Shown in pieces: positions 1 through 38,570 of a stretch of DNA of 38,570 nt. The notes below the pieces were generated by a model, which worked only from the letters and a program-made list of their open reading frames with translations, was not told where the DNA came from and searched no databases. Each line of letters begins with the position of its first letter. The first letter of the stretch is position 1. The stretch lies in NCBI GenBank assembly GCA_947630295.1, contig CANRGZ010000009.1:1-38570 (forward strand), given 5' to 3'. This stretch comes from an uncultured Lachnospiraceae bacterium (GTDB lineage: Bacteria > Bacillota > Clostridia > Lachnospirales > Lachnospiraceae). The translations under genes and the position numbers were made by a program.

Positions 1-41
1 TGAAAAAGAACCCCAAAGATATTTTAAGCGAATTGGTTTAA
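1..41 (+). CDS. C-terminal tail of an upstream gene, probably the permease partner of the ABC ATPase
   Basis: Reading from base 3, an open frame ends in KKNPKDILSELV followed by TAA at 39-41. The gene starts outside the window. A tail of the form 'NPxDIL' resembles the C-terminus of FtsX/MacB-type permeases, which often sit directly beside a MacB/LolD-type ATPase. The stop codon touches the AGGAGG ribosome-binding site (41-46) of the next gene, consistent with one operon. Only 12 residues are visible, so the identity is inferred mainly from context. Confidence 0.45.
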   Translation, partial: KKNPKDILSELV

Positions 42-54
42 GGAGGAAATCTTT

Positions 55-678
55 ATGATTTTAGAAGCAAAAAATGTTTCATATTATTATAAATCACAAA
101 AGGATAAATGGATTCTGGAAAATGTGAACTATGGATTTGAACCCGGGAAAATGTATGCCTTGCTTGGTCCAAGCGGGTCAGGAAAAACAACGCTGCTCTC
201 TTTGCTGGCCGGACTCGACATCCCCACAAAAGGCGAGATTCTTTATGACGGAAAACCGATAACCGCCAGAGATCTGACGGAACACAGAAAACATCATATT
301 TCTCTGGTGTTTCAAAGTTATAACCTGATCGACTATCTGACCGTCGTGGAAAATGTAAAGCTTGGCGGGCAAAAGAAGCCTGAACCCATCCTTGATAAAA
401 TGGGAATTGGAAAAGAATTTTGGAAACGCAATGTTTTACAGCTTTCAGGCGGACAGCAGCAGCGAGTAGCGATTGCCCGCGCATTGGCGAGTGATGCGAA
501 TGTTTTATTGGCGGATGAACCTACCGGGAATCTGGATGAGGCAACCGCCTGGGATGTGATTGATCTGCTCAAGCGGATTGCGCATGAAGAAGGGAAATGC
601 GTAATTGTTGTAACACACAGCAAAGAACTGGCGGATTCCGCAGATATGGCAATTCATATGGAACAGTTTTGTTTGTAG
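55..678 (+). CDS. ABC transporter ATP-binding protein (MacB/LolD/bacitracin-efflux type)
   Basis: This is a 207-residue cytoplasmic ATPase subunit that would power a separate membrane permease. All the motifs of an active ABC ATPase are visible: Walker A GPSGSGKTT (residues 38-46), the signature LSGGQQQR (from 130), Walker B VLLADEP (150-156) with catalytic Glu155, the D-loop GNLDE, and a switch histidine in VVTHS. The length and the LADEPTGNLDE sequence fit the MacB/LolD family, whose members extrude peptides or lipoproteins or act in antibiotic resistance. The start has AGGAGG (41-46) eight bases upstream. It lies directly after the tail of a probable permease gene. The substrate cannot be told from the sequence. 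Confidence 0.93.
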   Translation: MILEAKNVSYYYKSQKDKWILENVNYGFEPGKMYALLGPSGSGKTTLLSLLAGLDIPTKGEILYDGKPITARDLTEHRKHHISLVFQSYNLIDYLTVVENVKLGGQKKPEPILDKMGIGKEFWKRNVLQLSGGQQQRVAIARALASDANVLLADEPTGNLDEATAWDVIDLLKRIAHEEGKCVIVVTHSKELADSADMAIHMEQFCL

Positions 679-701
679 CAAAAGTCGTCGATAATTACAT
701 A

Positions 702-730
702 TTGACACAGCGTCAGAATAATGGTATGGT
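702..730 (+). promoter_or_regulatory. Promoter of the TetR operon (-35 TTGACA, -10 TATGGT)
   Basis: TTGACA at 702-707 and TATGGT at 725-730 are separated by exactly 17 bases. The -35 hexamer lies inside a dyad, TGAC-N5-GTCA (703-715), and a second dyad lies just downstream of the -10, so the promoter is embedded in probable repressor sites. It serves the TetR gene starting at 827 and probably the genes to 4997. Confidence 0.7.
703..715. promoter_or_regulatory. Probable TetR operator 1 (TGAC-N5-GTCA), overlapping the -35
   Basis: The 13-base dyad TGACACAGCGTCA overlaps the -35 hexamer. It has the same half-sites and spacing as the dyad at 739-751, and the two centres are 36 bases apart. Binding here would block RNA polymerase. 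Assignment to the adjacent TetR protein is an inference from position. Confidence 0.55.
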
Positions 731-737
731 ATCTATG

Positions 738-752
738 CTGACAACTTGTCAG
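738..752. promoter_or_regulatory. Probable TetR operator 2, perfect palindrome CTGACAA-C-TTGTCAG
   Basis: This 15-base palindrome is perfect around a central C and sits just downstream of the -10 box (725-730), near the expected transcription start. TetR-family repressors commonly bind palindromes of this size next to their own promoters. The core TGAC-N5-GTCA repeats operator 1. Confidence 0.65.
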
Positions 753-775
753 AATAAGAATATCAACCAATGACA

Positions 776-806
776 TGGCAGGTGCGCCCTTTTGGGGCGC
801 GTGCCG
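776..806 (+). repeat. Leader hairpin element, copy A (GGCA-stem-TGCC)
   Basis: A GC-rich hairpin forms from GCGCCC and GGGCGC with a short T-rich loop, enclosed by GGCA (777-780) and TGCC (802-805). It ends in GTGCCG, 21 bases before the start codon at 827 and just upstream of that gene's AAGGAGG site. Copies with the same 3' end (GCGCG then TGCCG or TGTGCCG) occur at 10227-10255 and 36580-36609, also just before ribosome-binding sites. There is no T-run, so it is not an intrinsic terminator. Confidence 0.6.
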
Positions 807-826
807 AAATTTAAGGAGGACGCAAA

Positions 827-1456
827 ATGCCGAAGGGATCCCCCATGCTGACGGAGGCGCGCAGGGAAGAAATTATCAATGCCTGTGAAAAGCTCTATCA
901 GACCATGAGTTTCAAGGAGATTACCATTAAGGAGATCGGGAACGAAACCAGCTTTACCCGTACATCCATTTACAACTATTTTCAGACCAAAGAGGAAATC
1001 TTTCTGGCGCTGCTGCAGCGGGAGTACGAACTGTGGATTGCTTCGCTGAAGCGGACCATGGCGCAGGCCGATACCATGACCAAAGATGAATTCGCCGATA
1101 TGATTGCTCATTCTCTGGAGGAACGGGCGCAGCTTTTGAAGATCATGTCCATGAATCATTACGACATGGAAACCGGCAGCCGCCCGGAGCATTTGAAGGC
1201 GTTTAAGGTTGCGTATGGCGCATCCATCCGCACTGTGCAGGACGGTTTGGATCGGTACTTCCCGGATATGACCGACACGGAGAAGCAGAATTTTATTTAC
1301 ACCTTCTTTCCGTTTATGTTCGGCATCTATCCGTATACCTTTGTAACCGAAAAGCAGCGGACGGCGATGGAAGCGGCGGGTGTGAATTACGTGCTGATGT
1401 CCATTTACGAAATCACATACCATTGCGTGCGGGAACTGTTAGGAGATGTAAAATGA
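827..1456 (+). CDS. TetR/AcrR family transcriptional regulator
   Basis: This 209-residue protein has an N-terminal DNA-binding domain. Residues about 10-55 show the TetR helix-turn-helix pattern: EEIINACEKL, the 'F KEITIKEIG' helix, then SFTRTSIYNYFQTKEEIF. The remainder is the variable ligand-binding and dimerisation domain. The ATG at 827 has AAGGAGG (813-819) seven bases upstream. The gene is first in an operon and its stop overlaps the next start as ATGA (1453-1456), so the downstream dockerin protein is probably translationally coupled to it. Two dyads around its promoter suggest autoregulation. The ligand is unknown. Confidence 0.93.
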   Translation: MPKGSPMLTEARREEIINACEKLYQTMSFKEITIKEIGNETSFTRTSIYNYFQTKEEIFLALLQREYELWIASLKRTMAQADTMTKDEFADMIAHSLEERAQLLKIMSMNHYDMETGSRPEHLKAFKVAYGASIRTVQDGLDRYFPDMTDTEKQNFIYTFFPFMFGIYPYTFVTEKQRTAMEAAGVNYVLMSIYEITYHCVRELLGDVK

Positions 1457-2199
1457 GAAACAGAAGGAAAAAAATCGATTTTACAGGAAAAAACGTCATG
1501 CGGGCGGTGATATTCGCGCTGGTGTTTATGATGCAAAGCGGACTGTGGCAGTCCCGGGTCTCTGCAGAAGGACAGCCGCCGGTCTATTATGGAGACCTGG
1601 ACGGGAACGGAAAGGTAACCGTGCGGGACGCATTGCGGGTCCTGAAGCATGTTGCCGGAATGGAACAGCTGCAGGGAGCATCGGCGCTCAAATTGGCGGA
1701 TCTGGATGAAGACGGCCGTATTACAGAACGGGATGTTTTAAAAATATTATATATTTGTGTGGGACGGGAAGCTGTCCGCGTATATGCAGAACAAACGGGA
1801 GGTACATCTGCTCCCGAAAACACGAAAGAACCGGAGGAAACAGAAGTGATGAAAATGAATGTGCAAATCGCAGATATGGTATTTACCGCTGTGTTGGAGG
1901 ATAATGCAGCCGTTCGTGAATTTGTGGACATGATGCGGCAGGGTCCGGTTACGATCCGGATGAATGATTACGGCAGCTTTGAAAAGGTCGGCTCTCTGGG
2001 AAAAAGTCTGACGGCCAGTGACCGGCAGACGACAACCACAGCCGGGGACATCGTGCTATATCAGGGTAATCAGATTGTGATGTTCTATGGTTCCAATGCA
2101 TGGAGTTATACAAGAATCGGTCATATCGACGACCTGTCCGGCTGGGAGAATGCACTGGGAGCCGGCAGTATCACGGCGGTATTTTCCATTGCGGAATAA
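1453..2199 (+). CDS. Secreted dockerin protein with C-terminal cyclophilin-like domain
   Basis: I start this 248-residue protein at ATG 1453, which overlaps the tetR stop (ATGA) and has AGGAG at 1441-1445. Residues 1-38 form a long basic signal peptide (hydrophobic stretch 17-31, probable cleavage after VSA). Residues 47-104 are a type-I dockerin with two calcium loops, DLDGNGKVTVRD and DLDEDGRITERD. After an acidic Thr/Pro linker (about 112-132), residues 133-248 match the cyclophilin-like fold of the PF18050 type (VQIADMVFTAVLEDN, then a GDIVLYQGNQIVMFYG core). Family members of this fold have no well-defined reaction and usually lack a dockerin. The product should be exported and held at the cell surface by a cohesin; cohesins are encoded at 27-34 kb. 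The domain identification is by eye. Confidence 0.82.
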   Translation: MRNRRKKIDFTGKNVMRAVIFALVFMMQSGLWQSRVSAEGQPPVYYGDLDGNGKVTVRDALRVLKHVAGMEQLQGASALKLADLDEDGRITERDVLKILYICVGREAVRVYAEQTGGTSAPENTKEPEETEVMKMNVQIADMVFTAVLEDNAAVREFVDMMRQGPVTIRMNDYGSFEKVGSLGKSLTASDRQTTTTAGDIVLYQGNQIVMFYGSNAWSYTRIGHIDDLSGWENALGAGSITAVFSIAE

Positions 2200-2228
2200 A
2201 GCAAAAAAATGACAGGAGGAAAAATAAA

Positions 2229-2708
2229 ATGGAAAAGATGACACAGACAGCAGACAGAAATCAGCCGGGCGATGCTGCGCCGGAACTGACGGAAAAGGAA
2301 GCATATCAGAATACAATTCTGTTCCCTATCGGTGCGCCAAATGACGGTTTTGCCAAATATTTCATCGGACAGAGTTATATTGCACCGGTGTCGAAAGAGC
2401 AGGTGGGTATTTTTAATGTCACCTTTGAGCCGGGTTGCCGGAACAACTGGCACGTGCATCATGCCGACAAGGGCGGAGGCCAGATTCTGATCTGCGTCGG
2501 CGGACATGGATATTATCAGGAATGGGGCAAAGAAGCGATTGCCATGCATCCCGGCGACTGCATCAATATCCCCGCAGGCGTCAAGCACTGGCACGGCGCC
2601 GCGCCGGACAGCTGGTTTTCTCATCTGGCCGTGGAAGTGCCGGGAGAAAACACCTCCAATGAATGGCTGGAACCGGTGGATGAAACGCAGTACGGAAAAT
2701 TGCGGTAA
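2229..2708 (+). CDS. Cupin-domain protein
   Basis: This 159-residue protein has no signal peptide and is probably cytoplasmic. The start is ATG 2229 with a GGAGG site at 2216-2220. The two cupin motifs are clear: the first contains NNWHVHHAD, supplying metal-binding histidines, followed by GGGQILICVGG; the second is PGDCINIPAGVKHWHG. The sequence resembles the cupins often found beside carboxymuconolactone decarboxylase or aldo-keto reductase genes in Firmicutes, but no reaction can be assigned. It lies between two dockerin-protein genes in the TetR operon, the odd cytoplasmic member between secreted products. Confidence 0.88.
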   Translation: MEKMTQTADRNQPGDAAPELTEKEAYQNTILFPIGAPNDGFAKYFIGQSYIAPVSKEQVGIFNVTFEPGCRNNWHVHHADKGGGQILICVGGHGYYQEWGKEAIAMHPGDCINIPAGVKHWHGAAPDSWFSHLAVEVPGENTSNEWLEPVDETQYGKLR

Positions 2709-2773
2709 AAAACGATTCCTGTCAAACGCTTCGGAAGAAACCGTACAGGAATGGGTGAGGGGGCTTGATATTG

Positions 2774-4090
2774 ATGAAAAGTGATTCTGCAAAAAAGATC
2801 CGGCTGTCCAAAGGCATCAAAGGTATATTAGTTTTCTTTTGTCTGGCTTTGATCGTCGGAAGCGTCGGCATGATTGCTTACAGCGCACAGGATACGGCAT
2901 CGGAGCTTCACTATGGCGATGCAGATCAAGATGGCGCAGTGACAGCCGATGACGCGCTGGCTGTTTTAAGACATGCGGCAAGATTGTCAACTATACAGGA
3001 AGCCCTGTCTGTTCGGCTGGCGGATATGGACGCAAGCGGAGATCTGGATGCGGCGGATGCACTGGAAATCCTGCGGACAGCGGCGAAGATGGTACCGGAG
3101 AGACCCTATGAGGAGACGGAAGCGACAGCGCCGGCTGAAACATCGGGCAATCCGGATGAAACGGTGGTGCCGGATGAGACAGCAGCGCCGGATGAGACAG
3201 ATGCACCGGAAACGCCCGGGGAAGGATCGGTAGTTTATATGACTTCCGATATTACGCCGGACGGATTGATGGCGGTCTACAATGCGCTGCAATGGTCGCC
3301 CACCGGAAAGGTAGCGGTCAAACTCTCTACGGGAGAACCGCCTGCCAGCAATTATCTGCGGCCGGAACTGATCAAAGATCTGGTGCAGTCATTAGAAGGC
3401 ACCATCGTAGAATGCAACACGGCCTATGGCGGTTCCAGAACGGAGACTGCCATGCATATGCAGGTGGCGAGGGATCACGGCTTTACCGAGATTGCAGACG
3501 TGGATATTCTGGATGCCGAAGGCTCCATGCAGCTGGATGTGGACGGCGGCAGTTATCTGGAGACCAATTATGTAGGCACCCATTTTGCGGACTATGATTC
3601 CTATGTGGTATTGTCGCACTTTAAGGGCCATGCCATGGCAGGCTTTGGCGGCGCCATTAAAAATATTTCCATCGGCCTTGGCTCCAAAGAAGGCAAATGT
3701 CTGATTCACACCGGCGGAAGGAGCCATACCAGCCCCTGGGGCGGAAATCAGACGGCGTTTACGGAGTCCATGGCGGAAGCCGGAAAATCCGTATCCGATG
3801 CCCTTGGACACGGGGAACGGATCATTTATATCAACGTGCTCAACAACATTTCCATTGACTGTGACTGCGACGGAAATCCCGCGGAACCGGATATTCATGA
3901 TATCGGAATCCTGGCTTCCACAGATCCGGTGGCCATCGATCAGGCCTCCATTGATCTGTGCTTTGCAGCGGAGGGCAGCGAGTCGCTGAAACGGCGCGTA
4001 GAGGATCAGAACGGTCTCCATACGCTGGAACACGGGGAAGAAATCGGCCTGGGCAGCCGGGAGTACAATTTGGTGAATATTGATGAGTGA
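2774..4090 (+). CDS. Secreted dockerin-DUF362 protein
   Basis: I choose ATG 2774 (438 residues); a TTG at 2765 is in frame but lies against the AGGGGG at 2758-2763. Residues 1-38 are a signal peptide or signal anchor. Residues 48-105 form a dockerin with loops DADQDGAVTADD and DMDASGDLDAAD. Residues 106-150 are an acidic Pro/Thr linker with repeated PDET units. Residues 152-438 match DUF362 (PF04015), including SHFKGHAMAGFGGAIKN and the C-terminal GILASTDPVAIDQ. DUF362 proteins are usually cytoplasmic and often carry ferredoxin-like 4Fe-4S motifs. No CxxCxxC cluster is visible here, only CDCD and one later Cys. A hairpin (2715-2722 with 2745-2752) precedes the gene. A dockerin-borne, exported DUF362 protein is unusual, and its function is unknown. 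Confidence 0.85.
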   Translation: MKSDSAKKIRLSKGIKGILVFFCLALIVGSVGMIAYSAQDTASELHYGDADQDGAVTADDALAVLRHAARLSTIQEALSVRLADMDASGDLDAADALEILRTAAKMVPERPYEETEATAPAETSGNPDETVVPDETAAPDETDAPETPGEGSVVYMTSDITPDGLMAVYNALQWSPTGKVAVKLSTGEPPASNYLRPELIKDLVQSLEGTIVECNTAYGGSRTETAMHMQVARDHGFTEIADVDILDAEGSMQLDVDGGSYLETNYVGTHFADYDSYVVLSHFKGHAMAGFGGAIKNISIGLGSKEGKCLIHTGGRSHTSPWGGNQTAFTESMAEAGKSVSDALGHGERIIYINVLNNISIDCDCDGNPAEPDIHDIGILASTDPVAIDQASIDLCFAAEGSESLKRRVEDQNGLHTLEHGEEIGLGSREYNLVNIDE

Positions 4091-4997
4091 AATTTTTGAA
4101 GTCCTGCACAGAGAACTGATCTATGTCAGCTATTATTTCATGATTCAGCTGCGGCAGATTGCCGTGTACTGGATTCTGGGCATGGTCATCGGGTCGCTGG
4201 TGTCCGTATTTGCCAAGGATGCGATCCATCATGCTTTTGACCGGATCCGGGATAAAAAGTGGGGCATCTGGGGCGTGATCCCGGCAAGTCTGCTGGGAAT
4301 CGCCTCGCCCCTTTGCATGTATGGGACGATTCCCATTGCGGCGTCCTTTTCCAGGCACGGGATGCGCCATGACTGGCTGGCAGCATTTATGATGTCCAGC
4401 GTACTTTTGAATCCGCAGCTGATCATGTACAGCACCGCGCTGGGTGTGACGGCGCTGGTGATCCGCATTGTTTCCAGTACGATTTGCGGCATTGCGGCGG
4501 GCATTGTGGTACACCTTTTCTATCGGGATAAACCCTTTTTCAATTTTGAAGGGTTCGAGCCGAGGGCGAGCCATGATACGCATCCGAATCTGTTTTTGCG
4601 GTTTCTGTTCAATCTCGGCAGGAACATCAAAGCAACAGGCCTGTATTTTCTGCTGGGCGTGCTGCTTTCGGCACTCTTTCAGCGCTATGTGCCGGCCGAT
4701 GGGTTTGCCCGCCTGTTCGGAAAGGCAAACGAAGGCTTTGGCGTACTGATGGCGGCGACCATCGGCGTACCCCTCTATGCCTGCGGCGGCGGCACCATTC
4801 CGCTGATTCGGGAATGGCTTTCCATGGGCATGAGTATGGGCAGCGCTTCGGCGTTTATGATTACCGGCCCCGCCACGAAAATCACAAATCTCGGCGCGTT
4901 GAAAATTGTGCTGGGACTGAAGCGGTTTTTGCTGTATCTGGCATTTGTCATGGCATTTTCCCTGGTGACAGGGTGGATCGTCAATTTGATTGTTTGA
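4083..4997 (+). CDS. UPF0718/ArsP_1-type permease
   Basis: This 304-residue polytopic membrane protein starts at ATG 4083 and overlaps the DUF362 stop by eight bases; TTG 4080 is also possible. It shows about eight hydrophobic spans and the two internal repeats of the predicted-permease family PF03773. These are GIASPLCMYGTIPIAASF in the first half and GVPLYACGGGTIPLIREW in the second, each followed by a 'LNPQ' or 'ITGPATK' turn. Relatives include ArsP, which exports organoarsenicals, and metal- or thiol-linked permeases. The paired cysteines (C-M-Y and Y-A-C-G) are typical. The substrate is not assignable. It is the last gene of the TetR operon. Confidence 0.88.
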   Translation: MSEIFEVLHRELIYVSYYFMIQLRQIAVYWILGMVIGSLVSVFAKDAIHHAFDRIRDKKWGIWGVIPASLLGIASPLCMYGTIPIAASFSRHGMRHDWLAAFMMSSVLLNPQLIMYSTALGVTALVIRIVSSTICGIAAGIVVHLFYRDKPFFNFEGFEPRASHDTHPNLFLRFLFNLGRNIKATGLYFLLGVLLSALFQRYVPADGFARLFGKANEGFGVLMAATIGVPLYACGGGTIPLIREWLSMGMSMGSASAFMITGPATKITNLGALKIVLGLKRFLLYLAFVMAFSLVTGWIVNLIV

Positions 4998-5021
4998 GCC
5001 GGAAAACGTCGTGCAAATGGC

Positions 5022-5050
5022 TTGCGCAGCAACGGAAAATGCGGTAAAAT
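5022..5050 (+). promoter_or_regulatory. Possible promoter for the ECF/uridine-kinase pair (TTGCGC-N17-TAAAAT)
   Basis: TTGCGC at 5022-5027 and TAAAAT at 5045-5050 are 17 bases apart, and the start codon is at 5084. The -35 matches the consensus at four of six positions, so this is a moderate candidate. Confidence 0.4.
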
Positions 5051-5083
5051 AAATGCAAAGACAAACAAAATGAGGAAAACAGG

Positions 5084-5668
5084 ATGAAAGAAAAAAAATA
5101 TTATCATACAGCGAAAAATCTCACGCTTTCCGCTATGTTTCTGGCCATCGGCTTTGTGCTTCCGTTTTTTACGGGACAGATTCAGCAGATTGGAAATATG
5201 CTTCTGCCAATGCACATTCCGGTATTTTTGTGCGGACTGATTTGCGGCTGGCAGTATGGCGCTGTGGTGGGTCTGATCCTGCCGCTTTCACGGTCATTTT
5301 TATTTGGAATGCCGCCGATGTATCCGAACGCAGCGGCCATGGCGGCGGAACTGCTTACCTACGGGTTTGTGGCAGGATTCGTTTACGCCCGCTCCCGCTG
5401 GCAGTGTGTGATTTCCCTGTACCGGGCCCTGATCGTTGCCATGGTTGCCGGACGGGTGGTATGGGGCGTTGCGGAAGTGATTCTGCTTGGCCTTGGCGGC
5501 AGTGTATTTACCTGGGAAGCATTTCTGGCAGGCGCTCTGCTCAATTCCATTCCCGGCATCATTCTGCAGCTGATTCTGATTCCTGCGATCATGGTTGCCC
5601 TGCACCGCGCGGGACTTGTGAAATTTTACAGAAAAGAGAAACGGGAACAGATTTCCGATGCAGGCTGA
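5084..5668 (+). CDS. ECF transporter S component (substrate-binding membrane subunit)
   Basis: This 194-residue membrane protein has about six hydrophobic spans. It begins with a basic stretch and an 'LTLSAMFLAIGFVLPF' first helix typical of ECF-type S components, followed by LPMHIPVFLCGLICG, the characteristic 'P.H.PV...G...G...G' pattern of the PF12822-like group. S components bind a vitamin or other micronutrient and share an energising EcfA/A'/T module encoded elsewhere. No ATPase or T component is present here. The gene overlaps the next one by 11 bases. The neighbouring uridine-kinase-like protein suggests the imported compound is phosphorylated after uptake, but this is inference. Confidence 0.88.
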   Translation: MKEKKYYHTAKNLTLSAMFLAIGFVLPFFTGQIQQIGNMLLPMHIPVFLCGLICGWQYGAVVGLILPLSRSFLFGMPPMYPNAAAMAAELLTYGFVAGFVYARSRWQCVISLYRALIVAMVAGRVVWGVAEVILLGLGGSVFTWEAFLAGALLNSIPGIILQLILIPAIMVALHRAGLVKFYRKEKREQISDAG

Positions 5669-6239
5669 TGAGAACCGGATGATACAAACAATTCTGGAAG
5701 AAATCCGGCGGCTTTCGGGGAAAAAAACAAATCTGCTGGTGGCCATCGACGGCCGGTGCGCTTCCGGAAAGACGACGCTGGCGCAAAAACTGTGCGACGG
5801 GTTTTGCGCTGCCGTTTTTCATATGGACGATTATTTTCTGCAGCCGGAACAGCGAACCAAAGAGCGCCTGGCACAGCCGGGCGGCAATGTGGATCACGAG
5901 CGGTTCGCAGAGGAAATTCTGCGGCCCTGCAGAGAAGGAAAAACGGTGATTTCTTACCGGCCCTACGACTGTCACAGGCAAATGCTGCTGCCTCCGGTTA
6001 CGGTAAGTGCCGCGGGCGTTGTGATCGTAGAGGGCTCCTACAGCTGCCATCCGGCGCTCTGGCCTTTCTATGATCTGCATATTTTCCTGACTGTCGGTCC
6101 CAAAGAGCAGCTTTTGCGGATTAGGGAAAGAAACCGCGGCAGCGTCCGGATGTTTCAGGAACGATGGATTCCGCTGGAAGAACGGTATTTTCAGACGGAA
6201 GACATTCAAAAACGCTGCGAACTTTGTTTTAAGACATAA
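5658..6239 (+). CDS. Uridine-kinase-like P-loop NTPase
   Basis: This 193-residue cytoplasmic protein has a Walker A motif GRCASGKTT preceded by VAID, then the FHMDDYF motif of uridine/pantothenate/nicotinamide-riboside-type kinases. It also has NVDHERF and IVEGSYSCHP, and an Arg-rich lid region (RIRERNRG). The family phosphorylates small molecules such as nucleosides, pantothenate or vitamin alcohols. It is somewhat short for bona fide uridine kinase (about 210 residues). The start overlaps the end of the ECF S-component gene, so the two are probably co-translated and may act on the same substrate. A terminator follows at 6269. Confidence 0.88.
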   Translation: MQADENRMIQTILEEIRRLSGKKTNLLVAIDGRCASGKTTLAQKLCDGFCAAVFHMDDYFLQPEQRTKERLAQPGGNVDHERFAEEILRPCREGKTVISYRPYDCHRQMLLPPVTVSAAGVVIVEGSYSCHPALWPFYDLHIFLTVGPKEQLLRIRERNRGSVRMFQERWIPLEERYFQTEDIQKRCELCFKT

Positions 6240-6268
6240 ACCGGCTTTGAATAGCTGAATTTTTAAAT

Positions 6269-6311
6269 CGCACAAACAAGAGTGAGAACACTTGTTTTGT
6301 GCGGTTTTTTG
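6269..6311 (+). terminator. Intrinsic terminator after the ECF/kinase operon
   Basis: A stem of CGCACAAA(A)CAAG pairs across an AGTGAGAACA loop with CTTGTTTTGTGCG and is followed by a run of six T (6304-6309 region). It lies 30 bases after the kinase stop codon. Confidence 0.85.
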
Positions 6312-6450
6312 TAATTCACTGAAAAACATGGCGGTGTGTATGACGAAGCACCGGCAGGTGACAAAGGAAGAACTGGAGGAACTGCGGACCCGGGCATTGT
6401 CCTGAGGATGCCGGGCGTAAAATACTTTTGAAATCCTGCCGGCGTATCGC
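6312..6450 (+). other. Intergenic stretch, with a possible 25-codon ORF at 6328-6405
   Basis: No known gene is visible. ATG 6328 opens a 25-codon frame ending at TGA 6405, with product MAVCMTKHRQVTKEELEEL followed by RTRALS. It has a charged helical composition but no clear ribosome-binding site or promoter. It could be a chance ORF or a gene remnant. The promoter of the next gene begins at 6451. Confidence 0.25.
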
Positions 6451-6479
6451 TTGACGCAGCATAGATTGATTCCTATAAT
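6451..6479 (+). promoter_or_regulatory. Promoter TTGACG-N17-TATAAT for the metallopeptidase gene
   Basis: TTGACG (6451-6456) and a perfect TATAAT (6474-6479) are separated by 17 bases, 43 bases before the ATG at 6522. Confidence 0.8.
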
Positions 6480-6521
6480 ACATGCAGACGAATATAAAAA
6501 TGCAATACGCGCAGGAAAACA

Positions 6522-8561
6522 ATGAAGAAAAAATATTTGAAACCATGTCTTATTTTCGTGATTATCCTGTTGTGCGTTTTATGCTTGGTACTCTGTCTGG
6601 ACGAGGAAAAGCCAAAGGAAGCGCAGAAAGCGGTGCAGGGATTTTCCCGGAAAGATCTTGCCGGCGAAAACGGACTGACGCTGCTTTCGGTACTGTCACA
6701 GGACGCGCGGATGGAAGACAAATATCTGGTCATAGATCACATTTATCCCTTTGACAGCGGACAGGCCGTCATCGCCTGTTCGCTGTATGACACGCTGACG
6801 GATATGCAGGGAGACGGCGGCCGACGGGAATATCTGGTCTCCTGTGATCTTTCGACCATGACCTTTGGCAAAACCCTGGACATTACGGCGCCGGAGGGTG
6901 CGTATGATGTCTGCGAACAGGAAGGGCTGCTCTGGGTCTGGCAGATCGAAGGATCCGGCGCTGAAATCCGGGGATATGACGCAGAACTGTCCCTGCAAAA
7001 AACATTTACGGCTGAAACGGGGAAATTCGGCACCTTTGCGCCGGACGGAAAGACCTTTTATGAGATTTCGGAGGGCAGGCTGGTGCACACGGATGTGTCG
7101 TCGGAAACTTTCAGTCCGCAGCCCGTAAACTTTGATACGCCCTTTCTGCCCGCCATGTTTTCCGGGTTGGTTCCAAACGGAAAGGGCGGGGATTACGGGC
7201 TGATGTACGGGATCGCCGGCGATCTGAAGTATTATACGGCCGTGGCGGATCTCGCCACCGGGCATATGCTTTACATGCGGGCCGGAGATCCGGATCTGAC
7301 TTATATCGATCATGGCGTACTGGTGCATAACAGAAGCTGGGACGGGGAAGAAAACGGCGGCCTGTTTGAAGTTTATGCCGGCGGCGGCCTGTTTTCCTAT
7401 CGGTTTGCAGGGGAACTGCCGCCCACGCTGATGCCGGTGGGGGACAACCTGCTGCTGTTTATTGCGGCGGAGGATACGCCGGCGCAGGGAACCGATCTGC
7501 AGCTTTGGCTTTATGACGGCGCCAGCGGCCGGAAGCTGGGGACTGCCGTACTGCATACGGAGGATACAAGCGCATATATTACCCAGGCGTTTGTATATCG
7601 GGAAGAAGAGGCGCTGCTGCTTTGCGTTACGCAGGAATCTGCAGCAGCGGTCAACTCCGGCGCAGCGTTTTACCGCTGGGACTATTCTAAAGGCAAGGAA
7701 GAACTTCCGGAACCGGAGGTGGCGCCGCTGGATTTTTCCGCAGGGGCTGCAGGAACCATTGCCGTGACGCAGGATCCGGTGTCTTATGTGCCTGGACCCT
7801 GCCCGGCGGAACTGTCGGATCTGAAAGCACAGGCAGACGGGCTGGGGGCGCGCTTCGGCCTGCAGGTGAAGATTTCCGATGAATGCAGATCGATACAGGA
7901 CAATTATGCAGTGGCGGCCATGTCGGACCGGGCGGCGCTGGAAGAAAGTCTGGATTTGCTGGAGAAGGAGCTGTCCCGTTATCCGGAGGGGTTTTTCCGG
8001 CAGTTTGTTTGGGACGGCATCGAAGGCATGGATATCTATCTGGCAGGCGCGCTGACCGGTATGACAGAACGATCGCTGGACGCCGGCGGCGGCTTTACCG
8101 CGGCAGGAGACGGACGGCTGCGGCTGGTGCTGGACTGCACGGAACCCAAAAAAGCGGTGCCGGTGCTGCACCATGAGATTGCCCACGGAATTGAACGGAA
8201 ACTGCAGAGCGGCGGTGAGATACTGACGGATGATAGCCAGTGGAACGCCCTCAATCCAGCGCCGGACATGTATGCCGAAAGCTATCAGGCGTATGCAGAG
8301 CGGGATTACGCGGCAGAAGGGCTGGCGGATTACATTTACGGGATGGGAACGGATCCGGCGCGCATCTGTTTTACGGATCCCTATGCGCTGACTTATCCCA
8401 CAGAAGACCGGGCCAGAATCTTTGAATACGCCATGACGGAAGCCTATGACGGGATCTGGCAGACGTATCCCCGGTTAAAGGCCAAGCTGGACTTCTTTGC
8501 CTGGTGTATCCGGGAAGGCTTTGATACTGCCGGATGGGGACCGGTTCCCTGGGAAAAATAA
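6522..8561 (+). CDS. Secreted HExxH metallopeptidase with N-terminal propeller-like region
   Basis: This 679-residue protein starts at ATG 6522 with AGGA six bases upstream. Residues 1-26 form a basic, strongly hydrophobic signal peptide or N-terminal anchor. A cysteine at the end of the hydrophobic stretch (LVLC) is not a good lipobox. Residues about 60-410 contain repeated beta-strand segments of the kind 'G..YDVCEQEGLLWVW', suggesting a beta-propeller. Residues about 430-679 are a zinc peptidase domain: H551-E552-I-A-H555 (HEIAHGIE), then NALNP and a conserved 'YALTYPTEDRARIFEYAM' region. These domains occur in extracellular gluzincin-like peptidases of Gram-positive bacteria. It has its own promoter and terminator, so it is monocistronic. 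The exact peptidase family is not certain. Confidence 0.82.
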   Translation: MKKKYLKPCLIFVIILLCVLCLVLCLDEEKPKEAQKAVQGFSRKDLAGENGLTLLSVLSQDARMEDKYLVIDHIYPFDSGQAVIACSLYDTLTDMQGDGGRREYLVSCDLSTMTFGKTLDITAPEGAYDVCEQEGLLWVWQIEGSGAEIRGYDAELSLQKTFTAETGKFGTFAPDGKTFYEISEGRLVHTDVSSETFSPQPVNFDTPFLPAMFSGLVPNGKGGDYGLMYGIAGDLKYYTAVADLATGHMLYMRAGDPDLTYIDHGVLVHNRSWDGEENGGLFEVYAGGGLFSYRFAGELPPTLMPVGDNLLLFIAAEDTPAQGTDLQLWLYDGASGRKLGTAVLHTEDTSAYITQAFVYREEEALLLCVTQESAAAVNSGAAFYRWDYSKGKEELPEPEVAPLDFSAGAAGTIAVTQDPVSYVPGPCPAELSDLKAQADGLGARFGLQVKISDECRSIQDNYAVAAMSDRAALEESLDLLEKELSRYPEGFFRQFVWDGIEGMDIYLAGALTGMTERSLDAGGGFTAAGDGRLRLVLDCTEPKKAVPVLHHEIAHGIERKLQSGGEILTDDSQWNALNPAPDMYAESYQAYAERDYAAEGLADYIYGMGTDPARICFTDPYALTYPTEDRARIFEYAMTEAYDGIWQTYPRLKAKLDFFAWCIREGFDTAGWGPVPWEK

Positions 8562-8574
8562 GAGAAAATTACAG

Positions 8575-8616
8575 TGGAGGAAGCGCCGGCGAAAAGGCAG
8601 GCTTCCTCCATTTTTT
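8575..8616 (+). terminator. Intrinsic terminator after the metallopeptidase gene
   Basis: The perfect ten-base stem TGGAGGAAGC / GCTTCCTCCA is followed directly by six T (8611-8616). Confidence 0.92.
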
Positions 8617-8628
8617 GCGCTGCCAATC

Positions 8629-8657
8629 TCGACAAATGGATATCCATGTGTTATGAT
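8629..8657 (+). promoter_or_regulatory. Promoter TCGACA-N17-TATGAT for the deacetylase gene
   Basis: TCGACA (8629-8634) and TATGAT (8652-8657) are separated by 17 bases and lie between the upstream terminator and the deacetylase start. This placement argues against reading the deacetylase from any start before 8658. Confidence 0.65.
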
Positions 8658-8732
8658 GTTACAAATGTCATGGAATGTATCGCCTGCAGATCACATAGTT
8701 TAACAATGAAGATGGCAGGCGGAGCTTTTCAT

Positions 8733-9452
8733 ATGATCAGAAAATTTTTATGGGTACTGGCGGCAGGCATTTTCCTCCTGCATATGCGGGCCGGGGCGTC
8801 CATGCTGCCGTATGAAAAGCTGTATCAGGACAGACAGCTGGCGTATCTGACCTTTGACGACGGACCCAGCGCGCAGACGGAAAAAATACTGGATATATTG
8901 GACGAATATGATGTCAAAGCCACCTTCTTTGTGATCGGCGCCGACAAGGACGCGTTTACAGACGCCTATGGCGAGATCGTACGAAGGGGACATACGCTGG
9001 CGCTGCATTCCTATTCCCATGAATACGGGCAGATGTACGCGGATATCGAAAGCTTTTGTAACGACATCCGAAAGCTCCGGGAAATGTTATCCGGGGTTTG
9101 TCCGGATCTGTGGCTTTACCGCTTTCCCGGCGGCAGCAGCAATCAGCTGGCGGAACGCAAGGTCAGCCGGGACGCCTGCATCCGGCTGCTGGAGCAGGAA
9201 GGGCTGGTTTATTTTGACTGGAATGTGGACAGCGGCGACGGCGCAGGGGTGAATGTGCCGGTAGACGCCATGCTTTCCAATGTACGTGCCACCCTGGGAC
9301 AGAACACGCAGAACGTGATCCTGCTCCACGACGGCGATATACACAAAACAACAGTAGAAGCGCTGCGGCAGATCATCGCCCTTTGTCAGGAGAAACAGAT
9401 GATTTTTCTTCCGATCCGGAAAACTACGCTGCCGGTGCATCACAATTTCTGA
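8733..9452 (+). CDS. NodB-type polysaccharide deacetylase, exported
   Basis: From ATG 8733 the product is 239 residues. An in-frame ATG at 8706 would add nine residues, and earlier in-frame codons lie in the terminator and promoter. Residues 1-22 are a signal peptide. The carbohydrate esterase 4 motifs are clear: LTFDDGP (motif 1, with the catalytic base and a metal-binding Asp), HSYSHEY (motif 2, H-x3-H metal ligands), YRFPGG (motif 3), a DWNVDSGDG segment, and ILLHDG (motif 5). The family removes N-acetyl groups from peptidoglycan or other amino-sugar polymers, here outside the membrane. It is transcribed from its own promoter and precedes pyrH by 28 bases, so read-through into the housekeeping operon is possible. 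Confidence 0.92.
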   Translation: MIRKFLWVLAAGIFLLHMRAGASMLPYEKLYQDRQLAYLTFDDGPSAQTEKILDILDEYDVKATFFVIGADKDAFTDAYGEIVRRGHTLALHSYSHEYGQMYADIESFCNDIRKLREMLSGVCPDLWLYRFPGGSSNQLAERKVSRDACIRLLEQEGLVYFDWNVDSGDGAGVNVPVDAMLSNVRATLGQNTQNVILLHDGDIHKTTVEALRQIIALCQEKQMIFLPIRKTTLPVHHNF

Positions 9453-9480
9453 TAAGGAACACAAGCGGAGGCAATGGATT

Positions 9481-10179
9481 ATGAAAAGAGTATTATTGAA
9501 ATTAAGCGGAGAAGCGCTGGCGGGAGACCGGCATACGGGGTTTAATGAAGCGGTATGCATGGACGTGGCGAAACAGGTGAAGGTACTGGCGGATCAGGGC
9601 ATTCAGGTGGCGGTGGTCATCGGCGGCGGCAATTTCTGGCGGGGCAGGACCTCGGAAACCATCGACCGGGTGAAAGCGGATCAGATCGGTATGCTGGCCA
9701 CGGTGATGAACTGCATCTACGTATCGGAAATTTTCCGGGTGGCAGGCATGTCCTGCCGGATCTATACGCCCTTTGTCTGCGGCAACGTCAGCAGGCTCTT
9801 TTCCAAAGACGACGCGGTGGCCGACCTGGAAGCGGGACGCATCGTATTTTTCGCAGGCGGTACCGGACATCCGTATTTTTCCACGGATACGGCGGTGGCC
9901 CTGCGGGCGGTGGAAATCGAAGCGGATATGATCCTGATGGCCAAAGCGGTGGACGGCGTGTATGACGCCGATCCCAAGACCCATCCGGAAGCGAAAAAAA
10001 TCACGGAAATTTCATTGCAGGAAGTGCTGGATCAGCGGCTGCAGGTCATGGATCTGGCGGCCACGATCATTTGTATGGAAAATAAAATGCCGCTGATGGT
10101 ATTCGGCTTAAACGCGCCGGGCGGCATCGCCTGCGTCACAGACGGCGCGGCATTTACGGGGACAAAGGTAACGGTGTGA
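9481..10179 (+). CDS. pyrH: UMP kinase
   Basis: This 232-residue cytoplasmic enzyme converts UMP to UDP with ATP in pyrimidine nucleotide synthesis. It belongs to the amino-acid-kinase fold and is hexameric in bacteria. Diagnostic stretches are KLSGEAL near the N-terminus, GGGNFWRG, the DQIGMLATVMN helix, GGTGHPYFSTDTA, and KAVDGVYDADP. The start ATG has GGAGG (9467-9471) nine bases upstream. It opens the conserved block pyrH-frr-uppS-cdsA-dxr-rseP-ispG-polC. The usual rpsB-tsf genes are not upstream; a deacetylase gene sits there instead. Confidence 0.97.
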   Translation: MKRVLLKLSGEALAGDRHTGFNEAVCMDVAKQVKVLADQGIQVAVVIGGGNFWRGRTSETIDRVKADQIGMLATVMNCIYVSEIFRVAGMSCRIYTPFVCGNVSRLFSKDDAVADLEAGRIVFFAGGTGHPYFSTDTAVALRAVEIEADMILMAKAVDGVYDADPKTHPEAKKITEISLQEVLDQRLQVMDLAATIICMENKMPLMVFGLNAPGGIACVTDGAAFTGTKVTV

Positions 10180-10182
10180 GGA

Positions 10183-10219
10183 GGAAGGCTTATGCGAAGC
10201 ATAACTTTCAATGCCTTCC
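10183..10219 (+). other. Two-tier hairpin in the pyrH-frr intergenic region
   Basis: GGAAGGC (10183-10189) pairs with GCCTTCC (10213-10219), and inside it TTATGC (10190-10195) pairs with GCATAA (10199-10204) around GAA. No T-run follows, so it is not a standard terminator. It starts three bases after the pyrH stop and precedes the copy B leader hairpin, so the 124-base gap before frr is almost entirely structured. Confidence 0.55.
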
Positions 10220-10226
10220 GACGACT

Positions 10227-10255
10227 TGGCAGGTGTGCCACGGGCGCGCGTGCCG
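10227..10255 (+). repeat. Leader hairpin element, copy B
   Basis: GTGTGCC pairs over its length with GGCGCGC (including two G-U pairs) across an ACG loop, enclosed by GGCA (10228-10231) and TGCC (10251-10254). Copy A at 776-806 has the same outer frame and the same shared segments TGGCAGGTG and GTGCCG. This copy lies 49 bases before the frr start. Confidence 0.6.
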
Positions 10256-10303
10256 CTTCCATAAAACAAAGTATGTAAAACAAGATATAAGGAGGAAGAC
10301 GAA

Positions 10304-10852
10304 ATGACAGATGAAAGACTGGTTCCTTACGAGGAAAGAATGGAAAAAGCGATTACCAGCCTGAACAGCGAATTTATGACAATTCGGGCAGGCCGTGCCA
10401 ACCCCCATGTATTGGACAAGATCAAAGTAAACTATTACGGGTCCATGTCTGATATTCAGCAGGTGGCCAACGTCAATGTGCCGGAAGCGCGCATGATTAC
10501 GATTCAGCCCTGGGAACCCAAGATGGTGAAGGAGATCGAAAAAGCAATTCTGGCGTCGGATCTGGGGATCACGCCTTCAAACGACGGAAAGATCATCCGG
10601 CTGGTATTCCCGCAGCTGACCGAGGAACGCAGAAAAGAGATCGCCAAAGGGGTCAAGAAAAAAGGCGAGACCGCGAAAGTGGCAGTCAGAAACATTCGCC
10701 GGGACGCGGTGGAATACGTAAAGAAGATGAAGGATATCAGCGAGGACATCGTGGATGAACTGCAGGAGGATATCCAGAAAATGACGGACAAGTTCGTCAA
10801 ACGGATCGACGGCATGGTCGAAGAAAAGACCAAAGAAGTATTTACGGTATAA
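10304..10852 (+). CDS. frr: Ribosome recycling factor
   Basis: This 182-residue protein, together with EF-G, splits post-termination ribosomes. The length is close to the usual 185. Recognisable parts are MEKAITSLNSEF, the IRAGRANPHVLDKIKVNYYG region, the hinge around QPWEPKMVKEIEKAI, SNDGKIIRLVFPQLTEERRKE, and the C-terminal helix rich in Lys/Glu. The start ATG has AAGGAGG 9-10 bases upstream. The position after pyrH is conserved across Firmicutes. Confidence 0.97.
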   Translation: MTDERLVPYEERMEKAITSLNSEFMTIRAGRANPHVLDKIKVNYYGSMSDIQQVANVNVPEARMITIQPWEPKMVKEIEKAILASDLGITPSNDGKIIRLVFPQLTEERRKEIAKGVKKKGETAKVAVRNIRRDAVEYVKKMKDISEDIVDELQEDIQKMTDKFVKRIDGMVEEKTKEVFTV

Positions 10853-10864
10853 AAAGAAAGCAGG

Positions 10865-10896
10865 AGAAGATTCACGCCCGGCGGTGTGAATCTTCT
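10865..10896 (+). other. Hairpin between frr and uppS
   Basis: AGAAGATTCAC pairs with GTGAATCTTCT across a ten-base loop. It lacks a following T-run, so it may be a processing or stability hairpin rather than a terminator. The 132-base frr-uppS gap holds nothing else I can assign. Confidence 0.4.
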
Positions 10897-10984
10897 GAGC
10901 GTTATTCAAACAGTGCGTCGAAAAAAATAAGGCATCCGGACAATGCCGGGGCTTTTCTTTCAAAGCACGGGGAAAGGAATGTAT

Positions 10985-11671
10985 ATGAATATTCCCGAAC
11001 ATGTGGCAATTATCCTGGACGGCAACCGCAGATGGGCAAAATCCAAAGGGATGCCCGTGTCCTACGGACATGTGCAGGGGGCCAAAAATCTGGACCGGAT
11101 CGTGGAAGCGGCTTACAATATGGGCATCCGCTATCTGACCGTCTACTGCTTTTCCACGGAAAACTGGAACCGTTCTCCGGAGGAAGTGGAGGGACTGATG
11201 ACGCTGCTGCGGCAGTATATGCGGACAAGCCTGACCAGAGCGAAGAAAAACAACATCCGCTGCCGGGTCATCGGGGATATTACCCGGCTGGACGAAGGAC
11301 TGCAGGACAGTATTCGAAAACTGGAGGAGGTTTCCAGCGCATATACGGGCATCAACCTGACCATTGCCATCAATTACGGAAGCAGGGATGAGATTGTGAG
11401 AGCCTGCCGGAAACTGGCCGAAGCCCATGTGCCGCCGGAAGAAATCGACGAACAGAAAATCAGCGCCTGTCTGGATACGAAAGAGCTGCCGGATCCGGAT
11501 CTTTTGATTCGCCCCGGCGGGGAACAGCGGATTTCCAATTATCTGTTGTGGCAGCTGGCGTATGCGGAAATGTATTTTACCGATGTGCCCTGGCCCGCTT
11601 TTGCGCCGGAGGATTTGGAAAAAGCGGTGGAATATTACGCCGGAAGGCAGCGGCGCTACGGCGGCGCTTAA
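10985..11671 (+). CDS. uppS: Isoprenyl (undecaprenyl) diphosphate synthase
   Basis: This 228-residue cis-prenyltransferase builds undecaprenyl diphosphate, the lipid carrier for peptidoglycan and glycan export. I start at ATG 10985 because GGAAAGGA (10971-10978) is six bases upstream; the earlier in-frame ATG 10979 touches that site. Motifs are HVAIILDGNRRWAK with the catalytic Asp, GHVQGAKN, YCFSTENWNR, NYGSRDEI, and the C-terminal DLLIRPGGEQRISNYLLWQLAYAE. The G-to-R change in 'DGNxRW' is common among Firmicutes. It is followed directly by cdsA. Confidence 0.96.
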   Translation: MNIPEHVAIILDGNRRWAKSKGMPVSYGHVQGAKNLDRIVEAAYNMGIRYLTVYCFSTENWNRSPEEVEGLMTLLRQYMRTSLTRAKKNNIRCRVIGDITRLDEGLQDSIRKLEEVSSAYTGINLTIAINYGSRDEIVRACRKLAEAHVPPEEIDEQKISACLDTKELPDPDLLIRPGGEQRISNYLLWQLAYAEMYFTDVPWPAFAPEDLEKAVEYYAGRQRRYGGA

Positions 11672-11686
11672 GAAAAGGAGCGAAAG

Positions 11687-12520
11687 ATGTTTTGGACCAG
11701 ACTGCTCAGCGGGATTCTGCTGATTATACTTGCGGTGCTTACGATCCGCGCAGGCGGCATTGTATGCCTTGCCACCATGTTTTTGATTTCTGTCATCGGG
11801 CTGGATGAGTTGTTCCGAGCTTTCGGAATAAGAGAAACCGGTGCGGGGAAACATAGGAATGCACTGGAAATTGCCGGGTATCTGTTCTGCGCGGCATATT
11901 ATGCCATGCTGTATCTTTTCGGACTGAAATATGTTTGGCTGTTTGCCTGCGTATTTCTGATGGCGCTGCTGTTTTTGATGGTGATTGCCTATCCGGGATA
12001 CAAAGCGGAAAAAATCGCCATGACGTTTTTCTCGTTCTTTTACGCGGTGGTGCCCATTTCCTTTATTTATCTGACAGCGGAAACCCTGCAGCACGGAAAG
12101 ATCCTGGTATGGCTGATCTTTTTCTGCAGCTGGGGCGCCGACACCTGTGCGTACTGTGTCGGTATGCTGACCGGTAAGACCATCGGCAACCACAAGATGA
12201 CGCCCAGGCTCAGCCCGAAGAAATCCTTCGAAGGCGCGGCAGGGGGCATCGTCGGCGCGTTTCTGCTGGGGCTTTTGTATGCGGCGGTGGTCAACCGGAT
12301 CGGAGAGGCCGCCCATCCGTCGCTGATGTACGGACTGATCTGCGCGGCAGGGGCCTTTGTGTCCATGTTCGGCGATCTGGCAGCCTCCGCCATCAAGCGG
12401 GAGTACGGCATCAAGGACTACGGAAAGCTGATTCCCGGGCACGGCGGCATTATGGACAGATTTGACAGTGTGATTATTACAGCGCCCATCATCTATTATC
12501 TGGCGCTGCTGATACGATAG
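11687..12520 (+). CDS. cdsA: Phosphatidate cytidylyltransferase (CDP-diglyceride synthase)
   Basis: This 277-residue integral membrane enzyme makes CDP-diacylglycerol from phosphatidate and CTP for phospholipid synthesis. About eight hydrophobic spans are visible. The C-terminal signature S-x-x-K-R-x4-K-D-x-G-x-L-P-G-H-G-G-x-x-D-R-x-D is complete (SAIKRE, then KDYGKLIPGHGGIMDRFDS). A second conserved patch is WGADTCAYCVGMLTGK followed by SPKKSFEGAAGG. AGGAG lies upstream of ATG 11687. It follows uppS by 15 bases. Confidence 0.96.
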   Translation: MFWTRLLSGILLIILAVLTIRAGGIVCLATMFLISVIGLDELFRAFGIRETGAGKHRNALEIAGYLFCAAYYAMLYLFGLKYVWLFACVFLMALLFLMVIAYPGYKAEKIAMTFFSFFYAVVPISFIYLTAETLQHGKILVWLIFFCSWGADTCAYCVGMLTGKTIGNHKMTPRLSPKKSFEGAAGGIVGAFLLGLLYAAVVNRIGEAAHPSLMYGLICAAGAFVSMFGDLAASAIKREYGIKDYGKLIPGHGGIMDRFDSVIITAPIIYYLALLIR

Positions 12521-12537
12521 ACAATACGGAGAAAACA

Positions 12538-13686
12538 GTGACAAAAACAATAGCGATCTTAGGATCTACAGGCTCCATCGGCACCCAGGCCCTTTCCATT
12601 GCGGCCCGGCATGCGGATATCCGCGTAAGCGCCCTGACCTGCAGATCCAATATACAGCTGCTGGAACAGCAGGTAAGACAGTTTCATCCTGCTGTGGCGG
12701 CGGTGTTAGATGAACAGGCGGCGGCGGATTTAAAAGTCCGGCTTTCCGATCTGCCGGTACGGGTGCTGGCAGGCATGGAAGGACTGGAAGAAGCGGCGGT
12801 ACTGGAAGAAAACGATATGGTGCTGACTGCTTTTGTGGGAATGATCGGCATCCGGCCCACCATCGCGGCCATAGAAGCGGGCAAAGACATTGCGCTGGCC
12901 AACAAGGAAACGCTGGTAACGGCGGGGCATCTGATCATGCCGCTGGCGAAGCAGAAGAAGGTGCGCATCCTGCCGGTGGACAGCGAGCACAGCGCGATTT
13001 TTCAATCCATGGAAGAAAGAAACAGAGCCTGCATCGAGAAGCTGCTGCTGACAGCCTCGGGCGGGCCTTTCCGCGGTATGCACGCGCAGCAGCTGCAGCA
13101 GGTACGTCCTGCCGACGCGCTGGCCCATCCCAACTGGAGCATGGGCAGCAAGATCACCATCGATTCCGCCACGCTGGTCAACAAGTCCCTGGAAGTGATG
13201 GAGGCGTCCTGGCTTTTTGGCGTGCCCCAGGAAAAAATTGATATTCTGGTGCATCCCCAGAGTATTGTGCATTCAATGGTACAGTATGCGGACGGGGCGG
13301 TGATCGCCCAGCTGGGAATGCCGGATATGAAGCTGCCCATTCAGTATGCGCTGTTTTATCCGGAGCGGAAAGCGCTGGACGGCGCGCGGGTGGATTTTTG
13401 CGCGCTGGGCAGTTTGAGCTTCGAACGGCCGGATCCGGAAACCTTCCGCGGACTGCAGCTGGGACTGGACGCAGGCCGGCAGGGCGGTTCCATGCCGGTG
13501 GTGTTCAACGCGGCAAATGAAGCGGCGGTGGCGGCTTTTCTGGCGGAAAAAATCAGTTTCCCCGGGATTTGGGAGCTGATCGAAAAGGCCATGGAAGCAC
13601 ATGCGGTGCTGCCGGATCCTTCGCTGGAAGAAATCTTAAATATTGAAAAGGAAATCCGCATAGAAATAGAAGAATGGTTGAAATGA
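12538..13686 (+). CDS. dxr: 1-deoxy-D-xylulose 5-phosphate reductoisomerase
   Basis: This 382-residue cytoplasmic enzyme converts DXP to methylerythritol phosphate with NADPH, the committed step of the MEP isoprenoid pathway. It starts at GTG 12538 with CGGAG nine bases upstream. Motifs include the nucleotide-binding ILGSTGSIGTQAL at the N-terminus, LANKETLV, the metal-binding region PVDSEHSAIFQ, ASGGPF, PNWSMGSKITIDSATL with NKSLEVMEA, and VHPQSIVHSMV. With ispG downstream and uppS upstream it groups isoprenoid synthesis with its end-product enzyme. Confidence 0.97.
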   Translation: MTKTIAILGSTGSIGTQALSIAARHADIRVSALTCRSNIQLLEQQVRQFHPAVAAVLDEQAAADLKVRLSDLPVRVLAGMEGLEEAAVLEENDMVLTAFVGMIGIRPTIAAIEAGKDIALANKETLVTAGHLIMPLAKQKKVRILPVDSEHSAIFQSMEERNRACIEKLLLTASGGPFRGMHAQQLQQVRPADALAHPNWSMGSKITIDSATLVNKSLEVMEASWLFGVPQEKIDILVHPQSIVHSMVQYADGAVIAQLGMPDMKLPIQYALFYPERKALDGARVDFCALGSLSFERPDPETFRGLQLGLDAGRQGGSMPVVFNAANEAAVAAFLAEKISFPGIWELIEKAMEAHAVLPDPSLEEILNIEKEIRIEIEEWLK

Positions 13687-13720
13687 CTTCATTGTTTTTG
13701 CATGAAAGGCAGTTTGGAAT

Positions 13721-15016
13721 ATGAATATTGTATTTGCAATTATCATTTTCAGTCTGATTATACTGTTTCACGAGCTGGGACATTTCCTGCTGGCCAAGGC
13801 CAATCATATCCGCGTCAGCGAATTTACGCTGGGACTGGGGCCGACCCTGGCAGGATTTACGAAAGGCGAGACGAAATACTGCATTAAGCTGCTTCCTTTC
13901 GGCGGCAGCTGTGTGATGGACGAGGACGTGGAAGCGGACGCTGCAGACGACCGGGCCTTTAATAACAAAAGCGTCTGGGCGCGTTTAAGCGTAGTGGCGG
14001 CCGGTCCCGTCTTTAACTTTATTATGGCATTTCTGCTGGCGCTGGTGATCATCCTGATTATGGGATATGACGAGCCCAGAATCACATATGTGGAAGAAAA
14101 CGGCGCGGCGGCAGCGGCCGGTCTGATGGAAGAAGATCATGTGCTGCGGCTGAACGGGTCGAAGGTGTATCTGTCCAGGGATATTTCCTTTGCCCAGACC
14201 GTATACCCTTCGGAACCCATGGAGCTTTTGATCGAACGGGAGGAAAACGGCAAAACCGTTGAAAAGGGAATCCTCGTTACGCCCGAAAAGCAGGAGTTTT
14301 ATCAGATCGGCATGTATATTGCCGAAAACAGCACGAAAATCGACAGCTTTACCGACGTCAGCCCCGCCCGGGAAGCGGGTTTAAAAAGCGGGGATGAGAT
14401 CCTGGCCGTCAACGGGGAAAGCGTCGGCAGCGATCAGGATATTATCCGGAAAATCCGGGGATCCGAGGGCAGCAAGCTGATCGTCACGGTCCTGCGGGGC
14501 GGTGCGGAGCTGGAGATTTCGGTGACGCCGGAGGAAGTGACTTCCTATTCCCACGGCTTTGCCAGCGACAACAGCGCAAGCCGGGTGAAGGGCGGTTTCC
14601 TCCGCGCCCTGCAGTACAGCGCTTACGAGCTGCGCTACTGGATCAAAACCACGGTGCAGAGTCTGCGGATGCTGCTGACCGGGCAGGTAAGCTTCAAAAA
14701 TGTATCGGGGCCGGTGGGCATTGTCAGCGTTATCGGAGACACATACAATGAGAGCAAAAAGGACGGAGCGCTGTATGTCTTTGTTAATATGCTCAATCTG
14801 GCGATCCTGCTGTCCGCCAATCTGGGGGTCATGAACCTGCTGCCGATTCCGGCACTGGACGGCGGGCGGATTCTGTTCTTCCTGCTGGAAATCATCACCC
14901 GCAGGCGGCTCCCCCAGAAAGTAGAAGGCATGATCAATATGATCGGCTTTTCCCTGCTGATGCTGCTGATGGTGGTGGTGCTGGGCCACGATATATACAA
15001 GTTGTTCATGCAATGA
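13721..15016 (+). CDS. rseP: Site-2 metalloprotease of the RseP/RasP (M50) family
   Basis: This 431-residue intramembrane zinc protease has its active site in the first membrane span: H17-E18-L-G-H21 (FHELGHFLLAKA). The third metal ligand region NLLPIPALDGGRI is near the C-terminus. Two PDZ-like domains are visible at about residues 115-195 and 200-280 (ENGAAAAAGLMEEDHV and SPAREAGLKSGDEILAVNGE). Family members cleave membrane-spanning anti-sigma factors and signal-peptide remnants. The position between dxr and ispG is the conserved Firmicute arrangement. There is only a weak ribosome-binding site (AAAGGCAG). Confidence 0.95.
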   Translation: MNIVFAIIIFSLIILFHELGHFLLAKANHIRVSEFTLGLGPTLAGFTKGETKYCIKLLPFGGSCVMDEDVEADAADDRAFNNKSVWARLSVVAAGPVFNFIMAFLLALVIILIMGYDEPRITYVEENGAAAAAGLMEEDHVLRLNGSKVYLSRDISFAQTVYPSEPMELLIEREENGKTVEKGILVTPEKQEFYQIGMYIAENSTKIDSFTDVSPAREAGLKSGDEILAVNGESVGSDQDIIRKIRGSEGSKLIVTVLRGGAELEISVTPEEVTSYSHGFASDNSASRVKGGFLRALQYSAYELRYWIKTTVQSLRMLLTGQVSFKNVSGPVGIVSVIGDTYNESKKDGALYVFVNMLNLAILLSANLGVMNLLPIPALDGGRILFFLLEIITRRRLPQKVEGMINMIGFSLLMLLMVVVLGHDIYKLFMQ

Positions 15017-15038
15017 TTCAGACATAGAAAATGATTAC

Positions 15039-15072
15039 GGATTGTTACGCTGCTTCGCAGCTCTCACAATCC
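15039..15072 (+). other. Hairpin between rseP and ispG
   Basis: GGATTGT (15039-15045) pairs with ACAATCC (15066-15072), with an inner stem GCTGC / GCAGC around TTC. No T-run follows. It lies 20 bases before the ispG start. Confidence 0.45.
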
Positions 15073-15091
15073 TGCCCAACAGGAGAACTCC

Positions 15092-16144
15092 ATGACAAAA
15101 GAAATTAAAATCGGAAACCGTATCATCGGCGGCGGCCGGCCGGTGGCGATACAGTCCATGACCAATACGAAAACAGCAGACGCGGAAGCCACTGTCAGGC
15201 AGATCTTAGCGCTGGAAGAAGCCGGCTGTGAGATCGTCCGGGTGACGGTCAACGACGGGGCGGCAGCGGCAGCCATCCCGAAGATTCGGGAAAAGATCCA
15301 TATTCCGCTGGTGGCGGATATCCATTTCGATTACCGGATGGCACTGGAAGCCATCAAAAACGGCGTGGATAAAATCCGGATCAACCCCGGCAACATCGGC
15401 GGCAGAGAACGGGTAAAATGTGTGGTGGACGCGGCGGCGGAAAAAAACATTCCCATCCGGGTGGGGGTCAACGGCGGATCGCTGGAAAAAGCACTGCTGG
15501 ACCGCTACGGCAAAGTGACGCCGGAAGCGCTGGTGGAAAGCGCCCTGCGGCAGGTAAAGGAGATAGAGGACTGCGGCTATGACAAAATCGTGGTCAGCAT
15601 CAAATCCTCCAATGTGCCTTTAAGCATTGCCGCCCACAAGCTGCTGGCCAGGACCACGGCGTACCCGCTGCACATCGGCATCACGGAGGCGGGTACCCTT
15701 TACAGCGGCAATATCAAATCCGCGGTGGGACTGGGTATTTTGCTCTATGAAGGCATTGGCGATACCATGCGGGTATCCTTAACCGGAGATCCGACGGAGG
15801 AGATCAAAAGCGCAAAGGCGATTCTGCGGAGCCTCGGCCTGCGCAGGGAAGGAATCGAAGTGATTTCCTGCCCCACCTGCGGCAGAACAAATATTGATCT
15901 GATTGGTCTGGCCGGTCAGGTGGAAGAAATGGTGAAGGATTTCCCGCAGCTGCAGATCAAAGTGGCCGTCATGGGCTGCGTGGTCAACGGCCCCGGGGAA
16001 GCGAAAGAGGCGGATCTGGGCATTGCCGGCGGCAACCGGGAAGGGGTACTGATCAAAAAGGGACAGATCATCCGGAAACTGAAAGAATCGGAATTTCTGC
16101 CGGCCCTTCGGTATGAACTGGAACACTGGAAGGATAATATATAA
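15092..16144 (+). CDS. ispG: 4-hydroxy-3-methylbut-2-en-1-yl diphosphate synthase (flavodoxin/ferredoxin)
   Basis: This 350-residue cytoplasmic [4Fe-4S] enzyme converts MEcPP to HMBPP in the MEP pathway. The N-terminal TIM-barrel part has VAIQSMTNT, PLVADIHFDYRMA, DKIRINPGNIG and VRVGVNGGSLE-like sequence. The iron-sulfur cysteines are in the C-terminal part: SCPTCGRTNID and MGCVVNGPGEA. AGGAG precedes ATG 15092. Its stop overlaps the polC start by one base (TAATG). Confidence 0.97.
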   Translation: MTKEIKIGNRIIGGGRPVAIQSMTNTKTADAEATVRQILALEEAGCEIVRVTVNDGAAAAAIPKIREKIHIPLVADIHFDYRMALEAIKNGVDKIRINPGNIGGRERVKCVVDAAAEKNIPIRVGVNGGSLEKALLDRYGKVTPEALVESALRQVKEIEDCGYDKIVVSIKSSNVPLSIAAHKLLARTTAYPLHIGITEAGTLYSGNIKSAVGLGILLYEGIGDTMRVSLTGDPTEEIKSAKAILRSLGLRREGIEVISCPTCGRTNIDLIGLAGQVEEMVKDFPQLQIKVAVMGCVVNGPGEAKEADLGIAGGNREGVLIKKGQIIRKLKESEFLPALRYELEHWKDNI

Positions 16145-19100
16145 TGGGAGCGAAAAAACTGGCGGAGGCCTTTCCCACCTTTCAGGCAGAGGCCTCCCTT
16201 ACGGATATTACAAATGCGATTTTTGTTGACCGTCTGTTGGTCAACCGGAAAAATAACCGGGCGACGCTGCAGGTTTCACTGAAAGAAACGCTGGACGCGC
16301 GCAGTCTGGATGAGGTGAGCTATGCGCTGCAGACGCAGATCTTCGACGACTTTTCCCTGCAGCTGTATGTAAAAGTGGCTCCTGACAGCAGGCTGAAGGA
16401 AGAACCTGTTCCGGAAATAACGGGAGCTTTGGCAGCAGAAGCCCAGGCAGCGTCGATGACGGAAACGGAAGCAGCCCCGGCGCAGGCGGCGCCGGAAACC
16501 CAAGGTGTTTCTTCGCCGGATTTTGACGCGGCCTACGAAAAAGAACTGGAAGAAATCCGGAAGAAAGCACAGGAAGCCATTGCCGCTGCAGGGCAGAAAG
16601 AAGCAAAACCCGCGGCCGGCGGGCGGAACCCGAAATACCGCAGCAAATATGCGCCGGCAGATCCGAATGTACTTTACGGCCGGGAAAAGAAGCTGTCCTT
16701 TACCACGCTGGCAGATCTGACGGAGCCCAGCGGCGAGGTGGCGGTACACGGCCGGATTTTTGAGATAGAACCGCGGCTTCTGAAAAGCGGCGAAAAATAC
16801 ATGCTCTCCATGAGCATTTACGATGGAACCGACAGCATTGTATGCAAATGCTTTATCAAAACGGAAGACTGGGAAGAACTGCAGGAAACGCTGCAAGTCG
16901 GGAGCTTTGTGGAAATACAGGGCCGGGCCGATATTGACAGCTTCGAAAAGACGCTGTGCATTTCCCCGGTCAGCGCCATTAAGAAAACCGAAAACTTTTT
17001 TACGAAACGCAAAGACGAGGCAAAGGTGAAACGGGTCGAGCTGCATTTTCACAGCAATATGAGTGAACACGACGCGATCCCCTCCGCTGCCGAGATGATT
17101 GCCCGGGCAGTGGAATGGGGACATGACGCCATGGCGGTGACGGATCACGGCGTGGTACACGCCTTTACCGACGTACTGAAATATCTAAATAAGAAGGAAA
17201 TCAAAAATCTGAAGCCGATTTACGGACTGGAAGGCTATATGGTGGATGACCTGACGCCCGTCGCGCGGCGGGCGAAGGGACTGCGGCCGGGTTGCGATAC
17301 CGTGGTATATACCCTTCGAACCACGGCAGAATACGCCCTCCATGCGGAACTGTTTGAACTGGGCGCTGTCAAATACAAAGATGGAAAACCAGACGCGCAG
17401 TTTCAGCGCTTCATCAAAACCGCAACACCCCTTCCCGTGCAAAAAATCGACGAATATCATATCGACGCCGATGCCTGGGCACAGGCAGAGGAAAAGGAAA
17501 CGGTACTCCGGGAATTTCTGGCATTTGCCGAAGGCTGCCTGCTGGCGACATATACGCTGGACCGGGATCCGGATTGTCTGGAAACGCAGCTGGAATCCTG
17601 CGGCATCACCGAAAAGCCGCCGATTCTCGATCTGACCGGCGTGGCCAGGATCTGCCTGACAGAGCTGAAAGGATACCGGCTGGATCAGACGCTGAAAAGC
17701 CTCGGGATTCCGGTGCGGACCCGCACCAGAGCCTGTGAGGACGCGGAAGCGGCCGCGCTGCTGTACGGCAGGCTGACGGAGATGATGGAAGCGGATGGCC
17801 TGACAGATCTTTCCGCGCTGAATGAAAAGGCGAAAGAAAGCGACAACTTTATCCAAAAATCCCCCCGGTACCATATCATTCTGCTGGCGGCCAACGAAGC
17901 CGGCAGAAGCAATCTGTACCGGATGGTCTCCGCATCCCATACCCGGTACTTTCATAATGTACCGCGGATTCCCAAAAGCTTCATTGCCTCCCACAGGGAA
18001 GGCATTTTGATCGGTTCCGCCTGCGAAGCGGGGGAACTGATGCGCGCCGTGATGAAAGGCAGAAATGAAAGACAGTTGGAGGAAGTGGCCGCCTTTTATG
18101 ACTATCTGGAAGTCCAGCCCATTGCCAACAACGGCTTCATGCTGCGGGAAGACCGCTATGACATGAAGACGGAGGAGGATTTGAGAAGCTTAAACCGCAG
18201 GATTGTGGATCTCGGCGCACAGATGAACAAGCCGGTGGCCGCCACCTGCGACGCTCATTTTATCGACCCGGAGGATGAGATCTACCGGAAAATCATTCAG
18301 GACAGCCGCGGATATGCCGGCGTGGATGAAAGCACGCCGCTGTATTTTCGTACCACCGACGAGATGCTGGCGGAATTTTCCTATCTGGGAGAAGAAAAGG
18401 CATATGAGATCGTAGTGGAAAACACGCGGAACATCGCCGACCGGATCGCGTACATTTCTCCGGTGCGTCCGGACAAATGCGCCCCGGTGATCGAAGGCGC
18501 GGAAGAAGACCTGAAAAATCTCTGCTACGGCACGGCCGAAGCCATATATGGAAAGCCGCTGCCGGAGGAAGTGTCCTCCCGGCTGGAAAAGGAGCTGCAG
18601 TCCATCATTTCCAACGGATACGCCAGTCTTTACATGATTGCGCATCTGCTGGTGAAAAACTCCAACGAAAACGGCTATCTGGTAGGCTCCCGGGGGTCGG
18701 TGGGCTCCTCATTTGTGGCCACCATGGCGGGCATCTCCGAAGTCAACCCGCTGCCGCCCCATTATTACTGCCCGGCCTGTAAATATCATGACTTTGATTC
18801 GGAAACGGTCCGGTCCGCAGGCAGCGGTTCCGGCTGCGACCTGCCGGAGCAGAACTGCCCCAGATGCGGGCAGCCGCTGAAAAAAGACGGATTTTCCATC
18901 CCTTTTGAAACCTTCCTGGGATTCAAAGGCGACAAGGAACCGGATATCGACCTGAATTTCTCCGGCGAATACCAGACCCAGGCCCACGCCTATACGGAAG
19001 TCATCTTCGGCAAGGGCCATACCTTTAAGGCGGGAACCATCGGAACGCTGGCGGAAAAAACCGGCTACATGTATGCGAAGACCTATTATGAAAAGCGCAA

Positions 19101-20385
19101 TATTGTGAAACGCCAGTGCGAGCTGACCAGAATCAGCCGGCATCTGGTAGGGGTGCGCCGGACTACGGGACAGCATCCCGGCGGCATCGTGGTGCTGCCG
19201 AAGGGAGAAGAGATACATACCTTTACTCCGGTGCAGTACCCGGCCAACGATGTGTCCAGCGGCATCATAACGACACATTTTGATTATCATTCCATTGAAC
19301 ATAATCTGTTAAAGCTGGACATTCTGGGCAAGGATGATCCGACGGTAGTGCGGATCATGCAGGATATCACCGGGATCAACCCGGAAAGTATCCGCATCGA
19401 CGATCCGAAAATCATGTCTCTGTTTCAGGGAACGGAAGCCTTGGGCATTACGCCGGAGGACATTTCCTGCCCGCTGGGCTGCTTAGGCATACCGGAATTC
19501 GGCACCGATTTCGTTATTCAGATGCTGCTTGATACCAAACCGAAAAGCATTTCGGATCTGGTACGGATTTCAGGACTGTCCCACGGCACGGATGTGTGGC
19601 TGAACAATGCCCAGACACTGATCAAAGAGGGAAAGACTACGCTGGAGGGCGCGATCTGTACCCGTGACGATATTATGCTGTATCTGATGGAAAAAGGCAT
19701 GGACCCGGCGGAGTCTTTTACCATCATGGAATCCGTCAGAAAGGGCCGGGGACTGAAGCCGGAATGGAAGGAATCCATGTCCGCCCATCAGGTGCCGGAC
19801 TGGTATATCTGGAGCTGCGAGCGGATCCAGTACATGTTCCCGAAGGCCCATGCGGCGGCCTATGTCATGATGGCCTGCCGGATCGCGTATTACAAGATTT
19901 ACCATCCGCTGGCTTACTATGCTTCCTATCTGGCCATCCGCGGCACAGGCTTCCGCTATGCGGAAAACGCCTTCGGCAGGGAAAAACTGGAACGGCATTT
20001 CAGGGAACTGGAAACAGTCGCAAAGGAAAGAAAGCTGACCGCCACGGAGCAGGAAGAAATCCGGGATATGAAACTGGTGCGGGAAATGTACGCCCGGGGC
20101 TTCTCCTTCGCGCCCATCGACCTGTACCGGGCAAAGGCGGACCGCTTCATCATTACCGAGGACGGGAGAATCATGCCATCCCTGGCAAGCATCGACGGTA
20201 TGGGCGCCAAAGCCGCGGCGGCCATCTGTGAAGAAGCCGCAAAAGGACGCTTCCTTTCCCGGGAAGACATGATGAACCGCTGCAGGATCGGCAAGTCCGC
20301 CATCGAGACCCTGGCCGGTCTGGGCATTCTGGACGGCATGGCCGAAAGCAACCAGATCAGTATTTTTGATCTGTTCCGCGGCTAG
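16144..20385 (+). CDS. polC: DNA polymerase III alpha subunit, PolC type, with degenerate exonuclease domain
   Basis: This 1413-residue replicative polymerase is of the Gram-positive PolC type. Visible domains are an N-terminal domain and Ala/Glu-rich linker (1-175), OB fold (about 185-290), PHP part 1 from about 298 (VELHFHSNMSEHD, AVTDHGVVHAF), inserted exonuclease fold (about 383-560), PHP part 2, a zinc region (YCPACK and NCPRCGQ), and palm PDIDLNFSGEY with D934 and D936. The exonuclease is odd. Against the standard PolC pattern VVFDVETTG it reads VVYTLRTTA (T390 and R392 replace Asp and Glu). AHNASFD is ATYTLDR (468-474), and HRAxxDAEA is TRACEDAEA (528-536), keeping D533 but losing the His. 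Proofreading by this subunit is therefore unlikely. I see no standard terminator after the gene. Confidence 0.97.
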   Translation: MGAKKLAEAFPTFQAEASLTDITNAIFVDRLLVNRKNNRATLQVSLKETLDARSLDEVSYALQTQIFDDFSLQLYVKVAPDSRLKEEPVPEITGALAAEAQAASMTETEAAPAQAAPETQGVSSPDFDAAYEKELEEIRKKAQEAIAAAGQKEAKPAAGGRNPKYRSKYAPADPNVLYGREKKLSFTTLADLTEPSGEVAVHGRIFEIEPRLLKSGEKYMLSMSIYDGTDSIVCKCFIKTEDWEELQETLQVGSFVEIQGRADIDSFEKTLCISPVSAIKKTENFFTKRKDEAKVKRVELHFHSNMSEHDAIPSAAEMIARAVEWGHDAMAVTDHGVVHAFTDVLKYLNKKEIKNLKPIYGLEGYMVDDLTPVARRAKGLRPGCDTVVYTLRTTAEYALHAELFELGAVKYKDGKPDAQFQRFIKTATPLPVQKIDEYHIDADAWAQAEEKETVLREFLAFAEGCLLATYTLDRDPDCLETQLESCGITEKPPILDLTGVARICLTELKGYRLDQTLKSLGIPVRTRTRACEDAEAAALLYGRLTEMMEADGLTDLSALNEKAKESDNFIQKSPRYHIILLAANEAGRSNLYRMVSASHTRYFHNVPRIPKSFIASHREGILIGSACEAGELMRAVMKGRNERQLEEVAAFYDYLEVQPIANNGFMLREDRYDMKTEEDLRSLNRRIVDLGAQMNKPVAATCDAHFIDPEDEIYRKIIQDSRGYAGVDESTPLYFRTTDEMLAEFSYLGEEKAYEIVVENTRNIADRIAYISPVRPDKCAPVIEGAEEDLKNLCYGTAEAIYGKPLPEEVSSRLEKELQSIISNGYASLYMIAHLLVKNSNENGYLVGSRGSVGSSFVATMAGISEVNPLPPHYYCPACKYHDFDSETVRSAGSGSGCDLPEQNCPRCGQPLKKDGFSIPFETFLGFKGDKEPDIDLNFSGEYQTQAHAYTEVIFGKGHTFKAGTIGTLAEKTGYMYAKTYYEKRNIVKRQCELTRISRHLVGVRRTTGQHPGGIVVLPKGEEIHTFTPVQYPANDVSSGIITTHFDYHSIEHNLLKLDILGKDDPTVVRIMQDITGINPESIRIDDPKIMSLFQGTEALGITPEDISCPLGCLGIPEFGTDFVIQMLLDTKPKSISDLVRISGLSHGTDVWLNNAQTLIKEGKTTLEGAICTRDDIMLYLMEKGMDPAESFTIMESVRKGRGLKPEWKESMSAHQVPDWYIWSCERIQYMFPKAHAAAYVMMACRIAYYKIYHPLAYYASYLAIRGTGFRYAENAFGREKLERHFRELETVAKERKLTATEQEEIRDMKLVREMYARGFSFAPIDLYRAKADRFIITEDGRIMPSLASIDGMGAKAAAAICEEAAKGRFLSREDMMNRCRIGKSAIETLAGLGILDGMAESNQISIFDLFRG

Positions 20386-20439
20386 TAAATATTTACAAAA
20401 GTACCGAAATTTGTTATATAATTTGACGGGCAAAATCAC

Positions 20440-20468
20440 TTGATTTTTCGGCTCGAATTCATTATACT
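20440..20468 (+). promoter_or_regulatory. Promoter TTGATT-N17-TATACT for the LamG surface protein
   Basis: TTGATT (20440-20445) and TATACT (20463-20468) are 17 bases apart. Together with an AT-rich stretch upstream (TTTACA and TATATAAT at about 20390-20421), this gives one clear and one possible promoter in the 150-base gap after polC. Confidence 0.6.
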
Positions 20469-20535
20469 AATAGCGATTATACAATAAAATGCAGTTATCA
20501 GAAATGCAATTTTAAATCAGGAAAGGAAAACAGTC

Positions 20536-23500
20536 ATGAAAAAGATGAACAGAACAAAAGCGGCAAAGGCTGCTCGTTCAGGCATCACTGCTTTACTGGC
20601 AGTCGTCATGGCAATGCCGGTTTCCGCGCTTACCGCGGCAGTGACCGCAGCGGTCAGTCCGGAAACAGCAGTTGTTGAGGCGGCAGACGTGGAAGTGCCC
20701 GATCCGATCATGGAGCTTGATTTCGAAAAAGGTTTCCAGGGTGAGGCAGCGAAAAACGAACTCAAGCCTGTGGGAGTTACTCCTCGTCTGATGTATGAAG
20801 AGCGCAAGGAAAACGGCGCTTATCCGGTAGATTCGTCGACCGGCAAATGGATTTTTGAATGGACGGACAATCCGGCGATTGAAGGCTCCACCGAGGCCGA
20901 TTACCATTATGTAACCGGTGTCGTCGGCAACCAGCCTACGACCTATGATGATCCCGAAATGGGCAACGTATTCCGTCTGGATTCCACGATGGAGATTGCC
21001 GAAAGATATAAAGATCATTCCGACAAGATGGACTTTTCGGTTCCGGTTTATTCAGCCGGCTTCAATGATGACGGCACACCGAAGGATGCCGAGGCTTATG
21101 AAAAGAGCATCATCCAGCCGGAACTGACGGCGCACAGCGCAGTTCAGATTAAGAACCCCTTTGCCGGCATGAACTTTACGGAGGATGAGAGCCACTGGAA
21201 GAAGGATTCCACCAGTCTGCCGAATGGCCCCCAGTGGGAAAAAGGCGTAACGATTGCTTACTGGGTTAAGGTTCCCGAGGCGCGGGAAGCGACAGAGGAT
21301 GATGATAAGGATGATATCTTAAACGACAGCGTACTCTTTACCTTTGAAAATATCCAGAGAACGGAAGATTCAACTGATCCCAACGGTGAAAATGTTACAT
21401 ATCATGTAGATGATCTGGTTAAGCATCAGGCGGCGGAAAATTATAAAGAAGATGATCCGCAGTATGCGCTTGGAACCAGAGAAACAGTTAAGGCAAAAGA
21501 CGGTACAGAGTATATCGTAGCGAAGGATTACGGCCCGCTGGTACGTCTGAACCCCAACTATGAAGGCACCGCGGAGAAAAAGATTTACTTTGAAGTCAAG
21601 GAAGGCGACGAGCACTGGAGCGGTTCTGAGAAGATAACCATTACAACAGACGCAGGCGAGACCAAGAACCTGTATCCGCTCGGACCGAATATTTACAATG
21701 CATTCAAGGAAACGGATCCGGCAAAGGGCAGCAGTATCAGAAGAGGCTATGTCAACGGCTCCATGCAGATCGCGGCTTCCGATGCTTTCCATTTCATGGA
21801 AGACGACTATGCAACAGAAACACAGCCCGACGGTTCATTCAGAGCTCTGAAGGGTGCCAAGGATCTTAACCCGAATACGGCAAAAGAGGGTGAGTTCATT
21901 GAACTGCGTAACAACAACCTGTTCTATTTTGAGGGAGATAAAACAGTTACCAGTAATCCGGATGAATGGCACTATGTAGTTTGTGTTATCCAGAATGACT
22001 GGGTTCAGTTCTATGTGGATGGCTACGCAGACTCAGAAGATGATTATGGATATCATGGTACGGCATTCAATGTAGAAAATGGTAAAAAGTATTTCAATAA
22101 AGGCTTTGGTATTCGCATGCCTTACCAAAGAGGTAAAGCGTGGAGTGGCGTAGCTGACTGGTCTGCAGACGGTACGATTGCTAAGAGCCCGGCCAATGCC
22201 GCAGCACGGACCATGCTGGAGTGGCTTTCCGATGAAGATACTGTCCTGTATCTGGGCAACCAGGGTTGCGCAGCCCAGTCAACTGATCAGGAAATCGGTA
22301 CGCTGGACGGCGTATTGATGGATGACATTAAATTCTTTGCAGAACCTCTGACAGAAGAACAGGCCACAGTGCTGTTCGACCAGGCAACGAAAGAAAAAGC
22401 CGGCGCCACGGATATTCCCAAACCGGTTCTTCAGATGAACTTTGAAGACGCTGAGGTGGGAAGTATTCCTTCAGGTCTGACAGGCTTCTCCGCCAATGAT
22501 ACAACCACCGGCGACAAAGCCGTCAAGGCACCTACTGTAGTTAATGAAGCAACATTCGGTAAGGTATTGAAACTGCATGAGAACAAGTCCCAGAAGACAA
22601 GCGCACTGCAGTTTACAAACCCGTTTGCAGGAAAGGATCTTTCCGGTGTGACGATTTCTTACTGGTTCAGAAGTGTTCCGGATAAGAACGGTGATATCGG
22701 CGAAGGCGTTACCGTAACGTTTGCCGACTCGCCGAAAAAACTTTCACATGATAAGATGCAGCCGGATGCAAGAGAAACAGAAACCAGAACCGGACTGTGG
22801 GTAAACAACAGCTGTGATGCAATGTTTATGGCAGGTGTGGATACAACGGTAAATACGACCCTGAAAAACCACTATCAGCAGTCCACAAAGAAAAACGGCA
22901 ATACAGACCCTAAGGAGAACGGCTACGATAAGGAAGCGGATGAGCTGGAAGACGAGTGGAATGCAAGACTGGCTTCTACTTCGGAATGGCATTTTGCAAC
23001 TGCGGTTATCAAGAACTCCGGTATCTATATGTACTTTGACGGAAAGAAACTGGACAACAATCTGGCGGATCCCCAGGGCCCTACTTTCTATGGCCCGAGA
23101 TTCTATGACGGATATTATCACAAATATCTGGATTCCTTCTCAAGTATTCGTTATGGTTCCGAGAATGCAGGTGCTACACCGCTGATGACTTTCCTGACGC
23201 AGGAAGATACAACTGCCTACTTCGGTATGATGTACAGACAGGGCAGTGCGCTGACTTACAGAGCAACTGTGGAAAGTTATCTCGATGACGTTAACTTCTA
23301 TGATGTGGCACTGAATGACGAGCAGATCCAGACACTGTATACAACAGCTCAGGCAGATGAGAAGTCAAAGAGCGCTGTTGCAGGCATTGCAGTGGATACG
23401 CCCGACTGGCAGGCAGGCGGTGCGGCGGAAGATCCGACAGGACCGGCGGAAGAAAATAAGGAAGAGACAAATCCGGGTACAATCAATGCAGATGGTTCCT

Positions 23501-24045
23501 GGAGTGCTTCCGCAAACGGTGTCAGCGTAACACTGCCGGCAGGCAGCTTCCCTGCAGAAGAAAGCTTAAGTCTGGCTGTAACGATCCTTGGCGCAAAGGA
23601 TTCTGCAGCGCAGTACACAGCCGCAAATGCAGCACTGAAAGGTGCAGGCATCGACGTTGACAAGCAGGTCATCACGCTTTACGATATGAAGGTATTGAAA
23701 GCGGACGGTGCGGAAATCACACCCACCGCAGAAGCGTCCATTACCCTGACGCCGCCTGCGGGATATACAGCGTCCAAGACATCCATCGTTCGTATGGCGG
23801 ATGTGAAGTCTATGGCAACCAGCGTTTCCGGTTCTTCTCTGGCATATCAGTCTGACAAACTGGGACAGTTTGCGGTTATGCAGCAGAAAACCAGCAGCGC
23901 CAGCGGCGACACCTCCAAGACAGGAACGTCTAAGGCAGGTCAGACGGGTGACGCGGCTTCCGTAGCGATTCCGTTTGTCCTTCTCGCAGCAGCTTTCTGT
24001 ACAATCGTAGTGATTCGCAGAAAAGAAGAGGCACTGGAAGACTAA
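20536..24045 (+). CDS. Large surface protein with two LamG-like modules and a C-terminal membrane anchor
   Basis: This 1169-residue secreted protein has a signal peptide (residues 1-32, AMPVSA). It contains two concanavalin-A/LamG-like modules with parallel landmarks. Module 1 (about 55-620) has PIMELDFEKGF, GVTIAYWVKVP, EWHYVVCVIQNDWVQFYVDGY and LDGVLMDDIKFF. Module 2 (about 626-940) has PVLQMNFEDAE, GVTISYWFRSVP, EWHFATAVIKNSGIYMYFDGK and YLDDVNFYDVAL. A further beta-rich domain covers about 975-1115. The C-terminus (QTGD, hydrophobic span, then RRKEEALED) resembles a sortase-type signal but lacks LPxTG. There is no dockerin. Such modules bind glycans or protein partners; the target is unknown. 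It has its own promoter and terminator. Confidence 0.8.
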   Translation: MKKMNRTKAAKAARSGITALLAVVMAMPVSALTAAVTAAVSPETAVVEAADVEVPDPIMELDFEKGFQGEAAKNELKPVGVTPRLMYEERKENGAYPVDSSTGKWIFEWTDNPAIEGSTEADYHYVTGVVGNQPTTYDDPEMGNVFRLDSTMEIAERYKDHSDKMDFSVPVYSAGFNDDGTPKDAEAYEKSIIQPELTAHSAVQIKNPFAGMNFTEDESHWKKDSTSLPNGPQWEKGVTIAYWVKVPEAREATEDDDKDDILNDSVLFTFENIQRTEDSTDPNGENVTYHVDDLVKHQAAENYKEDDPQYALGTRETVKAKDGTEYIVAKDYGPLVRLNPNYEGTAEKKIYFEVKEGDEHWSGSEKITITTDAGETKNLYPLGPNIYNAFKETDPAKGSSIRRGYVNGSMQIAASDAFHFMEDDYATETQPDGSFRALKGAKDLNPNTAKEGEFIELRNNNLFYFEGDKTVTSNPDEWHYVVCVIQNDWVQFYVDGYADSEDDYGYHGTAFNVENGKKYFNKGFGIRMPYQRGKAWSGVADWSADGTIAKSPANAAARTMLEWLSDEDTVLYLGNQGCAAQSTDQEIGTLDGVLMDDIKFFAEPLTEEQATVLFDQATKEKAGATDIPKPVLQMNFEDAEVGSIPSGLTGFSANDTTTGDKAVKAPTVVNEATFGKVLKLHENKSQKTSALQFTNPFAGKDLSGVTISYWFRSVPDKNGDIGEGVTVTFADSPKKLSHDKMQPDARETETRTGLWVNNSCDAMFMAGVDTTVNTTLKNHYQQSTKKNGNTDPKENGYDKEADELEDEWNARLASTSEWHFATAVIKNSGIYMYFDGKKLDNNLADPQGPTFYGPRFYDGYYHKYLDSFSSIRYGSENAGATPLMTFLTQEDTTAYFGMMYRQGSALTYRATVESYLDDVNFYDVALNDEQIQTLYTTAQADEKSKSAVAGIAVDTPDWQAGGAAEDPTGPAEENKEETNPGTINADGSWSASANGVSVTLPAGSFPAEESLSLAVTILGAKDSAAQYTAANAALKGAGIDVDKQVITLYDMKVLKADGAEITPTAEASITLTPPAGYTASKTSIVRMADVKSMATSVSGSSLAYQSDKLGQFAVMQQKTSSASGDTSKTGTSKAGQTGDAASVAIPFVLLAAAFCTIVVIRRKEEALED

Positions 24046-24075
24046 ACACAGATCATTTGAAATGAATCCATTCTT

Positions 24076-24120
24076 AATGCCCTGCCGCTGAAATCAGCGG
24101 CAGGGCATTATTCTTTTCTT
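24076..24120 (+). terminator. Intrinsic terminator after the LamG surface protein
   Basis: A 16-base perfect stem (AATGCCCTGCCGCTGA with its complement at 24094-24109) with a two-base loop is followed by a T-rich tract (TTCTTTTCTT). Confidence 0.88.
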
Positions 24121-24147
24121 GAAGAATCAACGCGTATATGGTATCCT
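24119..24147 (+). promoter_or_regulatory. Possible promoter TTGAAG-N17-TATCCT for the glycosyltransferase fusion
   Basis: TTGAAG (24119-24124) and TATCCT (24142-24147) are 17 bases apart, 33 bases before the ATG at 24181. The -35 overlaps the tail of the preceding terminator. Confidence 0.45.
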
Positions 24148-24180
24148 ATAGCAAAGATTTTTTTGAAAGGAATGTCGGAT

Positions 24181-27100
24181 ATGCATGCGGAGCAAAAAAA
24201 ACAGAAAATATCATCTGCCTGCCTGCAGCTGCTGATCATAGCACTGCTTGTCAGACTGCTGCTCAGCGGACTGATTAAAGGATTCAGTACCGATATCAAC
24301 TGCTTTACCGGTTGGGCAGATTCTCTGTTTTCGGATGGAATCAGAGGATTTTATACTTCCGGAGGTTTCTGTGATTATCCGCCCGGTTATCTGTATGTGC
24401 TTTGGCTGCTGGGAGGTCTGCGGAAGCTGTTTGGATTGACGGATTATTATGCGTTTACTTCGATGCTGCTCATCAAATTTCCTGCAGTACTGTGTGATAT
24501 GATTTCCGGCCTGTTGATTTATCGGTTTGGCAGAGAAAAGATCGGAGAGACCAATGCACTGATTTGTACGCTGCTTTATCTGTTTAATCCGGCGATTATC
24601 ATCAATTCGGCGGCATGGGGACAGGTAGACTCTATTTTTACCTTGTTTGCAGTCTTGACGATTTATTATATTTATAAAAAGAAAATGCCGTATGCGTATA
24701 TCGCGTTCTGTATCGGTTTTCTGATTAAGCCGCAGGTCGCATTTATCGCACCTGTTCTGCTTCTGGCCATTATAGAGCATGTATTTATGGATGGTTTCAC
24801 ATGGAATAAGTTTTTCAGAAACCTCTTTGCCGGACTGGGCTCCATTGCGGGACTGTTTTTGCTGATGCTGCCTTTTGGTATCGGTGATGTGCTTTCCCAG
24901 TATGTGAGTACGGTGACTTCCTATAAGTTTGCGTCGGTCAATGCGTATAACTTCTGGGCGATGCTGGGCATGAACTGGAAAGATCAGAACACAAAGGTTC
25001 TTGGGCTTCCGGCATTGTTCTGGGGTATGTTTTTTGTTGTGTGCGTGTTTGCATTTACGATATGGTTCTGGTGGAAGCGGAAGAATGACCGTTCAAAATA
25101 CTTTTTCATGGCGGCCTTTCTGATTACGGGCGTATTTACGCTGTCGGTGCGTATGCATGAGCGGTATATGTATCCGGCGCTGATCCTGCTGATTCTTTAT
25201 TATGTGGTCAATCCGCGGATTGAAACCATATGTCTGTACTTTGTGTTATCAGCGGTTCATTTTCTGAACGTTATACATGTGTTTGTCTGTTATGATCCGG
25301 CAACCTATAACTGGGATGATCCGTCCAGAGCAATCATCGGCGCTTTCATGTCGCTGGCGTATGCTTTCATGATATTCTGTTTTTTCCGCTTTTTGAAGCA
25401 GAAGGGATCAGGGAAAAAAATTGCGTTAAAGCAAATTTTTTCCCTGCGAAGCAAGGAAGCGGATTCCAAAGGCAAAAAACATCGGTTTACGTCCCGTCCC
25501 ATGGCAAGGATAGAAAAGAAGGACATTCTGATTATGCTGGTGATTACGCTGCTGTATTCTGCAGTCGCCCTGTTTCAGCTGGGAGATCTGCAGGCCCCGC
25601 AGTCGGGTTGGACCGCGAAAACGGCAAATGAGCAGTATGTCTTTACTTTTGATCAGCCGGTACGGATCCAGAAGATCTGGTACTATCTGGGCAATTATCA
25701 CAATCCCCACTTTGATTTTGAAGTGCAGGATGGGGATGGCGCATGGGTGAAGGTGCTGGACGATCAGGAATTTAAAAGCGTTTTCAACTGGTCGGATCAG
25801 ACATTTACGCAGGTTGTGGAAACCCGGGCCGTGCGTATGACATCCCTGTCAGAACAGGCTTCGATCTGGGAACTGACTTTTGTGGATGGAGATGGAAATT
25901 ATATTACGCCGTCAAATCCGGAAGTCTGTCCCGCCCTCTTTGACGAGACAGATCTGATTCCGGAACGGGAATCCAAACTAAACGGTACGTATTTTGATGA
26001 AATTTATCATGCCAGAACCGCATGGGAATATACCCAGGGCATTTACAGCTATGAGTGGACCCATCCGCCTCTTGGAAAGATATTCATCATGTTCGGCATT
26101 CTGATTTTCGGAATGGTGCCTTTCGGCTGGCGGATTGCCGGCACCGTTTTCGGAATCATTATGCTGCCCTGCATTTACGTATTTGCAAAAAAAATGTTTT
26201 CGAAACGCTGGATCGCGACCACCGCCATGCTGATGTTTGCGGCGGATTTCATGCATTTTACACAGACACGGATCGCAACCATCGACGTGTTTGTTACGCT
26301 GTTTATCATCCTGATGTATTATTATATGTATAAATACACGCAGATGAGCTATTATGACAGGAAGTTCAGCAAAGTGATGATTCCGCTGGGACTGTCCGGT
26401 ATGATGATGGGCTTTGCCATGGCAAGCAAGTGGACAGGCGTTTATGCGGCCTGCGGTCTGGCAGTGATCTTTTTCGCAGATTTGTGGCGCAGATACGGTG
26501 AATACCGGTACGCGAAAACAAAACCACAAGGGAGTACAGACGGTATTTCCCACAGCAGGGTGATCCGGGAATTTCCGCTGCGCACGAAACAGACGATTCT
26601 GCTCTGCTTTTTGTTTTTCATCTTTTTGCCGCTGCTCATTTATGTGCTTTCATATATTCCGTTTGTAAGCCGGGAAGGCCAGAGCCTGCTGCAAAAAGCG
26701 TACAAAAACGCGATTGATATGTACAATTATCATTCCAATCTTGTATCGGAGCATGCGTATTCCTCCAAATGGTATCAGTGGCCGCTGATGACACGGCCCA
26801 TGTGGTATTATTCCTACCATGTAAACGATACGATTTCGGAAGGCATCAGCGCCTTTGGAAATCCGCTGATCTGGTGGGCAGGCATTCCCGCATTTTTCTA
26901 CGTCTTATATCGGATGATCAAAAATCGCGACAGAAACGCAGGTTTTCTGGTGATCGGATATCTGGCGGAATATCTGCCCTGGATGTTTGTGGATCGGACC
27001 ACCTATATTTATCATTATTTCCCGTCGGTGCCGTTTGTGATTCTGATGCTCTGCTACAGTTTTCAGCAGTTTGTCAAAGACAATACCCGTCGGAAATATG

Positions 27101-27234
27101 CGGTATACGTCTATATCGCAGTGATGATTATACTGTTTGCAATGTTCTATCCGGTGCTTTCGGGATATCCGGTGGACAAAAACTATGTGTTTACCTGGCT
27201 GCGGTGGTTCAAATCCTGGACTTTAGTGACATAA
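24181..27234 (+). CDS. Fusion of two GT-C glycosyltransferases; C-terminal half is protein O-mannosyltransferase-like
   Basis: This is a 1017-residue polytopic membrane protein. ATG 24181 is chosen because AAAGGA (24166-24171) touches the alternative ATG 24172. The N-terminal half (about 1-405) is GT-C with TD38INCFTGWA and D65YPPGYLYVLW, a pattern of polyprenyl-phosphate-sugar-dependent GT87-type mannosyltransferases. After a basic linker (about 410-440) the C-terminal half (445-1017) matches PMT/GT39, with the catalytic loop FD606E607IYHARTAWEY and THPPLGK. Between its first span and that loop lies a beta-rich segment (about 470-580) resembling a discoidin fold. PMT enzymes attach a sugar to Ser/Thr of exported proteins. 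It is directly upstream of the cohesin genes, whose Thr/Pro linkers are plausible acceptors. The fused architecture and the target are inference. Confidence 0.85.
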   Translation: MHAEQKKQKISSACLQLLIIALLVRLLLSGLIKGFSTDINCFTGWADSLFSDGIRGFYTSGGFCDYPPGYLYVLWLLGGLRKLFGLTDYYAFTSMLLIKFPAVLCDMISGLLIYRFGREKIGETNALICTLLYLFNPAIIINSAAWGQVDSIFTLFAVLTIYYIYKKKMPYAYIAFCIGFLIKPQVAFIAPVLLLAIIEHVFMDGFTWNKFFRNLFAGLGSIAGLFLLMLPFGIGDVLSQYVSTVTSYKFASVNAYNFWAMLGMNWKDQNTKVLGLPALFWGMFFVVCVFAFTIWFWWKRKNDRSKYFFMAAFLITGVFTLSVRMHERYMYPALILLILYYVVNPRIETICLYFVLSAVHFLNVIHVFVCYDPATYNWDDPSRAIIGAFMSLAYAFMIFCFFRFLKQKGSGKKIALKQIFSLRSKEADSKGKKHRFTSRPMARIEKKDILIMLVITLLYSAVALFQLGDLQAPQSGWTAKTANEQYVFTFDQPVRIQKIWYYLGNYHNPHFDFEVQDGDGAWVKVLDDQEFKSVFNWSDQTFTQVVETRAVRMTSLSEQASIWELTFVDGDGNYITPSNPEVCPALFDETDLIPERESKLNGTYFDEIYHARTAWEYTQGIYSYEWTHPPLGKIFIMFGILIFGMVPFGWRIAGTVFGIIMLPCIYVFAKKMFSKRWIATTAMLMFAADFMHFTQTRIATIDVFVTLFIILMYYYMYKYTQMSYYDRKFSKVMIPLGLSGMMMGFAMASKWTGVYAACGLAVIFFADLWRRYGEYRYAKTKPQGSTDGISHSRVIREFPLRTKQTILLCFLFFIFLPLLIYVLSYIPFVSREGQSLLQKAYKNAIDMYNYHSNLVSEHAYSSKWYQWPLMTRPMWYYSYHVNDTISEGISAFGNPLIWWAGIPAFFYVLYRMIKNRDRNAGFLVIGYLAEYLPWMFVDRTTYIYHYFPSVPFVILMLCYSFQQFVKDNTRRKYAVYVYIAVMIILFAMFYPVLSGYPVDKNYVFTWLRWFKSWTLVT

Positions 27235-27381
27235 ATGGAAAAACTACGAATGGATTTCAGCGTAAAATACAGATGAAATCCGGGTATTCAGCTTGATTTT
27301 TTGTAATGCGTCTGATAAACTGAAATACAGGGTTATATGCTTATTTCTGAAAAATACAAATCAAAAAGAAAGGGAAAAAAC
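27235..27381 (+). promoter_or_regulatory. Promoter region of the cohesin-dockerin gene (TTGATT-N17-TAAACT)
   Basis: TTGATT at 27293-27298 and TAAACT at 27316-27321 are 17 bases apart. Upstream, GGATTTCA and TGAAATCC (about 27252-27280) form a weak stem-loop that is not followed closely by a T-run, so I do not call it a terminator. Confidence 0.55.
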
Positions 27382-28134
27382 ATGAGACTGAAAAAGATCA
27401 TCACGATTACACTGATCGTATCGCTGCTTGCAACGCTGTTCAGTATGATCGCGTTTGCTGAGGGAGAAAAACCGAAGGTATATCTTGCGGACACTTCGGC
27501 TTATAAAGTCGAAAGAAACGCAACGGAAATCGTCGTGCCCATCTGCGTGGAGGGCGAGATCGACATGCAGTGTTTTGATATCACGGTAACCTATGATAAA
27601 TCCAGTCTGGCCCTTGTCCCGGATAAGGAAAAGACATTCATCGAAATGAAAGAGGATGAGGAATATTCATATTATGATATGAATACCGAAACAGACGGAA
27701 CCGTGGTTTTTGCCGGCGTGACGGTGGATGAGTCCATGAAGAGCAAAACCGGAAGGATTGGCCAGCTGACATTCACATCAAAGAAAAGGATCAGCAAGGA
27801 CGGAACAACAACCGAACTGGGACTTTCGGTGGCAGAACTGGGACTTGGAACGGAAGTTGCCGATATTGAGGTAAAGCCGGATGCGACGGTTACCATGAAC
27901 GTCAGTGAAGATCCGAATACGCCGGAACCGGTAAAAGCCGGTGATGTCAATCAGGACGGAAACATCGACGCAAGCGACGCGCTGCTGATTCTGAAGCATG
28001 CCGCCAGGATGGAAACCCTGGAGGGCGACGCTTTAAAGGCAGCGGATGTGAATACGGATACCTCCGTCAACTCCACCGATGCATTGGATGTTCTGAAATA
28101 TGCGGCGCATCTGATCGATCATTTTGGCAATTAG
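27382..28134 (+). CDS. Cohesin-dockerin adaptor protein
   Basis: This 250-residue secreted protein starts at ATG 27382 with AAAGGGA upstream. It has a signal peptide (1-26, MIAFA). Residues about 31-175 have the cohesin beta-sandwich pattern: VYLADTSAYKVERNATEIVVPICVEG, then CFDITVTYDKSSLAL, TVVFAGVTVDES, and GRIGQLTFTSKK. Residues 186-246 are a dockerin with loops DVNQDGNIDASD and DVNTDTSVNSTD. The second loop has T in place of the usual Gly. It has no membrane anchor. A protein with both a cohesin and a dockerin is an adaptor in cellulosome terms: it can bind one partner's dockerin and itself dock on another cohesin. It lies between the glycosyltransferase and the anchored cohesin. Confidence 0.85.
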   Translation: MRLKKIITITLIVSLLATLFSMIAFAEGEKPKVYLADTSAYKVERNATEIVVPICVEGEIDMQCFDITVTYDKSSLALVPDKEKTFIEMKEDEEYSYYDMNTETDGTVVFAGVTVDESMKSKTGRIGQLTFTSKKRISKDGTTTELGLSVAELGLGTEVADIEVKPDATVTMNVSEDPNTPEPVKAGDVNQDGNIDASDALLILKHAARMETLEGDALKAADVNTDTSVNSTDALDVLKYAAHLIDHFGN

Positions 28135-28192
28135 CACAAACATTTTTTGACAGAAAGGACACATATTTCCGGTAAATTGTGCAATTTTTAGG

Positions 28193-28221
28193 TTGACAAG
28201 GAAAGGTCTATTTGATAGACT
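28193..28221 (+). promoter_or_regulatory. Strong promoter TTGACA-N17-TAGACT with inverted repeat at the -10
   Basis: A perfect TTGACA (28193-28198) and TAGACT (28216-28221) are 17 bases apart. The inverted repeat GTCTAT-TTG-ATAGAC (28206-28220) covers the -10 region, a typical position for a repressor site. The start codon is 54 bases downstream. Confidence 0.75.
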
Positions 28222-28274
28222 ACACTTTGTAAACGCATTGCACTTTTTATAAAAAAAGAAAGGAAGAGATTAAA

Positions 28275-29000
28275 ATGAAAAAGTTATTAGCAATCGTTAT
28301 GGTTGCAGTCATGGTATTCTCCATGAGCGCTGTTGCTTTTGCTGAAGAAGATGCTGCAAGACCTTATACAGTATCTTACACAGCGCAGACAAACGAAGAT
28401 GGTTCCATTACGATCTCCGTTTATGCAAAGGGTAATGTACAGGCTTATGATGTAGGTATTTCCTACAAAGATACAGGCGCTACGGTAAAAGAATTTGCTA
28501 CATCCGCAGATTTCAAGAGTGCTGTATCTCCGCTCGACGTTGCGAACGATGTTAAAGATGAAAGTTATATTGTATTCACCGGCGCAGCGCTTAGCGATGC
28601 TGCTAAGGAATATGATGGAATCATCGGTTCTGCTACTTTCACAGATGTTACCGATGCCGCTAAGTTCCAGATTATTGCTGACACAGCGAAATCTGAGCAG
28701 TTTGCAGTAACAACTCCTGATAACCCTATTGATATTAAGCCGTATGAAGCTCCGACAGAGGCTCCGACTCCGGAACCTGCTGATGAGACTGAGGCTCCTG
28801 CTGGTGACGCAACTCCGGCTCCTGGTACTCCTGGTACCGATGCAACTCCGGCTCCTGCTGGTCCGACCACTGCTCCTACGAACACTGGTTCCGGCAATGC
28901 TGCAAAGACCGCTGATGTTGCTCCTGTAGCTGCAATGGTTACTCTGGTACTTATGGCTGGCGCTGTACTTGTTGTATTAAAGAAACGCGCTGCAGAATAA
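28275..29000 (+). CDS. Membrane-anchored cohesin protein with Pro/Thr linker
   Basis: This 241-residue protein has a signal peptide (1-23, AVAFA). It has one cohesin-like domain (about 31-147; ISVYAKGNVQAYDVGISYKD, then SYIVFTGAALSD and IIGSATFTDV) and a 50-residue Pro/Thr/Ala linker (157-208). A C-terminal span (217-235) is followed by KKRAAE. The sequence before the span, KTADVAP, resembles the KTGD-type sorting or anchor motif of clostridial surface proteins with TG changed to TA. A single cohesin on the membrane would hold one dockerin partner. Codons are strongly GCT/GGT/ACT-biased compared with the GC-ending neighbours, as expected for a highly expressed gene. It has its own strong promoter and terminator. 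The cohesin fold is divergent. Confidence 0.78.
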   Translation: MKKLLAIVMVAVMVFSMSAVAFAEEDAARPYTVSYTAQTNEDGSITISVYAKGNVQAYDVGISYKDTGATVKEFATSADFKSAVSPLDVANDVKDESYIVFTGAALSDAAKEYDGIIGSATFTDVTDAAKFQIIADTAKSEQFAVTTPDNPIDIKPYEAPTEAPTPEPADETEAPAGDATPAPGTPGTDATPAPAGPTTAPTNTGSGNAAKTADVAPVAAMVTLVLMAGAVLVVLKKRAAE

Positions 29001-29032
29001 TCCATAGCGATTGACTGAAAAAAGATTTTTCG

Positions 29033-29062
29033 GACCCCCGTATCTTACGGGGGTCTTTTTTT
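29033..29062 (+). terminator. Intrinsic terminator after the anchored cohesin gene
   Basis: GACCCCCGTA (29033-29042) pairs with TACGGGGGTC (29046-29055) across TCT, followed by seven T (29056-29062). Confidence 0.95.
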
Positions 29063-29098
29063 GTGCGGAATCATCCGGCGTATTCCCGAAAAAAGCCA

Positions 29099-29127
29099 TT
29101 GACAGACGGATGGTGCCTTGTTATCTT
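29099..29127 (+). promoter_or_regulatory. Promoter TTGACA-N17-TATCTT of the pectin-enzyme operon
   Basis: TTGACA (29099-29104) and TATCTT (29122-29127) are 17 bases apart, between the preceding terminator and ATG 29176. This is the only clear promoter I see before the six genes up to 38096. Confidence 0.65.
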
Positions 29128-29175
29128 TTTATTATAGAATTAAATTGGGGTATTCTATGTATGAGGAGGGGCAGC

Positions 29176-32100
29176 ATGAAAAAATTATTGATATGGGTTC
29201 TGGCATTGCTGCTGCCGGTCAATGCTTTTCTTATGGGCAGCGGTCTTTGCCTGAAAGAAGTGGAAGCGGCGGCCGACGATAGGCTGGAACTCTGGTACGA
29301 TGAATCTGCAAAAGCAGATTTCTATGAGATTTACGCGAAAAAGTATAAGTGGCTTGGGGGAAAGGGCGACGGTTTTCTGGAATTTGGCCGCTCCGACCCG
29401 CAGAATTATGTGGACGGGAAAAACCATTCCAATGATTCTGCCTACAGTGAAAGCGGCAGAGTTACCAAGGCAGTAGAGGACGGCGTTGCATGGGCCAAAC
29501 ACGCGCTTCCCATCGGAAACGGGCACATGGGAGCCATGATATTCGGTTATACGGACACAGAACGGGTACAGATGAATGAAGACACGCTCTGGACCGGCGG
29601 CCCGGGCTGTGTCTCAGTGCTGGATGCGTCCAATAACGCAGATGCCTATGGGAATGTCAATCTGGAAGATCCGGCGGCATTAATGGGTCAGCTGGTAGAC
29701 AACGCATTTGACAATTATTACGAGAGTCTGAAAACCGGGAAAATGCCATCCACTGACAAGGATAACGCGTCGCCGTATCAGAACGGCCTGACGCCCAATT
29801 CCAAAGAACAGGAAGGCTCCTACCAGAACTTTGTAGAGATGTACCTGGATTTCGGGATCAAAGAAGAAGAGACGGAAAATTATCGCCGCAGCCTGCATCT
29901 GGATACGGCGGTCTCGGAAGTGAAATATCGTCATGAGGGAGTCGATTACAGCAGAACCATGTTTGCCAGCTATCCGGATGATGTGCTGGTGTACCGGGTG
30001 GAAGCATCCGGCACGGGGAATGTTTCGTTTCGCCTGCATCCGGAAATCCCGAATCGGGAAATCTACACCGGCAGATATAACAGTACGGCGGGGGACGGCG
30101 CAGCGAAGTATGGAAAAGAAGGAAATGTAGTGGCAGAGGGCGATACCATTTCGGTCACCGGTTCTCTGAAACACAACGGGATGAAATTTGCGGCGCAGTT
30201 TAAGGTCATTTCCGAAGGCGGAACTATGAGGGCGGACAATGCACCGGCAGCGGAGATGGATGCCAACGGAAGCATCACCGTAAACGGTGCGGACAGCGCC
30301 TGGATTGTGATTTCCATGAAAACAGACTATGTCTGTGATTTTGACAGAAACTATACCAGCGGCGAAAGCCTGCCGGAACTGACAGCGGCGCTGGAAACAA
30401 AGGTAGAAGCGGCGGCAGCAAAGGGCTATGCGCAGCTTTACGATGCCCACGAAGCGGATTATACGAAGCTGTTCGGCCGGGTACAGCTGGATATCGGCGG
30501 GGAAAACCCGGATATGGCCACGGATGATTTGCTGCAGCAATATAAAAAGAATAACGGAAAAAACAGCGCAGACGCCAGATATCTGGAAACTCTGTATTAT
30601 CAGTACGGAAGGTATCTGCTGATTGCGTCGTCAAGGGACAATTCGCTTCCGGCCAACCTGCAGGGGGTGTGGAATGATACGGATGCACCTGCCTGGTCGT
30701 CGGATTATCACACCAATATCAATGTGCAGATGAATTACTGGCTCGCGGAGCAGGCCAATCTGGCAGAGACGGCCACCTGTCTGGTGGATTATGCCAATGC
30801 GCTGCGCAAACCCGGAAGGCTTTCCCTGGCGAAGCTCTACGGCATCGGTTACCGACCGGATTCGGAGGATATTGATCTGGAAACAGAAGACGGATTTATC
30901 TTTTTCTGCAATACCACGCCTCTGGGCTTTACGGGCAATATCAAGTCCAATGCTTCGTTTACGGCCACAGCGACGGCGTTTCTGGCGCAGAATCTGTATG
31001 ATTACTATGCTTTTACCAAAGATCTGGATTATCTGCGCAGCGATATCTATCCTTTCCTGCGGGAGAGCTGCATTACCTATCTGCAGACGCTGCAGCCGGG
31101 CAGAGGGGAAAATGATAAAGACCGGCTGTATATTGTACCGTCCTGGTCATCGGAACAGACCCGTTCCCCCTGGACGGTAGGCACATATTTTGACCAGCAG
31201 CTGGTATGGCAGCTGTTCCACGATACGCTGCAGGCCATGGAAGATCTGGGCATTTCGCCTGCGGCAGACGCCGGTACGGACGACAGCTACATGCAGGATG
31301 ATGCCATATTGATGGCGCGGATACAGGACGCCATCGGCCGGCTGGATCCGGTGGCTGTCGGTGCGGACGGACAGATTAAGGAATGGCAGCAGGAGGAACG
31401 CTACAACAAGACGGCAAACGGCGCAGAAATCGGTGAATCCAATCACCGGCACATTTCCCAGCTGATGGCGCTGTATCCGGGAAATTATATCAGCTGCGCA
31501 GACAATAAAGAGGAACTGATTCAGGCCGCACAGGTGGTGCTGAAAGAACGAACCGACGAATCTACAGGATGGGGACTGGCATACCGGCTCAATCTGCAGG
31601 CCAGGACCGGGGACGGCGATCATGCGCATCAGCTGGTCAATGCTCTGCTGACGACGGCTACATATCCGAATTTGTTCGATACCCATGCGCCTTTCCAGAT
31701 TGACGGTAATTTCGGCGCAACCGCAGGCATGACCGAAATGCTGCTGCAGAGTCAGGGGAAAGCGATAGAGATTCTGCCGGCACTTCCGTCGGCATGGAAG
31801 GACGGTTCTTATGAAGGACTGGTGGCAAGAGGCAATTTTGAAGTCAGCTGCAGCTGGAAGAACGGGACCGCATATCGGGTAAAGATCCGGTCCAACGCGG
31901 GAGAACCGCTGAAACTGTCCGGCATTGATGCAGAGACCATAAAAGACGCAGACGGTGTGCCTGTGGCGTATACCATGGAAGATGGCTGCATTTGCCTGGA
32001 TACGGAAAAAGGCGGTATCTATACGATGCAGACGGCAGATGCGCCGGAGGAGACGCAGACACCGGATCCCGGCAAGGATATTCTGCCCGGCGATGTGGAT

Positions 32101-32298
32101 GGAAATCGGGATGTGAATGCCGGGGATGCATTACTGGTACTGCAGTATGCGGCCCATCTGATTCCATTGGAAAAAGAACAGAAGCTTGCCGCTGATGTTA
32201 CGGGAGATGAGGACATCACGGCCGCGGATGCACTGATGATTTTAAAATATGCCGCGAAGCTGATCAATGCATTTGTTCAGCAGGAGGATGGTACTTGA
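29176..32298 (+). CDS. GH95 family alpha-L-fucosidase/galactosidase with C-terminal dockerin
   Basis: This 1040-residue secreted enzyme starts at ATG 29176, preceded by GGAGGGG; earlier in-frame codons fall in the terminator and promoter. It has a signal peptide (1-35, EVEAAA). The GH95 catalytic region (about 85-950) shows PIGNGHMGAMIFG (from 112), MNEDTLWTGGP (133-143), WNDTDAPAWSSDYHTNIN (499-516) and IDGNFGATAGMTEM. The HTNIN asparagines correspond to those used by the B. bifidum GH95 fucosidase. E660 in PSWSSEQ is a candidate general acid. The dockerin (970-1034) has loops DVDGNRDVNAGD and DVTGDEDITAAD. GH95 enzymes cleave alpha-1,2-fucose, or L-galactose as in rhamnogalacturonan-II and xyloglucan; the pectin context favours a plant substrate. 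First gene of the operon. Confidence 0.92.
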   Translation: MKKLLIWVLALLLPVNAFLMGSGLCLKEVEAAADDRLELWYDESAKADFYEIYAKKYKWLGGKGDGFLEFGRSDPQNYVDGKNHSNDSAYSESGRVTKAVEDGVAWAKHALPIGNGHMGAMIFGYTDTERVQMNEDTLWTGGPGCVSVLDASNNADAYGNVNLEDPAALMGQLVDNAFDNYYESLKTGKMPSTDKDNASPYQNGLTPNSKEQEGSYQNFVEMYLDFGIKEEETENYRRSLHLDTAVSEVKYRHEGVDYSRTMFASYPDDVLVYRVEASGTGNVSFRLHPEIPNREIYTGRYNSTAGDGAAKYGKEGNVVAEGDTISVTGSLKHNGMKFAAQFKVISEGGTMRADNAPAAEMDANGSITVNGADSAWIVISMKTDYVCDFDRNYTSGESLPELTAALETKVEAAAAKGYAQLYDAHEADYTKLFGRVQLDIGGENPDMATDDLLQQYKKNNGKNSADARYLETLYYQYGRYLLIASSRDNSLPANLQGVWNDTDAPAWSSDYHTNINVQMNYWLAEQANLAETATCLVDYANALRKPGRLSLAKLYGIGYRPDSEDIDLETEDGFIFFCNTTPLGFTGNIKSNASFTATATAFLAQNLYDYYAFTKDLDYLRSDIYPFLRESCITYLQTLQPGRGENDKDRLYIVPSWSSEQTRSPWTVGTYFDQQLVWQLFHDTLQAMEDLGISPAADAGTDDSYMQDDAILMARIQDAIGRLDPVAVGADGQIKEWQQEERYNKTANGAEIGESNHRHISQLMALYPGNYISCADNKEELIQAAQVVLKERTDESTGWGLAYRLNLQARTGDGDHAHQLVNALLTTATYPNLFDTHAPFQIDGNFGATAGMTEMLLQSQGKAIEILPALPSAWKDGSYEGLVARGNFEVSCSWKNGTAYRVKIRSNAGEPLKLSGIDAETIKDADGVPVAYTMEDGCICLDTEKGGIYTMQTADAPEETQTPDPGKDILPGDVDGNRDVNAGDALLVLQYAAHLIPLEKEQKLAADVTGDEDITAADALMILKYAAKLINAFVQQEDGT

Positions 32299-32370
32299 AC
32301 GGCATTTTCAGGCGATTATGCAGACGCATCGGTAATTCTAATCAAAAATTGAGCAGCGGAGGAAAATGTA

Positions 32371-32793
32371 ATGAAAGCAGAAGAAAAAGAAACAATCACA
32401 TTGGAAGAACAGGAAGGAACGGTGATTACACCGGAACCGGACGTACAGGCAGAACCGATTGAGAATACGGCGGAAGACGACAGCATGGTGCAGGCAGGTG
32501 CGGAATCTGCGCAGGCAGAAGCGGATGCAGCAGACGAAGTCCCGGAGAAGGATGAAACGACACAGTCGGAGCCTGTGACGGAAGCGGAAGCATCTGCAGC
32601 AGAAGATGCGGGAGAACCCGGGGAAGACAGTGAAGTCTGGCTGCAGGACGACGAAGATACGGAAATCGAAGAAGAAAAGAAAACCGGCAAAGGCCGTTTG
32701 TCCGCAGTCTTTGGTGTGATCGGCGGATTGATTCTTGCAGCAGCAGCGGCGGTATCTGTTCTGCTGTGGCGGAAAAAGAATCCGAAACAGTAG
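32371..32793 (+). CDS. Highly acidic single-span membrane protein
   Basis: This 140-residue protein has GGAGG before ATG 32371. It has no N-terminal signal peptide. Residues 1-105 are very acidic and low complexity, rich in Glu, Asp, Ala and Thr, and probably disordered. KKTGKGR (103-109) precedes one hydrophobic span (about 110-132), which ends in WRKKNPKQ. Basic residues on both sides make the topology uncertain. It could be a tail-anchored protein with its acidic part in the cytoplasm, or part of a surface complex. I recognise no family. It sits between the GH95 enzyme and an anchored cohesin whose own tail is also acidic, suggesting a supporting role in the same system. Confidence 0.6.
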   Translation: MKAEEKETITLEEQEGTVITPEPDVQAEPIENTAEDDSMVQAGAESAQAEADAADEVPEKDETTQSEPVTEAEASAAEDAGEPGEDSEVWLQDDEDTEIEEEKKTGKGRLSAVFGVIGGLILAAAAAVSVLLWRKKNPKQ

Positions 32794-32881
32794 AAGGTAA
32801 TGGATGCTGCATTGCAAGTGACAGAATATAAGCTGTTTTTGAACAGCAAAAGCATAAGGCAGGCAGAGAAAGGGATTTCAT

Positions 32882-33643
32882 ATGAAAAAAATAGTTATGC
32901 TCTTATTTACAGCGGCGGCGCTGGTATTCTTCTGTTTTTCCGCCTGTGCGGAAGAAACGAAAATCAGCTACCATATTGAATACGAAGGCGATCAGGCGAC
33001 GGTTTATTTTCAGTCGGAATCTTTAAGCGCCTTTGATTTCGGATTTATTTACGATCCGGCGGAGGTGACGATCGAGGATATCGTTTACTCGGATTACTAT
33101 CAGCAGCTGGTACAGACCAGCGGTAATTCCGTGATGGCCGTGGAAAATCCTGCGGCGCAGGATGATGAAGGCAATACCTATGTGGTTGTCACCGGAATAG
33201 CGATGAACGGGTCAAGCGGAGAACCACTCCAATTTTCTTCGACGCAGGAGATTGCGCATATTGTGATTTCCGGTATCAGCGAAGGGGATATCATCGGTGT
33301 TGTTTCGGAGACGGCGTCTGTTAAGGATGTCAGAAATGCAAACAAGATCGCGGCAGTAGATTTGAGCAAACAGCAGGAAGTAACAGACAGCGATATCTTT
33401 GCGGGTGCACAGGAAGAACCGGAGGACAACGCAGGCGGAGACAATTACGGCGAGGCGGCAGACAACAGTCCGGACGCAGAGAATGGTGCGGGCAATGATA
33501 CATGGATTTATGTGCTTGTCATCGCCGCAGTAATCATCGTTGTGGCCGTATTGATTGTAATTTCGAAGAAGGGACATGCCGCAATCGAGGAATCCGAGCC
33601 GGAAACGCCCGAAGAGGAGCTATCAGAGACGCAGGATGAATAA
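32882..33643 (+). CDS. Second membrane-anchored cohesin protein
   Basis: This 253-residue protein has AAAGGG seven bases before ATG 32882. It has a signal peptide (1-23); SAC near its end is a possible but weak lipobox. The cohesin-like domain (about 27-165) has ISYHIEYEGDQATVYFQSESLSAFDFGFIYDPAEVTI, TYVVVTGIAMNG and IAHIVISGI. An acidic linker (172-202) leads to a membrane span (about 205-226) with SKKG after it, then a 25-residue acidic tail (EESEPETPEEELSE) predicted on the cytoplasmic side. This differs from the other anchored cohesin, which ends right after its span. It lies within the pectin-enzyme operon, 21 bases before the pectate lyase gene. It probably holds one dockerin enzyme at the membrane. 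Confidence 0.75.
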   Translation: MKKIVMLLFTAAALVFFCFSACAEETKISYHIEYEGDQATVYFQSESLSAFDFGFIYDPAEVTIEDIVYSDYYQQLVQTSGNSVMAVENPAAQDDEGNTYVVVTGIAMNGSSGEPLQFSSTQEIAHIVISGISEGDIIGVVSETASVKDVRNANKIAAVDLSKQQEVTDSDIFAGAQEEPEDNAGGDNYGEAADNSPDAENGAGNDTWIYVLVIAAVIIVVAVLIVISKKGHAAIEESEPETPEEELSETQDE

Positions 33644-33664
33644 ATCAGCAGGAAAGGGAAAGAT

Positions 33665-35533
33665 ATGTTAAAACGGGGAAAAAGGGGTTTTACAGCGATG
33701 CTGCTGGCCGGCGTGCTGATACTGTCTTTTGGGTGGACGGTACAGGCAGCGCAGATCCAGGGCAGCCTGAATCAGGCATTGAAATTTGGCGACGTTGACA
33801 ATAACGGAACCGTGGATGCGGCAGACGTGCTGGAACTGCTGAAGGTACTGACCGGAAATTATCAGGCGCAGCCCTTTCATCAGAATGCAGGGGATTTGAA
33901 CAAGGACGGCAGGCTTTCTGTGCGGGATGCCCTGCTGCTGCTGCAGAATATTGCGAAGCAGCGGGATGACAAGCTGGGATATAAACCGTATTTGCAGGAA
34001 ATCCGGTATGCAGTGCCGGCTGTTTTTGCCGATGACAGCATGGTTTTGAAAGAAAGCGCCCTTGCCTTTCCCGGCGCGGACGGCTGGGGCAAATATACCA
34101 GCGGCGGCCGGGGCGGCCAGGTCATTGCGGTGACAAGCCTGGCGGACAGCGGACCGGGTACCCTGCGGGATGCGCTGGAAACTGCCGGAAAACGGGTGAT
34201 CGTATTTCAGGTTTCCGGTGTGATTTATCTGAAAAGCAATCTGGCTGTCAAAAACGGGGATGTGACCGTTGCGGGCCAGACAGCCCCCGGAGACGGCATT
34301 ACACTGGCTAATTACGGAATGAGCATTACTGCGGAAAATGTCATTGTACGTTATCTGTCCATACGGCCCGGCGATCAGACGGGGGATGAACTGGACGGTA
34401 TCGATATCTGCGGTGCGAAAAATGTCATTGTGGATCACTGCAGCGTTTCCTTTGCCACCGATGAGGTACTGTCGGCCAGACCGAATGGAGACGGCGTAAA
34501 CTATGACGAAGTGAGCGACAAGGTTTCTGTGCAGTGGTGTATGATTGCTGAAAGCATTACGCAGTCCCCAAATTCATCGAAAGGCCGTCACGGGATGGGT
34601 TCGCTGATTCGCGGCGCCCAGGGGGCGGAAATCACCTATCACCATAATCTGTACGTCAGCCACAGCTCCCGATTGCCGATGATGGGCAATTATATGGCGA
34701 AAGAAGCAGACAACGGCAATTTCAAGGCAGAATTTATTAATAATACGGTATTTAACTGGAACGGATCCGCATCCGGCAAATGCTCGGATGCAGACCCGGA
34801 GGGACTGGCTGTACATGTTTCAAGCTTTAATTATATCGGCAATTACTACCGGCCCGGCAGTGTTTCCGTGAAAGGCGACAGTTATGTCTTTTCGGAAGGC
34901 GGCATCGGAAACCATATGTATATGGAAGACAATATCATGGAGGACAGGCCGGATGCGTCACAGAAAGATCTGCTGATGTTTACCAATGATGTGCTGGCAA
35001 CCAGTGAAAATCCCTATTACTGGGATGAAAAAGCAAATGCGCCGAAGGAACAGGGTCTGGTGATCGATCAGGAAGATTATTTCCTGACGGAGCGCTTTGC
35101 GGATTCTGAAATGGCACAGATTGACGATGCCCGGGAAGCCAACCACGCGGTGCTGCAGCTGGCGGGAAATTCGCTGAGCAGAGACTGCTTTGATACGGCA
35201 CTGCTGCGTGATTATGAAGCCGGCAGCGGCAAGCTGATCAATCAGACCTTTGAAGCTGCAGGCTGGTACAGAGGAACGCCGGAAAACAACAGAGGAACCG
35301 GCTATTACGAGTGGATGCAGGGCAAATACCCGGATCGGGCCAGCTACCCTGCGGAAATCGATACGGATCAGGACGGTATGAGCGATGCATGGGAAACGGC
35401 TGTGGGCCTGAATCCGGCAGTTCCCGACGGTGCCGGGGCCTTCAGGGGGTCGGCATATACGAATCTGGATGTATATTTACAGTTTCTTGTGGAGCAGCCG
35501 GAAGCGGCGATTCTGCACGGAGAAGTAAAGTAA
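33665..35533 (+). CDS. Dockerin-pectate lyase (PL1-like)
   Basis: This 622-residue secreted enzyme has a signal peptide (1-29, TVQAA) and an N-terminal dockerin (41-100) with loops DVDNNGTVDAAD and DLNKDGRLSVRD. The catalytic right-handed beta-helix runs from about residue 128 (ALAFPGADGWGKYTSGGRGG), with GTLRDAL, VIVFQVSGVIYL, TVAGQTAPGDGITL, VD257HCSVSFATDE and HHNLYVSHSSR336LPMMG, where Arg336 is the likely catalytic base of the PL1 superfamily. It cleaves de-esterified homogalacturonan by calcium-dependent beta-elimination. A C-terminal DTDQDGMSDAWE segment is a calcium-binding TSP3-like motif frequent in such lyases, not a second dockerin. It is placed beside esterases that would expose its substrate. 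Confidence 0.9.
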   Translation: MLKRGKRGFTAMLLAGVLILSFGWTVQAAQIQGSLNQALKFGDVDNNGTVDAADVLELLKVLTGNYQAQPFHQNAGDLNKDGRLSVRDALLLLQNIAKQRDDKLGYKPYLQEIRYAVPAVFADDSMVLKESALAFPGADGWGKYTSGGRGGQVIAVTSLADSGPGTLRDALETAGKRVIVFQVSGVIYLKSNLAVKNGDVTVAGQTAPGDGITLANYGMSITAENVIVRYLSIRPGDQTGDELDGIDICGAKNVIVDHCSVSFATDEVLSARPNGDGVNYDEVSDKVSVQWCMIAESITQSPNSSKGRHGMGSLIRGAQGAEITYHHNLYVSHSSRLPMMGNYMAKEADNGNFKAEFINNTVFNWNGSASGKCSDADPEGLAVHVSSFNYIGNYYRPGSVSVKGDSYVFSEGGIGNHMYMEDNIMEDRPDASQKDLLMFTNDVLATSENPYYWDEKANAPKEQGLVIDQEDYFLTERFADSEMAQIDDAREANHAVLQLAGNSLSRDCFDTALLRDYEAGSGKLINQTFEAAGWYRGTPENNRGTGYYEWMQGKYPDRASYPAEIDTDQDGMSDAWETAVGLNPAVPDGAGAFRGSAYTNLDVYLQFLVEQPEAAILHGEVK

Positions 35534-35561
35534 GTGATTTGGAGTAAAGAGGAGAAAAGAC

Positions 35562-36578
35562 ATGAGAAATAAGGTTTGCCGTGCGGCGTTTGTTTGCTGT
35601 ATCCTGCTGGTTTTGCTGTGTCTGCCAGGTATGACGGCAGCAGCTGCGGATGCGGACGCAGTGGCCGGAGATCTGGATGGAAATGGCCGTGTGACCCTGC
35701 GGGATGTGCTGGTCGTACTGAAAGCAGCCGCAAAAATGGAGACGCTGGAGGGAGAAAAACAAGCCGCTGCGGATGTAAACGGAAACGGAAGCGTGGATGC
35801 CAAAGATGCGCTTTTGCTCTTCAAAAAAGCGGTAGGGAAGCTTTATTATCTGCCGGGCGAAAAAATTGAAGCCTCGGGACAGATTTACATTGCGGGAGAT
35901 TCCATTGCTTCTAAGCATGACGAGGATCCGACCTATCAGCGGCAGCTGGTGGGATGGGGCGTCGTGCTGGGGGATCTGTTTGATGCGTCCGTAAACGTAC
36001 ACAATGAAGCCCGTTCCGGAGCCAGTGCAAAAAGCTATCTGCAAACTACAAATTATCCGGCTTTTATCAATCAGCTGGCAGCGGGGGATTATTTCCTGAT
36101 CTCCTTTGGGCACAATGATGAGAAGGTCTCGGATCCCGGCCGGTATACCGATCCGGAGGGGGATTCTGCTACGCCGGAATCTTACAAGTGGTATCTGAAG
36201 AAATATTATATAGAACCGGCAGTACGGGCAGGGGCGTATCCGGTATTGCTGTCATCGGTGGTCCGTTGTACCTTTGATATGGAGGGTGTACTGATGGCAC
36301 AGAGCCATGCGTCCTATGCCGCAGCTATGGCGGAACTGGCAGAGGAGTGCCGGGCAGAAGGACTGCAGGTGGGTTACATCGATCTGCAGAAGCTGACCGG
36401 AGATTATTACCGTACTGTGGGGCAGACGGAGGCGGAAAGCCTCCATGCATTTGACGCAGAAAAGCTGGATACGACCCATTACTGCGAAAAGGGCGCCAGG
36501 CTGGCTGCGCAGATCATAACGGAAGAAATGCAGCGGCAGGAATATGATATATGCAGATTCCTGAAGACGGTGCAGTAA
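35562..36578 (+). CDS. Dockerin-CE12 esterase (rhamnogalacturonan acetylesterase type)
   Basis: This 338-residue secreted SGNH hydrolase has AGAGGAG before ATG 35562. It has a signal peptide (1-29) and an N-terminal dockerin (36-95) with loops DLDGNGRVTLRD and DVNGNGSVDAKD. The catalytic domain (108-338) has block I GDS114I, a Gly in block II (ARSGASA), block III G183HND186, and block V D303TTH306. This is the full SGNH set of CE12. The family removes acetyl groups from rhamnogalacturonan-I or other pectin acetyl esters. It works with the lyase and methylesterase encoded beside it. The stop codon is closely followed by leader hairpin element copy C. Confidence 0.9.
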   Translation: MRNKVCRAAFVCCILLVLLCLPGMTAAAADADAVAGDLDGNGRVTLRDVLVVLKAAAKMETLEGEKQAAADVNGNGSVDAKDALLLFKKAVGKLYYLPGEKIEASGQIYIAGDSIASKHDEDPTYQRQLVGWGVVLGDLFDASVNVHNEARSGASAKSYLQTTNYPAFINQLAAGDYFLISFGHNDEKVSDPGRYTDPEGDSATPESYKWYLKKYYIEPAVRAGAYPVLLSSVVRCTFDMEGVLMAQSHASYAAAMAELAEECRAEGLQVGYIDLQKLTGDYYRTVGQTEAESLHAFDAEKLDTTHYCEKGARLAAQIITEEMQRQEYDICRFLKTVQ

Positions 36579-36579
36579 A

Positions 36580-36609
36580 CAGGCGCGCCTTTTAAGGGCG
36601 CGTGTGCCG
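36580..36609 (+). repeat. Leader hairpin element, copy C
   Basis: CGCGCC (36584-36589) pairs with GGCGCG (36597-36602) across TTTTAAG, then GTGTGCCG, the 3' end shared with copies A (776-806) and B (10227-10255). It begins right after the CE12 stop and ends 24 bases before the CE8 start, with GAGAGG between. Confidence 0.55.
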
Positions 36610-36632
36610 CAACCTGAGAGGACGAAAAGACG

Positions 36633-38096
36633 ATGCGAAACATTTACGGAAAGAAAATATCTGCTGTGATCATCCTGTGTATCTGCCTGTGTGTTCTGCT
36701 GCCGATGCACGCTTTGGCAGCGGAAAATGCATGGGAAGACAAGGTGGTTCTGTCCTCCCGGGGCGATGTGACGCAGGATGGGAAAATTTCTCTGCGGGAC
36801 GTGCTGCTGGTGCTTAAAAGTCTGGCAAAGCTGCAGCCGTTGGACACAGCGGAAGCGCAGTACCGCGGGGATGCGGATCATTCCGGCAGGGTGACGATAG
36901 AGGATGCCGAAATGCTGATGGGCGCTGCGCTGCACGACAGGAATTTCGGTTATGTATTTACAGAACCGCTGGAGCGGACCTTCATTGTGGACAGCGCATG
37001 CCTTGTGCCGGAAGAATCTTATTGTTATAACAGCCTGCAGGACGTGGTAAATCAGCTGAATGCCGATCCGCCGGAAAGTGAAGACGAGCGGGTGACCATA
37101 CTGTTTGCGCCGGGGGTATACCGGGAGCATGCGGAGCTGAAAGCGCCCTATGTGACCTTTCAGGCGCTGAATCCGGAAAATGAGGTGCCGGCCAACATTA
37201 CTTTTTATTACGGCAACGGATTTCGTTATGAATCTCTGCAGCAGGAAGAGGCAGACGGCAATAATGGCGCATCGTTCATTATTGCTGCATCGGCCCATGA
37301 TTTTCATGCCCGGGACATGATGTTTGAAAACTCCTATAATATTTACATGACAAAGGAAGAGTACAGCGATTACTGTGCTTATCCCCTCAATAGTCAGTCC
37401 TTAAGCGTCCGGGAAGATATGGACAATCTGCTGAGCAGCAAGTATCAGACCCAGGGACTGGCGCTGCGGGTGGATGCGGACCGCGCCCGTTTTGACCATT
37501 GCCGAATCATCGGCAGACAGGACACGCTTCTGATGAATGGGAATGGAAACCGGGTTTATTATGAGGATTGTTATATCGAAGGAACCGTGGATTTTATTTA
37601 CGGGAACGGCACGGCGGTTTTTGAAAGCTGCCAGATCAACGCGCCTTACCATTCCGGACACATTACGGCGGCGTCTACGCCGGAAACGCAAAAGTTCGGC
37701 TTCCTGTTTAAAGAATGTACATTTACCAGGGAACAGGTGGCGCAGAAGGCGGCACCGGCGGCAAATTCCTATAGCTTGGGCAGGCCCTGGCGGGATTATG
37801 CCATGGTGGTGTACTGGAACTGTAAAATGGACGGGCATATCACCACGGGCAATGAGCGCTGGATGAATATGGGCGGCGGACTGCCGCTGGAAGATCCTGC
37901 CTGCGCCCAGCGGGAGACCTTGCGTTTCTTTGAGGCAGGCAGCATGGACCTGGAGGGCAATCCTCTGGATTTGAAAGCCATCAAACCCGATTATGAACGG
38001 ATTTTGCAGCAGGAAGATCTGCAGCCCGGCGGCGAATATGACGCGGCGGCCTGGCTGGCCGGGGACGACGGCTGGAATCCGGGCGGATATCCGTAA
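36633..38096 (+). CDS. Dockerin-pectin methylesterase (CE8)
   Basis: This 487-residue secreted enzyme has a signal peptide (1-30, HALAA) and an N-terminal dockerin (43-100) with loops DVTQDGKISLRD and DADHSGRVTIED. The CE8 beta-helix runs from about 108 to 445. Its signatures are RQ296D297TLL, the GTVD320FIYGNG motif with the nucleophile Asp320, and LGR384PWRDYA. It removes methyl esters from homogalacturonan, producing the substrate of the pectate lyase two genes upstream. It is the last gene of the operon, before a strong terminator at 38119. The second calcium loop is less canonical (DADHSG). Confidence 0.93.
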   Translation: MRNIYGKKISAVIILCICLCVLLPMHALAAENAWEDKVVLSSRGDVTQDGKISLRDVLLVLKSLAKLQPLDTAEAQYRGDADHSGRVTIEDAEMLMGAALHDRNFGYVFTEPLERTFIVDSACLVPEESYCYNSLQDVVNQLNADPPESEDERVTILFAPGVYREHAELKAPYVTFQALNPENEVPANITFYYGNGFRYESLQQEEADGNNGASFIIAASAHDFHARDMMFENSYNIYMTKEEYSDYCAYPLNSQSLSVREDMDNLLSSKYQTQGLALRVDADRARFDHCRIIGRQDTLLMNGNGNRVYYEDCYIEGTVDFIYGNGTAVFESCQINAPYHSGHITAASTPETQKFGFLFKECTFTREQVAQKAAPAANSYSLGRPWRDYAMVVYWNCKMDGHITTGNERWMNMGGGLPLEDPACAQRETLRFFEAGSMDLEGNPLDLKAIKPDYERILQQEDLQPGGEYDAAAWLAGDDGWNPGGYP

Positions 38097-38118
38097 AAAG
38101 AAAATAAATGGAAATAAG

Positions 38119-38156
38119 AACAACCCCTGTCTCTAAAGGAACAGGGGTTGTTTTAT
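38119..38156. terminator. Bidirectional intrinsic terminator between CE8 and pyrG
   Basis: AACAACCCCTGT (38119-38130) pairs with ACAGGGGTTGTT (38141-38152) across a ten-base loop. T-rich sequence follows on the + strand and A-rich sequence on the other side, so it can stop both converging genes. Confidence 0.9.
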
Positions 38157-38172
38157 GAGATCCTTTGGCGGA

Positions 38173-38570
38173 TTATGTATGATACTCCAGCGCGGCTTTG
38201 ATGAAGCCCACAAACAGCGGATGGGGCTTGTTGGGCCGGCTCTTGAATTCCGGATGGAACTGGACGCCCACATAGAAGGGCAGGGAAGACAGCTCCACGG
38301 TTTCAATCAGCAGATCGTCAGGGGAGGAGCCGCTTAAACAAAGACCGGCTTCCTGCAGCGCCATCCGGTAGTCGTTGTTAAATTCATAGCGGTGGCGGTG
38401 CCGTTCGTGGATCAGGGTTTCCCCGTAGCAGGCGGCCATAGTGGTGCCGGCTTTGATCACGCAGGGATAGCTTCCCAGCCGAAGCGTGCCGCCTTTGGCG
38501 ATGCCGGCGTACTGTCCCGGCATGTAGTCGATGACTTTGTGGGGACATTCCGCCGGCATCGCCAAAGGCG
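38173..38570 (-). CDS. pyrG: CTP synthase, C-terminal glutaminase part (partial)
   Basis: On the minus strand the stop is at 38173-38175 and the gene runs off the right edge, so only about 130 C-terminal residues are seen. They match the class-I glutamine amidotransferase domain of CTP synthase: GGTLRLGSYPC, ERHRHRYEFNN, LPFYVGVQFHPEF with the catalytic His-Pro-Glu, and KPHPLFVGFIKAALEY. The full enzyme makes CTP from UTP and glutamine. The first ~7 visible codons (minus-strand start of this segment) coincide with a 20-base inverted copy of sequence at 38490-38509, so the outermost residues may be wrong. Confidence 0.9.
   Translation of the reverse strand, partial: PLAMPAECPHKVIDYMPGQYAGIAKGGTLRLGSYPCVIKAGTTMAACYGETLIHERHRHRYEFNNDYRMALQEAGLCLSGSSPDDLLIETVELSSLPFYVGVQFHPEFKSRPNKPHPLFVGFIKAALEYHT
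38490..38570. repeat. 20-base exact inverted repeat ending at the window edge
   Basis: The 20 bases at 38490-38509 are the exact reverse complement of the last 20 bases (38551-38570), with a 41-base spacer. The match stops exactly at the inner side (38510 and 38550 do not pair) and reaches the last base on the outer side. It lies inside pyrG and looks more like a fold-back at a contig end than a genomic element. Confidence 0.6.

Follow-up and report, generated by a model that had tools for sequence, protein, structure and literature searches.

The window, a 38,570-nucleotide stretch of DNA from an uncultured Lachnospiraceae bacterium, encodes a protein that joins two GT-C glycosyltransferase folds (Table 1). 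With modest confidence, this protein is best explained as a bifunctional membrane protein O-glycosyltransferase, initiator and extender in one, for the Thr/Pro linkers of exported proteins. The two-enzyme reading is supported by two intact GT-C folds and by conserved acidic residues, and on our best reading the enzyme is part of a general clostridial system and does not serve cohesins alone.

Table 1. Features of the fusion gene and its surroundings in the window
Feature	Position	Strand	Remarks
LamG-type surface protein	20536..24045	+	directly upstream of fusion
GT-C fusion gene	24181..27234	+	1017 aa plus stop; ATG start
N half	24181..25398	+	aa 1-406; ALG6/PIG-M/PimE/GT87-type GT-C fold
Inter-half linker	25399..25515	+	aa 407-445; basic, unconserved; 12 K/R, 3 D/E
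C half	25498..27231	+	aa 440-1017; GT39/PMT-type GT-C fold
CBM32/discoidin-like beta sandwich	25609..25887	+	aa 477-569; first outer loop of C half
D606-E607 catalytic motif	25996..26001	+	aligned with yeast Pmt1 D77-E78
Cohesin+dockerin protein, secreted, adaptor-like	27337..28134	+	Pfam cohesin and dockerin
Cohesin-like protein	28275..29000	+	Thr/Pro stalk ~28752-28871; C-terminal hydrophobic anchor; candidate acceptor
GH95 + dockerin enzyme	29011..32298	+	Pfam
Anchored protein	32882..33643	+	cohesin-like by alignment only; no Pfam match, no Thr/Pro stalk

Two GT-C folds in one reading frame

By reading of the open reading frame, the fusion gene closes with a stop codon at 27232-27234, and an in-frame TTG at 24163 offers an alternative start that would give a product of 1023 residues. 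An earlier note on this DNA had extended the protein to 28134; a single protein of that extent is ruled out by the stop codon and by the separate cohesin+dockerin gene lying inside the range. The 1017-residue product with two GT-C halves described there is nevertheless borne out by the reading frame, by the folds and by the conserved acidic residues. An AlphaFold2 model of the whole protein (pLDDT 89.9) contains two complete GT-C folds, and all structural ranks given here derive from this one full-length model rather than from models of the separate halves. Conservation was read from an alignment of 59 fusions (58 of 79 fetched loci plus the window, after incomplete, near-duplicate and odd-start rows had been removed by hand), of which a subset of 34 relatives was scanned with Pfam. 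D38, P68, D150, D606 and E607 are invariant in all 59, and D65, Y66, P67 and G69 are present in at least 90%, upholding the D38 and DYPPG motifs singled out in the earlier note. The PMT_2 profile matches both halves; an obvious tandem duplication was rejected, as profiles of the two halves show hardly any mutual alignment (hhalign probability 0.5%). The linker between them is probably cytosolic according to the model.

Scanned alone, the N half matches Pfam GT87 above the cut-off (1.2e-7; 32.1 bits versus 25) and PMT_2 slightly better (1.7e-8). A scan of the full-length protein does not list GT87, and the resulting impression that the family was absent was rejected after the separate scan. GT87 also matches the N half in 27 of the 34 relatives, in keeping with the GT87-like character first assigned to this half; with PMT_2 scoring slightly higher, GT87 is a tentative CAZy family for it. 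A further profile match is to GPI mannosyltransferase 1 (1.2e-9), and the closest folds are ALG6, ALG3, GPI-MT I and PimE, with ALG6 (6snh) aligned over 390 positions (Z 29.0, rmsd 3.0, model residues 12..414). D38 (24292-24294) lies after the first span and is the candidate catalytic Asp.

The C half matches PMT_4TMC (8.4e-27), PMT_2 (8.8e-20) and PMT (1e-13), all above cut-offs, and all three profiles match in 34/34 relatives (E 0.01). Its fold (residues 443-1017) superimposes on fungal Pmt4 (9i5l; Z 36.7, rmsd 2.6, 422 aligned), which, together with the profiles, the Pmt1 alignment and the invariance of D606-E607, confirms the PMT/GT39-like assignment made earlier. The NCBIfam equivalog NF058602 (PrMnsylTfPmt) is not reached, at 88.2 bits for the whole protein and 97.4 for the C half versus a cut-off of 800. 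The discoidin-like segment previously noticed between the first span of this half (446-463) and the catalytic loop was found by structure prediction to be a CBM32-like beta sandwich with a pLDDT of ~92, preceding D606. F5_F8_type_C falls below its Pfam cut-off in the window protein (0.00044; 20.8 bits versus 28.2) and matches 20/34 relatives at E 0.1 or better; CBM32 chains (e.g., 5zu6 and 4a42) are among the Foldseek matches of the whole-protein model, and the segment has the jelly-roll fold.

Thr/Pro-rich linkers and neighbouring genes

The genes downstream of the fusion had been described as cohesin proteins with Thr/Pro linkers, a description that holds in part for each of two products. 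The 27337-28134 product has the cohesin and, on inspection of its sequence, no Thr/Pro linker, while the 28275-29000 product has the stalk and no cohesin in a Pfam scan, cohesins being the first structural matches of its low-confidence model (pLDDT 54.6). The LamG-type gene also lies directly upstream of the fusion in three near relatives (L029, L030 and L032), and in a fourth (L031) one predicted short open reading frame intervenes. On the putative donor side, the window genome encodes a PgfS-like GT2 elsewhere (at C36), where a GMP/ManC-like gene and a GT4 adjoin it. Another such GT2 adjoins the fusion itself at locus L034, and genes of this kind are present in fusion-less genomes too.

Dockerins beside a Thr/Ser/Pro-rich stretch numbered 26/80 in four fusion genomes (sampled at 20/37 in G000, 20/27 in G098, 20/49 in G152 and 20/41 in G157) versus 0/37 in four fusion-less genomes (20/22 in G140, 8/9 in G027, 4/5 in G051 and 5/5 in G029); the analysis script fixed the thresholds. 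At the DNA level, at least four TPxPTxTP-type matches were counted in 8 of 10 fusion genomes versus 26 of 140 other genomes of the family, the latter including G135, scored as not fused although its two contig ends look like broken fusions. The count held in 6/8 fusion genomes after removal of two dockerin-rich ones, and a reversed control pattern gave no difference. At least four Thr-Pro matches also occur in 24/134 GT39-less family genomes, one of which has 138. The Fisher tests applied to these comparisons assume independence among related genomes and dockerins. Taken with the GT39 enrichment given below and, by analogy, with a published knock-out (Cbes_1864), these linkers and Thr-Pro repeats support O-glycosylation of Thr/Pro linkers as the putative role of the C half. 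In the window's host, a dockerin-rich gut bacterium, likely targets would include the linkers of dockerin enzymes and the stalks of anchored cohesins, as some of many.

Linkage of the halves and alternative explanations

In a survey of 391 genomes of the class, 135 of which carry GT39, by the matches listed 58 of the 135 have the two halves in a single frame, 36 have the N half upstream on the same strand at up to 4 kb, and 4 have it at up to 6.4 kb; some halves scored as lying at different places reflect contig breaks. The genome table records both halves in 124 of the 391 genomes, the N half only in 21, the C half only in 11 (against 12 by the matches listed) and neither in 235. The one-frame and adjacent arrangements support a functional link between the halves and, with the scarcity of N-only genomes, suggest one common product. 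Pairing by fusion or neighbourhood in many related bacteria likewise suggests a common machine that glycosylates exported proteins and is not restricted to cohesins. In a quick tree with weak root branches, most stand-alone C halves branch near the root, and one, L018, whose genome contains a fusion as well, is placed among the fusions. In one family (f29), 7/7 very dockerin-rich genomes carry a GT39 that stands alone, with no N-half match at E 1e-10, indicating that such dockerin systems can do without the N half. The locus and genome samples overlap, since L032/G098, L034/G054, L084/G009 and L092/G074 look like the same records.

ALG6, ALG3, PIG-M (GPI-MT I) and PimE are all known to act on lipid-linked acceptors, and these nearest folds favour a division of labour in which the C half is the protein O-glycosyltransferase and the acceptor of the N half is a lipid-linked or cell-wall molecule, the two halves being connected through a common polyprenyl-phosphate-sugar donor and membrane site; the tight linkage to GT39 and the few N-only genomes argue against this arrangement, which we regard as unlikely. 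By analogy to PIG-U, a GT-C-fold subunit not known to have transfer activity of its own, the N half might instead lack catalysis and serve to stabilise or position the C half. PIG-U does match the N half, by Pfam in 4/34 relatives and by fold (Z 23.0), and mean conservation is lower in the N half than in the catalytic C part (0.52 versus 0.66). However, D38, D150, H326, R328 and Y329 are invariant in 59/59 fusions and E327 nearly so, and N-half genes are also retained as genes of their own next to those for the C half, making a purely structural role less probable still.

The earlier proposal, an enzyme dedicated to cohesin and dockerin linkers, drew on the cohesin genes that adjoin the fusion in the window, as they do in L029, a 94% relative. 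Dockerins served as the measure of association because the Pfam cohesin search of whole genomes misses the window's own cohesins; by that rejected measure, Pfam cohesin occurs in 3/10 fused genomes versus 46/150 overall in the family sample. GT39 as such is enriched in dockerin-rich genomes (20/28 versus 115/363 others; dockerin matches were counted up to 16 per genome, a count of 16 meaning at least 16) and is present in 16/17 genomes with at least 60 dockerin first-look candidates, the measure that defines this richest set. Five of eight dockerin-rich fusions also group in one supported clade of the quick tree, and 6/8 in a wider one. In contrast, the fused form is found in 1/28 dockerin-rich genomes versus 57/363 others, and 29 of 36 fusion genomes checked (36 of the 79 loci) have 0-4 dockerins. 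A Pfam cohesin immediately follows the fusion in the window and in L029 alone, as part of a cohesin+dockerin gene in both, with a sub-threshold one in L031; L030 has metabolic genes (aldolase, kinase and dehydrogenase, labels read by eye without family match) and L032 a second LamG protein, so adjacency is not a conserved trait. In 30/80 loci the fusion shares one other upstream neighbour, mostly within a conserved cohesin-free operon whose labels (ispG, rhomboid-like cluster 1, GerW, L28 and Asp23) were read by eye without family match, the rhomboid-like neighbour having no Pfam or NCBIfam match. In Anaeromicropila populeti, a culturable carrier of the fusion (L034), the Thr/Pro linkers that were read are carried by GH18, GH43, GH10, GDSL and adhesin-like proteins besides one cohesin protein. 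The distribution of the fusion is thus not tied to cohesins, which the earlier note had itself named as refuting its proposal, and dedication to them is now very improbable. The pattern suggests that GT39 is usually retained in large dockerin systems, the putative extender being optional.

Proposed mechanism and comparison with known systems

In the favoured bifunctional reading, the active-site loops of both halves would face outside the cell, a same-side topology that the basic inter-half linker and an acidic outer loop fit. The donors of both halves would be single sugars linked to polyprenyl phosphate. As exported proteins emerge, the C half (GT39) would attach a first sugar to Ser/Thr in their Thr/Pro-rich linkers and stalks; the acceptor, or a stretch that is glycosylated already, may be held by the CBM32-like domain, and the N half would add a further sugar to the first. 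That one half attaches and the other extends was already put forward in the earlier note, and we infer the same. More tentatively, and somewhat short of probable, a widespread clostridial machine of one polypeptide or two neighbouring genes would start and lengthen an O-glycan outside the cell, with an enzyme of the ALG6/GT87 type that has moved from lipid-linked acceptors to glycoproteins and is permanently coupled to a GT39 initiator with a built-in CBM32 reader. If so, the N half would be the glycan-extending step of clostridial linker glycans, a role for which the patterns of fusion, neighbourhood and joint occurrence across 391 genomes point to the N-half enzyme as a specific candidate partner, and a one-protein O-glycosyltransferase would be handy for glycosylating designer cellulosomes.

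A search of the open-licence literature found no description of a GT87-GT39 fusion, which is not proof of its being unpublished. The N half shares its fold with ALG6, ALG3, PIG-M (GPI-MT I), PimE and GT87; whereas those enzymes are known to act on glycolipids, the N half is joined to a protein O-glycosyltransferase, either covalently or through genomic linkage. Fungal Pmt1, Pmt2 and Pmt4 share the GT-C fold of the C half (Z 34-37), with an FDE motif aligned to Pmt1 D77-E78; in contrast to them, the window protein has no MIR domain among its Pfam matches, carries the CBM32-like domain in loop 1 instead and is fused to a second GT-C enzyme. In the Pgf system of Streptococcus mutans (PgfS-PgfM1-PgfE-PgfM2), as described in the parts of the source used here, a PgfS GT2 and a PMT-2 subfamily membrane protein encoded near their target modify Thr-rich surface proteins; its membrane proteins are separate, and those parts mention no CBM32-like domain (PMC5856776). 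Clostridial cellulase and cellulosome linkers are reported to be O-glycosylated, and deletion of Cbes_1864 in Caldicellulosiruptor bescii abolished detectable glycosylation and destabilised CelA; in the sections of that report consulted, no enzyme is named for the glycan beyond the first sugar (PMC6151902). As described there, Cbes_1864, a GT39 of 556 aa that is encoded near plant-wall-degrading genes and has a carbohydrate-binding-like domain in loop 1, is reminiscent in layout, rather than by sequence comparison, of the C half, but stands alone without an N-terminal GT-C half, to which the window protein is fused.

Architecture of the fusion protein

The window, with the fusion gene, is an entire contig of 38,570 bases (C9) from a 1.92 Mb genome that is 97% complete, and the closest named relative of the window is L029, a locus from another uncultured Lachnospiraceae bacterium (94% protein identity over its length). 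The range in the earlier note, 24181–28134, is longer than the fusion reading frame, which ends at 27234; the remainder takes in a separate gene for a cohesin and dockerin protein.

Coordinates of features in the window
Feature	Coordinates	Remarks
PF18050 (cyclophilin-like) domain protein	1423–2199	Unusual dockerin partner
DUF362 domain protein	2765–4090	Unusual dockerin partner
Fusion gene	24181–27234	1017 residues
Cohesin and dockerin protein gene	27337–28134	Next after fusion gene; candidate acceptor, no Thr/Pro stalk
Candidate acceptor	28275–29000	Thr/Pro stalk, half S/T/P over 40 residues
Dockerin-bearing enzymes for pectin-type substrates	29011–38096	Consecutive: GH95, pectate lyase, GDSL esterase, pectinesterase
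Candidate acceptor	32882–33643	No Thr/Pro stalk

An AlphaFold2 model of the fusion protein (59 aligned fusions) had a mean pLDDT of 89.9 and a pTM of 0.65, with only residues 1–7 and 410–431 below a pLDDT of 50. Residues 12–414 superimposed on yeast ALG6 (Z 29.0, rmsd 3.0, 390 aligned), as well as ALG3 (Z 28.1), GPI mannosyltransferase I (25.3), PIG-U (23.0), and PimE (20.4). Residues 443–1017 superimposed on Pmt4 (Z 36.7, rmsd 2.6, 422 aligned), other Pmts (Z 34–35), and ArnT (25.6). Sequence profiles agreed with these folds, matching the N half to GPI mannosyltransferase 1 (1.2e-9) and the C half to Pmt1 (1.6e-20), and D606-E607 of the C-half FDE motif aligned with D77-E78 in FDEVHF of Pmt1. 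The proposal of two GT-C enzymes in one chain was thus borne out, as was that of a discoidin-like segment, which model, profile, and structure search identify as a discoidin/CBM32-like beta sandwich at residues 477–569. The inter-half linker is basic (12 K/R, 3 D/E) and unconserved, and the C-half loop bearing the sandwich is acidic (9 K/R, 22 D/E); by the positive-inside rule, this would place the linker in the cytosol and the acidic motifs of both halves together on the outer side.

Distribution of the halves and their relation to dockerin systems

Relatives of the fusion protein comprised 548 stretches in the named-genome collection, the best 80 of which (79 loci) nearly all cover most of the query. 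PMT_4TMC was above cut-off in 16/150 genomes of the window's family, ten of them with the full fusion; the C half was separate in G014, G015, G087, and G111, G135 appears to have a fusion split by contig ends, and the match in G100 was interrupted by a contig end. Across 391 genomes of the class, GT39 was present in 135 and, at E 1e-10, the N half was present in 145: 124 genomes carried both, 21 just the N half, 11 just the C half, and 235 had neither (p 4e-65 by a Fisher test that takes genomes as independent). Among the matches listed, 58 of the 135 GT39 genomes had both halves in one frame. In another 36 the N half was on the same strand, no more than 4 kb upstream of the C-terminal PMT domain, and in 4 the distance was up to 6.4 kb; the halves were far apart in 2 and on other contigs or strands in 23, and no N half was found in 12. 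Fusion in many genomes and adjacency in many others are the strongest evidence that both halves act on one product.

Whether the fusion is tied to cohesin systems was addressed through gene context and dockerin counts. Over 80 loci (79 plus the window), a gene of ∼300 residues, rhomboid-like by eye, precedes the fusion in 30, where the fusion is often followed by conserved genes, one of them for a DUF2953 protein, and no cohesin was recognized in this neighborhood. In a different context, common to the window and four related loci (L029–L032), ispG, polC, and a gene for a LamG surface protein precede the fusion in that order; in L032, ispG falls outside the contig. The next gene downstream encodes a Pfam-recognized cohesin only in the window and L029, and in L031 the cohesin match there is below threshold. 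In the tree, fusion genomes close to the window have many dockerin matches (37 in its own; 54, 18, 49, 27, and 41 in those of L029, L030, L031, L032, and L036), as do those of L048 (10) and L102 (14) in other parts of the tree; the other 29 of the 36 fusion genomes checked (of 79 loci) have 0–4. In the class sample, 14 of whose 28 dockerin-rich genomes come from two families (f29 and f55), GT39 occurred in 20/28 genomes with at least 10 dockerin matches versus 115/363 others (p 4e-5), and in 16/17 with at least 60 first-look candidates, whereas the fused form occurred in 1/28 versus 57/363 (p 0.10). All seven dockerin-rich f29 genomes have a stand-alone GT39 and none an N half at E 1e-10; in those of f55 the halves are located apart. 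GT39 therefore tends to accompany large dockerin systems, while the joining of GT39 to the N half is a general trait in its own right, and an enzyme dedicated to cohesins is highly improbable. Dockerins on the PF18050 and DUF362 proteins of the window suggest that the complex also carries enzymes not directed at carbohydrates.

Candidate acceptors and donor supply

Thr/Pro linkers on cohesin neighbors, as the earlier note described them, were found in the 28275–29000 product but in neither of the window's other candidate acceptors. An anchored cohesin protein of another genome (L027:1384–2355, G098) has the same layout, with a long repeated Thr/Pro stalk. We scored 20-residue stretches within 60 residues of a dockerin that were at least half Thr/Ser/Pro, with at least four Thr/Ser and three Pro. 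Such stretches adjoined 26/80 dockerins from four fusion genomes (5, 7, 6, and 8 of 20 each) and 0/37 from four dockerin-bearing fusion-less genomes (Fisher 1e-5), although the 37 are non-independent, since many share one helical tail before the dockerin. In two genomes without GT39 above cut-off, G140 (L140–L159) and G027 (L220–L227), the dockerin is immediately preceded not by a Thr/Pro linker but by a helical-looking stretch that the dockerin proteins have in common and that ends with an ARL-type motif.

In the family sample, a DNA pattern for T-P-x-P-T-x-T-P occurred at least four times in 8/10 fusion genomes versus 26/140 others (medians 9 and 0; Mann-Whitney p 1e-4), and in 6/8 after removal of two dockerin-rich genomes (p 0.001); a reversed control pattern showed no difference. 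Against this, 24/134 genomes without GT39 also reached four, and one of them, G039, has 138 matches with no GT39 above cut-off, repeats beyond what this enzyme family can explain. Besides one cohesin protein, the carriers of the repeats examined in Anaeromicropila populeti are an adhesin-like protein and secreted GDSL, GH18, GH43, and GH10 proteins. A CBM3 and cohesin protein with a Thr/Pro linker (L253:4533–5822), from a genome with just 2 dockerin matches (G054), is a minimal scaffoldin-like protein.

On the donor side, the window's genome has a PgfS-like GT2 (1.8e-65 to the GT2 after the fusion in locus L034) whose neighbors are genes for a GT4 and a GMP/ManC-like protein. Both fusion-less genomes tested have PgfS-like GT2s too, so the gene indicates donor-side availability only.

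Predicted functions and comparison with known enzymes

The C half is very probably a protein O-glycosyltransferase, and its main targets are likely to be Thr/Pro linkers of exported proteins, with cohesin or dockerin stalks somewhat likely among them in the window's strain; chances are about even that the N half adds the next sugar. These gradings, and that for cohesin dedication, are judgements rather than computed values. According to PMC5939190, C. thermocellum and C. bescii linkers carry mainly O-galactose, so the family name "mannosyltransferase" is no guide to the sugar here. PMC9112005 suggests that the Thr-rich linker of R. bromii Sas20 may be O-glycosylated.

Each half taken singly is a known kind of enzyme. 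As far as literature searches show, three things are new: the description of the fusion as an arrangement widespread in clostridia, the coupling of GT39 with the N-half enzyme at the genome level, and the correlation found for Thr-Pro repeats. As described in PMC6151902, Cbes_1864 is a 556-residue GT39 encoded near celA, with a carbohydrate-binding-like domain (residues 32–124) in loop 1; its deletion abolished detectable protein glycosylation, destabilized CelA, and impaired growth on Avicel, and most cellulose degraders, C. thermocellum among them, are said to have homologs. By that description, the layout of the C half resembles this stand-alone enzyme with its published knock-out.

Follow-up and report, generated by a model that had tools for sequence, protein, structure and literature searches.

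A locus in the genome of a Lachnospiraceae gut bacterium encodes single-cohesin proteins beside dockerin-bearing enzymes, and we read it, with a probability of roughly two in three, as a surface docking module of few cohesins and many dockerins that is linked to pectin enzymes and built from one-cohesin anchors and a cohesin–dockerin adaptor. The nearest relatives of the source organism come from rabbits, and its metagenome-assembled genome (1.9 Mb, 97% complete) is divided among 121 contigs. The window, meaning the whole stretch of DNA analysed here (38,570 nucleotides), is one entire contig ending at position 38570, so sequence past that point could not be read. The interval 27382–38096 codes, all on the + strand, for three cohesin-type proteins, each intact, and for four enzymes with a dockerin (a GH95 enzyme, a PL1-type lyase, a CE12-type esterase and a CE8 enzyme).

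Organization of the locus

Pfam domains were called against curated cut-offs. The secreted adaptor P1 (27382–28134, + strand; 250 residues) exceeds those for Cohesin (PF00963; 26.3 bits against a cut-off of 24.1 bits) and for Dockerin_1 (PF00404; 47.1 bits). The other two cohesin-type proteins, P2 (28275–29000, + strand; 241 residues) and P5 (32882–33643, + strand; 253 residues), are predicted single-cohesin anchors; both have an N-terminus that resembles a signal and, at the C-terminus, a hydrophobic span. The span of P5 is a membrane helix followed by an acidic C-terminal tail. The tail of P2, composed of KTADVAP, a hydrophobic stretch and KKRAAE, looks closer in sequence to a sortase sorting signal than to a plain membrane span; against curated sorting-signal models it scores 17.9 bits with GVDTG_CTERM, below the cut-off of 29, and the genome encodes six sortases. 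An earlier note on this DNA had described single-cohesin anchors with C-terminal membrane spans in a membrane-tethered system. Wall or membrane tails on P2 and P5 bear out the anchors, and both proteins have the span, but 'membrane-tethered' does not suit all three: it is doubtful for P2, which looks sortase-attached, and ruled out for P1, which has no anchor. P2 is preceded by a promoter-like site (28193–28221, + strand; a pattern match only, 10 of 12, with TG) and followed by a terminator-like hairpin (29032–29056, + strand; an 11-pair stem and then a T-run).

A fourth anchor gene of the single-cohesin membrane type, overlooked in the earlier note, survives as a remnant at positions 32299–32793 (+ strand). 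Approximately 385 bp is deleted and an in-frame TGA is present, leaving a tail ORF (32371–32793); a profile match runs over one TGA (32302–32403, E = 0.049). DNA alignment shows the gene to be intact in the congeners G001 and G002 and decayed here.

All four enzymes are found where the earlier note had placed them, each with Dockerin_1 above its cut-off and with solved relatives. The GH95 enzyme (29176–32298, + strand; PF22124 425.6 bits, PF00404 45 bits; solved GH95 relatives) has a C-terminal dockerin; its gene probably starts near 29176, past the terminator-like hairpin, though the ORF opens at 29011, and other fucosides may be its substrate. The dockerin is N-terminal in the PL1-type pectate lyase (33665–35533, + strand; PF00544, Pectate_lyase_4, 31.4 bits; PF00404 36.5 bits; E of 1.3e-39 with pectate lyase 9buj), the CE12-type GDSL esterase (35562–36578, + strand; PF00657 36 bits; PF00404 45.4 bits; E of 8e-9 with rhamnogalacturonan acetylesterase 1deo) and the CE8 pectinesterase (36633–38096, + strand; PF01095 111.1 bits; PF00404 25 bits; E of 6.8e-21 with pectinesterase 3uw0).

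Conservation and dockerin cargo

The gene order of the locus is identical in the two congeners. Its core, consisting of an adaptor, an anchor, the lyase and CE8, is kept in the same order in a different genus, represented by G207 (97% complete, approximately 50 contigs). Orthologues of P1 are present in G001, G002 and G207 (the last with 41% identity), as are orthologues of P2 with the same tail, while P5 shares 59–65% identity with its congeneric counterparts. G183 has two instances of an adaptor adjoining a single-cohesin membrane anchor, and there too a pectate lyase with a dockerin neighbours an adaptor and an anchor. For the intact locus genes compared, dN/dS is below 1, which points to purifying selection. 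Given the shared order in congeners, the core in another genus and the dN/dS values, the locus is more than a chance arrangement.

Just ten or so of the approximately 35 dockerin proteins of the genome look pectin- or side-chain-directed; others bear LRR, LamG, peptidase, peptidase-inhibitor, amidase or DUF362 domains. Among the scanned subset of dockerin ORFs, neither cellulases (GH5, GH9, GH48) nor GH13 amylases with a dockerin were found. Such a complement speaks for a rival reading, a module for general surface display of mixed cargo (LRR and LamG adhesins, peptidases and inhibitors), to which the pectin enzymes are mere neighbours. We give this reading appreciable though minor weight, considering that the linkage of lyase and CE8 is kept in another genus and that the G183 adaptor and anchor adjoin a dockerin pectate lyase; it is compatible with the pectin-linked docking module, and both can be true. 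The 'pectinosome' proposed in the earlier note, a word not met in the literature searched, stands as regards a pectin-enzyme linkage kept in a second genus, but not as a description of the dockerin proteins at large.

Predicted fold of the anchors

Neither P2 nor P5 matched PF00963 at the curated cut-off in the Pfam scan, and phmmer searches with each as a single query against solved structures returned nothing useful. A P2/P5 profile built without P1-type rows matched one PDB sequence, a cohesin (E = 0.11), and hhalign linked the P1 profile weakly to the P2/P5 profile. Because these profile links are weak, we did not regard sequence as enough by itself; the cohesin assignment of P2 and P5 draws on predicted folds and context. 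The AlphaFold2 models, built on small alignments, are of moderate confidence (mean pLDDT of 67.6 for P2 and 70.2 for P5). The top Foldseek match of both is the Ruminococcus flavefaciens ScaC cohesin (PDB entry 5lxv, probability 1.00), and the VIA Z-scores with solved cohesins are 8.9 for P2 and 7.9 for P5; alpha-hemolysin, integrin and similar chains appear in the same lists with Z near 7, for which reason Z was not taken by itself as proof of a cohesin fold. With cohesins as the best matches of both models and P1 positive in Pfam, the earlier description of three cohesin-like proteins, one of them with a dockerin, is upheld, the fold being a prediction for P2 and P5.

The missing Pfam matches, profiles that connect weakly with P1 and with solved cohesins, the scores of other beta sandwiches and the fast evolution of P2 (dN/dS 0.55–0.69) could also mean that the anchors (P2, P5 and the fourth, now lost) are cohesin-like beta sandwiches that serve as surface adhesins or sugar-binding domains without dockerin binding, which would then be confined to P1 and the LRR-cohesin proteins. 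We consider this unlikely, as cohesins top both Foldseek searches, the same domain type is located between dockerins in other proteins, and a single-domain anchor beside a cohesin–dockerin adaptor recurs in other genera.

Cohesins and dockerins of the whole genome

Profile searches of the whole assembled genome, which the earlier note had proposed, gave 37 dockerins against five cohesins, one per protein, and no large scaffoldin. Two of the five cohesins are in LRR–dockerin–cohesin–dockerin proteins outside the locus. With PF00963, two purpose-built profiles and an E limit of 10, the assembled genome yielded no multi-cohesin scaffold, and the two congeners no clear one; a statement first made of the sequence in view now extends to the genome as assembled. 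G207 encodes 29 dockerins and has two detected cohesins, both in its core locus, and profile A9 found no multi-cohesin gene there. Repetitive scaffoldin genes are prone to poor assembly, and because the genome is fragmented a scaffold gene could be absent from the assembly. A real multi-cohesin scaffoldin, missing or broken among the 121 contigs and tethered by the small anchors as by ScaE in R. flavefaciens, would fit an LRR-cohesin gene truncated by the start of contig C57, a 489-residue congener protein with possibly two divergent cohesin-like domains and the multi-cohesin proteins of other Lachnospiraceae genera, but it is the least probable of the readings, no such gene having been detected in three genomes of the genus or in G207.

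Proposed mechanism

In the docking module that we favour, local cohesins would bind local dockerins at the cell surface. One cohesin would be presented on the outer face of the cell by each anchor: by P2, whose attachment to the wall is probably sortase-mediated, and by P5, held by its membrane helix. The soluble P1 would grip one dockerin protein with its cohesin, and its own dockerin would plug into an anchor or into another adaptor. The pectate lyase, CE12, CE8 and GH95 enzymes would be secreted and then retained close to the cell, either one by one or as short chains; docked in this way, they could carry out deacetylation, demethylation and cleavage, presumably of pectin, beside the uptake machinery. 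The LRR–dockerin–cohesin–dockerin proteins encoded elsewhere could lengthen or branch these chains.

The recognition residues are hydrophobic-Arg-Asp in the N-terminal dockerins of the PL/CE enzymes and Ala-x-Asp in most others, a difference that suggests dockerin classes without assigning partners. A tentative and rather doubtful extension is that valency is inverted: with single cohesins only, the LRR–dockerin–cohesin–dockerin linkers would assemble the pectin-linked complex in place of multi-cohesin scaffolds, and different anchors would read the separate dockerin classes. As these linkers have two dockerins and one cohesin, they would join two anchors or make branched chains.

The locus bears on an open puzzle, the role of dozens of dockerins in bacteria without multi-cohesin scaffolds (R. 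albus and others). Here the few cohesins adjoin, in a conserved order, enzymes that they may bind, and since one relative, G207, has two detected cohesins, the binding matrix is small enough for a full test. Our results suggest that such systems escape genome screens in which a multi-cohesin protein is required (as in PMC11557425) or cohesins are sought with the Pfam model; this may be relevant to pectin utilization in the guts of herbivores and other hosts.

Comparison with known systems

A scaffoldin with several cohesins, as in the classical cellulosome, was not found, and the five cohesins occur one per protein as far as the fragmented genome is assembled. The 'different design' put forward in the earlier note is apt with respect to that multi-cohesin type, but it has precedents in R. 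albus and R. bromii. The pectinolytic lyases of Clostridium thermocellum are part of a complex rich in cellulases and assembled on a scaffold with several cohesins. Pectin enzymes are nevertheless a shared feature, with PL1 and PL9 lyases included in that cellulosome (PMC4319962). R. flavefaciens possesses the cohesin–dockerin adaptor ScaC and the single-cohesin sortase anchor ScaE (PMC4081043), and the models of P2 and P5 are matched best by 5lxv, from this species; its multi-cohesin ScaA and ScaB stand between adaptor and anchor, whereas neither the window nor the assembled genome contains such a protein.

With 37 dockerins, five cohesins and P1 as a cohesin–dockerin adaptor, the system resembles the R. 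albus and R. bromii kind, which the Hungate1000 paper classes as rich in dockerins and poor in cohesins, with a single cohesin suggested to anchor isolated enzymes (PMC6118326). R. albus has dozens of dockerins and a lone cohesin on a P1-like cohesin–dockerin protein (Dassa et al. 2014; PMC4081043), with a proposed role in cell-surface anchoring of isolated enzymes (PMC4081043, PMC6118326); it is cellulose-directed and has that one cohesin only, whereas here wall and membrane single-cohesin anchors are also present, beside pectin enzymes. The R. bromii amylosome relies on a few small scaffoldins, of which two have sortase signals, and combines, in Amy4, a cohesin and a dockerin in one protein (PMC5814915). 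It differs in its starch enzymes and in the two cohesins of Sca5, and its binding was shown by ELISA, whereas the present system is known from sequence and models. A conserved pectin-linked, few-socket version seems undescribed so far in the Lachnospiraceae, and the conserved anchor–adaptor–pectinase locus, together with the two-dockerin adaptors, appears to be new.

Organization of the locus and its enzymes

The source genome comprises 1.92 Mb on 121 contigs and is 97% complete, with the window constituting an entire contig (C9). All genes of the locus (27382-38096) lie on the forward strand. The secreted adaptor P1 (27382-28134) combines a Pfam cohesin scoring 26.3 bits (cut-off 24.1) with a dockerin, and the two candidate anchors, P2 (28275-29000) and P5 (32882-33643), each run from a signal-like N-terminus through a single domain of ~135 residues and a linker to a hydrophobic span at the C-terminus. 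The four dockerin enzymes of the earlier note hold up, each with a dockerin above the Pfam cut-off and a concordant solved relative: the GH95 enzyme (fucosidase 2eab), in which the dockerin is C-terminal, and the PL1-type lyase (pectate lyase 9buj), CE12-type GDSL esterase (rhamnogalacturonan acetylesterase 1deo) and CE8 pectinesterase (3uw0), in which it is N-terminal. The substrates of the GH95 family are fucosides generally, so a pectin role of the local enzyme is an assumption. P2 is preceded by a promoter-like site (28193) of its own and followed by a terminator-like hairpin (29032-29056), and a second transcription unit may run from GH95 through CE8, all as pattern matches only. Two further dockerin proteins of the window carry a cyclophilin-like domain (1423-2199) and a DUF362 domain (2765-4090).

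P2 and P5 are predicted cohesins

The earlier note counted three cohesin-like proteins, of which P1 is recognized by Pfam; the Pfam search assigns no cohesin to P2 or P5, and these two stand by predicted fold. AlphaFold2 models have mean pLDDT values of 70.2 (P5) and 67.6 (P2); the alignments behind them were small, at 5 and 8 sequences. In this structure prediction, which the note had proposed, both match solved cohesins best, with the Ruminococcus flavefaciens ScaC cohesin 5lxv ranking first in a PDB fold search (E 2.8e-4 for P5 and 5e-4 for P2; prob 1.00 for both). The best VIA Z with cohesins as targets is 7.9 (P5) and 8.9 (P2); these structure scores are moderate, and some non-cohesin sandwiches rank after the cohesins. 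Further support comes from elsewhere in the genome, where two 991-aa proteins have a domain of this type flanked by a dockerin on each side, and from a G183 membrane protein, of another genus, which was found through a profile of the P2/P5 group and has a sub-threshold PF00963 match (20.2 bits, E 7e-4). With P1 included, the first nine matches of the whole-group profile among solved structures are all cohesins; without P1-type rows, a single match remains, a cohesin at E 0.11, and profile-profile comparison of the P2/P5 group with P1 is weak. Predicted folds and domain context together make P2 and P5 very likely genuine cohesins.

Predicted surface anchoring

Membrane tethering, as first proposed, suits P5, in which a membrane helix precedes an acidic tail, making it probably a plain membrane anchor. 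The P2 tail instead resembles a sortase signal (KTADVAP, a hydrophobic stretch, then KKRAAE); sorting-signal models match it weakly, and the genome encodes six sortases. An O-mannosyltransferase-like protein (24163-27234) adjoins the cohesin genes, also in the congener G002 and nearby in G207, of another genus (52% identity), and might glycosylate the Thr/Pro-rich linkers. A LamG surface protein (20536-24045) has a QTGD sortase-like tail; in its homologues (L032:3158-6607, L051:4502-8647) a dockerin or dockerin-cohesin-dockerin module takes the place of that tail, pointing to an exchange of anchoring modules.

Cohesins and dockerins across the genome

The whole-genome HMM search that the earlier note called for detected 37 dockerins (PF00404) and one cohesin by PF00963; home-made profiles found five cohesins, always one per protein, namely P1, P2, P5 and two LRR-dockerin-cohesin-dockerin proteins. 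The latter are the 991-aa pair (L032:3-2978 on C57; L038:2565-5540 on C7), each of which combines LRR repeats and a cohesin-like domain with two dockerins, one internal and one C-terminal; both congeners also have two-dockerin proteins of this sort (L048, L051). In these congeners, 54 and 45 dockerins stand against 5 and 7 cohesins, the additional cohesins again being single, in dockerin-bearing LRR or LamG proteins. Neither PF00963 nor the home-made profiles detected a multi-cohesin scaffold in the assembled genome, a fragmented MAG from which such a gene could be missing. The same search does recover multi-cohesin proteins in other Lachnospiraceae genera, so the absence is not just local, and the earlier claim now extends to the genome within the limits of that assembly. 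In G169, from another genus of the family, a 1549-aa protein (L066:3953-8602) combines three Pfam cohesins with Big_2 and LRR repeats. In congener G001, a gene between those for CTP synthase and CE8 encodes a 489-aa dockerin protein (L047:3624-5093) that may hold two divergent cohesin-like domains, detected by no profile.

Other dockerin proteins of the genome include pectate lyases (C2, C91 and two on C23), CE12-like esterases (C31, C34), LamG, LRR, transglutaminase, C39 and M60 peptidase, amidase, chagasin-like inhibitor and DUF362 proteins; those scanned included neither a cellulase nor an amylase. Two (L036:2569-3648 on C8; L042:2854-3642 on C88) have weak chagasin-like peptidase-inhibitor matches, the former continuing into serpin-like sequence by eye. 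In the dockerins of the local lyase, CE12 and CE8, at least one calcium loop shows a hydrophobic-Arg-Asp motif, which the lyase and CE8 dockerins of G207 share; most others in the genome have Ala-x-Asp. This at most hints at two dockerin specificities.

Conservation and a lost fourth anchor

The locus is real and conserved. Gene order is the same in both congeners (in G001, P1 lies at the end of a separate contig), which are uncultured Lachnospiraceae MAGs (L054, L055) with isolate names starting 'Lapin', read as rabbit. Both encode a fourth, intact membrane protein with one cohesin (291 and 294 aa) between GH95 and P5. Its counterpart in the window has lost ~385 bp, the signal peptide and most of the cohesin among them, and gained an in-frame TGA; compared with the intact genes, a 140-aa ORF (32371-32793, forward strand) is the leftover tail. 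The original inventory gave three cohesin-like proteins and omitted this remnant.

G207 conserves a core of the O-mannosyltransferase-like protein (52%), a LamG-dockerin protein, orthologues of P1 (41%) and P2 (37%, with the same tail), a dockerin pectate lyase (50%) and a dockerin CE8 (46%); its genome has 29 dockerins against two cohesins by the cohesin profile A9, both being those orthologues. In G183 a cohesin-dockerin adaptor adjoins a single-cohesin membrane protein at two sites, and at one of these a dockerin pectate lyase lies alongside. Two adjacent G183 proteins (L063:12270-14520), one with a FIVAR domain, have KTAD/RTAD sortase-like tails and, by eye, a possible cohesin-like domain. 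A9 matched 5 of 334 genera in the family sample at E 1e-5, and it gave weak matches to three genomes from other families in the class sample. PF00963 matches the source genome once when that genome is searched by itself and not at all in the family survey, so absences in that survey are to be read as approximate. The dN/dS ratios (0.21-0.69 for anchors and adaptor, 0.09-0.19 for enzymes) indicate purifying selection on anchors and adaptor.

Comparison with known systems

The locus probably forms a surface docking module that is linked to pectin and works without a multi-cohesin scaffold; binding, location and substrate we infer. Neither the term 'pectinosome' nor a description of this locus was found in a literature search that covered few subscription papers. 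A multi-cohesin protein was a precondition in a 2024 RefSeq screen, which also remarked that HMMs overlook divergent cohesins (PMC11557425), so this locus would be missed by it. A design differing from classical cellulosomes, as proposed earlier, agrees with the lack of a multi-cohesin scaffold in the assembled genome but has few-cohesin precedents: R. albus has dozens of dockerins and one lone cohesin-dockerin protein (PMC4081043), and of the five small scaffoldins of R. bromii two carry sortase signals (PMC5814915). Isolated enzymes anchored by a single cohesin were already proposed in the Hungate1000 paper (PMC6118326), and the layout of P1 and P2 resembles that of R. flavefaciens ScaC and ScaE (PMC4081043). 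The locus would work like the R. albus and R. bromii systems and would be a variant of their already known few-cohesin, many-dockerin class.
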